A stretch of DNA of 64,000 nucleotides from Planoprotostelium fungivorum (lineage: Eukaryota > Evosea > Variosea > Cavosteliida > Cavosteliaceae): assembly GCA_003024175.1 (NCBI GenBank), contig MDYQ01000041.1:62001-126000 (forward strand), given 5' to 3'. Below are positions 1-64,000 of the stretch, piece after piece; the stretch's first letter is position 1; each line of letters starts with the position of its first letter. The translations under genes were made by a program, and so were the position numbers. The notes beneath the pieces were generated by a model. It was not told where the DNA came from. It made no database searches and saw nothing but the letters and a program-made list of their open reading frames with translations.

Positions 1-184
1 ACTCCTCATTTCAATCGCTCACATTTGGCCCCGTCCAATATTCTCCATTTGACTCTATGATGGATCAGTAAGGAAGGATGAATGAGAGGAAGAGATTACC
101 ATTGAGGGCTGTCCAGATGTTCCGCATCGTTTGCATTTCAACAGCCATGCTGGTTTGGAATACCGAAAGAAAAAAAAGATACAT
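1..184 (-). CDS. LRR receptor, N-terminal fragment (runs off left edge)
   Basis: First two exons of a fourth member of the receptor family that follows. The start ATG is at 184. It opens a hydrophobic signal peptide (MYLFFLSVFQTSMA) followed by the family hallmark MRNIWTALNG, which matches MQNIWTAFNG in the next two genes. Exon 1 ends at 100 and its intron ends at 55. Exon 2 (54-23) encodes EYWTGPN, matching QYWTGSN at the same place in the next gene, and ends at a GTGAG donor. The LRR and later domains lie outside the window, so membrane, GPS and kinase parts are inferred from the paralogues only. Confidence 0.75.
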
Positions 185-707
185 GGATTAACATCCAGAT
201 CAGTCTGATTCGTTGCATCTCCAGGCTGCGTGGCGTGTTTTTGTCGTTTGTAACGATCCCCTCTTCTTCCCCTCGTTCCTAAGAACGTGGATGGGGAGTT
301 ACTTCTCGACATCCTCTCATTCGAAACGTAAACCGCTCACACCTCCAAGGTTGCATGTCTCCCTGCAAGAGATTGAACTACCCAAGACATGGTATCATCT
401 GAGGTTTGAGATGTGATGTGACTAGATATTGAACATAATGATCCCGAGACCTACAGGACTGGATGTGATCTGAGGTCGGTGTCGCGAGATATTCTGGAAC
501 AGAAATAAAACGATTCAATCGAATATATTTATTATCGATCATCTAGGGTGCTCTGTATGACCATAGTACAGATGGACGAAGCCACAGTGTCCGTGAAGGA
601 CGTGTTGAAGAGGAATCGATATTCATCAGTGATGGACGTGAACATGGGAAAGGAAATTGTGTCGTAACGCTGATATGATGAGACAACTTTATTAAAGGCT
701 CCGTGAA
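185..707. other. Intergenic region between receptor genes, with receptor 3' UTR
   Basis: Holds the 5' flank of the left-edge receptor and the 3' UTR of the receptor to the right. A polyadenylation signal AATAAA for the latter reads on the minus strand at 528-533. About 60 bp next to it (535-600) recur in diverged form near 20,875-20,935. No further coding signal seen. Confidence 0.5.
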
Positions 708-3700
708 TCAAACGAACGTGGAACGCGTAAATCTCGAATGCACCGCCATTCTCTTCGTCAATTCCTTCAGGCTCGGCCTCTCTTCTTCTCTCCTCTTCGT
801 ACACTCCGCGATCAGCTCCGCCACTCTCTCATCCATCGTCTCATCCACTGTCAGTATTACTTCTGTCTCTGCTTCTCGCGCTGTCTCGTAGAGATGATGA
901 CTGCCGGTGACCATGGACCACAGGAGCACACCGACGTTATAGACGTGTCCACTGGCTCTGTATCTCTTCTCTTCGATCACTTCGGGTGCCTGATCATCAT
1001 CTTCAGTAGGATCCCGACACGTCGTCCTCACCGTGTAGAAATAGCTCATTTCAGGTGAATGAGGGGAAGATTCTGCGACGATACAAGAGAGGCAGCTTAA
1101 CTTGGCCGTCGTTCCATTCAGAAGAATCTTTCTCTCGGTCAGATTCATCTTATTAAAGATTCTGAAATAGAGAGGTGACGTCACCTTGTTTGGCACGACA
1201 GAAATGTGTACTAAGCCCTGTGATGCAATGTACGACAGTGCATCGCTCACCTTCTGGCATCTGTTTTCACGTCACATCTTCTCTCTTATAATGTATCACA
1301 CACATGCTGAGCATTGCTTCTACTGTAGGTTGAGGCTGAGAAGCGAGGAAATCGTGGAGAGTGCCGTCATTCATCCATTCCATCACGATATATCTTTCTG
1401 TGTATGTTCAGTCTTTCATCCACGTTACAAGTATCTTCAAACGAAGACTGACCTAACAAATTTCGACCGAGATATTGTACGATGTTTGGATGATGCAGTG
1501 TCTGCCTGTGTCACTTTTCCCTCATCCTCTCTGTCATGTCCTCTCACCTTCATCACATCACACTCCTTATCGATGTATATACCTTCGATCAGCTTCTTGA
1601 CAGCCACAACAGTCGTCTCTTTGTATATGCTCTTCCACACTTGTCCTCTCTTTCCTTCCCCTATCATCTTCTCGAATTCGACGCCCTCCGTGTCTACGGT
1701 GGTGAAGAAGAAACCCGTTTCCGTATCATCCTACATATGAATGTCATTGTAGATCATAACCGTTCGACTCACTCTCTTGTATCGATACATCCTACGATAA
1801 ACCAGAAAAGAGACGACGAGAACGAGAGGAAGTCCAATTAGAACGAAGCAGACGGTGATGGCTACGAGCTTCGTCTTGTTGCTGCCTCCTTCGGTCGGTT
1901 GATCGACGACACGTTCCGTGGGTATCAATCTCTGCTGTATGCCGATGGAGAAGTTGGTGAGGTGACTGCACTGACAGATCGTCACGTCTGCATCTACAAC
2001 GAGACTGCAGCCGTCTCTCGACCATAAACTATATGTCTCGTTCCAATACTGACACACTCCTTCTGTTCTCATTGTCAGAGAAAGGAAGAATGAGTGATGA
2101 TCACCATAGCCAGAGGGTATAGATGTGATCGATCCCATTGTGATGTTGATCAACTGATCGACTCCTCTGACATCGATCTCTTTGCCTTCTGTGTACACGC
2201 TGACTCCAATGACTGGACTGTATCTGTTCTTTCTTCAATTGAACGTTCCACATTGAAATATCGATGACTCACATGGTCTCGTTGTAGATGGATTCAAATG
2301 GATCGTACGATATGGATGATAGCGCCACAGAAACTAATTTCATGTTATCATGCTTCTCTTTCGAATTACATCTCTCACCTTGCTGTTGGGAAGAGAAGAC
2401 TGACACAGGAAGCGTGACAGCGATGCTACTGTTTGCAATCTTGTTGTAAACGCTCTCTCTGCCATCTAAGAAGGTGGTGTTGTACGTCTGCAGCTTGACT
2501 GAGACGTCTCGTGTGTTGTACTCGAACGATGTCGTCGACGTGTTGCGTAGCAACGCGAGAACCACGGCAGATATGACTTGTACGATCTATCTACCATCAA
2601 TCATCGCTTTGGCTGAATTCTTCACCTCAACATCTTCGTGGAGCGGACTATCTAATACATTCTGTGATTCCGTCACATCATCTCTCCCTCACATTTCTCT
2701 CACCTTTGCATCTTCCACGGATATCTTTGTGTCGTTATCAAACAGATTTTGTATGACGGAGCTGACGTTTGTACGGTCGATGCCTGTCGTTGTCTGCACA
2801 GATGATGTTTCTGATGATGAGGCGACGGAAGATGAGATGATCGAGGATGAGATGCTGGATGATGATCCGATCGTGCTGGTGGAAGCGGTTGTGGTGGTAC
2901 AAGTGAGGTAAGACACGCTGCCGTTACAGATAGATGATACGTTGAGCGGTGGATAGCACGGGAAGGCATTACCACTGAGTGAACACGTCTTCGTCACGGG
3001 CACGTATCCCACCGATTTCAATTGGTTGTTATTCAGGGAGAGCGTCACAAGACTGGCGAGGCGGTCGTCTCTACCGGGTACGATACCATCCAAAAGATTA
3101 TTCGACAAGTCCAGATCAGTCAGAGCGGGCAGATTCATGATACGTTCGGATACGCTTCCTGACGTGGTTGATCAGCTCCAATGACAAATCATATTCTCCC
3201 ACCGGTGAAACGATTTGAACCGAGATAAATTGTCGTGAGGGAAGTCAGGTTGCCGATGGAGTCGGGGATGGTTCCTTTCAATTGGTTTCCGCTCAGAGTC
3301 ATGTAATTGACTCGCAATAGGTTACCGATCGAATGAGGAATCGATCCGTTCAGTTGATTCGAATTCAAGTAGAGGATCTGCAGAGAAGACAGGCCACCGA
3401 TGGCTTCAGGGATGGTCGTCAGCTGATTGTACCCCAACATGAGGTTCTGAAGGGATTTGAGGTTACCGATGGTGGAGGGGATGGAGCCGCTCAAATGATT
3501 CCCCGTGACATCCAATCGGATGAGAGATGTGAGATTACCGATGGAATCGGGGAGGGAACTGCTCAGTTGATTGTTGTTGAGGGAGAGGTAAGAGAGAGAG
3601 GTGATGTGTCCGATGGTGGTGGGGATGGATCCAGTCAGCTGATTTCCGGCCAAGTTGATGGCGGTGAGATTGATGAGATCTCCGATGGATGGAGAGATGC

Positions 3701-4036
3701 ATCCCACAAGGCCTTTGCTGTTGAGGCTGATCTTGATCGGCCATGTGGAGGTGGCGTCACAAGTCACGCCAGTGTAGTCGGTAGAGTTGCAGATCTGAGA
3801 GGCGTCAGTTCGTGAAATTTTCTCATGATCATCACTCACGTTACTTCCAGTCCAATATTGTGAGGAACCTATCCATAAATGAGACGAAGAGTGGAGATGA
3901 AGAAACCCTCACCGTTGAATGCCGTCCAGATGTTCTGCATCGTTACGAACAGATCGATGGCTTCACCACCCTCAGGCATCACCAATAATAAAGAGAGACA
4001 GAGAAGCGCGCGAAGAAAATGTACGTGGTATTGCAT
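708..4036 (-). CDS. LRR-GAIN/GPS-TM receptor pseudokinase (copy 2)
   Basis: Multi-exon single-pass receptor. Start ATG at 4036, signal peptide, then MQNIWTAFNG. About eight plant-type LRRs (SIGNLTSL...LSGSIP) lie at 3800-3190 and the last LRRs at 3138-3000. A Ser/Thr-rich spacer follows at about 2900-2800. The GAIN domain ends in a GPS motif at about 2062-1950, with CQYWNE, W, GC, CQC and the cleavage-type HLTNF. A membrane helix lies at about 1885-1800. The cytoplasmic kinase fold keeps a glycine loop (IGEGKRGQVW), the beta-3 lysine (VAVKK), LHHPNIVQYLG and APE. The catalytic HRD is replaced by HIS (about 1205), the catalytic-loop Asn by Lys, and DFG by CLS (about 1090). It is therefore predicted to be catalytically inactive. 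Poly(A) signal at 528-533. Ligand unknown. Confidence 0.85.
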
Positions 4037-4858
4037 CGTGAAAGATCGTGATTAGATGAGATGGTTGCAGTGATGTGTTGGTAAAAAAATGAAGAAGGGA
4101 TACCGTGGAGTGTTGGAGCCTTAGATCTATATCGTGTGTACGTTCCTGCCGGAATTACGTCGTTTGGGTGGCCTCAGGGAAGGCTATGTCGTTCGTCGCT
4201 GTGTAGATCTGCCGAAATTCCACAAAATAAAAACAGCGAAGGGGCTTCCAATGGAGCTCCTTTGGACTAATTCATCACGTATCAGAACATGATGTGGAGG
4301 TGTTTTAGATCCTAGCAGAGAGAGAAAGAGTGGTCTTCTACTCTCACGTGATGAAATTTGAAGTGCTGAGTTGTCTCATCGACTCGGAACATTTCTATTG
4401 CTGATCTCCAACGAGTATCATTTAGATCTCTCGATGGTACATCTCAATCCCTTCTTTGTCAATAATTGTATCAACATATAATCTCCCATCTGGCCTGTGA
4501 ACATTTAATACACCTCTGAGTGAGTATGATAGAGATCCGTCGGAGATGTTAATCGATGCACGTTTGATCCGCTTGACAGAAAGAAATGACAAACACAATT
4601 TTCAAAGACAAAATCTCCAGGTGATATCTCATTGATGACCCTCTTGAAGATCCAATATGACATCAGCAATTGTCTTTCCTTTATTTGAAGGAGAGCCGGA
4701 CAATGATAGGGTCATCGTCGATCTTCGATGCTTACTTCCGTGAATGGATGTATGTCAGTGATAATACTACGCAGTAACAATAAACGATATTGATATCGAA
4801 GTCGCTGATCACATCATGTATATGATTCTACGTCATCGTGTTATCATCGAACAGTCGT
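4037..4858. other. Intergenic region between receptor copies 2 and 3
   Basis: AT-balanced sequence between the 5' end of one receptor gene and the 3' end of the next on the same strand. No conserved coding frame, RNA gene or clear repeat was seen. It should contain the copy-2 promoter and the copy-3 3' UTR. Confidence 0.5.
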
Positions 4859-7800
4859 TTAATAAGGCCTCCTTCTCTTCACTGCCAACCTCTCCGTTAC
4901 TTCTTTCAGGCTCGGTCTCTCTTCCATCTTCTTCGTGCAGTCCACGATCAGCCCCGCCGCTCTCGGGTCCATGGTCTGATTGATGATGACTTGCACTTCT
5001 CGATCTGCCTCGTAGAGAGGATGGCTGCCGGTGACCATGGACCACAGGAGCACACCGACGTTATAGACGTGTCCACTGGCTCTGTATCTCTTCTCTTCGA
5101 TCACCTCGGGTGCCTGAGATCATTCAACGTCGAATTCGAAGAGAGTAAGGAGACAGATGTTATATATTGATCATTATTCTTTCTCTATTCGATATGAAAT
5201 TGATTCTCACCGTGCAGAAATAATCCAACTTCGATGGATAAGGAGTAGATTCTGCGACGATACAAGAGAGACCGTTTAACTTGGCCGTCATTCCACTCAG
5301 AAGAATCTGCGTTCATGTTACATTCATCTTTAGAATAAAGAGGCGTCACCTTCTTCGGTACGACGGAAATGTGTACCATGCCCATCGATCCAATGTACGA
5401 TAAACCCTTACTCACTCCTTCACATCTGCATCAAGGTTATCTCTTTGTGTGAACGATACGAACTCACAGGGTGAACGTGGTGTCGATGTTTAATTTGGGA
5501 TGAGAAGAGAGGAAGTCATCAAGGGTGTCGTCATTCATCCATTCCATCACAACATAACGCTCTGTGCAACGGTCAGTTTCTCACTTAAATGATGGAATGT
5601 ATATGAGCGTAAATGATTGAATTATCGTAGGTTCATCACATCATGACTTTCACCTGCTACATGTCGACCGAGATATTGTACGATGTTCGGATGATGCAGT
5701 CCCTGACTCTGTCATTTCTATCTCTTCTCTATCTCTTCTCTATCTCTTCTCTATCTCTTCTCTATCTCTTCTCTATCTCTTCTCTATTTCTTCTCTATCT
5801 CTTCTCTATTTCTTCTTCTCACCTTCATCACATCACACTCTCTGTCTATATCGATGCCTTCGATCAGCTTCTTGACAGCCACCACAGTCGTCTCTTTGTA
5901 TATGCTCTTCCACACTTGTCCTCTCTTTCCTTCCGCTATCTTCTTCTGTAACTCGATGCCTTCCGTATCAGCCAAGATAGTCAAATCCATCTCTGTATCA
6001 TCCTGCTTCACATCAGATAGTACGATACACGGATGTCTCTCACTCTCTTGTATCGATGCACCTTGCGATAGACCAAGAAAGAGACGATCAGAACGAGGAG
6101 AAGTCCTCCCACGACGCAGCAGACGATGATGATGATCAGCTTCGTCTTGTTGCTGGTTGATTCGGGTATCGAGTTGGTGATTGGATCTGTTGATGCTACG
6201 ATGGGTCGAATGCCAACTGAAAAGTTGGTCAAGTGAGTGCACTGACAGACCGTAATTCCTCCGTCTACAACGAGGCTGCAGCCGTCTCTTGACCATAAAC
6301 TATATGTCTCGTTCCAATACTGACACACTCCTTCTGTTCTCATGGTTAGAGAAGATGATGACGTTTATGAGTGATGATCACCATAGCCAGAGGGTATAGA
6401 TGTGATCGATCCCATTGTGATGTTGATCAGCTGATCGACTCCTCTGACATCGATCTCTTTGCCTTGTGCGTACACACTGACTCCAATGACTGGACTGTAT
6501 CTATTCCACCAATGACATTCTAATCAAATCCGAACACTCACATTGTCTTGTTGTAGATGGATTCGAACGGATTGTACGATACGGATGATAATGATACAGA
6601 AACTGTTTTCAAACGTTATTCTCAATCATTCGAATAATAATTTACCTTGCTGCTGTGAAGTAAAAACAGAAGCAGGTAGTGCCACAGCGATGCTGCTGTT
6701 CTCTATCTTGTTTGTCACACTCTTTCCACTGCTCAGCTCTGACGTGTTGTATGTCTGCAGCTTGACTGAGACATCTCGTGTGTTGTACTCGAACGATGTT
6801 GTCGACGTGTTGCGTAGCAAAGCCACTACAACAGCAGATATGACTTGTGCGGTCTGTGTCATCCATCAGTCTCTCTCCTCTCTGCTTCTCTTCACCTCTT
6901 CACGGTTCAAGGTTGTGGCATTCAGGATGTTCTGTTCTCACGTCACACATCATCTCCCTTCACATCACTTTCACCTTTGCATCTGTGACTGATATCTTCG
7001 TGTTGTTATTATACAGACTCTGTATCACCGCGCTGACGTTCGAACCATCGATCACTCTTGTGGAGGGTACCGGAGAAATTGTTGATGTCGAAGGCATCGT
7101 CGATGTGATGATTGTAGATGAGCTACTGGACGATGAACTTGCGGATGTGGTTGTGTAATTGATGCATCCATTGTAGATGGCAGGATCATCACACGTCGAT
7201 GATACGTTGAGGTGTGGTTGACATGGCAACGTGTTCCTCTGCAGAGAGCAAGATACAGTTACGTTGATGTATCCCACGTACGTGAATCGATTGTCGTTCA
7301 GAAACAGACTGACGAGGCCGGGAAGGTCATCTCTTCTCTTTGGTACGACTCCGTTAAATAGATTGTTGGATAAATCAAGATTTGATAAAAGTGGTAGATT
7401 GATCAGTCCATCAGGTACATCTCCTGTTTATCATTTAGACATACGATGGAAGAATAAATCTTTTTCACCAGTCAATTGGTTGCCGCTCAGCTGTATCGAT
7501 TGGAGAGAAGTTAAAAGAGCGATGGAGGGAGGGATGGTTCCGTTCAGCTGATTACCATGGACATCGATCTCGGCGAGCAAAGTCATGTTACCGATAGTGG
7601 AAGGGATGACTCCTCTCAGTTGATTGTCGTACAGTATCAGCTCATTCAGGGAAGAGAGATTACCTATGGTATCTGGAATATTTCCACTCAATTGGTTGCC
7701 AGCGAAATTGAGGTAACTGAGCTTAGACAGACGACCGATGGAGTCAGGGATGGTGCCGGTGAACGAGTCGCTGTACAGGGAGATGAACCGTAGAGAAGAG

Positions 7801-9020
7801 AGGTCCCCTATGGAAGAAGGAATCGATCCGTTGAGTTGTAAATTGCTACCGAGGTCGAGATATTCCAGCGAGGAGAGGTTACTGATGGTGTCAGGGATGG
7901 GTCCGCTCAATTGATTGCTGTGGATCTCGAAATGGATGACGTTGATGAGGTGGCCGATCGTGTCAGGGAGGGGACCGCTCAGTCGATTGGAGTGGACATA
8001 CACGTGTGTGACGTTGGTGAGATTACCGATGGAATCAGGGAGGGGACCGGTCAGTATGTTGGAGTAGAGAGACAGGGACTGAAGTGAACGAAGTTTACCG
8101 ATGGCATCAGGGATGGAACCGTTGAGCTGATTGCCACCGAAATCGAGGCCCGTGAGATGGTGGAGGTTGCCGATGGAGTCAGGGATGACACCGCTCAGTT
8201 GATTTTGGTTGAGAGAAACAGAAGTGAGAGAGGTAAGGTTGCCGATGATGGAAATGGTTCCGTCCAGATCGTTGATCGACAGATCGAGTTCAGTGAGGAG
8301 GGTGAGGTGACTCATGGTATCAGGGATGGGGCCACTCAGGTGATTGTCGTGAAGAGATAGAGTTTGTAGAGAGGTGAGGTTACCGATGGAGTCAGGGATG
8401 GGGCCGGTCAATCCGTTCAAGAAGAGGGAGACGTGAAGCAGGGATGTCATGTTGCCGATGGTGGAAGGGATGGATCCGGTCAATTGATTCTGAGCGAGAT
8501 TGAGATCTGTGAGGAGAGAGAGCATGCCGATGGAATCGGGGATGGATCCACTCAGGTGATTACCAAAGAGAGAGAGTGATTGAAGGGACGAGAGGTCGCC
8601 GATGGAGGGAGGAATGAAACCGGTCAGCTCATTGTTGCCGAGATCTATGGAGGTGAGGTTGATGAGATCTCCGATGGAAGGAGAGATAATGCCAGACAAT
8701 GCTTGATTACTGAGGATGATCTCGATCGGCCAAGAAGATGAAGCGACATCGCAGACCACACCGGTGTAATCACTTGAATTACAGACCTGAAAGATGTCAG
8801 CTCTCATTTCCACATTTCGATCACTCACGTTTGCTCCTTTCCAAAATTGTGACGGTCCTGCATCTCACTTAGTCGAGTGATGTGGTAGAAAGATCTTACC
8901 ATTGAAGGCCGTCCAGATGTTTTGCATTGTCTTGACTAGATCTACAGCCTCAATGCGTTCAGGCATCGATAATACGAGAAATAGACAGAGAAACATGCGG
9001 AAATGTCCAACATGATCCAT
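4859..9020 (-). CDS. LRR-GAIN/GPS-TM receptor pseudokinase (copy 3, long LRR array)
   Basis: Same architecture as the neighbours but with the longest ectodomain. One exon (about 8790-7468) encodes about 17 plant-type LRRs of about 24 residues. Start ATG at 9020: signal peptide, then TMQNIWTAFNG. A run of serines and threonines at about 7150-7080 precedes the GAIN domain. The GPS motif lies at about 6331-6216 (CQYWNE ... CQCTHLTNFS) and the membrane helix at about 6180-6070. The kinase fold has a degraded glycine loop (IAEGKRGQVW) and VAVKK. The catalytic loop reads VHISVVPK (about 5380-5350), followed by ILLSG, and NGLSC stands where DFG should be, so the proton acceptor, metal-binding Asn and metal-binding Asp are all missing. 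The C-terminal lobe (APEV, GVLLWSMVTGSHPLYE, ERPSLKE) is retained. Stop at 4859. Predicted receptor pseudokinase. Confidence 0.87.
5698..5820. repeat. Intronic pyrimidine repeat (CTATCTCTTCT)n
   Basis: About ten tandem copies of an 11-12 bp unit, CTATCTCTTCT, lying inside an intron of receptor copy 3. It is purine-rich on the coding strand. It looks like a simple intronic microsatellite. Confidence 0.8.
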
Positions 9021-9561
9021 CTTTGGAAAGCCACGGTCCTGTGTGCACGAAATGTTCCCAAATCATCGTGTGTGGTTAGTGTCGACATCGTTGGCTTAAA
9101 TCTATATATATGGTTTGTTCTGTCTTCTCCCGTCGATCCTGTTGTTGTGGAAACTTCATTTGAATCACGTGGTCACTGTAGATACGTCAGCCGAGGATTA
9201 GCCAGATCCTATGATCCAGCATGTTGATGAGTCGAACGGAATCGTCCATTCATGGTCTGGTGATATCCTTGGCGATGATGACGTGATGTTGCGCACAGAA
9301 TCAGTAGCACCTGATGTGAACATAATGATTTGTGACTATATGATGGATGATGTTAGCTTCCATAGTTCATCGAAGTGAAAATAAGAGGGCTTATCCCTTC
9401 ACGAATTAAATTTCACGGTAGTGAGTATTTACAGATCGGTAACTACCAGGTCATCGCATAACGACGAACACAATACCATTCCATATCTTTACGAGATCTA
9501 ACGATCTACCATCAGGCTAGAACCGAACGAGGCTTGATTTTTATTTTGTTTGTACGTTCAT
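9021..9561. other. Intergenic region between receptor copies 3 and 4
   Basis: Contains a TATA-like run (TATATATA, about 9103-9112) roughly 85 bp upstream of the copy-3 start, and an AATAAA signal on the minus strand at 9540-9545 for copy 4. Nothing else was recognised. Confidence 0.5.
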
Positions 9562-12500
9562 TCAACATTCATACGTACTGTCTGTGAAAGACCCACTCAC
9601 GACGCGTGGATGTCTCTTGACTCCCAGCCTCTCAGCCAATCGGCTCACATTCAATCTCTCTTCTCTCTCCTTCGTGCAGTCTGTGATCAGCCCCGCCACT
9701 CTCTCATCCATCGTCTCGTTCACCGTCACTCGTAATTCTGTCTCTTCTCCTCTCGCTGTCTCGTAGAGATGATGATTACCGATGACCATGGACCACAGGA
9801 GCACGCCGACGTTATAGACGTGTCCGCTGGCTGTGTATCTCTTCTCTTCGATCACCTCTGGTGCCTGACGATATTCAGTCGAGATCTGATGGTAGTCATC
9901 TCACCGTGTAGAAGGCATCCAACTTGGAGCAGTAAGGAGTTGATTCCGTTACGATACAAGAGAGACAGTTCAATTTGGCCGTCGTTCCATTCAAAAGGAT
10001 CTATTCTACGTCAGATCTACAACATGAAAAGAGTAGATACCTTGCTCGGTGTGACAGAGGTGTGTACCATGCCTTGTGACGTGATGTACGATACTGCTTT
10101 GCTGACTCCTTCGCATCTGATCTTTGTCACAACTTGTAATCATACAGCGGACGACTCACATCAAGAACATCGTCTCTACGGTGAGTGGATGTTGAGAAGA
10201 GAGGAAGTGATGGAGGGTGGCATCGTTCATATATTCCATCATGACGTACCGTTCTGATCGTTGTCTCAATTTGATGTTTCATCGATTTTTGTGATGAACG
10301 CAGAGATGATGACGAAGATGGATGATGGTGTACATCATGTATCGATAACGATGTCATCAGAATAATTGTTTGCACCTGATATGTTTCGACCGAGATATTG
10401 TACGATGTTTGGATGATGCAGTCCCTGCCTCTGTCAACTTTCCTCTCATCCTCTCTCTTTGTCTTCTCACCTTCATCACATCACACTCTCTGTCTATATC
10501 GATGCCTTCGATCAGCTTCTTGACAGCCACGACAGTCGTCTCTTTGTATATGCTCTTCCACACTTGTCCTCTCTTTCCTTTCCCTATCATCTCCTCGAAT
10601 ACGATACCCTCCGTATCGACCACCACAGCCAGACCCAGATGTGCTTCAACCTGAATTCCGATCAATCACCACATCTCTTCATCTCTTCGTTCGAATCGAC
10701 TCACTCTCTTGTATCGATACACCTTGCGATAGGCCAAGAGAGAGACGATCAGAATGAGGAGAAGTCCTCCCACGCTGCAGCAGACTACGATGATGATCAG
10801 CTTCGTCTTGTTGCCGCTGCTGACTTGTGATGGATGGTTGACTGGCTCCGCACCGACGGAAAAGTTGGTCAAGTGGGTGCACTGACAGATCGTTATTCCT
10901 TCGTCTACAACGAGGCTGCAGCCGTCTCTCGACCACATCTTGTGTGTCTCGTTCCAGTACTGACACACTCCTTCTGTTCTCATTGTCAGAATCTCTACAT
11001 CGAGAGAACGTGATATGAAGGATAAGTGATGAATCACCGTAATCATCAGGGAGGGAGACGACACCCATCGTGATGTTGATGAGGTCTTTGACTCCATAGA
11101 CATCGATCTCTTGACTATCTGCATAAACGCTGACCCCGATGACTGGACTGTATCTGTTCTTCCTTCAATCTCTCATTTATCATCTCGATTCTCACATCGT
11201 ATCGTTATTTTCAAATGCGGAGAGATTGTACGGTACTGATAATAATGCCACCGAAACTGTTTTCGATTGAGTCATGTCTTCTCAAATAAGACGAGCATTT
11301 ACCTTGCTGTTGTGATGTAAAATAGGATGTAGGGACATCTACTGCGATGGAACTGTTGTCGAGTTTGAGGTGGATCACTCCTCCACCATTCGAGATGTTA
11401 AACGTCTCGAATTTGACATAAACGTCTCGTGTATGATAATCAAAAGACGTGGTGTTGCGTAGCAACGCCAGAATTACAGCGGATATCACTCGTGCAATCT
11501 GCCTCGCTCAGTCTCTCATTCATCATCTGTCTCTTCTCTCACCTCCGTGTGGTTCTGCTGTACACCATCTAATATATCCTGAATGATCTATCAGTCTGAT
11601 TCCTCTCGACTCTCTCACCTCAGCATCCCGAATCGATATCTTCGTCGCATCATCGTACAACCATTGTACGACATCCAATGTCGACAATCTGTCGACACCG
11701 ACGATCGTATCACTGATCGGTGGACAGTTCAGATAGATCACGGTACGGCTGCAAGCGAGTGACACGTTGAGTGAACGTCCACACGAGAACGAATTATCGT
11801 TCAGCAGACACTTGTTCGTGACCTCTACGTATCCGACAGAAGTGAGAGAGTTGTGATCCAGGAGAAGATCACTGATGATGGAGAGACCGGCTGATCGTGT
11901 TGGCACCGTGCCGTTGAGTTGATTGTTGGATAGATCCAGACGCAGCAAAAGGGGAAGGTCTATGATGGTCTGAATCACACCGCCTAGAAATTTCAGTACC
12001 ATGAGAGAAATTTCAGTACCATGAGAGAAGTGATGAGTCACCCGTCAGCGAATTATTAGACATCTGGATGTCGATTAGAGAAGAGAGGTTGCCGATTTCG
12101 GATGGTAGGAAGCCACTCAGTTGATTCGACTGAAGAAACAGCCGTCTGAGATTTCTCATGTTGCCGATGGAAGGGGGTATGGATCCATTGAATTGGTTTT
12201 CGAACAGGTGCAGCTCTTCCAGATAGACGAGGTCACCTATAGAAGGGGGGATGATGCCGTTCAATTCGTTTCCGTTGAGCACGAGAGAGGTGAGAGACGT
12301 GAGATTACCGATGGAATCAGGGAGGGGACCGATCAATCGATTTCCACCGAGGTCGAGCTTCTTCAGGTTGACAAGTCGGCCGATGGTGTCGGGGATGGTT
12401 CCGGTCAGTTGATTGCCACCGAGATCGATGGAGGTGAGGTTGATGAGATCTCCAATGGAGAGGGGGAGGGAGCCGTTTAAACCTTTTCTGTTGAGGTTGA

Positions 12501-12817
12501 TTTGGATGAGCCAAGAATGAGTAGGATCGCAGGTCACTCCGTCTATCGAGTTACAGATCTAAAAATCCTCAATGTGATTCCATCTCAATCACTCACATTG
12601 ACACCGAGTCCACCCTGTGTCACACCTTTCAACCTTCAGATCAGAAGTACACATATCCGTTGTGAAAGATGATGATAAGAACCACACCATAGAGGTTATT
12701 CAAGATGGTTTGCACCGTCTCGGTGAGCGTCTGGGCCGACAGACTGGGCAAGCCTGCTCCTACGGTCGACAGAAGGATCATCAAACTGAAGAAACGGTAC
12801 CAGGGAGAGACTTGCAT
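9562..12817 (-). CDS. LRR-GAIN/GPS-TM receptor pseudokinase (copy 4)
   Basis: Rightmost member of the tandem family and the most diverged at its N-terminus (MQVSPWYRFFSLMIL signal; VQTILNNLYG in place of MQNIWTAFNG). Start ATG at 12817. Seven or so plant-type LRRs at about 12,520-12,030 continue at about 11,960-11,870. There is no Ser/Thr-rich spacer as long as in copies 2 and 3. The GPS motif is at about 10,972-10,860 (CQYWNE, W, GC, CQCTHLTNFSVG) and the membrane helix at about 10,815-10,725. The kinase fold has IGKGKRGQVW and VAVKK. The catalytic loop reads VHTSVTPSK (about 10,073-10,041) and LNCLSC replaces the DFG segment, so catalysis is predicted lost. The APE region and GVLLWSMVIG are kept. 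Stop at 9562, with AATAAA about 20 bp downstream. Confidence 0.85.
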
Positions 12818-13164
12818 CTTCTCGTGTCACGCGATGAGGAAAATGTTTTATCTCTCAGGTAGTGTCAGGCGCATTTCTGTTCATCCGGGTGTCAGTTCAT
12901 AGGAACTTTGATCACATCAATTTCGCGGCTCTCAACGCGTATAAATTATTATCGGCGTCACAGGAGCTTTCGAAGGGGTTATGGATTCTCATGATGATCT
13001 CGTGCACGAGACGATGAGTGTCATAGAGTCAACGTTTCAGAATGTTACGTTCGTGTCATCTCTTCATTTTCTTTCGTGTGTTACCGATGGGGTCGTGTTG
13101 CAAGAGGATCTGATCGTTCTCTCTGATGATGTTCATTTTGAATGAGCGAAAGCCAAGATCCAAG
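12818..13164. other. Intergenic region upstream of receptor copy 4
   Basis: Upstream flank of receptor copy 4 and 3' flank of the STN1-like gene. No coding frame of note. Confidence 0.4.
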
Positions 13165-13820
13165 TCAGTTTCCATTTGTTCGTGATTGGTAGATGATCTG
13201 TGCCCAATGGTGAAGTTCCGCATTCAAATCTTCTTCTTTGACTATCGTGACAGTTAGAAAAGCACAAGATCATTACATTCATGTCAATGATCTCCTCACC
13301 GATGATACTGAGGATGATCTCCAATTTTCCCTTGAAGAAACTTGTCTTGCCTCTTAACGTGACCAAATGACCCACATCAACATCGGGATCACTCTTCACT
13401 CCAAAGACACTGCAGAGAGGTCAGTGTCTCTCTTCATCTTGAAAACCACCTCGACCATGCGGGCTCTGCAAGCTCTGTCGGTCTCGTGGGTTGAGTGTAT
13501 GGATATTCGTTTCCATCGACCCAATCGTGATGAAAGATGCAATGGAATACGGCAGTTCCATCATCGACGAGATATAGTGTTCTTCGTCGGATCAATCGTG
13601 TCTTGGCGATGATATAGCCGACAATGTGGACGAGTTGTTGTTGTTCTCGTAGACTGGACAGGAAACATCGCAGGTGGGGCCCATCTGGTAGATAATTGTT
13701 ACATCTGTTGCCGATCATGTTCTCGAGATCAACTTTGTATTGAAAATGTTTGATTCCATCCCCAAGATCCTCAAGATGTGGATTGAAGAGCCCAGAGACC
13801 TCAGATATATGGATGGATGT
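13165..13820 (-). CDS. STN1-like OB-fold protein (CST telomere complex)
   Basis: Three exons assembled by eye. Exon 1 carries HLRCFLSSLREQQQLV then HIVGYIIAKTRLIRR, LYLVDDGTAVFHCIFH. Exon 2 has DVDVGHLVTLRGKTSFFKG and LEIILSII. Exon 3 has DLNAELHHWAQIIYQS and the stop at 13165. The order of a VxxVG strand, a yxldDgTg strand, a VxG strand and a final DxNxExxHW helix is that of the STN1/RPA2 OB fold. STN1 binds single-stranded telomeric DNA in the CST complex with CTC1 and TEN1. The start is uncertain: the frame is open from 13820, an internal ATG lies at 13718, and an upstream exon is likely. RPA2 is the main alternative, but its winged-helix tail is absent. Confidence 0.6.
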
Positions 13821-13978
13821 TTATCAACCAGCTCCCGAGAGGCCGTCAGCTCGGTGATGTGAGGTATCACATCACATCAGGTGCGTGAACCGTAACGCGG
13901 ATTCCATATCACTTTTCACTTACTTACGTTACAAGCCAACAGTAGAGCCATCTTTATAACTAACAACTACGAAACAAC

Positions 13979-15155
13979 ATGAGCTATTCCATCCAAGGTC
14001 AAGTCGCTATCATCACAGGCGCCTCTTCTGGCGTGGGTCGCTCCATCGCTGTCTCTCTTGTCAAAGAAGGTTGCAAGGTGAGAGGACTGACACGTAAGAA
14101 AAGTCATCCAGACGCTGAAGAGAACACAGGTGGTGATCAGTGGAACGAACGAGAAGAACTTGAAAGAAACAGAGAGTGCATGCAAAACCGCAAGACCTGA
14201 CGCCAACGTCCACCTCGTTATCGCCAACCTGAAAGAGCTAGATGGCACCCAAAAGTCCGTATCATCATCATCTGACGAGACACATTCTCCAACACGAATT
14301 GACGATCTTTCAGGATCATCGACGAGACGAATCGCGCGTTCGGCGCCATCAACATCCTCGTCAACGCCGCAGGTGAAGATGCAAAGACATCCGTGAAGAA
14401 GCTGAGACGTACGTAGGAGTTCTGGCCAGCTTCGATGACTCCCTCGAGGATTGGGAGAACACCATCCAACTCAATCTCATCGCCTTGATGAGAGCCACAA
14501 AGTTGTCTCTACCTCACATCACCAAACACCCCAGGTCAGTCGTTCATCATCGTCAACGTCTCGTCTGCATCACAACGTCACCTGACTGTGACATACAGAG
14601 GTGCCATCATCAACATCGCTTCTGTTTCGGGCAGAGAGGCGTTCAAGGGCCAGGGACCTTACACTGCGTCTAAATACGGTGTCGTTGGTTTCAGCAAGTC
14701 CATCTTTCAAGATGTCCGAGAGAAGGGAGTTAAAGTGAGAGATCTTTCGTGTACTCCTTCACGATCGTGTCATCGATCATCATCAAGATCGTCTCATCAC
14801 TCGTATCACCTCTCCCTCGTCTCATCGATCACTGTTGAGATCATCTCACCACATCACTTACCCATCATCATCACCATCGCGTCTGATCGATCGTCATCGC
14901 ACGCTCACCTGACACGCTTACCAGGTGTGCAGCATCGAACCTGGCTTCATCAACACACCCATGGTTCACGACAAGGAAGGACTCGATTTCGACAAGATGA
15001 TTCAACCGGAAGACGTGGCCGAGACAGTCGTCTTTGTTCTCAAGTTTCCAGAGACGGGGTGAGGAGTGTGAAGAGAAGGGAAAGTGAGAGAGGACAGATG
15101 TCCCACGGAGATACTGTTACAGCCACAGAGGAGTCCTTACATCGCTTCGAAATAA
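13979..15155 (+). CDS. Short-chain dehydrogenase/reductase (SDR)
   Basis: Classical SDR with several short introns. Exon 1 starts at ATG 13979 (MSYSIQGQVAIITGASSGVG) with the TGxxxGxG cofactor motif. Later exons carry INILVNAAG (the NNAG equivalent), INIASVSGRE with the catalytic Ser region, YTASKYGVVGFSKS (YxxxK) and IEPGFINTPMV. The last intron-rich stretch (about 14,737-14,925) is full of ATC repeats. The last exon ends IASK with its TAA inside an AATAAA signal (15153-15155). Substrate unknown; the motifs fit a 3-oxoacyl reductase-like NAD(P)-dependent enzyme. It is not closely similar to the three CsgA-like SDR copies further right. Confidence 0.8.
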
Positions 15156-15311
15156 AGAGACGATGTTCATCACTTCATGCTCGGATGATGTCTCGTTGTG
15201 TCGATTCTGGTCTCACCAGATGATCATGTCTTTCATCGGCTGATCCGTTGAAGCGTTTGTGTTTTTGAGAAGGAGGAGGACATGCGAGTGAGGACAGAAT
15301 CTTATAGATAA

Positions 15312-15749
15312 CCTCTTCGTGGATGGAAGACATCCGATGCTGATGTCTCATCGCCACACGGATATTTGAACACCACTTCAGCTCTTGAGACAACCTCAGA
15401 TGCAGATACCACCTTTGCAGAGAACGCGTCAGGTGATGCCACCACCTCAACTGCAGACACAACTTCAGCCGTAGAGACGACCTCCACTGATGACACCACC
15501 TCTGCAGAGACCACTTCGGCCGCCAACACCACCTCTGTCGCAGACACTACCTTGACTGTCGACACCACCTCTGCTATCGATACCACATCAGCCGTAGAGA
15601 CCACATCAGATGACGACACCACATCTGCTGCAGAGACGACCTCAGCTGTCGACTCCGCTGCAGAGACCACATCAGCTATCGACTCCACCTCCGCTGGTTT
15701 CAACCAACAATCACCGCAAGAGTGTGAGGGGTCATCATTCCATTGCTGA
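15312..15749 (+). CDS. Ser/Thr-rich repeat frame (mucin-like), unassigned
   Basis: An open frame with no ATG near its left end, so it would need an upstream exon. It encodes about 20 imperfect repeats of the type DTTSAVETTSA and ends at a TGA at 15747-15749 after a short unique tail. Repeats differ mainly at third codon positions in this frame (Thr ACA/ACC/ACG/ACT; Ser TCA/TCC/TCG/TCT; Ala GCA/GCC/GCT), which favours plus-strand coding over the minus-strand Val/Ser frame across the same bases. It may be an O-glycosylated stalk or a decaying gene. No domain recognised. Confidence 0.3.
   Translation, partial: PLRGWKTSDADVSSPHGYLNTTSALETTSDADTTFAENASGDATTSTADTTSAVETTSTDDTTSAETTSAANTTSVADTTLTVDTTSAIDTTSAVETTSDDDTTSAAETTSAVDSAAETTSAIDSTSAGFNQQSPQECEGSSFHC
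15373..15699 (+). repeat. Degenerate tandem repeat, codon-aligned (GACACCACCTCNGCN)
   Basis: Units of 12-18 bp built on GAC/GAG-ACC-ACC-TCN-GCN, all multiples of three, covering most of the Ser/Thr-rich frame. Confidence 0.75.
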
Positions 15750-16041
15750 TAATAGGACTAACAGTTCACATTCTGACAGTGTATCAAAATCACAAGAAGA
15801 TCGAGGAACTACGATTACATGTAAGATAAATAAGAGAAGCCAAAAACGGTCTGTGTTCTATTTATCTTATTATAAACTCAACATTGAAGCGAATGTTGGG
15901 TGATCCGCTCCGTCCCAAGAACAGGGTCTCCGATGTTCAGCCGTATCACCTTTCAGAAACGCGAGACCAAGCTCTTCAAAACACAGCACTCATAACGTTC
16001 TTACAGCTGAGTAACAAAGCTATCTCTGCTTGGCTCAGAGA
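15750..16041. other. Intergenic region
   Basis: AT-richer sequence between the repeat frame and the glycosyltransferase-like gene. No feature seen beyond a probable promoter for the latter. Confidence 0.35.
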
Positions 16042-17281
16042 ATGAGGAAGATCAATGGAAAATGCGAGAAGTTAATCATACTGCTTATGTTCACTGTGCT
16101 CCTCGCCATTTTCACGATCAGGAAGTCAATGATGTCTGAGTGGATCAGAAATGATCTTAAGTCTCAGTTTGGTGATTCATGCTGGACCTATCTCGTGGGT
16201 ATTCTTATCCTCTTCAACATTTGACTCGATCAGGAGAGGTTCTCTGGGTATGGAGAAACAGAAAACATGATGCACCTCAACTCCCTTCTCTTGGATCGAA
16301 TGAACCAGACTAGTCAACGCCAGACTGTCCTATTTCGCACAGATCACCGACACGCCCTCACACCTGACGCAACGTTACACCTGCAGGCTTTGCTGGTTGA
16401 ATCTGCCATCAACAGCACTATGGACTTTCACATCGTGATGGACGTTGGTGATCGACCATTAACCGAGAAAGAGTTTCAGAAGTTGAAAGAGGAGAAAATG
16501 CCTCCGCAGTTCTGGCCATTCATCATCCAGATGGACACGGACACCGTTCGAAGGGACTATCCCCTCTTTCGATCGAATTGGGAAGATGGCCACGCGCAGC
16601 TGTCTCTCGTCGCTCGGACTATCATCCCCCAATACGATTTCTATTGGTTGGTGGAAAATGACGTCCGTCTGGTCGGCAGGTGAGAGACACATAGACAAGA
16701 GAAACTGAAGAGGAAAGCTGGACGGACGTGTTTAGAGAAGTGAAGAGGCAGTGGGCAGAGACGGAACGTGTGGGGTGGCCTGATGTGGTCAACTTCAATT
16801 TTGTGGGACCCTCTGATCGTAGATGGGCACATTACTGTAACATCGATAGTCCATACAATGGCTTGAATTTTCTCACGTGAGAGTTTTATTCAATTTTAAA
16901 TCTCCCTCGCATGTCATCAACATCATCGATCTGTGAAGACATCACAAGGGAGATGACCAACCGTCACTCGAGCTCACACCTCACAGAGGCTGGAGTCGAA
17001 GGATCATGGACGACATCAAACAGTGGACGACCTCTCATCCATTCCCGTGCAACATCGAGTGCGTCCCCAACACCCTCGCCCTTCGTTCCAATCGCACCCT
17101 CTTCGTGGCAGAGATTCCGCAAGTTGCCATGAATTACGCACCGAAAGACATGCACGATAATGGAGGCACGAAGAACACTTTCAGTTGGAAGGGAGTAGCC
17201 AAATACTATTGGAGAGAGTTTCGAGATGAGGGCAAGTGTTTCAAGTTCACGTTCGTGCACCCGGTCAAGCACGATGTGTGA
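16042..17281 (+). CDS. Type II membrane glycosyltransferase-like protein (DUF3405-like)
   Basis: Four exons. Start ATG at 16042: a short basic cytoplasmic tail (MRKINGKCEK) then a membrane anchor (LIILLMFTVLLAIFTI), the usual Golgi type II layout. The lumenal part includes FRTDHRHALTP, QLSLVARTIIPQYDFYW and LVENDVRLVG, an acidic ENDVR motif reminiscent of the ElDvRytG motif of the fungal DUF3405 glycosyltransferase-like family. Next come WPDVVNFNFVGPSD and GWSRRIMDDIKQW, ending PVKHDV with TGA at 17279-17281. Exon phases join cleanly at each GTGAG/AG pair tried. Donor sugar and acceptor unknown; the family assignment rests on a few motifs. Confidence 0.55.
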
Positions 17282-17680
17282 TCGATCATGTGAGACGATC
17301 GCGAGAAGAGTTTAAGAGGATGTAGATAAAAGGATCGAAATGATTGTCTTCACTTGTCTCTCGTGGTGATTTTTTCGTGTACGGTCTTGAGTTATGGTAG
17401 ATGATCGTCAACACAGTGACGGTGACGACATGAAAGGACTCAATTTCGATAAGATAATCCAACCAACAACAGACAGTGATGTCGATGGTGTCATCATTAG
17501 ATCTTTTTCTAGAGATTGACCATCACGCTCAGTGTGCTGTTGAGACATACAAAATGAGATAATATATTTCACGGCAAAAGATTGAACGTTGTAGAATGTT
17601 GAAAACTGTCAGCTGACTTCGCTGAAAGGGTCGTTGTGATGTGGAGACATCACACGATCATTAGAAGATCAATCATAAAT
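17282..17680. other. Intergenic region containing an SDR gene relic
   Basis: Includes the SDR relic listed separately. The remaining sequence shows nothing beyond the likely promoter of the TatD gene. Confidence 0.4.
17402..17520 (+). pseudogene. Relic of the neighbouring SDR gene (C-terminal exon fragment)
   Basis: About 100 bp align with the exon of the 13,979-15,155 SDR that encodes NTPMVHDKEGLDFDKMIQPED. The words GTCAACACA, AAAGGACTCAATTTCGA and AGATAATCCAACC correspond to TCAACACA, GAAGGACTCGATTTCGA and AGATGATTCAACC. One base is lost relative to the parent before the GGACTC block, and a TGA breaks the frame. No other exon of the SDR is present nearby, so this is a fragment and not a gene. 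Confidence 0.55.
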
Positions 17681-18914
17681 ATGAATCGGCCAAAGAGAGG
17701 GGGTCGTCAAGATGCAACGGTTGAGAAGTCTCTGACCGACAAAGATACCAAGCCAAAGGTGCGATTAGAGCGACCATATCAGTCAGAACTGACTGCATAC
17801 AGCTCAATCATTTCGATATATTGAGTAACGTGAAAGACAGAATCGAATATAAGACACCGTTTGTCGATACACACTGCCATTGGCCTTTGACCATGGAGGC
17901 CTACATGAGAAAGACGAACGACTTTCAACGTATGGACGCTTATGAATTCATCCGTGACGTTTTCGGTGGCAAAGTGAGACGAGATGATAATGGACAATCG
18001 TGTTCATCTGACAGATCCAAGGTCAGTGGAATCATCAACATTCACTGCGAGGCACCTCTATCTTCCACTTGGAAAGAGATGGCCGATTCATCTTTCTGGT
18101 CTGAGATTGGAATGAGCTACGGCTTCGCCTGTGGCCTCCATCCCCATCACAGCAAAGATTGGAACGACCAATTAGAGAGTAGCCTGTTAGAGGCCATGAA
18201 ACATCCGCGGTGCGTTGCCTGGGGAGAGTGTGGTCTCGATTACCATTACGATCATTCACCCAGAGACGTCCAGGTGATGATTCGATCATGTGCATCACGA
18301 TGACTGATTCTGTAAGAGAGAAATCTTTGAGAGACAACTCAAACTGGCCGTATCATTAGGCAAGCCCATTGTCGTCCACACGAGAGAAGCAGAAGAAGAC
18401 ACGGAAGACATCATCAAGAGGTGATGATATGGACATCAGACATCGTGCACCGTGTTGACGTCCGTCACAGATGTGTACCGAAAGATCACAAAGTTCACGT
18501 TCACTGCTTCACCGATTCACCTTCCTTCGCCGCCCGTCTATTAGATCACTTTCCCAACCTCTACATCGGCGTGACAGGTGATCCATCTCATCTCGATGAC
18601 ACGAACCTCTATAACGTCCAGCAGGTGTCGTCACGTACGCCAGCAATCAGAACACGAGCCAAGTCATCCGAGAGTTAACCGGGCTGAAGAGAATCCTCTT
18701 AGAAACGGATTCACCTTTCATGACGCCCAACAATTTGAAGGGAAAGAGGCCATCGGTGTGCCACTCGGCCATGATACCGTGGACCGCTCAGTTTGTATCG
18801 AAGATCTTGGACGTAGATACGGAAGAGGTGAGACGGTGATGATGGAAGATGGAATGACGATGGAAGGTGCTGAGGGTGACGAGGCAGAACGCTTTGGATT
18901 TTTACGGAATTTAA
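17681..18914 (+). CDS. TatD-family metal-dependent nuclease
   Basis: TatD DNase in about seven exons. The chosen start at 17681 (MNRPKRGGRQ) gives a basic N-terminal extension. Its intron ends in CAG before LNHFDILSNVKDR, then the metal-binding FVDTHCHW. Other family motifs occur in order: GLHPHH, WGECGLDYH, VVHTREAEEDT, VHVHCFTDSP, LLETDSPFM, HSAMIPWTA and a final RQNALDFYGI before TAA (18912-18914). The active-site His, Glu and Asp positions are all present, so a working Mg-dependent exonuclease is predicted. In-frame ATGs also lie upstream (17639), so the exact start is open. Confidence 0.85.
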
Positions 18915-19029
18915 CGGTTTGAAGAGATAAATTTGTAGAAGAGCAGTGACGATGTTGTTGTCTCATCAAAGTGGACGAGAGAAGATGGGAAAAGAGATCA
19001 TGTTCTCATGAGATTCATTCACATGGAAT

Positions 19030-19098
19030 TTGGCACTCTTCTCTCGGCTATCGTCGGTGTCCGTGGACCTTTACGACGAGAGCGTCATCACATGCCAA
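19030..19098 (-). promoter_or_regulatory. SECIS element (form 2-like) in selenoprotein H 3' UTR
   Basis: Starts about 20 nt after the selenoprotein H stop. On the minus strand a TTGGCA/TGCCAA helix closes an internal loop, followed by ATGA (19088-19085). Next is a roughly 10-bp helix with one mismatch, an unpaired AAA (19072-19070) and a mini-stem GTC/GAC capping it. GA on the 3' side opposes ATGA. This matches the eukaryotic SECIS core (ATGA...AA...GA) with a form 2 apex and about 12 nt between ATGA and AA. Confidence 0.75.
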
Positions 19099-19117
19099 TC
19101 ATCCATCTGACGTCATC

Positions 19118-19555
19118 TCATTCCTCTTCAGAGGAAACCTTGTTCTCTTTCCCCTCCAAATGGTCTCTGATGCGTTGCACGACGACGTCGTGATCTGGCC
19201 ATTTGAGCTTGCGTGGTGGACCGAGATTGATTCCGGACCATACTGACACACTAGGTCCCTCTTTGATAGAGATGTCCACTTCAAACGAGTTCTTTCTTCC
19301 CAATTTAACCTATCGAGATCAGATCATAAGAAGGTAGCACATGATGTGCACCTCGATGTCAGCAGATGGAAACTCTTCTTCTAATCTTGCTACAAGGGCC
19401 TTTCCCTTGCTGGCATACGTGGATCAAGTGTTGGCTCTTTCGAGAAGAATGTGAAGATCAACAGTGTCTCCCTCTCTTGTGGTTTGGTTCTTCGACTTCT
19501 TTACGACCACCTCTTCAAGATCTTCGTTGACCTTCTTTCTCTTGCCTCTTGGCAT
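19118..19555 (-). CDS. SELENOH: Selenoprotein H (selenocysteine at TGA 19426-19424)
   Basis: Two exons. Start ATG at 19555 opens a basic, nuclear-type N-terminus (MPRGKRKKV), then VDLHILLERANT, an in-frame TGA (19426-19424) and STYASKGKALVARLEEEFP. Exon 2 gives VKLGRKNSFEV, VWSGINLGPPRKLKWP and an acidic tail to TGA 19120-19118. SFEV and GPPRKLK are hallmarks of vertebrate SELENOH, whose redox motif CTSU aligns with ANTU here. The Sec is kept but the partner Cys is Ala, which is unusual. A SECIS-like hairpin follows the stop. SELENOH is a thioredoxin-fold nuclear redox protein. Reading TGA as stop would leave a 43-residue peptide and fail to explain the conserved downstream sequence. Confidence 0.85.
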
Positions 19556-19930
19556 GATGCGTGCTGTTGTATGAATTAAATGGTGTATTTAATTCTGGAA
19601 GGCGGGAAATTCAAATGATGATATCACACGTATCCGTGGTGCAACCTTTTAGCATAGAATGAGTTCAGGTGTAAAATGTTTCTGTCTCTCGAAGTGACAT
19701 CCTCTCGATGACTGAGAAAGTCATATTGGCACCTCTTTGTGTCCGTCCGATGATGCATCACGTGGAGTAATTCCTCACACGGTCATGAGGCATGAGAAAT
19801 CATCTTTCCTCGCATTAAATACAAGATAACACTCGATTTCGGCATCTCGATGGTAACAAATCAGCCGAATTTCTCCTTCCTACTACTCCATCTTCTTCAT
19901 AATCAACCATCCTACCTTCCAATCAACACT
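19556..19930. other. Divergent promoter region, selenoprotein H / SDR copy 1
   Basis: Shared upstream region of two divergent genes. It contains the GGCGGGAAATTCAAA box and a block of about 110 bp (19,600-19,710) that recurs, diverged, at 21,314-21,425 upstream of SDR copy 2. Confidence 0.5.
19601..19615 (+). promoter_or_regulatory. E2F-like box GGCGGGAAATTCAAA
   Basis: Contains TTTCCCGCC on the minus strand, the textbook E2F/DP site. It lies 46 bp upstream of the selenoprotein H start and 316 bp upstream of SDR copy 1. The same 15-mer recurs at 21,314 and 32,142. Confidence 0.45.
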
Positions 19931-20742
19931 ATGAGTACCCCTGCAAACAGCACTGAACAGAAAGTCTGGCTCATCTCTGGTGCCAACCGTGGTATCGGCT
20001 TTGGCTTAGTCAACAATCTCCTCGCAAGATCTGACGTCATCATATATGCTGGAGCCAGAGAGCCAGCCAAGGCTACAGAGCTGCAGAAGCTGGCAGCCGA
20101 GCACAAGAACTTGCACATCGTCAAGCTCACTTCTGGCTCTGTCGAAGAGGCCAAACAAGTGGCAGCCGTCATCGAGAAGGTCAGATGATCGTTTCGTGTG
20201 TCATTAGTCTGACTCTCTTCAAGCAATCTGGCGGTCTTGACTACGTCGTCGCTAACGCTGGTATTGCCAACTTCACCTCTAGACTGGAGGCCGTCACCCT
20301 CGAGGACTTCAACGAACACTTCCAAGTCAACGTAGTCGGCGTCCTCGTTTTATTCCAGGCCACCCTTCCCCTTCTCCTCAAGAGAACGACGAGAGTCTTC
20401 GAGGCCGTCGGCTCGGGCGCGGGCAGCATCACGAACGCTCACCACTTCGTGGCTTTCAACAACGGATCGTACAGCTTATCGAAGGCCGCCCTCAACTATC
20501 TCGTCCGCAGGATATCTGTAGAGCACGCCCAAGACGATCTCATCGCTATCGCGGTACATCCCGGTTTAGTCGAGACGGATTCGTCGAAAGAGTTCTTGAA
20601 GAGACCCGAGGCCGCAGCTTTGAAGAGCGGCGCCATCCAGCCGGATGACAGTGCCAAGGCTCTGTTGGCGATCGCGGACAAGGCGACGAAGGAGACAAGC
20701 GGCAAGTTTTTGAACTACGATGGTACAGAGTTACCCTGGTAA
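19931..20742 (+). CDS. SDR oxidoreductase, CsgA/C-factor-like (copy 1)
   Basis: Two exons split by one intron of about 44 nt after VAAVIEK. The first exon, from ATG 19931, begins MSTPANSTEQKVWLISGAN and carries GANRGIGFGL (TGxxxGxG) and AGAREPAKA. The second has YVVANAG (NNAG-like), VNVVGVLVLFQATLPLL, the catalytic YSLSKAALNYLVRR (YxxxK), VHPGLVETD and the shared end NYDGTELPW. Cytosolic NAD(P)-dependent reductase; substrate unknown. Nearly identical to copies at 21,645 and 32,750, including the intron position and the 5' leader. Its 3' flank holds a fragment resembling a receptor 3' UTR. This copy has ETDSSKE where copies 2 and 3 have ETDMAQK/ETDMSQK. Confidence 0.88.
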
Positions 20743-21644
20743 TATTATCCGCGGGACTTGGTTCCTAACCTTTCCGACCGAAAAACATAAAAATTATTTT
20801 TACAGCGAGATTTCGTATAGAGGTAGATAAAGCAAATGAAATCATCTTTTTAATTGAATAAATTTATCATCGATCATCCAGGGTGATCTAGATGATCATA
20901 ATACAGATGGGCTAAGCCACAGTGGAAGGCAGCGTTAACACCAGGTTGACCCACGTCTCTGAAGGCATCACGCCATACAGACACTGGGGGATGGCTACAA
21001 CGGAAGGACAGGGAGGTAGAGGAGGAGCGACAGTTGGTTGATGATCTATTTCACACCTCACCTGAACCATTGTATGCGTGGACTACCATTGGATTCATCT
21101 CATCAGATGATCTCACCTGACACGATTGCCGCATGTGAGCGAGCATCGAATTGATGGAGCCGCACATTCTCAGGGTTCAGAACTGTTTGTCTTCCATCGA
21201 TCTCATCGAATGTCCGTGAAGGATGTATAAAACAATAAATATAAATAAATTATCCATTTCGTGCGAAGGGAAAGGTTAGAAACCCAGTCCCACGGATAAT
21301 AATAATTCTCGAGGGCGGGAAATTCAAACGTTCACATTCACGCGTCCGTGGTGCGACCTTTCAGCATATAGGACGAGTTCAGGTTTATAATTGCTCTATC
21401 TCGATCAGAAAGAGAAATCCTGTTTGTGTCCCTCCGATGATGTATCACGTGAATGCAATTCTTCACACGGACGAAACAAGAGCCATCGAATCATTCATCC
21501 ATCCGTAGTGCAAGATGACAGCCATATTCCGCCACCCGATGATGACGAGATCAGCCGAACTTCTCCGCCCGACTCCCGCATCGCCGCTTTCACCTCCCTC
21601 TCTACCCTTCTTCATAATCAACCATCCTACCTTCCAATCAACAC
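20743..21644. other. Spacer between SDR copies 1 and 2, with duplicated fragments
   Basis: About 60 bp at 20,875-20,935 resemble the 3' UTR of receptor copy 2 (535-600): both carry AATAAA-type ends and GATCATC(C/T)AGGGTG. A second fragment near 21,210 shares TGTCCGTGAAGGA with the same receptor. On the minus strand, 21,180-20,925 can be read as a small spliced frame ending LVLTLPSTVA, but support is weak. The 21,314-21,425 block copies the SDR copy 1 upstream region. Confidence 0.4.
21314..21328 (+). promoter_or_regulatory. E2F-like box GGCGGGAAATTCAAA (second copy)
   Basis: Identical 15-mer, 317 bp upstream of the SDR copy 2 start, almost the same spacing as for copy 1, so it was carried along in the duplication. 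Confidence 0.4.
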
Positions 21645-22457
21645 TATGAGTACCCCTGCAAACAGCACTGAACAGAAAGTCTGGCTCATCTCTGGTGCCA
21701 ACCGTGGTATCGGCTTTGGCTTAGTCAACAATCTCCTCGCAAGATCTGACGTCATCATATATGCTGGAGCCAGAGAGCCAGCCAAGGCTACAGAGCTGCA
21801 GAAGCTGGCAGCCGAGCACAAGAACTTGCACATCGTCAAGCTCACTTCTGGCTCTGTCGAAGAGGCCAAAGAAGCAGCAGCCGTCATCGAAAAGGTCAGA
21901 TGATCTTTCCACGTGTCATTAGTCTAACTCTTGTTCAGCGATCTGGCGGCCTCGACTACGTCATCGCCAACGCTGGCATCGCCTACTCCACCTCTAGACT
22001 GGAGGCCGTCACCCTCGAAGACTTCAACGAACACTTCCAAGTCAACGTAGTCGGCGTTCTCGTCTTATTCCAAGCCACCCTTCCCCTTCTCCTCAAGAGA
22101 ACGACGAGAGTCTTCGAGGCGGTCAGCTCGGCCGTGGGCAGCAACACGAACGCTCACCTCTTTGCGGCTTTCAACAACGGATCGTACAGCTTATCGAAGG
22201 CCGCCCTCAACTATCTCGTCCGCAGGATCTCTGTAGAGCACGCCGAGGACGGTCTTGTCGCCTTCACGGTACACCCTGGCTTAGTCGAGACGGACATGGC
22301 TCAGAAATTCTTAGAGAGACCCGAAGCTGCAGCATGGAAGAGCGTTGCCATCAAGCCAGACGACAGCGCCAAGGCTCTGTTGGTTGTCACAGACAAGGCA
22401 ACGAAGGATACGAATGGAAAGTATCTCAACTACGACGGTACAGAGTTACCCTGGTAA
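21645..22457 (+). CDS. SDR oxidoreductase, CsgA/C-factor-like (copy 2)
   Basis: Tandem duplicate of the upstream SDR with the same start (MSTPANSTEQ, ATG 21645), the same single intron after AAVIEK and the same C-terminus (TELPW). GANRGIGFGL, VIANAG and YSLSKAALNYLVRR are intact, so it is predicted functional. The first exon is almost identical to copy 1 while the second exon differs in many residues (ANAGIAYST; SSAVGSNTNAHLF; VVTDKATKD), a pattern suggesting gene conversion of the 5' half. The TAA is embedded in TAATAAA. It converges on the TXNDC15-like gene with only about 70 bp between stops. Confidence 0.88.
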
Positions 22458-22528
22458 TAAACCAATTTCACGAATCTACTGTGACTTGACTTTTTGGTAA
22501 TAAGAAGAGAGGGTACAAATGAACAGGT

Positions 22529-23242
22529 TTATGAATTGAAATACTTTAACAACAATTTCGTCCCCGGTACTAAGACGACGAAGGCAACGGAGAAGAACCA
22601 GAAGTAGTCCGTCTCTTCACTCAACCTCAGCGGAGGGACTTCCGGCTCGGTCACCGCGATCGGCTGCATTCCTTGTCCATCAATCAACATGATGATGATC
22701 ACGATGGACCTCCTCACCTGTGATGTTGGTGAGATAGTGTTGGATTCCTCTGAATGTTCTTGACTGGTTGCGGTACGTGTAGATCGAGCCGTTGCCTCTA
22801 AATAAAACTAACTTTGGGAATGTGCTGATGTCGTATCTGAGATCGTCTTTAGGAACAACTTCTCATGGTGTAAACAGATACCTGTAGTTGAGAGACGTGT
22901 GACGAGAAGCATCGATGGAGGCGAATGTGATGTTTGGGAAGGATTCAGCTACGGCTTCGAAGATTGTCGTCAATTGCTGACTGAAAGGACACCACGAGGC
23001 TTTAAACTGTAAACCGATGTTGAAATCATGTCTCCGAAACGTAATTGATGAAAATGAAGATTCGACGTTACCTTCACGAACATAAATTGTTCACTGTCTT
23101 CCATCTGATCTATCAAGACCCGTAGCCCACTATCGTTCACGTATCTTACGGATTCCACCGGTGTGGATATGACCAATTCATCTTGACATAAACTCAAGTC
23201 TATGAGGCAGAGGAGTACGAGAAAGAGAGTGATGCATCGCAT
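22529..23242 (-). CDS. TXNDC15-like thioredoxin-domain membrane protein
   Basis: Four exons. Start ATG 23242: signal peptide (MRCITLFLVLLCLIDLSLC), then a thioredoxin fold with FMFVKFKASWCPFS. A block ASIDASRHTSLNYR resembles the LDASQHSSLSTR segment of human TXNDC15, followed by ISTFPKLVLFRG and FRGIQHYLTNIT. The C-terminus has an acidic linker and one membrane helix (FWFFSVAFVVLVPGT) before the stop at 22529. The active-site motif is WCPF, a single-cysteine site like WCRFS in TXNDC15, so it is unlikely to be a dithiol oxidoreductase. In animals TXNDC15 is tied to ciliogenesis. The lumenal/ER location is inferred from the signal and anchor. Confidence 0.7.
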
Positions 23243-24131
23243 AGTGATGTGATGTGATGTGGTCGGAAAAATTGGTATTTCCTTGGCTTTGCGACCAGAA
23301 AAGGAAACCCTCTGGTCTTCAACCTCATCTTCACCTAAGAGCCCTTCTGGCCTGATTCTGATCAGAGCGAACAGATCACAACTGACAAGAGTGGACGAGG
23401 GGGGCAACGACCATGTATTACATTAACAGAGATTGGGAAAAGTGAGTTACCTCTTCTCTGTCGATCAGATGGAGAGAAGTTCGGATCTCTTCTCTCATTG
23501 TATTTGAATACTCTTCCTGATTCTAAATGTCGGCAGGCAATTGAGCGAAGTTCTAAAGAAGATCCATGCGACATTAGAGATCAGATACAACGTCAGAAGA
23601 TTACCTCACATGCTTCAAACACGTGCTGCCCATTGCGGTGGATTATTTGTACCAAAAGACCCCTCTACTCCTCCGTCAAAGATACAAGCGCTTGCAGTGG
23701 TCTTGTTGGGATTTTCTGGGTGACGTAGAGAGGTCACTTGGTCTACAGGTGCGTGATAGAAGAGAACGAAGGCTCAACATCATACAGAGTTTGGATTCTG
23801 TACAGCTGCGGGATGTTTGTGCTTGAAGATAGTAAAAGGTCAAGGATAATCTTGTTTGATTGAGACTGACTGTTCTACTCGATCATCGAGGCGATCTGTG
23901 CTCAAATCCCACATTGTCCAAACTGGCTCACCTATCTTCTGTTCAAAGATCAGCATCTCTTGGTATATATCATCACTGGAGATTTATATAGTCGTCGTGT
24001 TTACAAGAGCTCTAATCTGCTGTAAAATGGTTATATCATTGTAGAATAATGCTCGAAGTTCAATTGTAGATTCACATTTCGCGGAACTTGCCGCAACCAG
24101 ACATCACACATCTTTTTTTCAATATCACACG
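23243..24131. other. Region with an unassigned small gene and no other clear feature
   Basis: Apart from the tentative plus-strand gene at 23,413-23,826, the stretch 23,827-24,131 has a minus-strand open frame (DDIYQEMLIFEQKIGEPVW) of unknown status and a probable promoter for RAD51C. Confidence 0.3.
23413..23826 (+). CDS. Tentative small spliced gene, unrecognised
   Basis: An ATG at 23413 opens MYYINRDWEK and runs into a GTGAG donor. An intron-like stretch ends at GGCAG (about 23,537). The following sequence is open in more than one frame: one gives EVLKKIHATLEIRYNVRR, another LPIAVDYLYQKTPLLL, RLQWSCWDFLGDVERS and, after a likely intron, SLDSVQLRDVCA with a TGA at 23,824-23,826. The pieces look protein-like but I cannot fix the joins or name a family. 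Confidence 0.25.
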
Positions 24132-25490
24132 ATGAATCGAGAGATCAGTACCTTTGGGTTGGCACCGTCTATGGTGGCCATGCTATCCAACGCCGGATTT
24201 CGTACCGCTCTTGACTTCGACGGTGTGAAACCCAATGAGCTATCTCAAGGTAGATCAACACGAGTGTTACCCATCTCACTGTCTCACAGAATTGGAGATA
24301 TCGCATGAAGAAGCGTTGAAGATCATTCAGATCATATCGAGGAATGGCGCCCCCAAAAACGAAGATCGTGTGACTGCTCTGGACCTCCTTCAGAAAGAAC
24401 CATCCAGAGGATGTGTGATGACGTTCAACGTCGATCTCGATGAACTTCTCGGAGACGGCGTCCAAGTGGGCCAAGTCACAGAATTCTGTGAGTCTCTCCC
24501 ATCCAACATCTCATCGCTCATCTCACACAGGCGGTGTTCCCGGCATCGGTAAGACTCAATTGGGGTGAGTCCATCATCATTATCGTACACGACTACCTCT
24601 AACCCGAACAGAATGCAATTGGCCGCGGACGCTTGCATTCCAGTTTATTACGACGGATTGGGCGCCAAAGTGATTTACATCGGTGATCTCGTGATGCACG
24701 CTCCTGATCTGACGAACGATCGATAGATACGGAGGGAAGTTTTGTCGCTGAGAGGATGCAAGAGATAGCAGAAGCCACGGTGACGCACATTCACAGAATT
24801 GCTGAAGAATCAAACAAGCCAGAAGGTCCGGTCCTATAACATCATTCGTCTATGATCCACTCATGACATCAACACCATCATGGTGACCTGATCCCTCTCC
24901 TGACATTCGATCAGATGTGGAAGCTGCCAATGCTTTCACCATCAAAGAAGTCTTATCTTCGATCCAATATTACAGAGTTCATGATTTCGTCGAGCAAGTG
25001 GCACTGGTCAACATCCTCCCCTTACTGATGGATCAACAACCGGGGGTGACTCATCATCTCACCATCATCATCATCTCACCATCATCATCATCTCACCTCC
25101 ACCAGGTCAGACTCATAGTCATGGACAGCGTCGCCTTTCACTTCCGGCACTTTGACGACTTCCAATCGAGATCTCGATTGCTCAACACCATGGCACAGAA
25201 CCTGACCAACATTGCCAGAGATCGCAGCGTGGCCGTCGTGCTCATCAACCAGATGACCACAGCCTATCAGAATGGAGAACCTTATCTCGTGGCAGCTTTG
25301 GGTCAGTTAAAGATCCTTTCTTTAGAACATGAGCTGATGATGATGTGCAGGTGAGAATTGGAGTCACGCGGCTACGAATCGAGTTCTACTGTCTTGGGAA
25401 GATGGCTATAGATGTGCTTCTCTGCAGAAATCACCCAACAGACCGTTCGGTACGGTTCGATATAACGTCACACAAGCTGGCATCCGGTGA
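24132..25490 (+). CDS. RAD51C: RAD51C-like recombinase paralogue
   Basis: RecA/RAD51 family ATPase in several exons. Start ATG 24132 (MNREISTFGLAPSMV). The N-terminal helical part (SHEEALKIIQII, TALDLLQKEP) precedes the core. The Walker A is CGVPGIGKTQLG, followed by MQLAADACIPVYYDGLGAK and IDTEGSFVAERM, the arrangement seen in RAD51C (MQLAVDVQIP, IDTEGSFM). Walker B is RLIVMDSVAFHFR, and the C-terminus has VVLINQMTT, ALGENWSHAATNRVLLSW and TGA at 25488-25490. Family role: homologous recombination and Holliday-junction processing with XRCC3 and the BCDX2 complex. The intron at about 25,045-25,105 is rich in ATC repeats. ATP-binding residues look intact. Confidence 0.85.
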
Positions 25491-25666
25491 TAAAGATACA
25501 CGAGAGACGTTCGGTTGAGAATGAAATTTCTACGAGCAATGTTCTACCTATCCGTGAGATGATATGAAAACATACATGTGTCGTGACAATCGTTGTCTAA
25601 TGAAGGTGATCTCCTCGATGTGGATAACGTGTAAACACAACGTCTCTTTCTTTTTATCCATCATGT

Positions 25667-26526
25667 TCACGTGAGATCACTCCACGGCTCGTGTCGATCG
25701 TGCAAGTCCTTCGCAAAAGGTACCCAACCGCCCGGCCCCCACTCTGCAAAGCTCTTCACAAAGCAGTCTACTGAGACACCAAGGTACAGATTGAAGTCGT
25801 CGTGGTCATAGATGTAATAGTACAACATTGGTGCATCGTTGTGTTCAAGTGAGACCATCATTCTCACATTACTCTTGCTGATGTTGGGTACCTCCAAACT
25901 GATGTGTTGTCAGCATCTGGAGATGATGGTCATCATCGACACGGCTCACTCTCCCATCGGACATTGTCGCGTCAGCTCGTAAAGATAGTCCAATTGTGAA
26001 CCATCCGTAGAAAGGCTCAACTGTGTAGTGATCTCGACAGGGGGCAATTCCATCTCCGCCAAGTAGTGTCTGATGGCTCTCTTCAGACAGATGAGTGACT
26101 GAGGACGTCTCTGGCGAGCATATAACATCCTCCAATTTCTCTCCTGCTCGTGTGAGCTGCAACACATGCCTCATAGAAACTCACTCTGGGGATCGTAAAC
26201 GCCCATTCACTGTCGCTCGTCTTGGACAGATGGTGATCGAAGAATTCGATGATCTCGTGTTGGATCTCTGATGGGGATGACTCAAGAACGATGGGATTCC
26301 GTTGCTCGTAGACTGGCCAGCGGTTCCAATGCTTTTTGAAACAGCAGCTCTTCCAAGCGATGCGATCGAATTCCACATCGAGACTGATGAGCTGATGGAA
26401 AGCATGTGACAGTCGTCTCAGGCGCATCAGATCGTCACCATCTAGCCAGTTTGTGAACTCTTCGATACGCAGGAGAGAGAAGAATTGCAAAGCCATGCCA
26501 TCTAATTCGTATCGCCCCGTCTGCAT
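25667..26526 (-). CDS. F-box-like protein
   Basis: Three exons. From ATG 26526 the N-terminus reads LLRIEEFTNWLDGDDLMRLRR, LSHAFHQLISLDVEFDRIAW and KSCCFKKHW, an F-box pattern (leucine-rich, DL..L, W at the end) that would bind SKP1 in an SCF ubiquitin ligase. The rest (AIRHYLAEMELPPVEITTQL, YELTRQCPMG, then LEVPNISKSNVRMMV, VDCFVKSFAEWGPGGWVPFA) is not a substrate-binding domain I recognise. Stop at 25667. It converges on RAD51C. Confidence 0.6.
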
Positions 26527-26656
26527 GCTCTTTAACGGCTCTGATGCTGTGCGACTCTTGATCGGTTAGATTGTCCCTTCCGGTTCTCTGAATTCACCCG
26601 TAGTAGAATTTTTGTCGAAAAGGCATCACCCCACAAGGTACGGCTGGAATATTTTA

Positions 26657-28465
26657 TCATTCTTCATCTTCACTCTCTTCTCTCTTCTTTTTGAAATACT
26701 TGCTCGCCACCACCTTCTCTGTTTTCGTCTTCGTCTTCGCTTGTTTCACCACCACCACTTTCGTCTCCACCTTCTTCCTCTTCTTTGCTGGTCCAGAATC
26801 CTCTCTGGCTCCCGGCCTCTCCCTTCATTCATTTCAATATCTCTCTTCGTTCATCTCTTTCTTACCTGGTAACAAGTCCGTTGGAGGATAAAACGTTGCG
26901 TTGCACGTCAGCAGAGTGTTTCGGATAGATGTGAAGGTAACCAGAGAATCCACTACCCACGGCGAGGATTTTACCGTCGGGACTAAACTTTGCGATCTGT
27001 AAAGATGAGTTGAAGATGTGATGCAGATGATCACCGATGATAACCCGGAGATGGCAGGATCCAATAGATTTCCTTGACGGGATGAGAAGATGAGTCGATC
27101 ATCTCGATCGGTGATGATCGATCGTGAGAAAGGTAAAATGAACGTGAATACCTATGTACATGTCTTCTCCTTCGCAATCGAAGAAATCGATCCCCCTCCG
27201 TTCATCGTAGCGGCCGATGACAAAGACATCGTTGTGTATCGGATGCCACATGGCTTGAAAAGGAGTCAAGTGTTGGAACGGTCTGAATCTGTTCAGAAGA
27301 CCGTCGACGATCGTGATGCGATCTCGATGATGACCGCATTACCTGTGCGGATGCTTGATGACGGTGGGTCGATCGATGTCTCCCCTCAACTGACTTTCTT
27401 CTTCCGTTCTGTGCGGACACTGTGAGCTCTCGTCAAACGTGAACGTTTTGCAAGAGAAGACTCACACCGTAGATCCTGATCTCATCGTCTTGTGTCGTCG
27501 TCAATATCATATCCCCTCGAATCGAAAAACAAGCTGCCCTCCATCATCATCATCATCTCCCATCTCAATGGACTCACCTGAATTGATGACCCCGGTGTGC
27601 TTCAGAGAATGCATGGGTCTATCCATGTTTCTCGTGTCGAACAAGAGGACTCGATGATCGTTGCTCGCAGTCAAGAACACATTCTCCCTCTTTGGGTGAT
27701 ATTCTGAATACGTCAGCCTGGAACAGCTATGGTATTATACACACCTACGTAGGATATCTTACTCGCGTGTGGTTTGTATTTGTGTTGCAGTTGGCCCAGG
27801 TGATCGAAGATGTAAAGAAGGCCCTTATTGTCCCCGGCCATAGAGAAATCTGGGTCGTCAGCAGATGCATCGTGGAGATGATCTCACTCTCTCCTCTTCT
27901 GGAACAATCTAAAGAAGTGAACCAACGGTTTCGATCTTTCGTATCGAGGATGGATTGAGAGTAGCCGGTTGTGATGTTCCACATCTTGACCGTGCAATCG
28001 ATGGAAGCGCTGTATAGGTAATCGTCATCCCACGGACTGAATCTCAGATCAGATATAGAACCTCCTGTGCTCTCGTCAGCGTGTGCAGTGCCGTCTCTTA
28101 CCTTTTCCTGTCCCCGACATCCTCGACAACTTTCTCACCTGCATGTGGTTCCACAGCTCGATGTCACCTCTTGCAAATGAGTCGTTATATTTCGATACCC
28201 TCACCCTTTCGAAGCGAAAGCCACTGTGTTCGTTAGACCCTCTGATTTGGAGAACTCTATAGCCGTGATCCTTCTGTCGAATACTTTTTGTAGTTGTTTA
28301 TACACTTTCATCTTTGTCAAATGTACGCCAAGAGTGTCTGCGAGAAGTGAGAAGAGTTGAGGTGGAAGAATCACCTTTTAGAATGTCGCGAGATAGAGTG
28401 CGGTCACGACTCGCAGAAGGACTACTCCCTATCTGTCTCTGTCTCAGAGACGATATCACGGACAT
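26657..28465 (-). CDS. DDB2: DDB2-like WD40 DNA-damage sensor
   Basis: Multi-exon WD40 protein. Start ATG 28465 gives SVISSLRQRQIGSS, matching the SIVRTLHQHKLGR helical segment of human DDB2, then KVFDRRITAIEF, FASKGDIELWN, ISDLRFSPWDDDYLY and SASIDCTVKMW. These are followed by GDNKGLLYIFDHLGQLQHKY, DRPTVIKHPHR and FQHLTPFQAMWHP. The last three mirror the human GDSTGRLLLLGLDG, IIIHPHR and FQHLTPIKATWHP. DDB2 docks on DDB1-CUL4 and recognises UV lesions. The C-terminus is extended by a lysine-rich tail (GPAKKRKKVETK ... KKKREESEDEE) with a nuclear-localisation look. Stop at 26657. An upstream coding exon cannot be excluded. Confidence 0.8.
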
Positions 28466-28919
28466 TGCGATGTGAGCTGACGAATGTGAACAGATCAGAT
28501 CGGTCACGTGAGCAACTTTCCCCGAAATGCTCGTTTGCGATCATGAACAACCATTGATCGAACGCCTTTTATCCACTACCAACGGCTTCCTCTAAAACGG
28601 TTCGTTTACGGTGAGGTGGTCTATGTTCGTTGATGCAGCGCTTGTGTCGTGAACGGGATCCCTGGGAATATCTTCTACAATGCGACCCGATGTGGAAGTT
28701 CTCAACATCAGGTTCGAGCCAACCACATCGAACGCGAGAAAGATGCTGGATTGTCTGTGTTGGAGATCAAAAGGACATAAAGAACAGAGAGCTCAGCCAC
28801 CGAGTATCACACCAGATGCTAGGTCTAGAGCGGTATCGGACGTGAGTGGCACCGTTATAATGTGTGGTAATGGATGAGAATAGAATATTCAATTCACGAG
28901 GCACTCCTTTATTCAGACC
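28466..28919. other. Divergent promoter region, DDB2 / SH2 protein
   Basis: Lies between two genes transcribed away from each other. Short open frames occur on the plus strand but none shows a recognisable domain or conserved splice pattern. Confidence 0.4.
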
Positions 28920-30076
28920 ATGCGGCCATCAATAGCCCCTCTTCCCATTTTATCCCCCGATAGTTACGTCAATCCAAAACAACCACCAGCCATACAAAAT
29001 ATGACACAGATGTTCATCGATCGGGTGATGTTCTTACGAATCGTCATCAACAACCACACCATGTGATGTATGCCATCAACACGACTGACTTCTCTCAGCG
29101 ATGGGTCCCGTGGGACGAATTTAAACCTAAGTTTCAAGAGGCCACAGACTGCACAGAGGAACAGTTGGACATGATCACTCTCGTATTCAGTGAGTCATTT
29201 ACTCGAGATGAGAGACGATGACTGAACGACATCAAGGAGGAGGACAGATCAATTGGGATAGATGGTTCCACATTCAAGATTGGTTCTGCCCCATCAAGAG
29301 GAATGGAGACACAGAATCAGACGGCTATGATGTCGAGATGATCTTAGACATCGTCCACAAATCGTGAGTGAAATACATGATCTCATGTCATCTTTACATC
29401 TATCGAATTCATCGAAAGATACAACATCCACCTCTCTTCTTCACTCTTCTTTTTCATGATGTCATCGAACATCATCGACCATCATCATCTCTTTAAAACG
29501 TCTCCTTCGTATTTTATTCGAATCGACTCACGAGATACGGCAGATGGTTTCACGGATTCTTAGACGTATCTCATGCTTCTGCGCTCCTTGCCAAGACACC
29601 CGTTGGCACTTTCATGATCCGCTTTAGTAGTTCAACGAGAGACAATTATTCTCTATCCGTCAAGACAGCGCCAGACATGGTCGGTGAGTCCAAGCTTCCA
29701 TCATATCATGAGACCGATGTCACGTCACTATGGAGGATGATCGGATGATGATTATCAGATCATGATTGATGAGATGCAGATCACTGGAGGATACAGTGTA
29801 AGAAAGCACCGAACGAGGCACCGAAATTCTACTTTGCCACGACAGATTCGACTTTCGATAATCTGGATGACTTTGTATCACATTTCGGCCCCGATGGCCA
29901 GGGGAACCTCTTATCCAGGTGAGATCTCACACATCATCAAATAACGTGACGTTCTCTCTATTTACAAACTACACTTTAGTCTGACGATCGACTCACACTA
30001 TGTCAACAGGAGTTCAATTCGATCTCTATTGTGCTTTCCACTGGCAGTGGAGCCGGCGGTATACAACTCGTACTGA
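28920..30076 (+). CDS. SH2-domain protein with STAT/Cbl-like linker
   Basis: Six exons. ATG 28920: a proline-rich start (PILSPDSYVNPKQPP), then RWVPWDEFKPKFQEAT, GGQINWDRWFHIQDWF and ILDIVHKSRWFHGFLDV. This helical linker runs straight into an SH2 fold, as in STAT and Cbl proteins. The SH2 core has LLAKTPVGTFMIRFSSS, where the FMIRFS strand keeps the phosphate-binding Arg, then NYSLSVK and, after an intron, HWRIQCKK with DNLDDFVSHFGP. The protein ends soon after (stop 30074-30076), so no DNA-binding or kinase domain is attached at the C-terminus. It is likely a phosphotyrosine reader or adaptor; the receptor tyrosine kinase at 41-47 kb is a possible but unproven partner. Confidence 0.75.
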
Positions 30077-30313
30077 TTCAGTTATTTATACATATTCTAC
30101 CATTAAAGGGACGCGAGCGATTCGGTCTGATAAAACGAATGCATCACGATGGAAGAGACATTGTAATCTATTCACAAGAGTCTCTCTTCGTCCTCGTTCG
30201 ATCTGGCAGTGAAGACACTGCGAATCAACCGAAAAGCTGCTTGAATGAGATATTCGGTCAATTCTAACGCGTAGCTGGACCATATGAGACTGCATCATCA
30301 TGATGATGTGAGA

Positions 30314-31289
30314 TCACCTCAGTTTGTGGATGAAATGTGTGGGAGGTCGGCCTCCGTTGATAAATAGAGCGTATACGAATGCGTGGAGTGATTTTGAATC
30401 GATGAGGTAATAATTTCGGTAGAATTTCATTTTCTCAAATCTTCCTCTCCATCAGATGAGAAACGAGTGAGTGACTCACTTGTGGTTCTCGTAAAAATAA
30501 ATGGCGGGTACGTTACTACTGAGAACGTGTAGATATATCGCGCTCACTTTCTGACAATAACATTTCTATCGCGGTCAGCTGTGGTATTGAATTCGAGGAT
30601 TTGACTCACGGCAGAACGGTCGTAGTTTAGACATGACGATAAGACGGTGTGTCGAGGACAGTCGTGTCTCTTGATCGTGTAGCCTGGCTCTCCTCTTACA
30701 CACATCTCGATCAGTTTCCGCAGTAAGGTACTGGCTGGATGTGATGATCAGAAGACGGTGAAGGGACGACATAACTCACCCACACCGATCTTTCTGTGTT
30801 CTTGTGATACGCAGAGGGTTAATATGTAAGTCAGGGCACATTCTTCTCCCCACGTGCTGATGGTGGCGACACCCGAGCAGTCCTGTCGTGATCGATCAGA
30901 GAAATGTAGAACGGAAGGAGAAAAAGTTCAGACGGACCTCATTCTGTGATGCTGACTTGGTCTGGGAGGTGATGATGCCAACCAATTTACCCGTTCTTTT
31001 TTCGGTCAAAGCGAGCATACTCGTTGAACCGTCTCTCAAAGCACTGTAGAACGTATCGTCGTATCTGTGCAGGTCAATCACCAAACGCAATACAAATCTC
31101 GCACCTGACAGGAAGACATGCCTCGTGCATTGCGGTGATTTCTGATTCAGGCACTTGCCCCAACGTCTTCCATTCAAGACAGAGACCATTTTGAAATCGA
31201 ACGGCTTCCTTTGACCCTTTTCTCTTATTGTGTGAATGCAAAGTGTTCTCTTCAGAATGTCCAGAGAGGAGTGGTGGACAATCCAGCAT
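30314..31289 (-). CDS. NAA60: NAA60-like N-terminal acetyltransferase (GNAT)
   Basis: GNAT enzyme in several exons. ATG 31289. The catalytic part begins EITAMHEACLPVRYDDTFYS, then MLALTEKRTGKLVGIITSQ, LTYILTLCVSQEHRKIGVA with the acetyl-CoA loop (RxxGxA), TLLRKLIEMC, HVLSSNVPAIYFYENHKF and YYLIDSKSLHAFVYALFING, then GRPPTHF. The order and the LTYILTL, YENHKF and FVYALFINGG segments follow NAA60/HAT4 (AYILSLGV, FYENRDF, FTYVLYINGG), which acetylates the N-termini of membrane proteins at the Golgi in animals and the plasma membrane in plants. Stop at 30314. It converges on the SH2 gene. Confidence 0.8.
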
Positions 31290-31584
31290 CACCGAAAGTG
31301 ATGTGTCCAACAGTTCCAAGTTCAGTTTTCAAAATAAATTGAATTTCGATTTTTATTTCATAACGGACAGCGTCATCAACAAAGATTTAGACGATGGTGA
31401 GAACATGTGAGTGGAAGGTCAACAAGCTGTGTCATCTTATGGCCAACTTGTATCAGAACGAAGTTTGTCAGGCACACAAAAAACAGATCGTTGGGGTAGA
31501 AGAGCAAGGTTTTATCAAAAGGTGGTGGTGTTGAATAACACCGTTGTTGGTTTAGCAGCTAATAGCAGTCGGAAGTCTAAGGCC

Positions 31585-31995
31585 TTACGATCTCTCTCCT
31601 CTGATTCTTCTGGCCAGCTGAATGTCCTTGTTCATAATGGTGACTCTCTTGGCGTGGATGGCGCACAAATTGGAGTCCTCAAAGAGTCCGACAAGGTAGG
31701 CCTCAGATGCCTCCTGGAGGGCGGCAATGGCGGATGATTGGAAACGGAGATCGGTCTTGTAGTCCTGAGCGATCTCACGAACGAGACGCTGGAAGGGGAG
31801 CTTTCTGATGAGGAGCTCGGTGGACTTCTGGTACTTTCTGATCTCACGGAGGGCGACGGTTCCGGGCTTGAAGCGGTGGGGCTTCTTGACTCCTCCAGAG
31901 GACACAGCAGACTTTCTGGCGGCCTTGTTGGCGACGTGCTTACGAGGTGCCTTTCCTCCGGTAGACTTTCTGGCGGTTTGCTTGGTTCTTGCCAT
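31585..31995 (-). CDS. Histone H3 variant
   Basis: Intronless, 136 residues, from ATG 31995. The tail is [21 protein letters not shown]4, K9, K14, K18, K23, K27 and S28 are all kept, but the 19-22 stretch is changed (RKHVANK for RKQLATK) and residues 29-34 read AVSSGG. It carries S31 and [11 protein letters not shown], closer to replacement H3.3 (AAIGALQEAS) than to H3.1. Other changes are PHRFKPG, IRKYQK and TIMNKD (canonical IMPKD). Core helices are conserved, so it should form nucleosomes. E2F-like boxes lie 67-160 bp upstream. Whether it is the main H3 or a specialised variant cannot be told from one locus. Confidence 0.92.
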
Positions 31996-32061
31996 TGCTC
32001 CTTGCTTGTTGGCTGCTTTTGTTTTTATGATTCCGAACGGGGCACATTGAAAAAGTATTTT

Positions 32062-32070
32062 GGCGGGAGA
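32062..32070 (+). promoter_or_regulatory. E2F-like site GGCGGGAGA near histone H3
   Basis: TCTCCCGCC on the gene strand, 67 bp upstream of the H3 start. It is an E2F-type core at a typical distance for a replication-coupled gene. Confidence 0.4.
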
Positions 32071-32141
32071 TATGTCCGCTGCGACTTTTGCGTTTGTTAA
32101 CGCGGTGGAATGATTTCGAACGTGAATGACGCGATGGAAAC

Positions 32142-32156
32142 GGCGGGAAATTCAAA
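32142..32156 (+). promoter_or_regulatory. E2F-like box GGCGGGAAATTCAAA (third copy)
   Basis: Same 15-mer as at 19,601 and 21,314, 147 bp upstream of H3 and about 590 bp upstream of SDR copy 3. Confidence 0.45.
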
Positions 32157-32749
32157 TATGGGTGACCGTTTCGCGTGACTTTGTCAGGCGTTACATTATC
32201 GGTCGAGATCTTCCATCTGAAAGGAATCTTATTCCACCATGGCAAAGATAAACCATCACATCCTCGATTGCAGTGTTTCATCTAATTGGGAGATCTTTAT
32301 GCAGTTTAGATGCGAGACATGTGATGAATGGGCTCCCTTACTAGCCACTGACGTGAAATATATACATAACGCTGACTACACAGATACGGTGATGCAGACG
32401 TTCGATCTCAGATGAGGATCAGATTAGATACTCATGTGTTTGTGGCGCCTCCAGTCAATCATCATCGATTCGCAATGTGGTGAGATCACTCATCACCCTC
32501 TCATAACCAAGGGCGATCCATTTCATCCAAGACGATGTCATTTTGGCTCGGATGACGACATCGAGTCGTCATCGATGGATTTACTCCGAGTTTCCCACCC
32601 CTGTACACGATTACAGGCCAAAAGTACCAATTCTGCCCGCTCGGACATGTCACGGGTTATACGATGACGGAATTCGCCGATCCCTCGCCGCTGAGGTCCT
32701 ACTACTCCATCTTCTTCATTATCAACCATCCTACCTTCCATTCAACACT

Positions 32750-33550
32750 ATGAGTACCCCTGCAAACACCACTGAACAGAAGGTCTGGCTCATCTCTGGT
32801 GCCAACCGTGGTATCGGCTTTGGCTTAGTCAACAATCTTCTCACACGTCCCAACGTGGTCGTCTATGCTGGGGCCAGAGAGCCAGCCAAGGCTACAGAGC
32901 TGCAGAAGCTGGCAGCAGAGCACAACAACTTGCACATCGTCAAGCTCACTTCTGGCTCTGTCGAAGAGGCCAAACAAGTGGCAGCCACTATCGAGAAGGT
33001 GATCGGCTCGTGTGTCATCAGTCTGACTCTCTTCTAGCAATCTGGCGGTCTTGACTACGTCATCGCCAACGCTGGTATCGCTTCCATGGATCACCTGCTC
33101 AAGAGTGTTCCACTCGAAGATGTGAACGAGCACTTCCATGTCAACGTCGTCGGCGTTCTCGTCTTATTCCAGGCCACCCTTCCCCTTCTCCTCAAGAGAA
33201 CGACGAGAGTCTTCCAGGCCGTCAGCTCATTAGCGGGCAGCAACGCGTTCGCTCTTCAATTGGCTGGCACGCCAACTGGTACCTACAGCTTATCGAAGGC
33301 CGCCCTCAACTATCTCGTCCGCAGGATATCTGTGGAGCACGCCGAAGACGGTCTCATCGCTATCACGGTTCATCCTGGTACAGTCGAAACGGACATGTCT
33401 CAGAAGTTCTTGGAGAAATACGAGTCATGGAAAAGCACCGCCATCAAGCCAGATGACAGTGCCAAGGCTCTGTTGGCGATCGCGGACAAGGCGACGAAGG
33501 AGACAAGCGGCAAGTTTCTGAACTACGATGGTACAGAGTTACCCTGGTAA
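32750..33550 (+). CDS. SDR oxidoreductase, CsgA/C-factor-like (copy 3)
   Basis: Dispersed third copy of the SDR pair at 20-22 kb, with the same leader, start (MSTPANTTEQ, ATG 32750), intron position after ATIEK and end (TELPW). GANRGIGFGL, VIANAG and YSLSKAALNYLVRR are intact. It differs in the substrate-side segment (ASMDHLLKSVPLEDVNEHFH; SLAGSNAFALQLAGTPTGT) and has ETDMSQKFLEKYESW. Its last 60 bp match copy 1 more closely than copy 2. The TAA is part of TAATAAA. It converges on the MORN gene with about 50 bp between stops. Confidence 0.88.
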
Positions 33551-33601
33551 TAAACGGAAGATCATCATCAAGAAGAGTTTGTGGTTGGACATCTGCTTTC
33601 A

Positions 33602-34974
33602 TCAAAACAATGATTCTCCGTGTTGTCCGAGGAAAGGTGAATGTACCGTTGTCCTCGTGATTACCTTGTGTGTCTTCTTGGTGTTACCTCGTTCTCTCAC
33701 GATCTTCATATCATACGGCCGATCTATCGTCCTGTCTGATGATCGAGGCGGCCGTCCGGCCGCAAATTCGCCTTGAATGAAAGTTCCATCGAGGAATGTG
33801 AACCTTCCGTGACCTGAACAGAGTCAATCCGCTATTTCGTGATGTGATCATGGCTCACCCTGCATCTTTCCATCTCTCCAATGACCTTCGTACGTGTTAC
33901 CATTCGCCCACGTGTAAAGTCCGACGCCATCGAATCTATTGTTCGCAAAAGTGCCCTCGTAATGATCTCCAGGATTAGCCAACATCTGTTCGTGTCAGGC
34001 TGACAGATGACATCCAGCCTCACCTTGAAAGTGCCCTCTCCGTCTTTATTTCCTTCGGACCATTCTCCATCGTACACGTAGCCAGACTCCGTGACTACAC
34101 CGTGGCCGTGAAACAATCCATTCTACATCTCTTCAACAATTTGTCATCGTCACATGGATCACCTGAAATTGTCCGTTGTATTTATCTCCGTTGAGAAACG
34201 TGTAAGTACCATCACCCCCGAAGAGTCCCTCTTTGAAATCTCCCTCGTAGATACCACCGTCTTCGACGAGCCTGCCAGGGCCGTGTCTCTTACCGTTAAG
34301 ATATTCTCCCTCGTGCATGTGCTTGTGGTCTTTGTAAATGTACTTTCCTTGTCCGTGTCGTTTTCCCTTGACAAATTCTCCCATATAGGCGTCGCCGATA
34401 GCGTAGTGGAGGGTACCGTGTCCTTCAGGTGAAGAACCTTTGAAGCCACCAACGTAACGATCACCGTTCGAATAGATGTACGTACCACCCACGAAAGAAC
34501 CTCCAGATATACTACCGTGGTACCTTTCTCCTCTCAACGTTTGCCGGTCGATCTTTGACTCACTTGTCTCCGTTGGAAAATATGTATTTACCCTCTCCCA
34601 GCATTTCACCGTTTACAAATTCGCCTTCAAAGACGTTACCGTTTCGGTACGTGTATTTTCCCCTCCCGTGTCTCTCCCCTGCCGAATATTCCCCTTCGTA
34701 TCTGCGTGATATCGGTGACTCGCCGTGATGACGAGTACGGTGCTCACCTCTCTCCATCTTTATACACATAAACTCCTCGACCATCGAACAGATCGTTCTT
34801 AAAATCTCCAGTGTAACAGTCACCGTTGTCTCTCTTGAACATGCCGACACCGTGAAATAATCCATTCTTAAAATCTCCTTCATATACATCTCCGTTGGTG
34901 AACGTGTATTTTCCTTGCCCGTGTTGCTTCTGCGATCGATTGAATTGTCCTGAGGATGGATCAGCCGTACTCAT
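33602..34974 (-). CDS. MORN-repeat protein
   Basis: ATG 34974. After a short N-terminus (MSTADPSSGQFNRSQ) there are about 14 MORN repeats of about 23 residues, with consensus GxGxYxxxNGDxYxGxF: examples are HGQGKYTFTNGDVYEGDF, HGRGKYTYRNGNVFEGEF, GGTYIYSNGDRYVGGF and GDGTYTFLNGDKYNGQF. They are interrupted by several short introns. The C-terminus leaves the repeats with a basic stretch (RPPRSSDRTIDRPYD ... TVHSPFLGQ) and stops at 33602. MORN repeats act as rigid scaffolds and are often linked to membranes or kinases; no catalytic domain is attached here. Function unknown. Confidence 0.85.
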
Positions 34975-35073
34975 CGGTTCTGATCGTCACCTGTGTATTT
35001 ATCTCCATTTTTGAAGATTTTCGACATCACAGTCAGATGTTCATTCTCTGGATCTTTCGTTCTAGACATCGTT

Positions 35074-35879
35074 CTAGAAGTATGACTGTCTTCTATTCTG
35101 GGAGACTGCAGATTTGAGCGGACTCCTCACGATGTTACCCACTCGTATCGAGGCGATGTTGATGGGATTGACCGTTACGTCTATCTTCTCGACGTCATCC
35201 CTCTCATGTGCTTCCGTTGAATCGTCTCCAGCGTCAGTCTTCTTCTCTTTAGATGGTTCTGGTGTCTCTCGGACGATGTTTTCGTTCAATTTCCGACACA
35301 GTGATACGTGCTTATTCAGGTTGGCCATTTGGAACTTCTTATCACAATTGGGACAAGCGACGAGATTGTTTCCCTCCATTCTGTCCGAGATGACGATCGG
35401 ACTACAGTGTGTCCGCATGATCTCACCTCGTGGCTGCGATGGACTTGACAACAAATTCCGACTGAGATGATTTCGACTCTGATGATGGTGAGAAACAACG
35501 GGCGATATAGAGATAGATTCACTCTTGTTAGACAGATCAGATACCATGGCCTGCAGCTGATTCTGAACGGGAATGGGCAGGCCGATCTCGTTCCAATCAG
35601 CCTCTCTCTTTCCCTTCAGTGAATCTAGTACGAAGTAATTCCGAGCGTGGAGTGCTTCGATGCACTGCGTCACTGTGTCCGACGAGAGATCTTGTCTCTT
35701 TCCGATCATCTCCATCGCCTCCTGAATCGACGTGTTGTCGGAGATGATCTCCCTCTCTGTGGCATTCAGTGCACTGCTGACGACTGGACATCGCTGTCAC
35801 CTGGAACATGAGCATTTTCTCCACCCACAATAATCGTCCTGGAGACTGTAGGAGGGGTCGAGCTGGCTCCACAGCCCAT
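35074..35879 (-). CDS. C2HC zinc-finger protein with SAM-like helix and myristoylation-type start
   Basis: ATG 35879 gives MGCGASSTPP, a classic N-myristoylation/palmitoylation start (Gly2, Cys3). The first intron join is unclear. The second part has NATEREIISDNTSIQEAMEM and a helical SAM-like segment (IEALHARNYFVLDSLKG, DWNEIGLPIPVQNQLQAMV). A polar linker follows, then one zinc finger CPNCDKKFQMANLNKHVSLC (C-x2-C-x12-H-x3-C) and an acidic/basic tail ending RRQSYF. Probably a small membrane-associated adaptor; I cannot name the family. It shares a promoter of about 130 bp with the divergent UCHL5 gene. Confidence 0.6.
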
Positions 35880-36009
35880 GGAGTTCGAGTGGATGGAGTC
35901 TTTGGTTAAATTTAGCCCACGATGAGCTCCAAAATTCCGGTTTTTGTTTGGTGGCTGTTTGTAATGGAATCATTTTTCTTTACGTTATCATCAGATCACA
36001 TTACGAAAG

Positions 36010-37373
36010 ATGAGCAGCACTCGCAATTCCAGTCGCTCGGATGGAGGAGTGTCATGGTGTACGATAGAGTCAGATCCGGGTGTCTTCACAGAGCTCATAT
36101 CACAGATCGGAGTTAAAGACGTCCAAGTAGAAGAGACATATGACCTCGATATGTTATTGCAAGATTTCAAGTGAGAAATTCCTCTTCATTCCACCACCTT
36201 AATTCAAACCAGTGCGGTATATGGTTTAGTCTTTCTATTCAAATGGAGGGGAGACAAAGATGACCGGCCGGTAACAGAACACCCAAAACTCTTCTTCGCC
36301 AATCAGGTACTCTTACGTCTTCCATCTTCCACTTACATGATGTTCAGGTCATCAACAATGCCTGCGCCACTCAAGCTATCCTATCCATTTTATTGAACAA
36401 CAAAGATTTAGAGATCGGCCAAGAGCTCACCTCATTTAGAGATTTCGTCCAAGATTTCAACCCCGAGGTACATCATCCACACTCATCCAATCCACCTCCA
36501 TCCAATCATCTCTCGCCTCCTCTCATCTCGTCCGATCATCACTTCCCATCATCATCATCTCCCAATGATCCTCTGAAATCGAAACAGCTGAAAGGAATGG
36601 CCATCGGCAACTGCGAGCTCGTCCGCAACGCTCACAACAGTTTCGCTCGCCCGGAGCCCTTTGTCTTGGGAACAGAAAAGGCAACGAGCGAAGACGAAGC
36701 GGAGGACGTCTATCACTTCATCTCTTACGTCCCCTTCGATGGAGGTGTCTACGAATTAGACGGACTTAAGAAGGGACCGATCTTCCTGGGCTCTATCGCC
36801 GATAAGGAAAACTGGCTCCGCGTGGCCATACCAGTCATCCAGCAGAGAATCGAAAAATACGCAAAGTCCGAGATTCGATTCAATCTGATGAGCATTGTGA
36901 GAGACAAGAGGGTCGACCTGAAGAAAGCCATCGAGCAGCAGCAGTCACAATTGACGCAGATTGACGCGAAGTTGAGCGGAAACAAAGGTAGGAGAGAGTG
37001 ATGGAGAGGGAGGCTGATGATGAAAGATGTGATGGATATCGATTCGGACCTGCCAACTGATGAGAAAGAGCTGAAGGAGAAGAAGGAGAGAGTGGAAGCT
37101 GACATCGAGTCGAACAAGCAGAGACTGCAGGCAGAGGAAGAGAAGTTTGAAAATTGGAAGGTGAGACGATGTGCATGAAACGTCCATCGCATGATCACAT
37201 CATCATGATCGTGTGTGAACATATCGAGTGGAGAGAGAATAACTGACGAGAGACAGACGGAGAACATCAGACGAAAGCACAATTACATTCCCTTCATCGT
37301 CAATTTGTTGAAGATCCTCGCGGATAGAGGGGAGCTGTCCAACTTGATCTCGACGGCACAGAAGACGAGATGA
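36010..37373 (+). CDS. UCHL5: UCHL5/UCH37-type ubiquitin C-terminal hydrolase
   Basis: Peptidase C12 enzyme in about six exons. ATG 36010; [20 protein letters not shown] and LDMLLQDF open the fold. The catalytic Cys lies in [17 protein letters not shown], the His in [12 protein letters not shown] and the Asp in [14 protein letters not shown]. The N-terminal Gln-type oxyanion segment is less clear. A C-terminal helical tail ([12 protein letters not shown], a coiled coil, then [16 protein letters not shown]) matches the ULD-type extension of UCH37, which binds proteasomal RPN13 or INO80. The TGA is fused with the poly(A) signal (TGAATAAA, 37371). All catalytic residues are present. Confidence 0.88.
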
Positions 37374-38006
37374 ATAAAGAGAATGGTCTGTTCTCGTGTA
37401 GAAACTTGGCTCATGTTCTGTATCACTCGAAGAAAAGTGAAGAGGTGAAGTGGCGAGGAAGAGGAAGAGTAGAGTTCAGGAGGGAGTTCGACGCACTCAG
37501 TGCAGAAATGTCGATGTACCGATTGACGCCTCAGACTTCGAGAAAAAAGACTGTGGGTGGCAGTGGTTTGTTAGAAGAAGACGTGAGTGATGTCAGAACA
37601 TTCGTTCTCACGATCATCACTGTCGAAACCTTTTGAAATGACAAACGAGTTCTTGCGTCAATACCTCATACAGAATTCAATCATTGTGGTCTGATTTGAA
37701 AATCTGCAGGATTAGATAGAAATTTGGTGTCGCACAAGATCGACCGCTCAATGGACTGTTTTTGACAGAGACACAAGAATCATATAACGTATCTTCATTG
37801 TACTGCGTTGAATGTCCAGCAATTACTCTCCTGGTTTGGTACTTCACCGCCTCGGAATCGTATCAGCAGCACCGTATCAGCAGCACCAGTTGTATATCCC
37901 ATGTCATTATGCCCGCGTTCGAACGACTAAGAAGTTTCGTTGTGAGAATTCGTACATTGATGCGAACGATGGTGATCACCAGACAAAATCATAAAAGCAA
38001 GGAGCA
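37374..38006. other. Intergenic region ending in a copied histone H3 leader
   Basis: No gene recognised. Its last 15 bp or so (AAGCAAGGAGCA) match the sequence just before the ATG of the histone H3 gene at 31,995. Confidence 0.4.
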
Positions 38007-39478
38007 ATGGCCAGAACCAAGCAAACCGCCAGAAAGTCTACAGAAGGTGAGACATCTCGTAATCAAGTGGCTGGACTGAAGAAATGGGAATAGATACTGC
38101 CGTGCGTGTACCCACTGGCCAGGATCTACCAGACCTCCCAGCACAGGACCTCAGATCGAAGAAGCATCCGACGGGGGCTTGCGAAGAGGCAATATATGGT
38201 GACGGGACAACAGACGTACAATTAGAGGAAGCAGAGGTGCAGAGTCGCTGGGGTAACGAGCTCAGTCCCGATATCTTCAAGATCATCGTCAACATGACGA
38301 TGCTTTTGACCTCAAAAAGTATGCGCACGAGTATGTGGCGTTCCATAAGTCAGGTGAGAGCACACGACATTACTACTATCAATTTGACAAAGGTCCAAGG
38401 TGTGCAAGAAGTGGAATACATTCCTCCCGGCTACCAAACCCAAGTTTGCGAAAAAGATTGCTATCTATATGGAGTACTTGAGACGTATCAATGAGGATCC
38501 AAAGGGAGTGATGGAGATGGTAGAATCGTACTTCTCTGCCCCAGATAACTTTCTAGGTGGGTTCGAGCTGTCAAGGCCAATGTCAACTCACGGATGATCC
38601 AGGGTTTAGAGACATCGACAGCTTGGGGGTGGTGCTGAGCGTCATACCTGGTTGGAATGTCATAGAGGATCGCAAGTACAAGGATGGACAAGACGAATTA
38701 GAGTTCATCCACCAGATGCACCGAGATGAGGACGATGAGGACCCGGAAGAAGAGGTACTTGACTTGTGGCTTGAACCGTCTGACCATCGTACAGATGCCG
38801 CAAGAGTTTGGCATCATTGTGGGGGGCCAATCCATCCACACAGCGACACCTTCTCAAGTGCGTGGATCCAATGTCAGGGTGGTAAGGGTGAGTACAGGAC
38901 ATCTCATATGACGCTGTAAATGTCGACTGAACGGATCAGGCACTAGATCGTGAAGGCTATCACCTCAAGATCATCGACGCAATATACCGTCGCAAAGGAT
39001 GCTGCACGGATGAGTCAGCTGTCCTCCCTGTGACCCGCCACACCATGAAGCAGCTAGTCGAGTCCTTTGGAAGCAGCAACAAGTTCAACCGGGAGGTTCC
39101 AATGATTCCCATCTTTGACATTGACAAGAGTGGATCTTGCGAGGGTGGATGGATGATTGATTTTGGATCGTGTAGTGGGAGCGTATATCATGTCAAGGTC
39201 CTGCTGTGTTCTATGAACAAGGAGGAAGAGGTAAGGAGGACAGGTCGAGCATATTTCAACTCGTTCAGGCAGTGTGGAACTATTTCAAAGAGGAGGAAGA
39301 CCCATTCTGGACCGTACCACTCAGATTTAAGGCACTGGTGGAAGAATATCAAGAGTTGTGGCAGCAGATGGGGCAGGAGAAAAAGGAGGAGAATGGAGGG
39401 AAGAAATGGAAGGAAGAGGCCGAAGAAGAGGAGGAAGAGGAAGGAGAGGAAGAGGAAGAGGAGGTCCTGTGCAAATAA
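38007..39478 (+). other. Unrecognised, fragmented locus starting with a histone H3 tail
   Basis: ATG 38007 opens [12 protein letters not shown], the H3 tail, with the same preceding bases as the H3 gene. A GTGAG donor follows, and the next exon-like piece continues in frame (DTAVRVPTGQDL). Further protein-like stretches appear in different frames: DAFDLKKYAHEYVAFHKSG, WNTFLPATKPKFAKKI, YLRRINEDPKGVMEMV, WNVIEDRKYKDGQDELEF, DREGYHLKIIDAIYRR, MIPIFDIDKSG, and a long Glu-rich end with a TAA at 39,476-39,478. Whether short introns or decay separates them I cannot tell. No family recognised. It could be a chimeric gene or a decayed copy. Confidence 0.4.
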
Positions 39479-39840
39479 GACGGGAAAGAAGAAACGTCGC
39501 TTCTTCAGGTCATGGGGTTGAGGTTTAGAATACATCAGTTCATTCTATGTCTATGATACTCGTTGTATCATCCTTATTAGCTCTACTGGCACGTTTGCAC
39601 AAGAAAGAGGCAGATGGAGACTGAATAGACCACGATGACACGCGGGCGGAGGGAGGAAGATAACATCACAGCGCTCTGACGGTATGAATGGCGCTGGGTG
39701 ATTGCTGAGTAATGTGTGACGTGTGGTGGACGATGAGTTGGGCCGTCGATCAGTGGCGTGATAACCGGCGTTGTGATGATATATGATGACTGGCATCACA
39801 ACATTAGATTCACCTGCAATCTGGATAGTTGTATCGAAAA
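39479..39840. other. Intergenic region
   Basis: No feature recognised beyond the probable promoter of the coiled-coil gene. Confidence 0.35.
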
Positions 39841-40854
39841 ATGTCGCGACGCACCGTCATCGCTGACATCATCGAGGAAGATCATATCAAAATGAGCGAC
39901 CGGGACAGGACAACTCTGCTCGGTCGTGTCATCTTCTGCACTTCGAGAATGAACGGTCTGTGTGGAAGAAGATTGAAAGTCAGTTCCACGAGAAGTGTTC
40001 GTGGAAATTGCGAAATACAACGAAGATGGTTTCGATGAGGCCTGCTCAACAACAACACCATCACCACAGAGAAACATGGATGAGGAGGATCTTCGCAGAG
40101 AAGAGAGAAGGAAAGAGAGAGCTGAACAGAGAAGATTGCAGCGAGAGAAAGAAGAACTCGAGGAGAAACAGAGAGAGGCCGAACGAAAAGCCAGGTGATG
40201 TGTATCGATCAATTCTGAGAGCACATATTCACATCGATGAAGACGAGACAAGAGGAGACAAGAGCTCGGATTGGATCCCGTCGTAGAGACCTCTGACAAG
40301 AAGGAAGAAGCACCTGAAAAGAGAGAACCACTCCAGAAAGAAGAAGTACTGGAGAAGAAGGAGACATTGTACAAGAAAGAATCGTCAGAGAGGAAAGATG
40401 TGCCAGAGAAGAAGGAGACATCCGCAGAGAAGCAAGTCGAACGAGCGAGAGAATCACCAGCCGATCAGAAATCAGATGACAAAAAACCAGACACGGTAGA
40501 GAAGAGGGTAAACAGAGCGCCAGAACGGATCTGATCGACACTAGGAGAGAGAGAGGCAGCAGAAGGAGATCCAAGACAAATTAGCTGAGAAGGAGAGACA
40601 GCTCGAAGAGCTGAGAAAGAAGAAGGCAACGGCAGCTGACCGACAGAGGGGATTAGAAGAGGAACACCGAAGAGAAGAAGAGAAGAGGAAACAAGAGTCC
40701 GAGAGACAACAGAAGGAGTTCCAGGAGAAGAAGAAGACAAACACAGATGGTGAGTGTGTCAGGTGAAGAGAGCTGATGCATGAAAGACATGGACCAAGTG
40801 GCCAAGTTTCTCGCCCAGATGGGTACCAAGCAGAAGTGGCGGGGTGTAGAGTGA
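39841..40854 (+). CDS. Charged coiled-coil protein
   Basis: ATG 39841 (MSRRTVIADIIEEDHIKMSD) opens the gene, but the early joins are uncertain. The main body is a long Glu/Lys/Arg coiled coil: EERRKERAEQRRLQREKEEL, then after an intron a run of KKEE/KKET repeats (PLQKEEVLEKKETLYKKES), and AEKERQLEELRKKKATAADR. The short last exon KFLAQMGTKQKWRGVE ends at TGA 40852-40854, just before AATAAA. Long Ser/Leu-rich open frames on the minus strand over the same region are reverse images of the Glu/Lys codons. Function unknown. It converges on the receptor tyrosine kinase, 44 bp between stops. Confidence 0.6.
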
Positions 40855-40897
40855 AAATAAACCGACTGTATAATGTAGATTTATTCTGTTGTAAAGA

Positions 40898-43800
40898 CTA
40901 TTCCATGGCGTAGTGGTCAGAGTTATAGATCTCCTCGTGAGAAGGTCTCCTCTGATTGTTGTTGCTGGAGAGAGTCAGATGAAGATGTGATGATGGTTCG
41001 ATCACCTGGGCTGTGTCTGTCCCGGAACGGTGGTAGAGCTTCTCTTGGCAGCGTCGTCGGAGTAGGAGTAGATGTCCTCCGACTCGACCACTCTGGAGGC
41101 TCTCACACTATCGTCAGAGAAACTGTAGATATCATCCTGTAAAATGTTATCAGTAAAAGACGACATGATGTGAGGATGTAAGATGTGATTCGATGATGTG
41201 ATGTGATGATGTGACGAGGGAGATACGTACGTTGGATCCCTGTGGAGGGGGCTGCACCATGTTCGGTCTAGGGCTGCTGTATGGTCCCGATGCCCTCTGA
41301 ATGGACTTGTCCGAATACGAGTAGATGTCCTCGCTGTCCTTACCCCTGGCATTGAGAGTGATGTCCGCCACGTTAGAGTTGTAGATCTGTTGAGCGCTGA
41401 TGACCTGCACTCGTCAGACATCGTCCACCCTCTCTGACTCACGGCAGAAGCCCTAGCCTTATCGTCGAGGCTGTAGAGGTTGTCGTTGTTGTTGTACAGT
41501 TGATCGGGTGCGGGCTCTTCGATGGGAATGTCTTGAGCGGCGAGAATGTGTTCGTCGAGGGTTCCACGGTTCAACAGGAGCTCGCTCAGTCTTCTGAACA
41601 ATTCCTTGAAGGTGGGTCTGTCCTCGGCCTGGTGGTGCCAGCTGTACACAGTCAGTCTGTACTAAGAGAAGAAGAGAAGAAGGGAGAAGAGAAGAAGAGA
41701 GAAGAGAAGAAGAGAGAAGAGAGAAGAGAAGAAGAGAGAAAGAGAGGAAGAGAGAAGAGAGAAAGAGAGAAAGAGAAGAGACTGACCAAGAGAGCATGAC
41801 AGCGTAGATTTCAGGAGGACAGTCTCTGGGGCAAGGTAGACGGTATCCATTCATGACTTCTCTCGAGGCATCGGCGTTGGTCATGTCAGGGTAGGGAACT
41901 ATTAATGTGAGAAGAGAATAGAAGAGAAGAAGAGAAGAAAAGGAGAGAAGAAGAGAAGAAAAGGAGAGAAGAAGAGAAGAATAGAAGAGAAGAAGAGAAG
42001 AGAAGAAGAGAAGAAAAGGAGAGAAGAAGAGAAGAATAGAAGAGAAGAAGAGAAGAATAGAAGAGAAGAAGAGAAGAAAAGGAGAGAAGAAGAGAAGAAA
42101 AGGAGAGAAGAAAGAAAAGAAGGAGAGACTCACTCTTTCCGTATTCGAAGATCTCCCACATGACGATACCAAAGGCCCACACTGGCATATCATCAGATCC
42201 ATCTCCTCAATGTCCTCCATCCACGACAACACTCACCGTCAGACTTTGAAGTGTACTTTCTGTCTTGCAGAATCTCAGGGGACTAGTGGTGTGAGCACTA
42301 CATCTGATGAGAGAGAGACTCACACTCCATTTGACGGGGAACTTGCTCTTCGTGTCGGTGTCGACGTGGACTTGGTTCTCGGTCTGTCTGGACATACCGA
42401 AATCGGCCACCTTGACGACGTATCTTCTTCCCTCCGATTTGACGAGGAGGTTACGTGCGGCGAGATCTCTGTGGACGATGCCTCTGTCGGCCAGGTAGTT
42501 CATACCCGCCACTGTTCCTTGACACCTAACAGACATTCAGAACAGAGAAGAGAGGAAGAGAGAGAAGAGAGAGAGAAGAGATAGAAAGAGAGAAGAGAAG
42601 AGATAGAAGCAGAGAGAAGAGAAAGACTTACATGACGAGAATATCATCCAAAGTGGGTCTCTCGTTGGGATCTCTGAGAACGGACAAGAGGGAACCCTTG
42701 GACATGAATTCAGAGACCATGTACTGTTCGTTATCCGCGCTGATCCAGATACCCAAGAACTGTGTCACGTTGGGATGCAGCAGCAATTGGAGCATGGCCG
42801 TCTCTTGTTCGAACTCAGCCTTCAGCTCGGGGTTCTGCGTGGCATCGCCAGATAACTTTTTCAGAGCAACCTCCGTCGTACCTATCCTACAATCAGACAT
42901 ACAACAGATTCAAAGTCGTCGTTGGTACGATGAAAGAGAGAGGCTCACCCAAGTATTGACCCTTGTACACGTCACCAAAAGCACCACCACCGATTCTCAT
43001 CAAGATCTGGATGGCATCGGGCTTGATCGGTGCAAAGACACTGGCGGCGTTGTTTCTGTTCATCAGCTCTTCGTCCTCTGCCTTCTTTCTCTTGTACTCC
43101 CTGCTCTTCCTCCTCACGTAGAAGATCGATCCTCCCAGAACGGCTCCAACGAGAACGGCGGCGGCGATGGGCAGGCCGATGTACAATCCCAAGTTCTTCG
43201 AGGATCTGATGTGGTGAGACAATCGACGATGTGATGTCGATGTGATGTCGATGTGATGTCGATGTGATGTCGATGTGATGTCGATGTGATGTCGATGTTG
43301 TCGATGATGTCTTACGTCGTGGTAGGTACGGGGAAGAGAGCGACGGTGAAGTTGGTGAGATGGTTCGTAGTGCAGTTGACCGTTCCATTGATGAGAGTGG
43401 GTTCCAATCCAACAAATACCATACCATCGTTACCCATCACCTGTGTCGAATCGTTCCAGTACAGACACACGAAGGCCATGTTTCCTCCACTGTCGACGCG
43501 TCAACCCACGATGAGTTCGATCCTCTCTGACTCACTTGTATGCGTCGATGATGGTCTGGTTGACGGGAATCTTCACGGTGTAGAGGGCGCTCGTGTCGAA
43601 CGTGTTGTTAGTGCGTGGGGCGATCTTGATCTCTGCGTTGTTCGAATCGTAAAAGTTGAGTCCTACCACGTTCGACAGCATGGTCCTATTCAGGTCAATC
43701 GATTGTTCAGAGTGTGGTCTCACTTTGGAGTGTTGATCTGACCGGGTAGATAAGCGTAGAAGGGGTTGTACTTCCAAGTGTACATAACGGCGTAGGCCTT

Positions 43801-46800
43801 CGTGACGTTTCCGTAGGGGAAAGTGACGTTGGGCAGGGTAAATTCTGCAGAATCGAAGCCGTTGCTGATCTTTGCACTCTTCAACTCGTTGAGGTTGAAC
43901 GAGTTGGAGTAGGCGGACATGGTCGTGCTGTTGTAGCGAGTGCCTCCCTGGCTTTCTGATTTGGGGTCTCTCGCTACCTTCAGCATGATCTGGTTGAGTG
44001 GATCGTAGATGGGACCCAGAGCGGTGAAGAATTGGATGATGTACGAGTTCTTGGCGGGATCGGCCAATTTGACGATGTTGCTCAGGATGTCAAAGACGAT
44101 CTGTCTACGTCAGTCGATGATTTCACCACGATGTCTCACTTTTCCTGTCTTAGGGTCGACGGATTCCGTTCCGTTGATGGCAGCTTCGATGAGAGCCTGT
44201 TCTTCATCAGCTTCTATTCACAGACGATAGACCCACTTGAAGGAGGCTGTTGTCGATCTCGGTGTAGATGGTCGTGTATTGGTTCAACATGACGAAAAAG
44301 TTGTTCGCATAGTTCAATTGGATGGGATCCTCGGAGGAGAATTGAATGAGTCGAGTCAGATTGAGCAGTTCACTGTACAGAGAGTCTCTGTAGCTGTCAC
44401 CGCTGACTGCCTGGCTGATGGATACAAATAGCCACTGCATTCCCAAATCCAATTGTCCGTTGGCGATGTAACTCCTCGACTTGTTCAGGGCCTCTCCCAC
44501 GCTCGTGCTCTGTTGAATCGAAATCCTCTGAAAACGAGTGAGAAGAGTGAAGACGAGACAGACATGACGAACGAGTCACCTCTAAGGTAGCGACAGAAGA
44601 AGAACCGTCCGAATACTGGACGTAAGAGTAGAGGGTGAAATCACCGCTGGGCAGGATGTAGTTCGACACGGGTGAACTTCCGTGAGAAGTAATGAAGATG
44701 TTCTGACCCTCTAGACCGTGGGGAACGTATCCAAACTCGAATTGTACTCCCTTCGTGTTGTCGACTCTCATGCTTCCTTCAGCCGATCCATCGGCAGAGA
44801 AGGTGATGGGTGAGTTGTGAGAAGCCTGGAAGACGTAGGCACCGGTCAGAGTGGAGATGGGTGCGTCTGAGTTGTTGTAGTAGTACACTTGGACGGTCAG
44901 TTTGAACTCGAAGGTGTTCAAGTGTGTCAATTCGGAGAAGGGATCGGCAATGACGAGGATATCATCGTGTCTGTACCATTTCAGTCAGAGTCTCTTACGT
45001 GTCTTGTATGATGTCATTGATGATGTCATCGATATGGATGGTGGTGAGACGACTCACAAGTCTGTGAGTGAGGCACCCTCCAAGATGTTCTCCTCTATCT
45101 GAAGTGAAGACCAAGTGAATTGACAGTAAGAATCATCGCTGTAGCATGCATCTTCCGTGTTGAGTAGGACATCAGCAGACAAGTACAAGATGTCTGTGGT
45201 GATGTCTACGGGATGAGTGGGGTACTGAGAGGGTGAGTGACTCTCTCTCTTCTCTTCTCACCGCATCGAATGACAACTGGTACGGTGTCTCTGTCTCGTT
45301 GACGACGGAGATACCGTATGTGATGTTGTTCGAGATGACCGTGTATGTACCGGGGGTCGTACGAAGGGTCGTCAGTGTGGTCACACCTACCAGGGTGAGC
45401 ATGTGATGAGATGATGAGATGATGAGATGATGAGATGATGAGATGATGAGATGATGAGATGATGAGATGATGAGATGATGAGATGATGAGAAGAGGTGAT
45501 TCAGATGGAAGAGAGGACGAAGCCTACCTCCGTCGTTGTAAATGTGGTCGGGGTTGGTAGAGAAGATGTGGTTGAGGGATACGGTGAGTATACTACCAAA
45601 GGAAAATCGAGCTCTGGGGTTGACGATCTGGATGGTGGGTCCGTTCACACCAGCGAGGGGGGTGACACTCTGAACAAAGGTAACATCGGCGGAATTAGCA
45701 CCCGTGCAAGTGAAGTTCTTGTAGCTGTAAACGAATGAGCCGTTGATCGTTTGGATGCTCTGGGGTCCGGTGTAGACGATGGCGTTGTTACTCCTGGTAG
45801 TAAAGATATTGCCCTGTCTCGGTTCAATTTGAAAGAAGAAATGAAATAAATCTTTCCACTCACGGGAATGACAGTGCCGGGGAAACCAGAAGCACGAGTG
45901 ATGTTGATCGAATAGGGGCTGCCGACTCCGAGTGAGGTAGAGTTCACGGTGATTGGACCTGAATCGTGTCATCAGAGGAGACGATGGAAGAGATGGTACC
46001 TGTGGGATCATAGATGAAGCTCGTATCGAGACTAAGGAGTGACGAGTTGACGCAGCTTGGAACCGCAGGAGAGGTGACGAAATTGTTTTGAACCATCTGA
46101 GAGAGTGAGGAGATGTTTAGAAAGGAGGTCTCACCTGTCCAGGGCCACTCATCAAAACGGCTTGAGATGATGAATTGAGAGCCCAAATGTTTCCATAGTT
46201 GTCGGCCCACCCTTGAGTAAAGTTGACGTGGTTAGAGATCTGTCGGTGCATCAGTGCATGTGAAGATGTTATTCTCTCACAATGGTCTGCCAGAACAGTC
46301 CGTCGAAAGAGAATAAAGTGGTCGTTCCATTCGAGTTGACCAAGGCCCAAGCAGTTCCATTTGCATCCGAAATGGAGATGACTCCTGTCGGCGAACTGGG
46401 GAAGGGGTGTAATTGGGTCCATGCATTCTGAGAGTGATAGAACCTAGAGGAATGAGTGGTTCGTCTCTGTTTTTGACGTACCTGTAACTCTCCGTTCCGT
46501 TGCCTTGGGTCCAAGTGACGAGTAAAACTCCATCTTTCACGTTCCAGAGTCGGGTGTAATTCTTTAGACCTGGTAAGACCAAGTTGCCCAAAGAAGTTCC
46601 ATTGTAATTCAATGTGCCGTTTTTGATAATGTAGACTCCATCGGAGGTCGCGATCGAGTCGTCGGCTACAAAAGAAAGTGTATTGAGGCTTTTTGTCCAG
46701 TAAGTGGTGGGTCCTTTTAGATCCAGCATAATCCTACAAATAATCAGTAATTGAAGAAGCAAAAAATCACCCTTCGTTGGAAAGTGTGAAATTCTGGGTC

Positions 46801-46949
46801 AGATAGTTCCAAAAGCTCGTATCATTAGCACCTAGAGAAGATATCCTATAAAGTGTTCCCTCATACTGCCAATAGTACGGCTCTCCAACGGAGAGAGAGA
46901 TGAGACAAAAGAGGAGGAGGGCACCTCTGAGGGACGAGAGGAGCAGCAT
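40898..46949 (-). CDS. Receptor tyrosine kinase with GAIN/GPS ectodomain and tyrosine-repeat tail
   Basis: About 25 exons. ATG 46949: signal peptide ([19 protein letters not shown]), then a beta-propeller-like N-terminal part (about 46,900-46,150). Next are beta-rich, possibly REJ/PKD-like segments (about 45,950-44,600) and a helical plus beta GAIN domain. The GPS motif (CLYWN ... [11 protein letters not shown]) lies at about 43,465-43,340, followed by a membrane helix (about 43,190-43,120). The kinase is complete: [55 protein letters not shown] and [20 protein letters not shown] and FPVKW are tyrosine-kinase signatures. The tail repeats [29 protein letters not shown] and ends [12 protein letters not shown] (stop 40898). 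It is predicted to be an active transmembrane tyrosine kinase whose ectodomain self-cleaves at HL/T. Ligand unknown. Confidence 0.9.
41660..42130. repeat. Purine-rich intronic repeats (GAAGAGAAGAAGAGA)n
   Basis: Two introns of the receptor tyrosine kinase (about 41,662-41,785 and 41,900-42,130) consist almost wholly of GAAGAG/GAAAAG units on the plus strand, i.e. polypyrimidine in the transcript. A third, shorter run lies at about 42,540-42,625. Confidence 0.85.
43208..43305. repeat. Intronic repeat (GATGTGATGTC)n
   Basis: About seven tandem copies of a roughly 12-bp unit GATGTCGATGTG inside an intron just before the membrane-helix exon. Confidence 0.8.
45403..45490. repeat. Intronic repeat (GATGATGAGAT)n
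   Basis: About eight tandem copies of ATGAGATGATG in an ectodomain intron of the receptor tyrosine kinase. Confidence 0.8.
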
Positions 46950-47099
46950 GCCGACCACTGTCTCTTCCGATAAAAATGATGAACGCGCCTGGATAGCGGG
47001 TGCGAACAAAACCAGGGAAGCGGGTTTGTAGATGGCGAGTAAATACCGAATCCGCTTGTTTCTTTCAGGCCTCTGATGTTCTGCTGGTGCAATCGATAA

Positions 47100-49117
47100 A
47101 TGGACTATTTCATCGCTCCCCTCAGAACTTCAGGTAGAGCCCCTGTGGTAGACGATGACAACCAGAAGGAGATCGCGAGACTGCAGGTAATGTGATTCGA
47201 TACCACGCCAGAACCGACGTAGGACAGAACGACTTGGACGTGTTGAGGGCCTCCACTGTCATCGCGAAGCATGAGAAACGAGAGTTGAAGCAAATCACAC
47301 GAAACACAGAGGTGGACGGAGGCCACGACCGATCTGAACGAATCAGGTCGTATGCAGGGAGTTCAAGAGGAGTCTGGAGGACAAGAAGAGTATATTCGAT
47401 ACCGTGTCGCTCGAGTTAGAGGTGGGTCATATGATGGTTCCCGTGTTGACAAGTTACAGACATTGAAAGGATTATTAGCCAAGAAGCAGAAAGAATTCGA
47501 TCAGTGTGAAAAAGAGTGCCACGTTCTACAGTGAGCTCTAGATGAGTGAGATGGAGATGTGATGGTGACCTGTCTCAGAGAGGTCGTAGACAGTAAATTG
47601 AAAGAAGTTCAAGATTTCGAGAATCAGATCACTACGCTGAGGGATAAGATTCTCGTTAACCATGAGAAGCAGCACAATCTAGAGGAGCTGCTGGATTCGA
47701 AACAGTACAGAGAATGGTCCGTCCTGATCGATGAGGTGATCTCACGCGTCTCATCGTGCCCTCTTAACACTCGCAGTGGAATAGTGCCGGAGGTAATTCC
47801 ATCACGAAGAGCATGTTGGTTCGAAACAAGGTGATCTCGTCCATCGTGATGATCCGAATGAGAGTTCATCATGGACAGGTAGAGGGACGATTGAGATTCG
47901 GAGAGGGTGTGCCAGACTCTCTCAGAGGACAGGTCAGTCGTTCATCATCTCGACACGTTCATCATCATCGAGTATCATGATGTTGACCCGCATAGATCTG
48001 GCAGATATTGACACCCGTGAGAACGGTGAGTGATGAACGTCTCGTTCTTCTCGTTGATCATCTCAGGTCATCAGTGACATTGAACTCTTGTTCAAATCGG
48101 AGAACATCAAATCACATCAACTCTACTACGTGGGCATCCATCGACGAAATCATCGATGACGATATCAGCATCTGTTGGAGAGCAGCAGCACATCAGAGAA
48201 GGTCATCCAGAAGGACATCCAGAGGAGTTTTCCAAACGAAGAGTTTCGTCACAGAATGTTAGAGAAGGACAGGATCCGCTCTCTCTTCAACGTCCTCAAA
48301 GCTTATTCCAATTTAGATCCATCGTGAGTCATTATCATCATCAATGATAAATAATGAACGGATTCAGCTTTGGATACTGTCAGGGCATGAACTTTCTCGT
48401 TGGATTCCTCCTTCTGTATCTGAATCAAGAGGTGCGCGTGTTGTGACTCATCTTCTGACGCATTCAGGACACCTTCTGGATGCTTTGCACTATCATGTAC
48501 CACTTTAAGATGGTGGGTCTATTCCAGTCTGGGAAGATGCTGCCTTACTTCATTCACTACTTTGACGAAGAGATGAAGGCCAACCTGCCCGATTTAAAGA
48601 GACACTTTGTGAGTAGACTCTACAACGAGACGACGAGTGACACAGAGTAGGTGGAAGAAGGTATCTCCTCTGCCATGTTCTTAACCGAGTGGCTGACCTG
48701 CATGTTTGTATATAATCTGAGTCGAGGCACTGTCGCCAGGCTGTGGGATCTCTTCTTCTTTGGAAACGGACAACAAGAGTTGTTTCGGATAGGGCTGGCG
48801 ATACTGCAGTGTCTCGAGAGTGATCTCATGAAGGGGAACCTGGAAGAGATCTTAAGCTTGACGAAGAAGAAGGCGAAGAACATTCCGTGTAAAGAGTTGA
48901 TGGGAGCCGCACGAAGGGTGAGTCACACGACAGAATTGAATCGTACTTCATACGAAGACACGGGAGATGTTATAACTTGAAAAGAGGGCTGAAGGAGATG
49001 CAGATTCAACTGTTACCGAGCACGATTGCATTTTTGAATAGTATCGAGTCACAATGGCAGACGAACGATGGTCAGAGGAAGTTGATCGTTCGATCCAAGA
49101 AGGAAATCCTATCATAA
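47100..49117 (+). CDS. TBC-domain Rab GTPase-activating protein
   Basis: ATG 47100 (MDYFIAPLRTSGRAPVVDDD). The N-terminal third is coiled coil (TVIAKHEKRELKQITR; LQTLKGLLAKKQKEFDQCEK; NHEKQHNLEELLDSKQY). The TBC domain starts at FGEGVPDSLRGQIWQIL. It carries VIQKDIQRSFPNEEF, which supplies the arginine finger (IxxDxxR), and FGYCQGMNFLVGFLLLYL, the glutamine finger (YxQ). It ends with EEGISSAMFLTEWLTCMF, LWDLFFF and a helical tail to TAA 49115-49117. Both catalytic fingers are present, so it should stimulate GTP hydrolysis on a Rab. It is divergent from the receptor tyrosine kinase, with about 150 bp between starts. Confidence 0.87.
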
Positions 49118-49249
49118 ACAAGAAGAGAAGATGTTATACATTTCACTGTTTGTTGTTACACTATCACCCATTTTTTACACTATGATCCACTGTAACACGA
49201 ATTCATATCAAATACAACCATTCAGAAGGGGGATATCTATTGATACAGC

Positions 49250-50520
49250 TTAAGCGACGGAGACACACTTCTTGAGAACCTCGTCTCCGACCTCCTCGTA
49301 CTCTCTCTTGGTCATCCAGAAGTCCTCCTTGTCCTTCATGATACCAGCCAACACGGCTCCTCCCAAGAACACCATGTGCTTTCTTCTGGGGGGGTCCTCG
49401 ATGCGAAGCTTGAACTTGGCGAGACCGGCCTTGTTGCCCTTGAGAACGTTGTCCAAGTAGAGCTTCTTGATGTCCTTCTCCAAACGAGATGGGAGACCGG
49501 GGTACATGGTGGATCCACCAGAGAGGACGATGTGCTCGTAGAAGGTGCTTCTCAGATCGATGTCGGCCTTGTTGATGGAATCGAACAGCTGCTGGGCCAT
49601 ACCCGCTCCGTCAATGTCGATGAGATGGGGCTCGAAGAGGACCTCGGGGGCCTCGAATCTCTCTCCTCCGACCTTGATGACACGACCATCGGGGAGGGTG
49701 TAGCTCTCCACTAAGACGGTGGTCTCTTGGGCCAATCTCTTCTCCAATCCGAGATCGTAACCGACGTAGCAGAGCTTCTCCTTCAGTTGACGGATGGTCT
49801 CGAAATCGGCGGTACGGTTGAAGGCATAACCTCTGAGGAGGAGGAGCTTGATCAGGTAACGGGTCACATCACGACCGGCGACGTCGAGTCTTCTGGTCAA
49901 GTGGGGAAGAGAGTATCCCTGGAACACGGGGACAATGTGAGTGACTCCATCTCCAGAATCGACGACAACTCCATCCATCAGACCTTTTACAATTTTCAGA
50001 ACGATGTCTCTTCGAAGGTGAGTTTTTCACCTTGGGCGTAGAGGGTGAGAACGGCCTGGATGGCAATGTAAGAGGCCTTGAATCCGTACTTCTCGAACAT
50101 GACTTGAATCATCTTCTTTCTGTTTTGTTGAGGGTTCATGGGAGCCTCAGTTAAGAGGATCTTGCAGGCGTTGGGGTTGACCTTGAGCTTCTCGGAGAAG
50201 GTGTAGTCCCAGACGTACTCCATATCCTCCCAGTGACGAACGATTCCGTTATCGAGAGGGTAGGTGATCTGAAGCATGGTTCTCAGCTTGGCCGCCTCGT
50301 CACCGACCATAATGTCCTTCAGCTGGACGTTATCGATCTTCTCCTCTGAACGGAGAATAGGTCTTCCGACCATAGAGGGGAAGATGGAGTGAGGGAAGTT
50401 GGCTCCGGCGAAACCACACTTGACGAACTAAACACGCTCAGTCTCTTTCTATCCATCCGAAAGGTCAGTCACCCCAGTTCCATTGTCACAAACGACCACG
50501 TTCGAGTTGGGAATGCTCAT
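49250..50520 (-). CDS. ARP2: Actin-related protein 2 (ARP2/3 complex)
   Basis: Actin-fold protein in about three exons. ATG 50520: [17 protein letters not shown], then [62 protein letters not shown] and [12 protein letters not shown]. After the last intron come [56 protein letters not shown] and [21 protein letters not shown], the DIDLRS segment and [12 protein letters not shown] separate ARP2 from actin and ARP3. Phosphate-binding loops are intact. It nucleates branched actin in the ARP2/3 complex. Stop at 49250. Confidence 0.95.
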
Positions 50521-51074
50521 CCTCTGTCTTTGTTTTGAAGAGAAAATGCGTCTTCCTTCGGGACATTTTTTATGACATCATAGGTTCGTGTAGAACAATG
50601 TATTTGATGAATATCGATTTTCTGGAACCTTGAAGTGGCTCTGTCTAGATGTCTTCTGAGCGTGGATTCAAATTCTAATAGGTATTCAGCTGTTTGTATC
50701 CGGAAACGGCACATCTTAGTTTTGGTAGTCCAGTACACCTTTCGCTGGGATGACTGAAAAAGGTAGATCCATCAATTGGTCAGACGTGAGAAACTGACTC
50801 TCATATTGTATCTAAAGAACAACGGTGAAGAGAGGAAGGACATATTCCCATCCACGGAAGGTGCTGTGGAGGTCATTGCGGGATAGCAGGCGATAGATGT
50901 ATTGAAAATAGTAGCACACTGTCACGCTGATCATCGCATCACGCGTCGCTCATCACATCACACGCCACTCATCGCATCATACGCCACCCATCACACACCA
51001 TATATGATGCTACAGATCAGAATGATTATGCTGTGATGATGTGCAGAGGACATCATAAACACTCATGTATTCCT
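50521..51074. other. Intergenic region with short imperfect repeats
   Basis: Upstream of ARP2. At about 50,930-51,000 it has three or four imperfect 20-bp units of the form CATCACACGCCACTCATCGC. No gene recognised. Confidence 0.45.
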
Positions 51075-52843
51075 TTACTGTCGTTCTCTTCTATAGGTTG
51101 TGGCCCCCAGATATCTCTCGACCCAGCTGTATGATGATCCCATCTTCTCTATCTGTACCTCTTCACTCTCTCCCCACTTCAACTGAAGAAGATATTCCAT
51201 CGCTGGCACATTATACACGTCAAAGTGTCCGCCTCGGTTGTTATCAAGTAACACATCGTACATCTCGTCGACACTCTTGTGAAATCCTGATGCAGAGTCA
51301 TTCTTCGCATCTTATCAACTCTTCATCACGTTCGATCAGCCAATCGATCACGTCCGGTGAGCCATATAGAACGGACAATTCGAACCAAACATTGTCCTCA
51401 TTCAATGGATACCCTTTCTCTAGTAACCATTGCATAAGGCCAAGGTTATCGGCCCTGGCCGCTTGCGTGCAACTGTTGTCCATCAGTCGATGAACTTGAT
51501 CATCACAACATCGTCGTCAAGATGAACGCACATATCTCGGTAGAGTACACCTCTATCGTGCAGCCATTGGATGATGTAGAATCCATCATCGTGGGAGGCT
51601 ACATATATGATTGTTTCGTTTGTGATGTAGCCGTGATCGATTGCCAGCTGTAGTGTCTATGTACATTCATCACTCACACTTTTACACAGCGACTCGATAG
51701 CTCACCTCAAAATGAGGATCTGAGATGTAGAGATATGGCAGGATTTTCGTCGTGGGTAGACCAATTTGATGTTCGTAGCTGTACTTCATCACCTGTACAT
51801 CTCAGCATCGTAAATGGCATTTGTCTCACTTCAATGTGTCCATTATACAGCGCAGATTCATACAGATATTCCTCTTCACCACGATGTGTTATGTTGTGCT
51901 GTGAAAAGGATGAGATATGTCTCATTCAGCGACTCACATCGAGAGCCCATTGAAAAATAGACATACATCGTTTGAAATTGTAGAGTTCGAGATGTGTTAC
52001 ATTGTAAGGAACGCCCTTCTCTTCCTGAAGCCACATCAGACTCGCAATGAACATCCATCTCACCAGCCATATGATCATGTCCATGCGACCTCCCTCTCCT
52101 GCTCCACGGTACCTTCTCTCTCAGTCGTAGACCGCTATCTTCCATACTCACAGATCAGAGCCGAAACGGTCGTCCATAGGAACTCGTTGCATGAGCCACG
52201 TGAGGGTGTCTTTATAACCCCATTTTGCGAACTCCCTTCCTTCGCGGCGGATTTCTTGGAAGATGAAGGTGGTAGATGATGGCCAGGTGAGAGAGGGCAA
52301 GCCTTCCACGTTCCTCTCAGCGACCAACCACTGCATCAGCTCGAGATTTTCTTCCCCAGCGAAAAGCAACTGACAGTAACAGTGCCTCATAGCTTCGGGT
52401 AATGTGACCGTGATGTCTTCTCTTTCGTGACAGGCAGAGAGGATCCTCTTGCTTCCGCTCGAGAAGGCTTCGACGAAGATCCCCTGTGGACACCAACTTC
52501 CTATCCGATCACGAGTGAAAAGTCGGTGACGAGGTGAGAGGTGTGTGTCATCCCAGCCGAGAAGTTCTAGCAGCTCTAGCTGATCTCTTCTCACGACTGC
52601 CATCACCTCCTCTACCGTTGGCTCTCGGATGGTAGATAGCCACCACTTCACGACCTCTTCACTGTGTGTAGGTAGCTCTTTTCTATATTTCCACCACTGA
52701 GCACTGTCTCTAAAGCGTGTGTTGAGCTGTCTGACTGCAGCGTCACGAAGAGTGACAGAAGTGAAGCAAGGCACACAGAGGTCAGGCGTTGATAAGAAAG
52801 AGAGGACTCCTGTCCATAAATCCGGAAGGGGTATCTGTTCCAT
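51075..52843 (-). CDS. F-box/ankyrin-like protein
   Basis: Several exons. ATG 52843 opens IPLPDLWTGVLSFLSTPDLC, an F-box-like start. Degenerate ankyrin-type repeats then recur with the signature LxLxxWLxxxG: NLELMQWLVAERNVEGLPSL, KDTLTWLMQRVPM, MWLQEEKGVPYNVTHL, IIQWLHDRGVLYRD, GLMQWLLEKGYPLNEDNVWF, VIDWLIERDEEL. The last exon (AMEYLLQLKWGE ... VERYLGATT) stops at 51075. Ankyrin-type F-box proteins usually act as substrate adaptors for SCF ligases. A different F-box protein sits at 25.7-26.5 kb. Confidence 0.65.
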
Positions 52844-53124
52844 GTGGTCGGCTGTGATTGTATCGGGAAGGTGGATATAATGGTATCGTTCGGACGAGAA
52901 TCGCTCTGCGAGCGAATGCGAATGGAATAGAATCTCAATTTGAGAAGAATCAATTCAGATGATCACACCAACAACCCCACCACAAGCGGAAAAAGAACAT
53001 GAAGGTTCACTTGTATAGCTCAGATAACGATTGATACTCCGTTTCACTTTTCCGAAATGAGCTCCTTCTGAAGGATTGATGCCAGTTACGTTGGAAATGC
53101 ACACGATTCTGGACATACCAGTAT

Positions 53125-56100
53125 TTATCTATTGTCTACGTTGCATACTGAAAGGATGTTGCTTCTCATCGTAGTCAAAAAGGTCTCCAACTTTTCTTGC
53201 AACGCCCTCATATCTGTTGGACACCACGTGGAATGATACAGGAGGGCACTCCCAACAACTTCCATCTGTTTGTGTAATGCTCTCCTAAGATGCTGCTTCA
53301 GAGGTTCTGAGTAAGCGACGTCCTCAGTGGGATCGTTTTCCTCTTCATCGTTGAGAAATGCTTGTTGGTATTTGAATATGCCTCCATTCACTGCTGCATC
53401 AATGACTCCTGTTACGTTCAGTACAATGCTGTTCGATTTTCGTACCATTGAGAATCATTGTGAGAGGTTTGATATCCACTGGTTTTCTACTGAGTGTCTG
53501 CTGACGCTTCAATTCTTGTACAAGGTCCGCCACTTCATTTGTCTTCTTCTCGATGCTGTTGATGGCATTCACCAGTGGATTGAGCTCCACAACCTTGACA
53601 GATCAATTGATCACATGGCATGTGCAATTCACCTGCGATCTCACGATCTGAGCTCTCTTGAACAGAGATGGAAAAGAGACTTCAGAGGTGAAATAAGTAT
53701 TTTGTAACCACAAATCCTGATGAAACCCGTCAGTCCTGGTGAAGACAATCAAGTGCTCACCGAGAACTCGTTTCCCTCCTGTTTCTTTCCCTTTCTCACT
53801 GGTTTGGAATACATAAAAAAGCAAGCCGTGTTACGATCTTGGAAGCTCCTCACGTGTGCTGGTAGCTGCAATTCCTTAACGTCACTCACAAGCACAAAGG
53901 GCACCTTTGACACTAGATCCTGTTCGGTCAACCCAGGATTGATGAGGGACTTGGATCGACTTCCGGATGAGGCTGACATCTTCTTTTGGTTCTGAAACAT
54001 GCTCTTCCTCGATCCACCTCCCTTCAGATGGAAGGAATTCATCATCCTCATCATGTCGTCCTCCCTGCACGGTGTGACACTCGTCACCAACAGATCTGTT
54101 CCCTTTCATTCTTCCTTCAGAACATCACACTCACGCTGTCCCTGTCCAGACGTGATGTCTTGCGTGGGCTCGGTCGATTTCAACAAGTCTGCGTTTGGAA
54201 ACTGCGACCTTATCTCGTCCGTGAAATCGGAAATGCTCTTCAATGCTTCTCCACGATAGATGAACTCCCTCCCCTCCTCTCTTTGAGTCTCTCGTCGATC
54301 ATCTCTCTTCTCACCTTCAGATTCGGGGGGAAGCCTTGGCCGTAGAAACCGACGCGGAAGTATTCGGGAGGGAATCTGGAGACGTTCTTGATCTTCTCGT
54401 AGAAGAGAGCCTCCCTCTCCAGTAGATCGACGTAGGTGGAATAGTCTCGATTCATCTCTGCCCTCCTCCGTAACTCTTTGGTGAACTCGATCGCTTTCTC
54501 CCAGTAATTTCCCTTGTCCAACAGTTCGATGCATTGATTCAAGATCTTCTCCTTTCAACGAGTCATATTCAGTGATCACGTAGGTACCTCACCTTTCTGA
54601 TGCAGCTGGGCTCGTCAGGAAATCGATACGAGAACAATTGGAACGCTCTCGTCATCTCTTGATTCCAGGACAACAGATCAGCGTGCAGGAGTAACGTCAA
54701 TCCAGCTTCGAGGTAGTTCTTAGCCGCCTCCTGTTGGTTGCACAGCATGTGAACGTATTTGATGTATGCATCTTTCCTCTCCGTTTTCTTGAGATACTCC
54801 TGAACCAACGTCACCGCTTTCACTCCTCAGAGAGCTCACCATGACCTTCATGGTGGCAGCCGTTCGCTCCTGCTGGTACTCCTGACCGTCAGGGAACGTC
54901 TTCATTTCGAACAAGAGCGAGAGCAATTGTCTCATTCCAGAGAAGAACGGCTGACACTGCCGGTACAGTGCCGGATTCGATTTCGATTTCTCCTCGATCC
55001 TGTTTCGTTCAGCAGGAGAATGAAAGAACTCTCACCGATCGAAGGTCCTCTCGAAGATGGAACGATCGACTCTCCCTTGATTGACGAGTCTGTCTAAGAC
55101 GTCGATGGTCTGGCTCTCTGTCTTGGGTAGAAGTCGAGCGACTCTCGCGTGATCTCTGTCTCTGTGACTCATGACCCCCTCGTCGGTGTTGTTTTCGGTC
55201 ACGATGTTCACTTTGAATTCGGTGACGAGGAAAGAGAAGTACATGTCCGCCGCCGCATCTTGAAACATACCGTGAGGAATCTGTTCGATGTGAAGGAGAA
55301 AGGGGGATGTGAGATGAATAGAGATGAGGATACGATGAAGAGGGAGATGATTCTACCCAAGAGAGGAGGAAATAAGATCCTTTCCTCCCCCAATTCGATC
55401 CAATTGAGTAGGTGCATTTTGCAGAGGTGAGAGGGGATGTATCCGTACAATTCGACCATTCTTGCGGCCCTCTTATCATCCATCTCCACGAGGGAAGCGA
55501 AGGTGAGTAACATCACCTCGTGGATCAGATTGAGGTACGTGCTCCACGTCTCCACCGTCTCTCTCTTCCCATCGTCCCTCACATCTCTCCTCCCTCCTCG
55601 ATCTGATCCCCTCTCCACGCTGTCTCTCCTTTGAAGGTTGCCGTCGTTCGTCGGTGATAGTATGATGCTCGGCATCGTGTTGCTCCTCTCTGTCACTCTC
55701 CGCTGAATCTGCGGTGACTCTTGATGGTCGATCGGGAGGGGAATCGTATCTCTTATCTGCGGCTCTAATACGCGCAGTGCCTAAGCGAGTGAGAAGGAGA
55801 TCGAACGAGATACGCACGTGGAGGATGGCGACGTACTGCCTCCATAGGAGAGCGGTCCATCGTGGAGGAATGACTTCACTGTGGAGGACGTTCAACAGGT
55901 ATTGCACCGCACAGCTGATGAAATGAGAGGTCTGCTGACAGTCAACATCTGCATTCGCATTCACTCTCGATGCATCACCTTCTTGGCGGACTCCACCGTG
56001 AGCATCAATTTTTCGAATTGGGAGGGTGTGGCGCTGTGAAATATCGAGATGACCGTCACGGCTGCGATCTGCTTCTCTTCTTTCTTCTTTAGAGTTGAAC

Positions 56101-59100
56101 CCATGGCTAGGAGATTGGGCAGGATCAATACCATATCGGTATCGACTTCTTTGACGTTGGGAGATGTTTCCATGATGCTCCTTAGCAGATAGATGGACGG
56201 CTGGTGATCCTCTGACCGAACGATGTTCTCTCGCAGGGCTTCGTATGCGATCTTGAGGAGTTTTGGACGATACTCTGCGCTCGTTCATTCACTTGATGTC
56301 GATTGAATCTCACCACTGTCAGAGGAGAGACACGTGTCCGTGATGATGTACCGAAACAAGTTGATCTTTTCTCCGTGGATGATGGGAACCTTATCGTTGA
56401 AGATTACGTGCGAGGTGAAATTCTCCACCAGATTGAATAGCCTCGATGGCTTATACATCTCTTTGACGGCCGATATTAAGTGGCCCATGTTCTGCATCCA
56501 TCGGTATCCTCGAGATGGATCGAAATCTTACCTTTATGGCGAGCGTTTGAACGACAAGTTTCGTGGGATTCGATTGTAGCATCAGCTCTTGGATGGAATT
56601 GACCAGAATCGTGACGTTCTTCACCACCTCTCGCTTCTCCTCTTTCGTCTTAGCGGACCTCTCGATCGACTTTTTGATGATCTTAAATAGGTATTCCACG
56701 GCCTGGTCAAGTCAATGAATAGGATCTATTCATTGTATCGTCTCACTCTCAATGAATTCGTCAACTGCTTAAAATTGGAATCATGATCGTCGTTAAGATA
56801 ATGCTGGAGGCATTGGAATAATTTGTTGTGTACGTCCTTAATGTCAGTGGAGGGATCTTCGATCAGACGATCGAGAAGGTATTTCATGGGAAACTTGGAG
56901 GAAGAGATGAAGGAGTTCAATATCAAAACTAGAGAATCGAAGATGGAGAGGAGGTAAGTGTCCATGGTGACGTGCCTTACTATGGCAAAGAGATCCTCGA
57001 ATACGATGTGTCCGTACTGCGTACTGTCATTTTCTTCATTATTGAACTATTATCACCTTCATGAGATCATAATGATCAGCGAAAGAGATGTCGAAGGCAA
57101 CAGAAGTCATGTCTGAATGATTTCTCCAATTCCTCAACTTGACGATGGCAGCTGCATATCATCAGACGAACAACATCTCTTGTGTCACTCACAGTTGTGA
57201 GTCATCGAACTGGATGTCAACTGCAGAGAGATCTTGAGCTGTTCGTTCTTTCTAGGGACCAGTCTGAATTCTTCCAAGTGGATCAGAAGGTACCAATAAA
57301 TGAAATGATGTATGAGCGGAGAGAGGATGATTGACTCACCATGACTGTCCATCAGATAAGAAGCCAATGGTAGCTTCTTTTGAGCGATTTTGGGATCGAC
57401 AGGCTTGTAGATCTGCATCACATGCTCTCCATCTGATATGACAGTTCCGTCGAATTTGACCATCTTGATGAATGAGAATCCTATGGGTGTCGCTGTCCCA
57501 TCTGATGATCATCAGCACCGCAAAAGATCACGTGTAATGGACATAGACGTAGAGAATGTGATATAGACATCGACATGTGGTATAAACAATATTCACCCGA
57601 ATGAACTTCTCTGAATTCGAACTTCAAGTGAGATCGATTCCACAAATGGATGGGAATATCCATCTTGATCAGCTCTTTGTACTGTGGATTGTTGTTGTGA
57701 TAATAGATGCAGCTGCGCCACTCTGATTTCGGTGCTCGTGTATTACCTCCCCATCGGATGCCATCCTGTCCTCCTTGAGACCCACTCTTCATTCTCCCCC
57801 ACCTTGATTCGCTCTCCATCGTCCAACGACGCTTCCACTATGATCTGCATGATGATGAACGTATGAAGAGGGAACAGACTCACCTCTATACTCTTTGCTC
57901 CTTCGAATGAAGCAGAGTCTAACGTGCAATACAAGTCGTGCCTCTTGTCTGTGCTCAAGATGACCTGCAATCATCAATCGTCATTGCTTCTTCACAATAC
58001 CTCAGAAGGGAAGGACAGTTTGTTGATACACCTTATGTCCTTCTTGATCTTGGTCGCCTCCTCTAAGCTGCCGTATAGCAGTGTGATCTTGCTCCTCACA
58101 TCGAACGGTCTCTTCATCAGAGTTTGTGGGTCCATCAGGATCGCTGAATCAGATGAGAATGGATGCAGATTTGATGGTGAAAGATATCACCATCGAAGAC
58201 ATCGAGGAGAGGGGAATCATCACGGAGTTGGTAGAACTGAATAGAGTGAGCGAGGGACTTCTCTTGATGAAGATCCGATAGAGAAACGATGCCACAGGCG
58301 TAGGGTCTCCTGAATTCTTGTGTGACTTTGCTCTTCTTCTCTCCTTCCGAGAGCAACTTTCCTCTTCTGATGACCCTGCAGACCATGTGCAGATTGTTTC
58401 CCATCAAATCCTTCTGCTCCAATTGCTGAATCGCACGATCAGACGGAGGAATGACAAGGATCACATGATAACAACTCACGGAGAAGATGACATCCAACTT
58501 GGTATCATCCAACAGGTCGTATAAACCCGATCGGTCTAATAAGACCTGAAACTCTTCCGTTAATATCTTCCACTCCGTCCTCTCTTCTGTCTTTTGGACT
58601 GAGTACAGCGCGAAATTGAACTCGGTCTCTTCTCCGATCTACTCCACGTCATTTCTTCTTCTCCCTCACACTCACACTCGTCAGTTGGATCTTGTCGATG
58701 TTCAAGTGCAGGTGATACCTCTTGTCGACTCGACTTCCCTCTCCCTCCTCTTCTGCTCCTTCTTCCGCCAAGATCTTCCTCTCGATCTCTTTGTACTGTC
58801 TCCCTTCAGTCATCACTCCTCTCTACACTCTCACTCGATCCAACAGAGAGAAGGAGTGTTCCTCTAATGTATCCATGGCGGATGCATCGATGGCCGCTTG
58901 TATTCTACTCCCGCGTCACCTCACCTCAAAGATACACCACTCACTTGGTCATGGTCGTAGTCTGCGCGTGCCCATTCGCTCCGTTCTTTGTCAATCTCCT
59001 GGCCTGATGAACGACCTCCTTCTTCTCCTCCGCCGTCATGCTCTCGGTTCCTTCTGATTCTCTCTCCTTTCCTTTCGCTCTGCTCCATGTCACCCTCTCC

Positions 59101-59849
59101 ATTGTGAGATGATCTCACGCATTGTGTTGGCTGAGGGAAGTGATGGAGAAGGAATTGTGTCTGGAATGTCTTCCGTGCTGAGGAACGTAGTGACCTATCT
59201 CTACGGGATCGACACAATTAGCGGGGAAGATTCCGATGCTGCCTATTGAATTCCTCCCTATCCACCATGTACTACCCTTCTTCAATACTTGTATGTACTC
59301 TCCCTTGCCAAACGATAACTTTGGTATCTCGTTCTTCATCTCCAATCTCTCTTCTTCGAAGGGAAAGAGTGTCTGTGAGAGTTCATCTTACATCCATGCG
59401 GAGCACACACCTGTGCCTCTGTGATGGCATCTTCTCGGCACATGAGGTATTTAGAGGGTATGATGACTGTCACTCCTTCTTCCGTCGTGCACTTCCACAA
59501 TTCAGGATGCTCTTTCGAGAGCACTGTCACTTTTTGTGCATTGACGAGCTGAGCGTTGCTCCCTGCATCATCCGATCAATTATTGTGAAGATGGTGAATG
59601 CGGAAATAACATACCTCGATCAGGTCCCGCATACTTGCACAAGACGTCGAAGAGGAGGTGTGCAGTTGTGATCTCTGTTACGTACTTGGCGGGAATCTTC
59701 CCTATTCTCGTTCCGTTGCTTGCCTCCCACCAAGAGGGGTGCTCTTTAGAAGTCAACGTTAGGATCTCGCCCACTTGAATCGACAACTCGGAATCATTGC
59801 GTGCTATGAAATTGATGTTTACGTGAAGCTTTGTTTCTTGAACGTCCAT
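53125..59849 (-). CDS. DOCK-family Rho GEF with three N-terminal SH3 domains
   Basis: Very large multi-exon gene. The chosen start ATG 59849 (MDVQETKLHV) leads into SH3-1 (LSIQVGEILTLTSKEHPSWW, GKIPAKYVTEI); an alternative ATG lies at 59912. SH3-2 has QKVTVLSKEHPELWKC and IIPSKYLMC, and SH3-3 has FGKGEYIQVLKKGSTWWIG and GIFPANCVDPV. A C2/DHR-1-type region and long helical repeats follow. The DHR-2 GEF domain carries YWEKAIEFTKELRRRAE, LFYEKIKNVSRFPPEYFRVG, FYGQGFP and, near the end, MELNPLVNAINSIEKKTNEV and VIDAAVNGGIFKYQQAF. Stop at 53125. DOCK proteins activate Rac/Cdc42; SH3-bearing DOCKs normally have one SH3 and bind ELMO. Internal exon joins were only sampled. Confidence 0.85.
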
Positions 59850-60356
59850 CAGGCTCTGTTGGGCGGGTGTTTGAGCGTAAACTACAAAAGCGCGAATATT
59901 CGGATTTATCATTATCCTAATATGCCACTTTCTTGAACAGAGGACCAACACTCGTCGGTCTTTGATCATATTATATCGAGATCGAATCCCTAACACCGTA
60001 TTTCATTACCACAGAGCGGGTGTTAAAGCCGTAAAACGGTCTTCAGTTACTTAATGTACGGTCATTCCCAGCCTCTTGAATGAGGGAAAAATGAGATACC
60101 TGGTCTGTTGCCTCACACCGTCATCGCATCTACAAGACGAGTCACCGGGAAGTCAGACCTGTACACCACTTCCTCAATTGATGAATGATGTGCTTCAGCA
60201 CTGAACAACAGATGAGCAACCTTGGGGGTGTTAAGATCTGATCTGTATTTGTACGGTCGATTTTCCCTGAAATTGCCTGAGGTTGGCTAGATGAAAGTTG
60301 TATATCATATCTCAAGCACACAATTTGTTTGAGGATGTTGGAGTGGAGCAATCGAT
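59850..60356. other. Intergenic region upstream of the DOCK gene
   Basis: Holds the DOCK promoter (a GC-rich GGGCGGGTG, about 59,860) and the TMEM50 3' UTR. No further feature. Confidence 0.4.
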
Positions 60357-60997
60357 TTATAGCGATCCGTATTCATATTCGTCAGACTTGATTGTCTTAC
60401 ATCCCAAGAGAGTGATAGAGCTGGGAGAGGTTAACTCCATCATCTCGATCAGACCCACCTCAAAAAGATGAGGAAATTCTGCACAGTGAGAGCGACACCG
60501 GGGTACACTTGACCAGAAGGGTTGTTCGAGTGAGAAAGATAATTGGCAGCCATAATCCATATTCCCGCCGCGATGGCTCCAAGAGAAACCAAAAAACTGG
60601 CAAATAACCACACGCGAACCTTCAATCAGTTGATTTAATACTCTCAGACACGTCACGCACCTTGCTTGACACTTCTTCATCAAAGATGTTTGTGCTCTCC
60701 AAAGAGACAAGGTTAGTCCTAGGATTGATTTGAATAACACCTCCATTAATACACTCACATAATGAGTCCAAGGGTGGCGACCAAACCTGGAATGTAATAC
60801 ACCACTTTGACCGTGGCAGGATGGTCATCTGGGTGATCTTGCTCTTGTTTATGACTCCAGACGTGAGAATCAATCCATAACCACCAAGCGACAGCGAACT
60901 GTTTTGCTCAGAGGATGATTATTGATTAACAAGAAAGACTCACGGTGATTCCAGCAAACACTGGTAAAAAGGTTCTAATCAAATTATTGGTACTCAT
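60357..60997 (-). CDS. TMEM50-like four-helix membrane protein
   Basis: Five exons. ATG 60997 gives MSTNNLIRTFLPVFAGIT, then AVAWWLWIDSHVWS, VKVVYYIPGLVATLGLIM, SLESTNIFDEEVSSKVRVWL, FASFLVSLGAIAAGIWIM, YPGVALTVQNFLIFL and a tail ending YEYGSL at 60357. The order of a WWxxID helix, a second helix, the conserved loop before RVWL, a GxxxAGxWI helix and a YPGxAxxxQNxxIF helix matches TMEM50A/B, small ER/endosomal proteins of unclear function. The family C-terminal phenylalanine-rich part is shorter here. Confidence 0.8.
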
Positions 60998-61383
60998 GGA
61001 TGTCTTGTTGCTGTCTGGTGTTGTTGAATTGTTTTGTTGCGTAAACTCATCTTTTCGTCAAAAAAGGCTTTTCATTGAACAGGACACATCCGTTGCGAAA
61101 GATAATAGTACAATAATCAATCACTATTCGACAGTTAGGTAGAGTGTCTGACAACATCATTTGTTACATCAACATAGATTTGTACCATGAAGAGGCCAAT
61201 GAACAGAATACCGAAATCAACCTCGCGGTCACATGGATCTTGTATGTTTATAAAATATAGTGGATGATCTCCGTAGGCCATGCTTTGTTGTCCTAGCACC
61301 AGCAGGACCTGGTTCAGCTAAAGTAATCGAGAAAGCGTTGTAAATATGGTCTGGAATTTATAGTGATGCGCATCGGATACAAC
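60998..61383. other. Divergent promoter region, TMEM50 / HMG-box gene
   Basis: Upstream region of two divergent genes. It also contains the doubtful small frame at 61,135-61,281. Confidence 0.35.
61135..61281 (-). CDS. Possible small membrane protein, unrecognised
   Basis: A 48-codon minus-strand frame (MAYGDHPLYFINI ... VDFGILFIGLFMVQIYV ... RHST) with one hydrophobic segment. The frame stays open upstream of the ATG. It may be a real small gene, an exon of the adjacent TMEM50 gene, or chance. Confidence 0.18.
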   Translation of the reverse strand: MAYGDHPLYFINIQDPCDREVDFGILFIGLFMVQIYVDVTNDVVRHST

Positions 61384-61843
61384 ATGGGAAGACAGAGAGC
61401 GAGGGATTCCACAGATCGACCAAATAAGAGAAGAGCGAAAGGAGACCCGCAAGCTCCGAAACGTCCAAGATCTGCATTTATGTTCTATTGCATCGAGCAC
61501 AGACCGCAACTGAATATGAAGGTATGTGGTTCGTAAAGTCGAATCTAAAATAATCGAAAGCCCGTCGAGGCCTCTCGAGCCTTGGGAGAGAGTTGGAGGA
61601 ATTATCCAGAAGAAGAGAAGAAGGTACGATACATCACTGAATCATCGCTGAATGCAGCAGAGATACAACGAAATGGCAGAGGAAGATCGACTGAGGTACC
61701 GAAACGAGTCGAGAGAATACCTCTCACGATCATCCAAGACGAATCAAATGGACGCCGCGGAGGCTGTGACCCTTCTGGGAATGGAACTTCCTCTCGGTTC
61801 AAGTGAGGACGAAGACTTTTCTGTAAATAATAAGCTCGAGTAA
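61384..61843 (+). CDS. Single HMG-box protein (HMGB/NHP6-like)
   Basis: Three exons, about 120 residues. ATG 61384: basic start MGRQRARDSTDRPNKRRAKG, then DPQAPKRPRSAFMFYCIEHR, PQLNMK, ALGESWRNYPEEEKK and RYNEMAEEDRLRYRNES. This is a complete single HMG box with the PKRPxSAFMxF entry, the W of helix 2 and the ExDxxRY helix 3. An acidic Ser-rich tail (GSSEDEDFSVNNKLE) follows, stop at 61841-61843. Size and layout fit NHP6/HMGB-type DNA-bending chromatin proteins. Confidence 0.88.
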
Positions 61844-61984
61844 ACCCCTTTTGTCATTGGCGTTCGAATTGATGTTATGACTCCGATTGGGATCAGAGTG
61901 ACGATGAGCACAAGGGACGCAGATTGAAGAGAAGGGATGTACGATGCACTGCACATTGGATGATTCCTTGTTATTCTCAGAGAA

Positions 61985-64000
61985 TTACATTGTGCCGTAG
62001 GCCGGACCACCACCACCCTCGGGGGGGTAAAAGTTGATGTTCTGGAGGGGATCCTTGATGTCGCACGTCTTGCAGTGCAGGCAGTTCTGCGCGTTGATCT
62101 GCAGTTGTGGCTTCGTGTCTGCGTTGATGATCTCGTATACTCCTGCCGGGCAGTACCTGTCCCGTTCAGCGATGGAAGGATCTCGATGGCTCTCACCTCG
62201 TCTCTGGATTATCGTAGAGGGGAAGGTTGTGCTTGATGGGGATCTCGGGGTCCGTCAATTTGAGGTGAGGCGGTTGATCTTCGTTGTGGTTCGTCCCACT
62301 TCGGCTGAGACTCGTCAACAGATCGAAGGAGATCTTTCCGTCGGGCTTGGGGTACTCTGGCCTCTTGCTCTCGCTCGCCGGCTTCAAGCACTCGTTGTCT
62401 GGTTTCTACGTCTCTCAGATTCCTCCCTTCAGTGTAAGAGGGCCTCACCTGGTGATGCAGGGTCCACGGTGCTTTTCCTCTGAAGAGGTACGTGTCGATG
62501 GCAGAATAGGCAAATCCCGCGTAGTTGCCCCATTGGAAGGCTGGTTTCACGTTACGCACCTGCGACTCTCAGCTCTCTGCGTTGGAATCACTTCACCTTG
62601 TGTAGATCCTCGTAGATCCAAGAGTTCTTGAATCCGTCGTGGTATCCGGCCATGCTGAAGGTGGGGGCATCGCTCTCCTTCAAGGTTTTGATGGCCTCAT
62701 CGGCAGCCAGCATACCTGATTTCATCGCATTGTGGATTCCCTGTCATCTCTCAGCCACAGAGACATCACGAATGAAGGAGAGTCATTACGAATGAAGGAG
62801 AGTCATCACCTTGATCTTGGGAACGTTGAGAAAACCAGCGGAACATCCTACGAGAGCACCACCGGGGAAATGTAGCTTGGGGATGGATTGCAGTCCACCC
62901 TCGTTGAGGGCCCTGGCACCGTAGGAGATGCACTTGGCACCCTCTAGGACGTCAGAGACGTATGGATGATGCTTGAACTGCTGGAACTGACGGTAGGGAG
63001 AGAGGTAAGGATTCCTATAATCGAGGCCCACGACATATCCGATGGAGAGGAGGTTGTTCTCCATGTGGTACATCCACGATCCACCCCACGTGTGATTGTC
63101 TGTGGGCCATCCACTGGTGTGTACTACTCTTCCCTGCACGTGCTTGCTGGGATCTAACTCCCACACCTCCACCCATCAGCCTCCACTCCATCGCATTCCA
63201 ACGTCACCTCTTTCAGTCCGATACCGTAGATCTGTGGGTCCTTTCCTTCTCTCAGGTTGAACTTTGAGATGACTTGCTTGCTCAGATTACCACGGCATCC
63301 TTCTGCCAAGAGCGTGATCTTGGCCTTCAGCTCCATACCTCGTGCGAAATTGTCCTGGAGGTAGATCAGCTTCCCCCTCTCGCCTCATCTCACCGTTGGC
63401 TTTCCACTCTTTCCGATTCCCACGTCACCTGTGGCAATGCCCTGCACTGTGTTTCCATCCTCAGAGTAGAGCACCTGCTCTCTGTCACTCACTATCTCTC
63501 TCTCATATGTCACCTCGGTGGCACCGATACCGGGGAAGATGTCCACTCCGAGATCTTCAGCCTGAGCGCCCAACCAGCGAGTCAAGTTTGCGAGGGAGAT
63601 GATATAGTTTCCATCGTTGTGCATCTGTGGGGGTGTGGGGAGGCGTATCGCCTGCTTCTGGAACAGCCAATAGAATCGATCCTCTTTCACGGCTGTGTTC
63701 AATGGTGCCTGCCTCCATCAATCGATGATGTCGGAAGAACGTACCCCTCTGTCTTTCCAATCTGGGATCAGCTCGTTCAGAGCTCGTGGCTCGATCACGG
63801 CACCACTGAGAATGTGGGAACCGATCTCTCCCGCCTTTTCAACGACGCACACTCGCACCTTTCGAGTCAGAAATGTGACAAGTGATGATGTCTCACCTCT
63901 CGACCCTCTGTATTTGCCTGTTGCTTGAGTCGAATGGCTGCTGAGAGACCTGAGGGACCCCCTCCAACGATGACCACATCGTATTCGTCGGATTCTCTCG
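61985..64000 (-). CDS. ETFDH: Electron transfer flavoprotein-ubiquinone oxidoreductase (runs off right edge)
   Basis: Minus-strand gene entering from the right edge. The first visible residues [19 protein letters not shown] are the FAD Rossmann motif, then [110 protein letters not shown] and [10 protein letters not shown]. The C-terminus carries the 4Fe-4S ligands [23 protein letters not shown] and [12 protein letters not shown], stop 61985. A mitochondrial inner-membrane enzyme that passes electrons from ETF to ubiquinone. The N-terminal transit peptide is outside the window. Confidence 0.95.

What the first reader, a model, noticed from the sequence alone, without database searches (positions are those of the whole stretch)
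1..12817. Tandem family of LRR-GAIN/GPS-TM-kinase-fold receptors
Seen: in three whole genes plant-type LRRs are followed by a GAIN-like region, a canonical GPS (CQYWNE, W, GC, CQCxHLTNF), one membrane helix and a kinase fold. A fourth gene shares the unusual N-terminus. Known: GPS sites normally occur in adhesion GPCRs and polycystin-1-like proteins. Inference: this is a separate receptor class pairing autoproteolytic ectodomains with kinase folds. I do not know a named family with this order.
Basis: partly seen in the sequence, partly recalled or inferred. Interest (0 to 1): 0.87.

Follow-up and report, generated by a model that had tools for sequence, protein, structure and literature searches.

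The report
Self-cleaving-type receptors with kinase tails
Three neighbouring genes of an unidentified microbial eukaryote encode single-pass receptors that join leucine-rich repeats and a GPS self-cleavage motif to a kinase fold that lacks its catalytic residues, and a gene nearby joins a related site to a kinase that looks active, a receptor layout for which I found no description.

Summary
Genes A (4036-708), B (9020-4859) and C (12817-9562), minus strand, each read as 14 exons with matching intron phases. Each encodes LRRs, a GPS above Pfam's cutoff, one strong TM segment and a tyrosine-kinase-like fold.

Two things were not in the finding. All three kinases are pseudokinases: HRD reads HIS/HIS/HTS, the catalytic-loop Asn is Lys, DFG is missing, the alpha-F Asp is His. 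They stay under purifying selection (dN/dS 0.30-0.35). And gene E (46949-40898) has another ectodomain, a diverged GPS that keeps HLTNF, one TM and an intact tyrosine kinase. A-C and E share two kinase intron positions.

The GAIN fold outside the GPS is not shown. A 2025 paper names adhesion GPCRs and PKD1-like proteins as the only families known to contain GAIN domains (passage). My reading: a new variant, GPS-bearing single-pass receptor kinases and pseudokinases. Cleavage and signalling are inferred.

The parts
708..4036 (-). Gene A, 14 exons, 885 aa: LRR - GPS - TM - pseudokinase
4859..9020 (-). Gene B, 14 exons, 1114 aa, same order with the longest LRR exon
9562..12817 (-). Gene C, 14 exons, 826 aa, same order
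1944..2054 (-). Gene A GPS (HLT codons 1964-1956)
6215..6325 (-). Gene B GPS (HLT codons 6235-6227)
10855..10965 (-). Gene C GPS (HLT codons 10875-10867)
2106..2784 (-). Gene A region before the GPS, GAIN-like, fold not shown
6383..7055 (-). Gene B region before the GPS, GAIN-like, fold not shown
11039..11699 (-). Gene C region before the GPS, GAIN-like, fold not shown
1797..1877 (-). Gene A TM segment
6068..6148 (-). Gene B TM segment
10729..10809 (-). Gene C TM segment
711..1676 (-). Gene A pseudokinase; HRDLxxxN equivalent HISVVPNK at 1208-1185, DFG region KLSCLS at 1103-1086
4862..5951 (-). Gene B pseudokinase; HISVVPKK at 5373-5350, KLNGLS at 5282-5265
9601..10599 (-). Gene C pseudokinase; HTSVTPSK at 10064-10041, KLNCLS at 9976-9959
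1..240 (-). Start of a fourth gene with a similar N-terminal peptide, cut by the window's edge; start codon uncertain
   Evidence: by eye; no tblastn hit at 1e-3
40898..46949 (-). Gene E, 25 exons, 1464 aa: ectodomain without Pfam match, diverged GPS, TM, intact tyrosine kinase, tyrosine-rich tail
43342..43467 (-). Gene E GPS-like segment (HLT codons 43362-43354)
   Evidence: below Pfam cutoff
43115..43195 (-). Gene E TM segment
41542..43012 (-). Gene E tyrosine kinase; HRDLAARN at 42473-42450, DFG at 42404
40901..41565 (-). Gene E C-terminal tail of 164 aa with 11 tyrosines

Best explanation
These are single-pass cell-surface receptors of a GPS-TM-kinase class. In A, B and C an LRR ectodomain is followed by a GPS (and probably a short GAIN domain), one TM helix and a pseudokinase derived from a tyrosine kinase. 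Most likely (inferred) the protein cleaves itself at HL|T during folding and reaches the surface as an LRR-bearing N-terminal fragment held non-covalently on a membrane fragment. Ligand binding or pulling on the LRR part loosens or removes it; the membrane fragment then changes its pairing, and the pseudokinase acts as allosteric partner or scaffold for an active tyrosine kinase such as that of gene E. Shown: domain order, intact GPS residues, loss of catalytic residues, purifying selection on the pseudokinase, a relative with an intact kinase in the same window. Inferred: GAIN fold, cleavage, force or ligand sensing, pairing with E. My odds: anatomy about 0.95, cleavage about 0.65, the full mechanism about 0.35; the score below is for the explanation as a whole.
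For: Gene models with 13 of 13 intron phases shared. Pfam LRR, GPS and kinase in 3 of 3. All 14 PDB sequences matched at E up to 1 by the GPS-region profile are adhesion GPCRs, best 8.4e-6. HLTNF kept in 4 of 4 genes although E is 26% identical to A in that region. E's GPS segment: hhalign probability 89.9, E 1.7e-6, score 47.7 against at most 25.6 in 200 shuffles; tblastn of E onto C, B, A 7.8e-6, 2.1e-5, 0.001. Catalytic residues lost in 3 of 3. Kinase dN/dS 0.30-0.35 with bootstrap upper limits 0.43-0.49; GPS-region 0.24-0.25 with upper limits 0.35-0.38. E kinase intact. Two introns shared in position and phase by the A-C and E kinases, of 5 and 6; chance 0.0005 under uniform random placement.
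Against: No transcript, expression or cleavage data. The GAIN fold outside the GPS is unsupported: the profile without GPS finds no GAIN protein; the fragment model has mean pLDDT 47 and is confident only in the TM helix; E without its GPS scores 14.4 against A-C, below the best of 200 shuffles, 21.8. No Pfam GAIN model was listed. E's GPS is 9.2 bits against a cutoff of 22.5 and keeps 2 of 4 cysteines. The dN/dS of the short TM segment between B and C is 2.46 (36 codons, interval 0.63-4.73, very low dS), and dS of the LRR part is saturated (1.6-2.0). Nothing shows that A-C and E interact.
Confidence: 0.5

Rival explanations
1. Uncleaved structural module: the GPS/GAIN-like part is a spacer and the receptors work as ordinary ligand-paired LRR receptors with pseudokinase tails.
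For: No cleavage shown; GAIN fold unproven; with one TM there is no 7TM pocket for a tethered agonist.
Against: HLT kept in 4 of 4 genes including the diverged E; four GPS cysteines kept in A-C; dN/dS 0.24-0.25 across the region.
Confidence: 0.3
2. Decaying gene copies: the kinases are dead because the whole cluster is on its way to pseudogenes.
For: Four catalytic positions lost; tandem copies.
Against: Three intact reading frames; kinase dN/dS 0.30-0.35, limits below 0.5; the same losses in all three, so the loss is older than the duplications or was spread by conversion.
Confidence: 0.06
3. Gene-model artefact: LRR-GPS-TM and kinase belong to separate genes joined wrongly by hand.
For: Splice sites were chosen by hand and there are no transcripts.
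Against: Exon 8 to exon 9 is bridged by introns of 42, 41 and 54 nt with the same phase in three genes, and retention adds a stop in 3 of 3; in E the TM and the kinase N-lobe are in one exon.
Confidence: 0.03
4. GPS resemblance without a GAIN domain: a convergent or detached Cys-rich juxtamembrane motif.
For: All significant similarity sits in the GPS segment.
Against: GPS score about 17-20 bits over Pfam's cutoff; weak continuation upstream onto ADGRL3 (from profile position 119, E 1.4e-4) and BAI3 (from 70, E 0.013).
Confidence: 0.12

Closest known systems
Adhesion GPCRs (ADGRF1, ADGRL3, BAI3 and others)
   Same: GPS sequence with CxxWN, W, GC, CxCxHLT; large ectodomain
   Different: One TM and a kinase fold in place of the 7TM domain
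Polycystin-1 / PKD1-like proteins
   Same: The only other family named as containing GAIN domains (PMC11697300, passages)
   Different: 11 TM helices in polycystin-1 (abstract of PMC9672506 in the listing) against one here; no REJ or other PKD1 domain found by Pfam in E
LRR receptor-like kinases, plant and protist
   Same: LRR - TM - kinase order; such proteins are reported from Amoebozoa (PMC13091385, passages)
   Different: A GPS between LRR and TM; the 60 listed of 110 PDB matches are all tyrosine kinases; catalytic residues missing in A-C. 'GPS' and 'pseudokinase' do not occur in that paper's main text
Receptor tyrosine kinases of unicellular eukaryotes
   Same: Gene E: one TM, intact tyrosine kinase, tyrosine-rich tail; TM tyrosine kinases are reported in Acanthamoeba and Physarum (PMC4053784, PMC4758236, passages)
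   Different: GPS before the TM; 'GPS' does not occur in the main text of those two papers
GPCR-kinase fusions of amoebozoans, oomycetes and choanoflagellates
   Same: Receptor and kinase in one chain (PMC12716839, passages)
   Different: 7TM receptors; the paper puts the GAIN-7TM module in holozoans only (section 11), and no GAIN was found in family 2 GPCRs of Amoebozoa (PMC10445921, passages)

Membership tests
GPS/GAIN proteins | GPS motif above Pfam cutoff | tested here: met
   A, B, C: 39.5, 39.4, 42.5 bits against 22.5. Not met by E: 9.2 bits
GPS/GAIN proteins | HL|T/S cleavage triad | tested here: met
   HLT in 4 of 4 genes; triad as given in PMC11697300
GPS/GAIN proteins | Four GPS cysteines (two disulfides: recalled) | tested here: met
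   4 of 4 in A, B, C; E keeps 2 of 4
GPS/GAIN proteins | GAIN subdomain B sandwich and 2-6 helices of subdomain A | tested here: inconclusive
   Weak extension upstream of the GPS; no hit without GPS; fragment model pLDDT 47; no GAIN model among the Pfam hits
GPS/GAIN proteins | Autoproteolysis | not testable with these tools
   Needs expressed protein
Adhesion GPCR | 7TM domain | tested here: not met
   One strong TM segment in A, B, C and E; no 7TM family in Pfam
PKD1-like protein | Many TM helices, REJ | tested here: not met
LRR receptor-like kinase, architecture | LRR, TM, kinase fold in that order | tested here: met
   A, B, C; LRRNT_2 cap only 12.9 bits against 20.7 (gene A)
LRR receptor-like kinase, kinase group | Kinase of the RLK/Pelle group | tested here: inconclusive
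   60 of 60 shown (of 110) PDB matches are tyrosine kinases; no tree with RLKs built
Catalytically active protein kinase (A-C) | HRD Asp, catalytic-loop Asn, DFG | tested here: not met
   Absent in 3 of 3
Pseudokinase (A-C) | Kinase fold without catalytic residues, kept by selection | tested here: met
   lack of activity itself not tested
Receptor tyrosine kinase (E) | Hydrophobic N-terminus, one TM, tyrosine kinase with intact motifs | tested here: met
   tyrosine specificity judged only from HRDLAARN and the matches

The most novel reading that the evidence does not exclude
A separate receptor class in which a GAIN/GPS cleavage module controls single-pass tyrosine kinases: the cleaved strand that is a tethered agonist in adhesion GPCRs here governs pairing between active kinase receptors (gene E) and LRR-bearing pseudokinase co-receptors (A-C), so GAIN signalling would exist without any GPCR.
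Probability: 0.3. Interest if true: 0.87.

Novelty: new variant of a known kind. Interest (0 to 1): 0.72.

Why it matters
GAIN domains are studied almost wholly as parts of adhesion GPCRs and polycystin-1, where the cleaved strand acts on a multi-pass domain. A single-pass receptor with the same cleavage motif and a kinase tail would separate the two roles of the module, two-fragment assembly and tethered agonism, and allow each to be tested alone. It would also show an autoproteolytic receptor kinase, with pseudokinase and active branches, outside animals.

Tried and rejected
Whole-genome search for GPS: no genome is held for this window. Relatives of the GPS region in viral contigs and prokaryote genomes: 70 and 15 pattern matches, none confirmed by tblastn, as expected for a eukaryote. 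AlphaFold2 on the contiguous stretch 2222-1773 (150 aa, single sequence): mean pLDDT 47, only the TM helix confident, so no fold search was run on it. Profile without GPS against PDB: two antibody chains at E 0.43 and 0.48 only. E's ectodomain and pre-GPS region against PDB and Pfam: nothing convincing; I first thought of a REJ region in E, and Pfam does not support it. Pseudogene reading rejected by dN/dS and intact frames. Organism: not determined; Planoprotostelium came to mind only from recall and was not tested. Paper searches: 10 of 10 used; in the listings I saw no description of LRR-GPS-TM-kinase or GPS-TM-tyrosine kinase proteins. Four returned no paper or one, so absence from print is weakly tested; most subscription papers are not held.

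Full report
Anatomy. On the minus strand three genes, A (4036-708), B (9020-4859) and C (12817-9562), read through 14 exons each. I set splice sites by hand as GT-AG; the phases agree at 13 of 13 positions in all three genes, and retaining the intron breaks the frame or adds a stop for 33 of 39 introns, with every position forced in at least one gene. The encoded proteins have 885, 1114 and 826 residues.

Domains. Pfam finds LRR families, GPS (39.5, 39.4, 42.5 bits; cutoff 22.5) and a protein kinase domain in 3 of 3. GPS and TM lie in one exon in each. A hydropathy scan gives one strong TM segment per protein, plus a marginal one in A; the N-terminus passes the threshold in C but not in A or B. 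The N-terminal LRR cap of A scores below Pfam's cutoff (LRRNT_2 12.9 against 20.7 bits).

Is there a GAIN domain? A profile of the region matches 14 PDB sequences at E up to 1, all adhesion GPCRs, best 8.4e-6; most matches cover the GPS, with extension upstream on ADGRL3 (profile 119-200, 1.4e-4) and BAI3 (70-203, 0.013). Without the GPS there is no GAIN hit. The single fragment that could be folded was of low confidence. [quoted passage not shown]

The kinases of A-C are pseudokinases. Against the intact gene E kinase, HRD is HIS, HIS, HTS; the catalytic Asn is Lys; a ten-column gap removes DFG; and the alpha-F Asp is His, in 3 of 3. The VAVKK lysine and the alpha-C Glu are invariant; the glycine loop reads GEGKRG, AEGKRG, GKGKRG. 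Its closest PDB sequences are tyrosine kinases (60 of 60 shown, 110 matched). dN/dS is 0.34, 0.30 and 0.35 with bootstrap limits 0.21-0.49, so the domain is kept by selection. Against this stands only the short TM segment, where B-C dS is 0.04 and dN/dS 2.46 with a wide interval, probably gene conversion.

Gene E. At 46949-40898 a 25-exon gene encodes 1464 residues: an ectodomain without Pfam match, a GPS-like segment, TM, a tyrosine kinase (PF07714, 2.7e-83) with HRDLAARN and DFG, and a 164-residue tail with 11 tyrosines. Its GPS is under Pfam's cutoff (9.2 bits) and keeps two of four cysteines, but HLTNF is intact. hhalign to A-C gives 89.9%, score 47.7 against at most 25.6 for 200 shuffles; without the GPS the score falls to 14.4, within the shuffles. 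tblastn of this region onto the window finds C, B and A (7.8e-6, 2.1e-5, 0.001). The A-C and E kinases are about 25% identical (61 of 241 for A) and share 2 intron positions with phase, of 5 and 6, chance 0.0005 under uniform placement. In E the TM and the kinase N-lobe are in one exon, which complements the GPS-TM exon of A-C.

Mechanism. Cleavage at HL|T into two fragments, LRR-mediated sensing, and a pseudokinase that works through an active partner are my best explanation, by analogy with adhesion GPCRs and with known receptor pseudokinases (recalled). No step of signalling is shown. After cleavage the new N-terminus would start TNFS(I/V)G in A-C and TNFTVA in E, 27, 27, 20 and 17 residues before the TM; with no 7TM pocket, a tethered-agonist action of the adhesion GPCR kind is unlikely, and a change in pairing or shedding more likely.

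Known or new. [quoted passage not shown] PMC12716839 (section 11 and passages) places the GAIN-7TM module in holozoans only and says GAIN occurs in other genes elsewhere. PMC10445921 (passages) found no GAIN in family 2 GPCRs of Amoebozoa. Ten paper searches showed me, in their listings, no description of this layout. I therefore call it a new variant of a known kind; sequence databases may hold unremarked relatives that I could not search.

Limits. The organism is not identified; no transcript data or eukaryote collection was available; tyrosine specificity, cleavage and pairing are untested.

Noticed in passing
window 40898-46949 (-): Gene E: GPS-like segment, TM and intact tyrosine kinase with 11 tail tyrosines, several in repeated acidic DIYS-type motifs, two followed by Asn (YNNN, YNSN).
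   Followed up: yes
window 1773-2272, 5990-6500, 10700-11160 (-): Signs of gene conversion between copies: exon 7 of A and B 97% identical, intron 7 of A and C 90%, TM segment of B and C with dS 0.04.
   Followed up: partly
window 165-245 (-): In the fourth gene's start the upstream ATG is out of frame with the conserved peptide across a run of eight T; sequencing error, another start or real change cannot be told.
   Followed up: no
window 11984-12041 (-): Intron 3 of gene C holds a short direct duplication.
   Followed up: no
window 41642-42631 (-): Introns 17, 20 and 21 of gene E are long arrays of TTCTC-type pyrimidine repeats.
   Followed up: no
window 20035-20742 and 21750-22457 (+): Two near-identical short-chain dehydrogenase reading frames in tandem.
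   Followed up: no
window 49250-50026 (-) and 36264-37001 (+): Actin-family gene (resembles Arp2 by eye) and a ubiquitin C-terminal hydrolase, ordinary eukaryotic neighbours.
   Followed up: no
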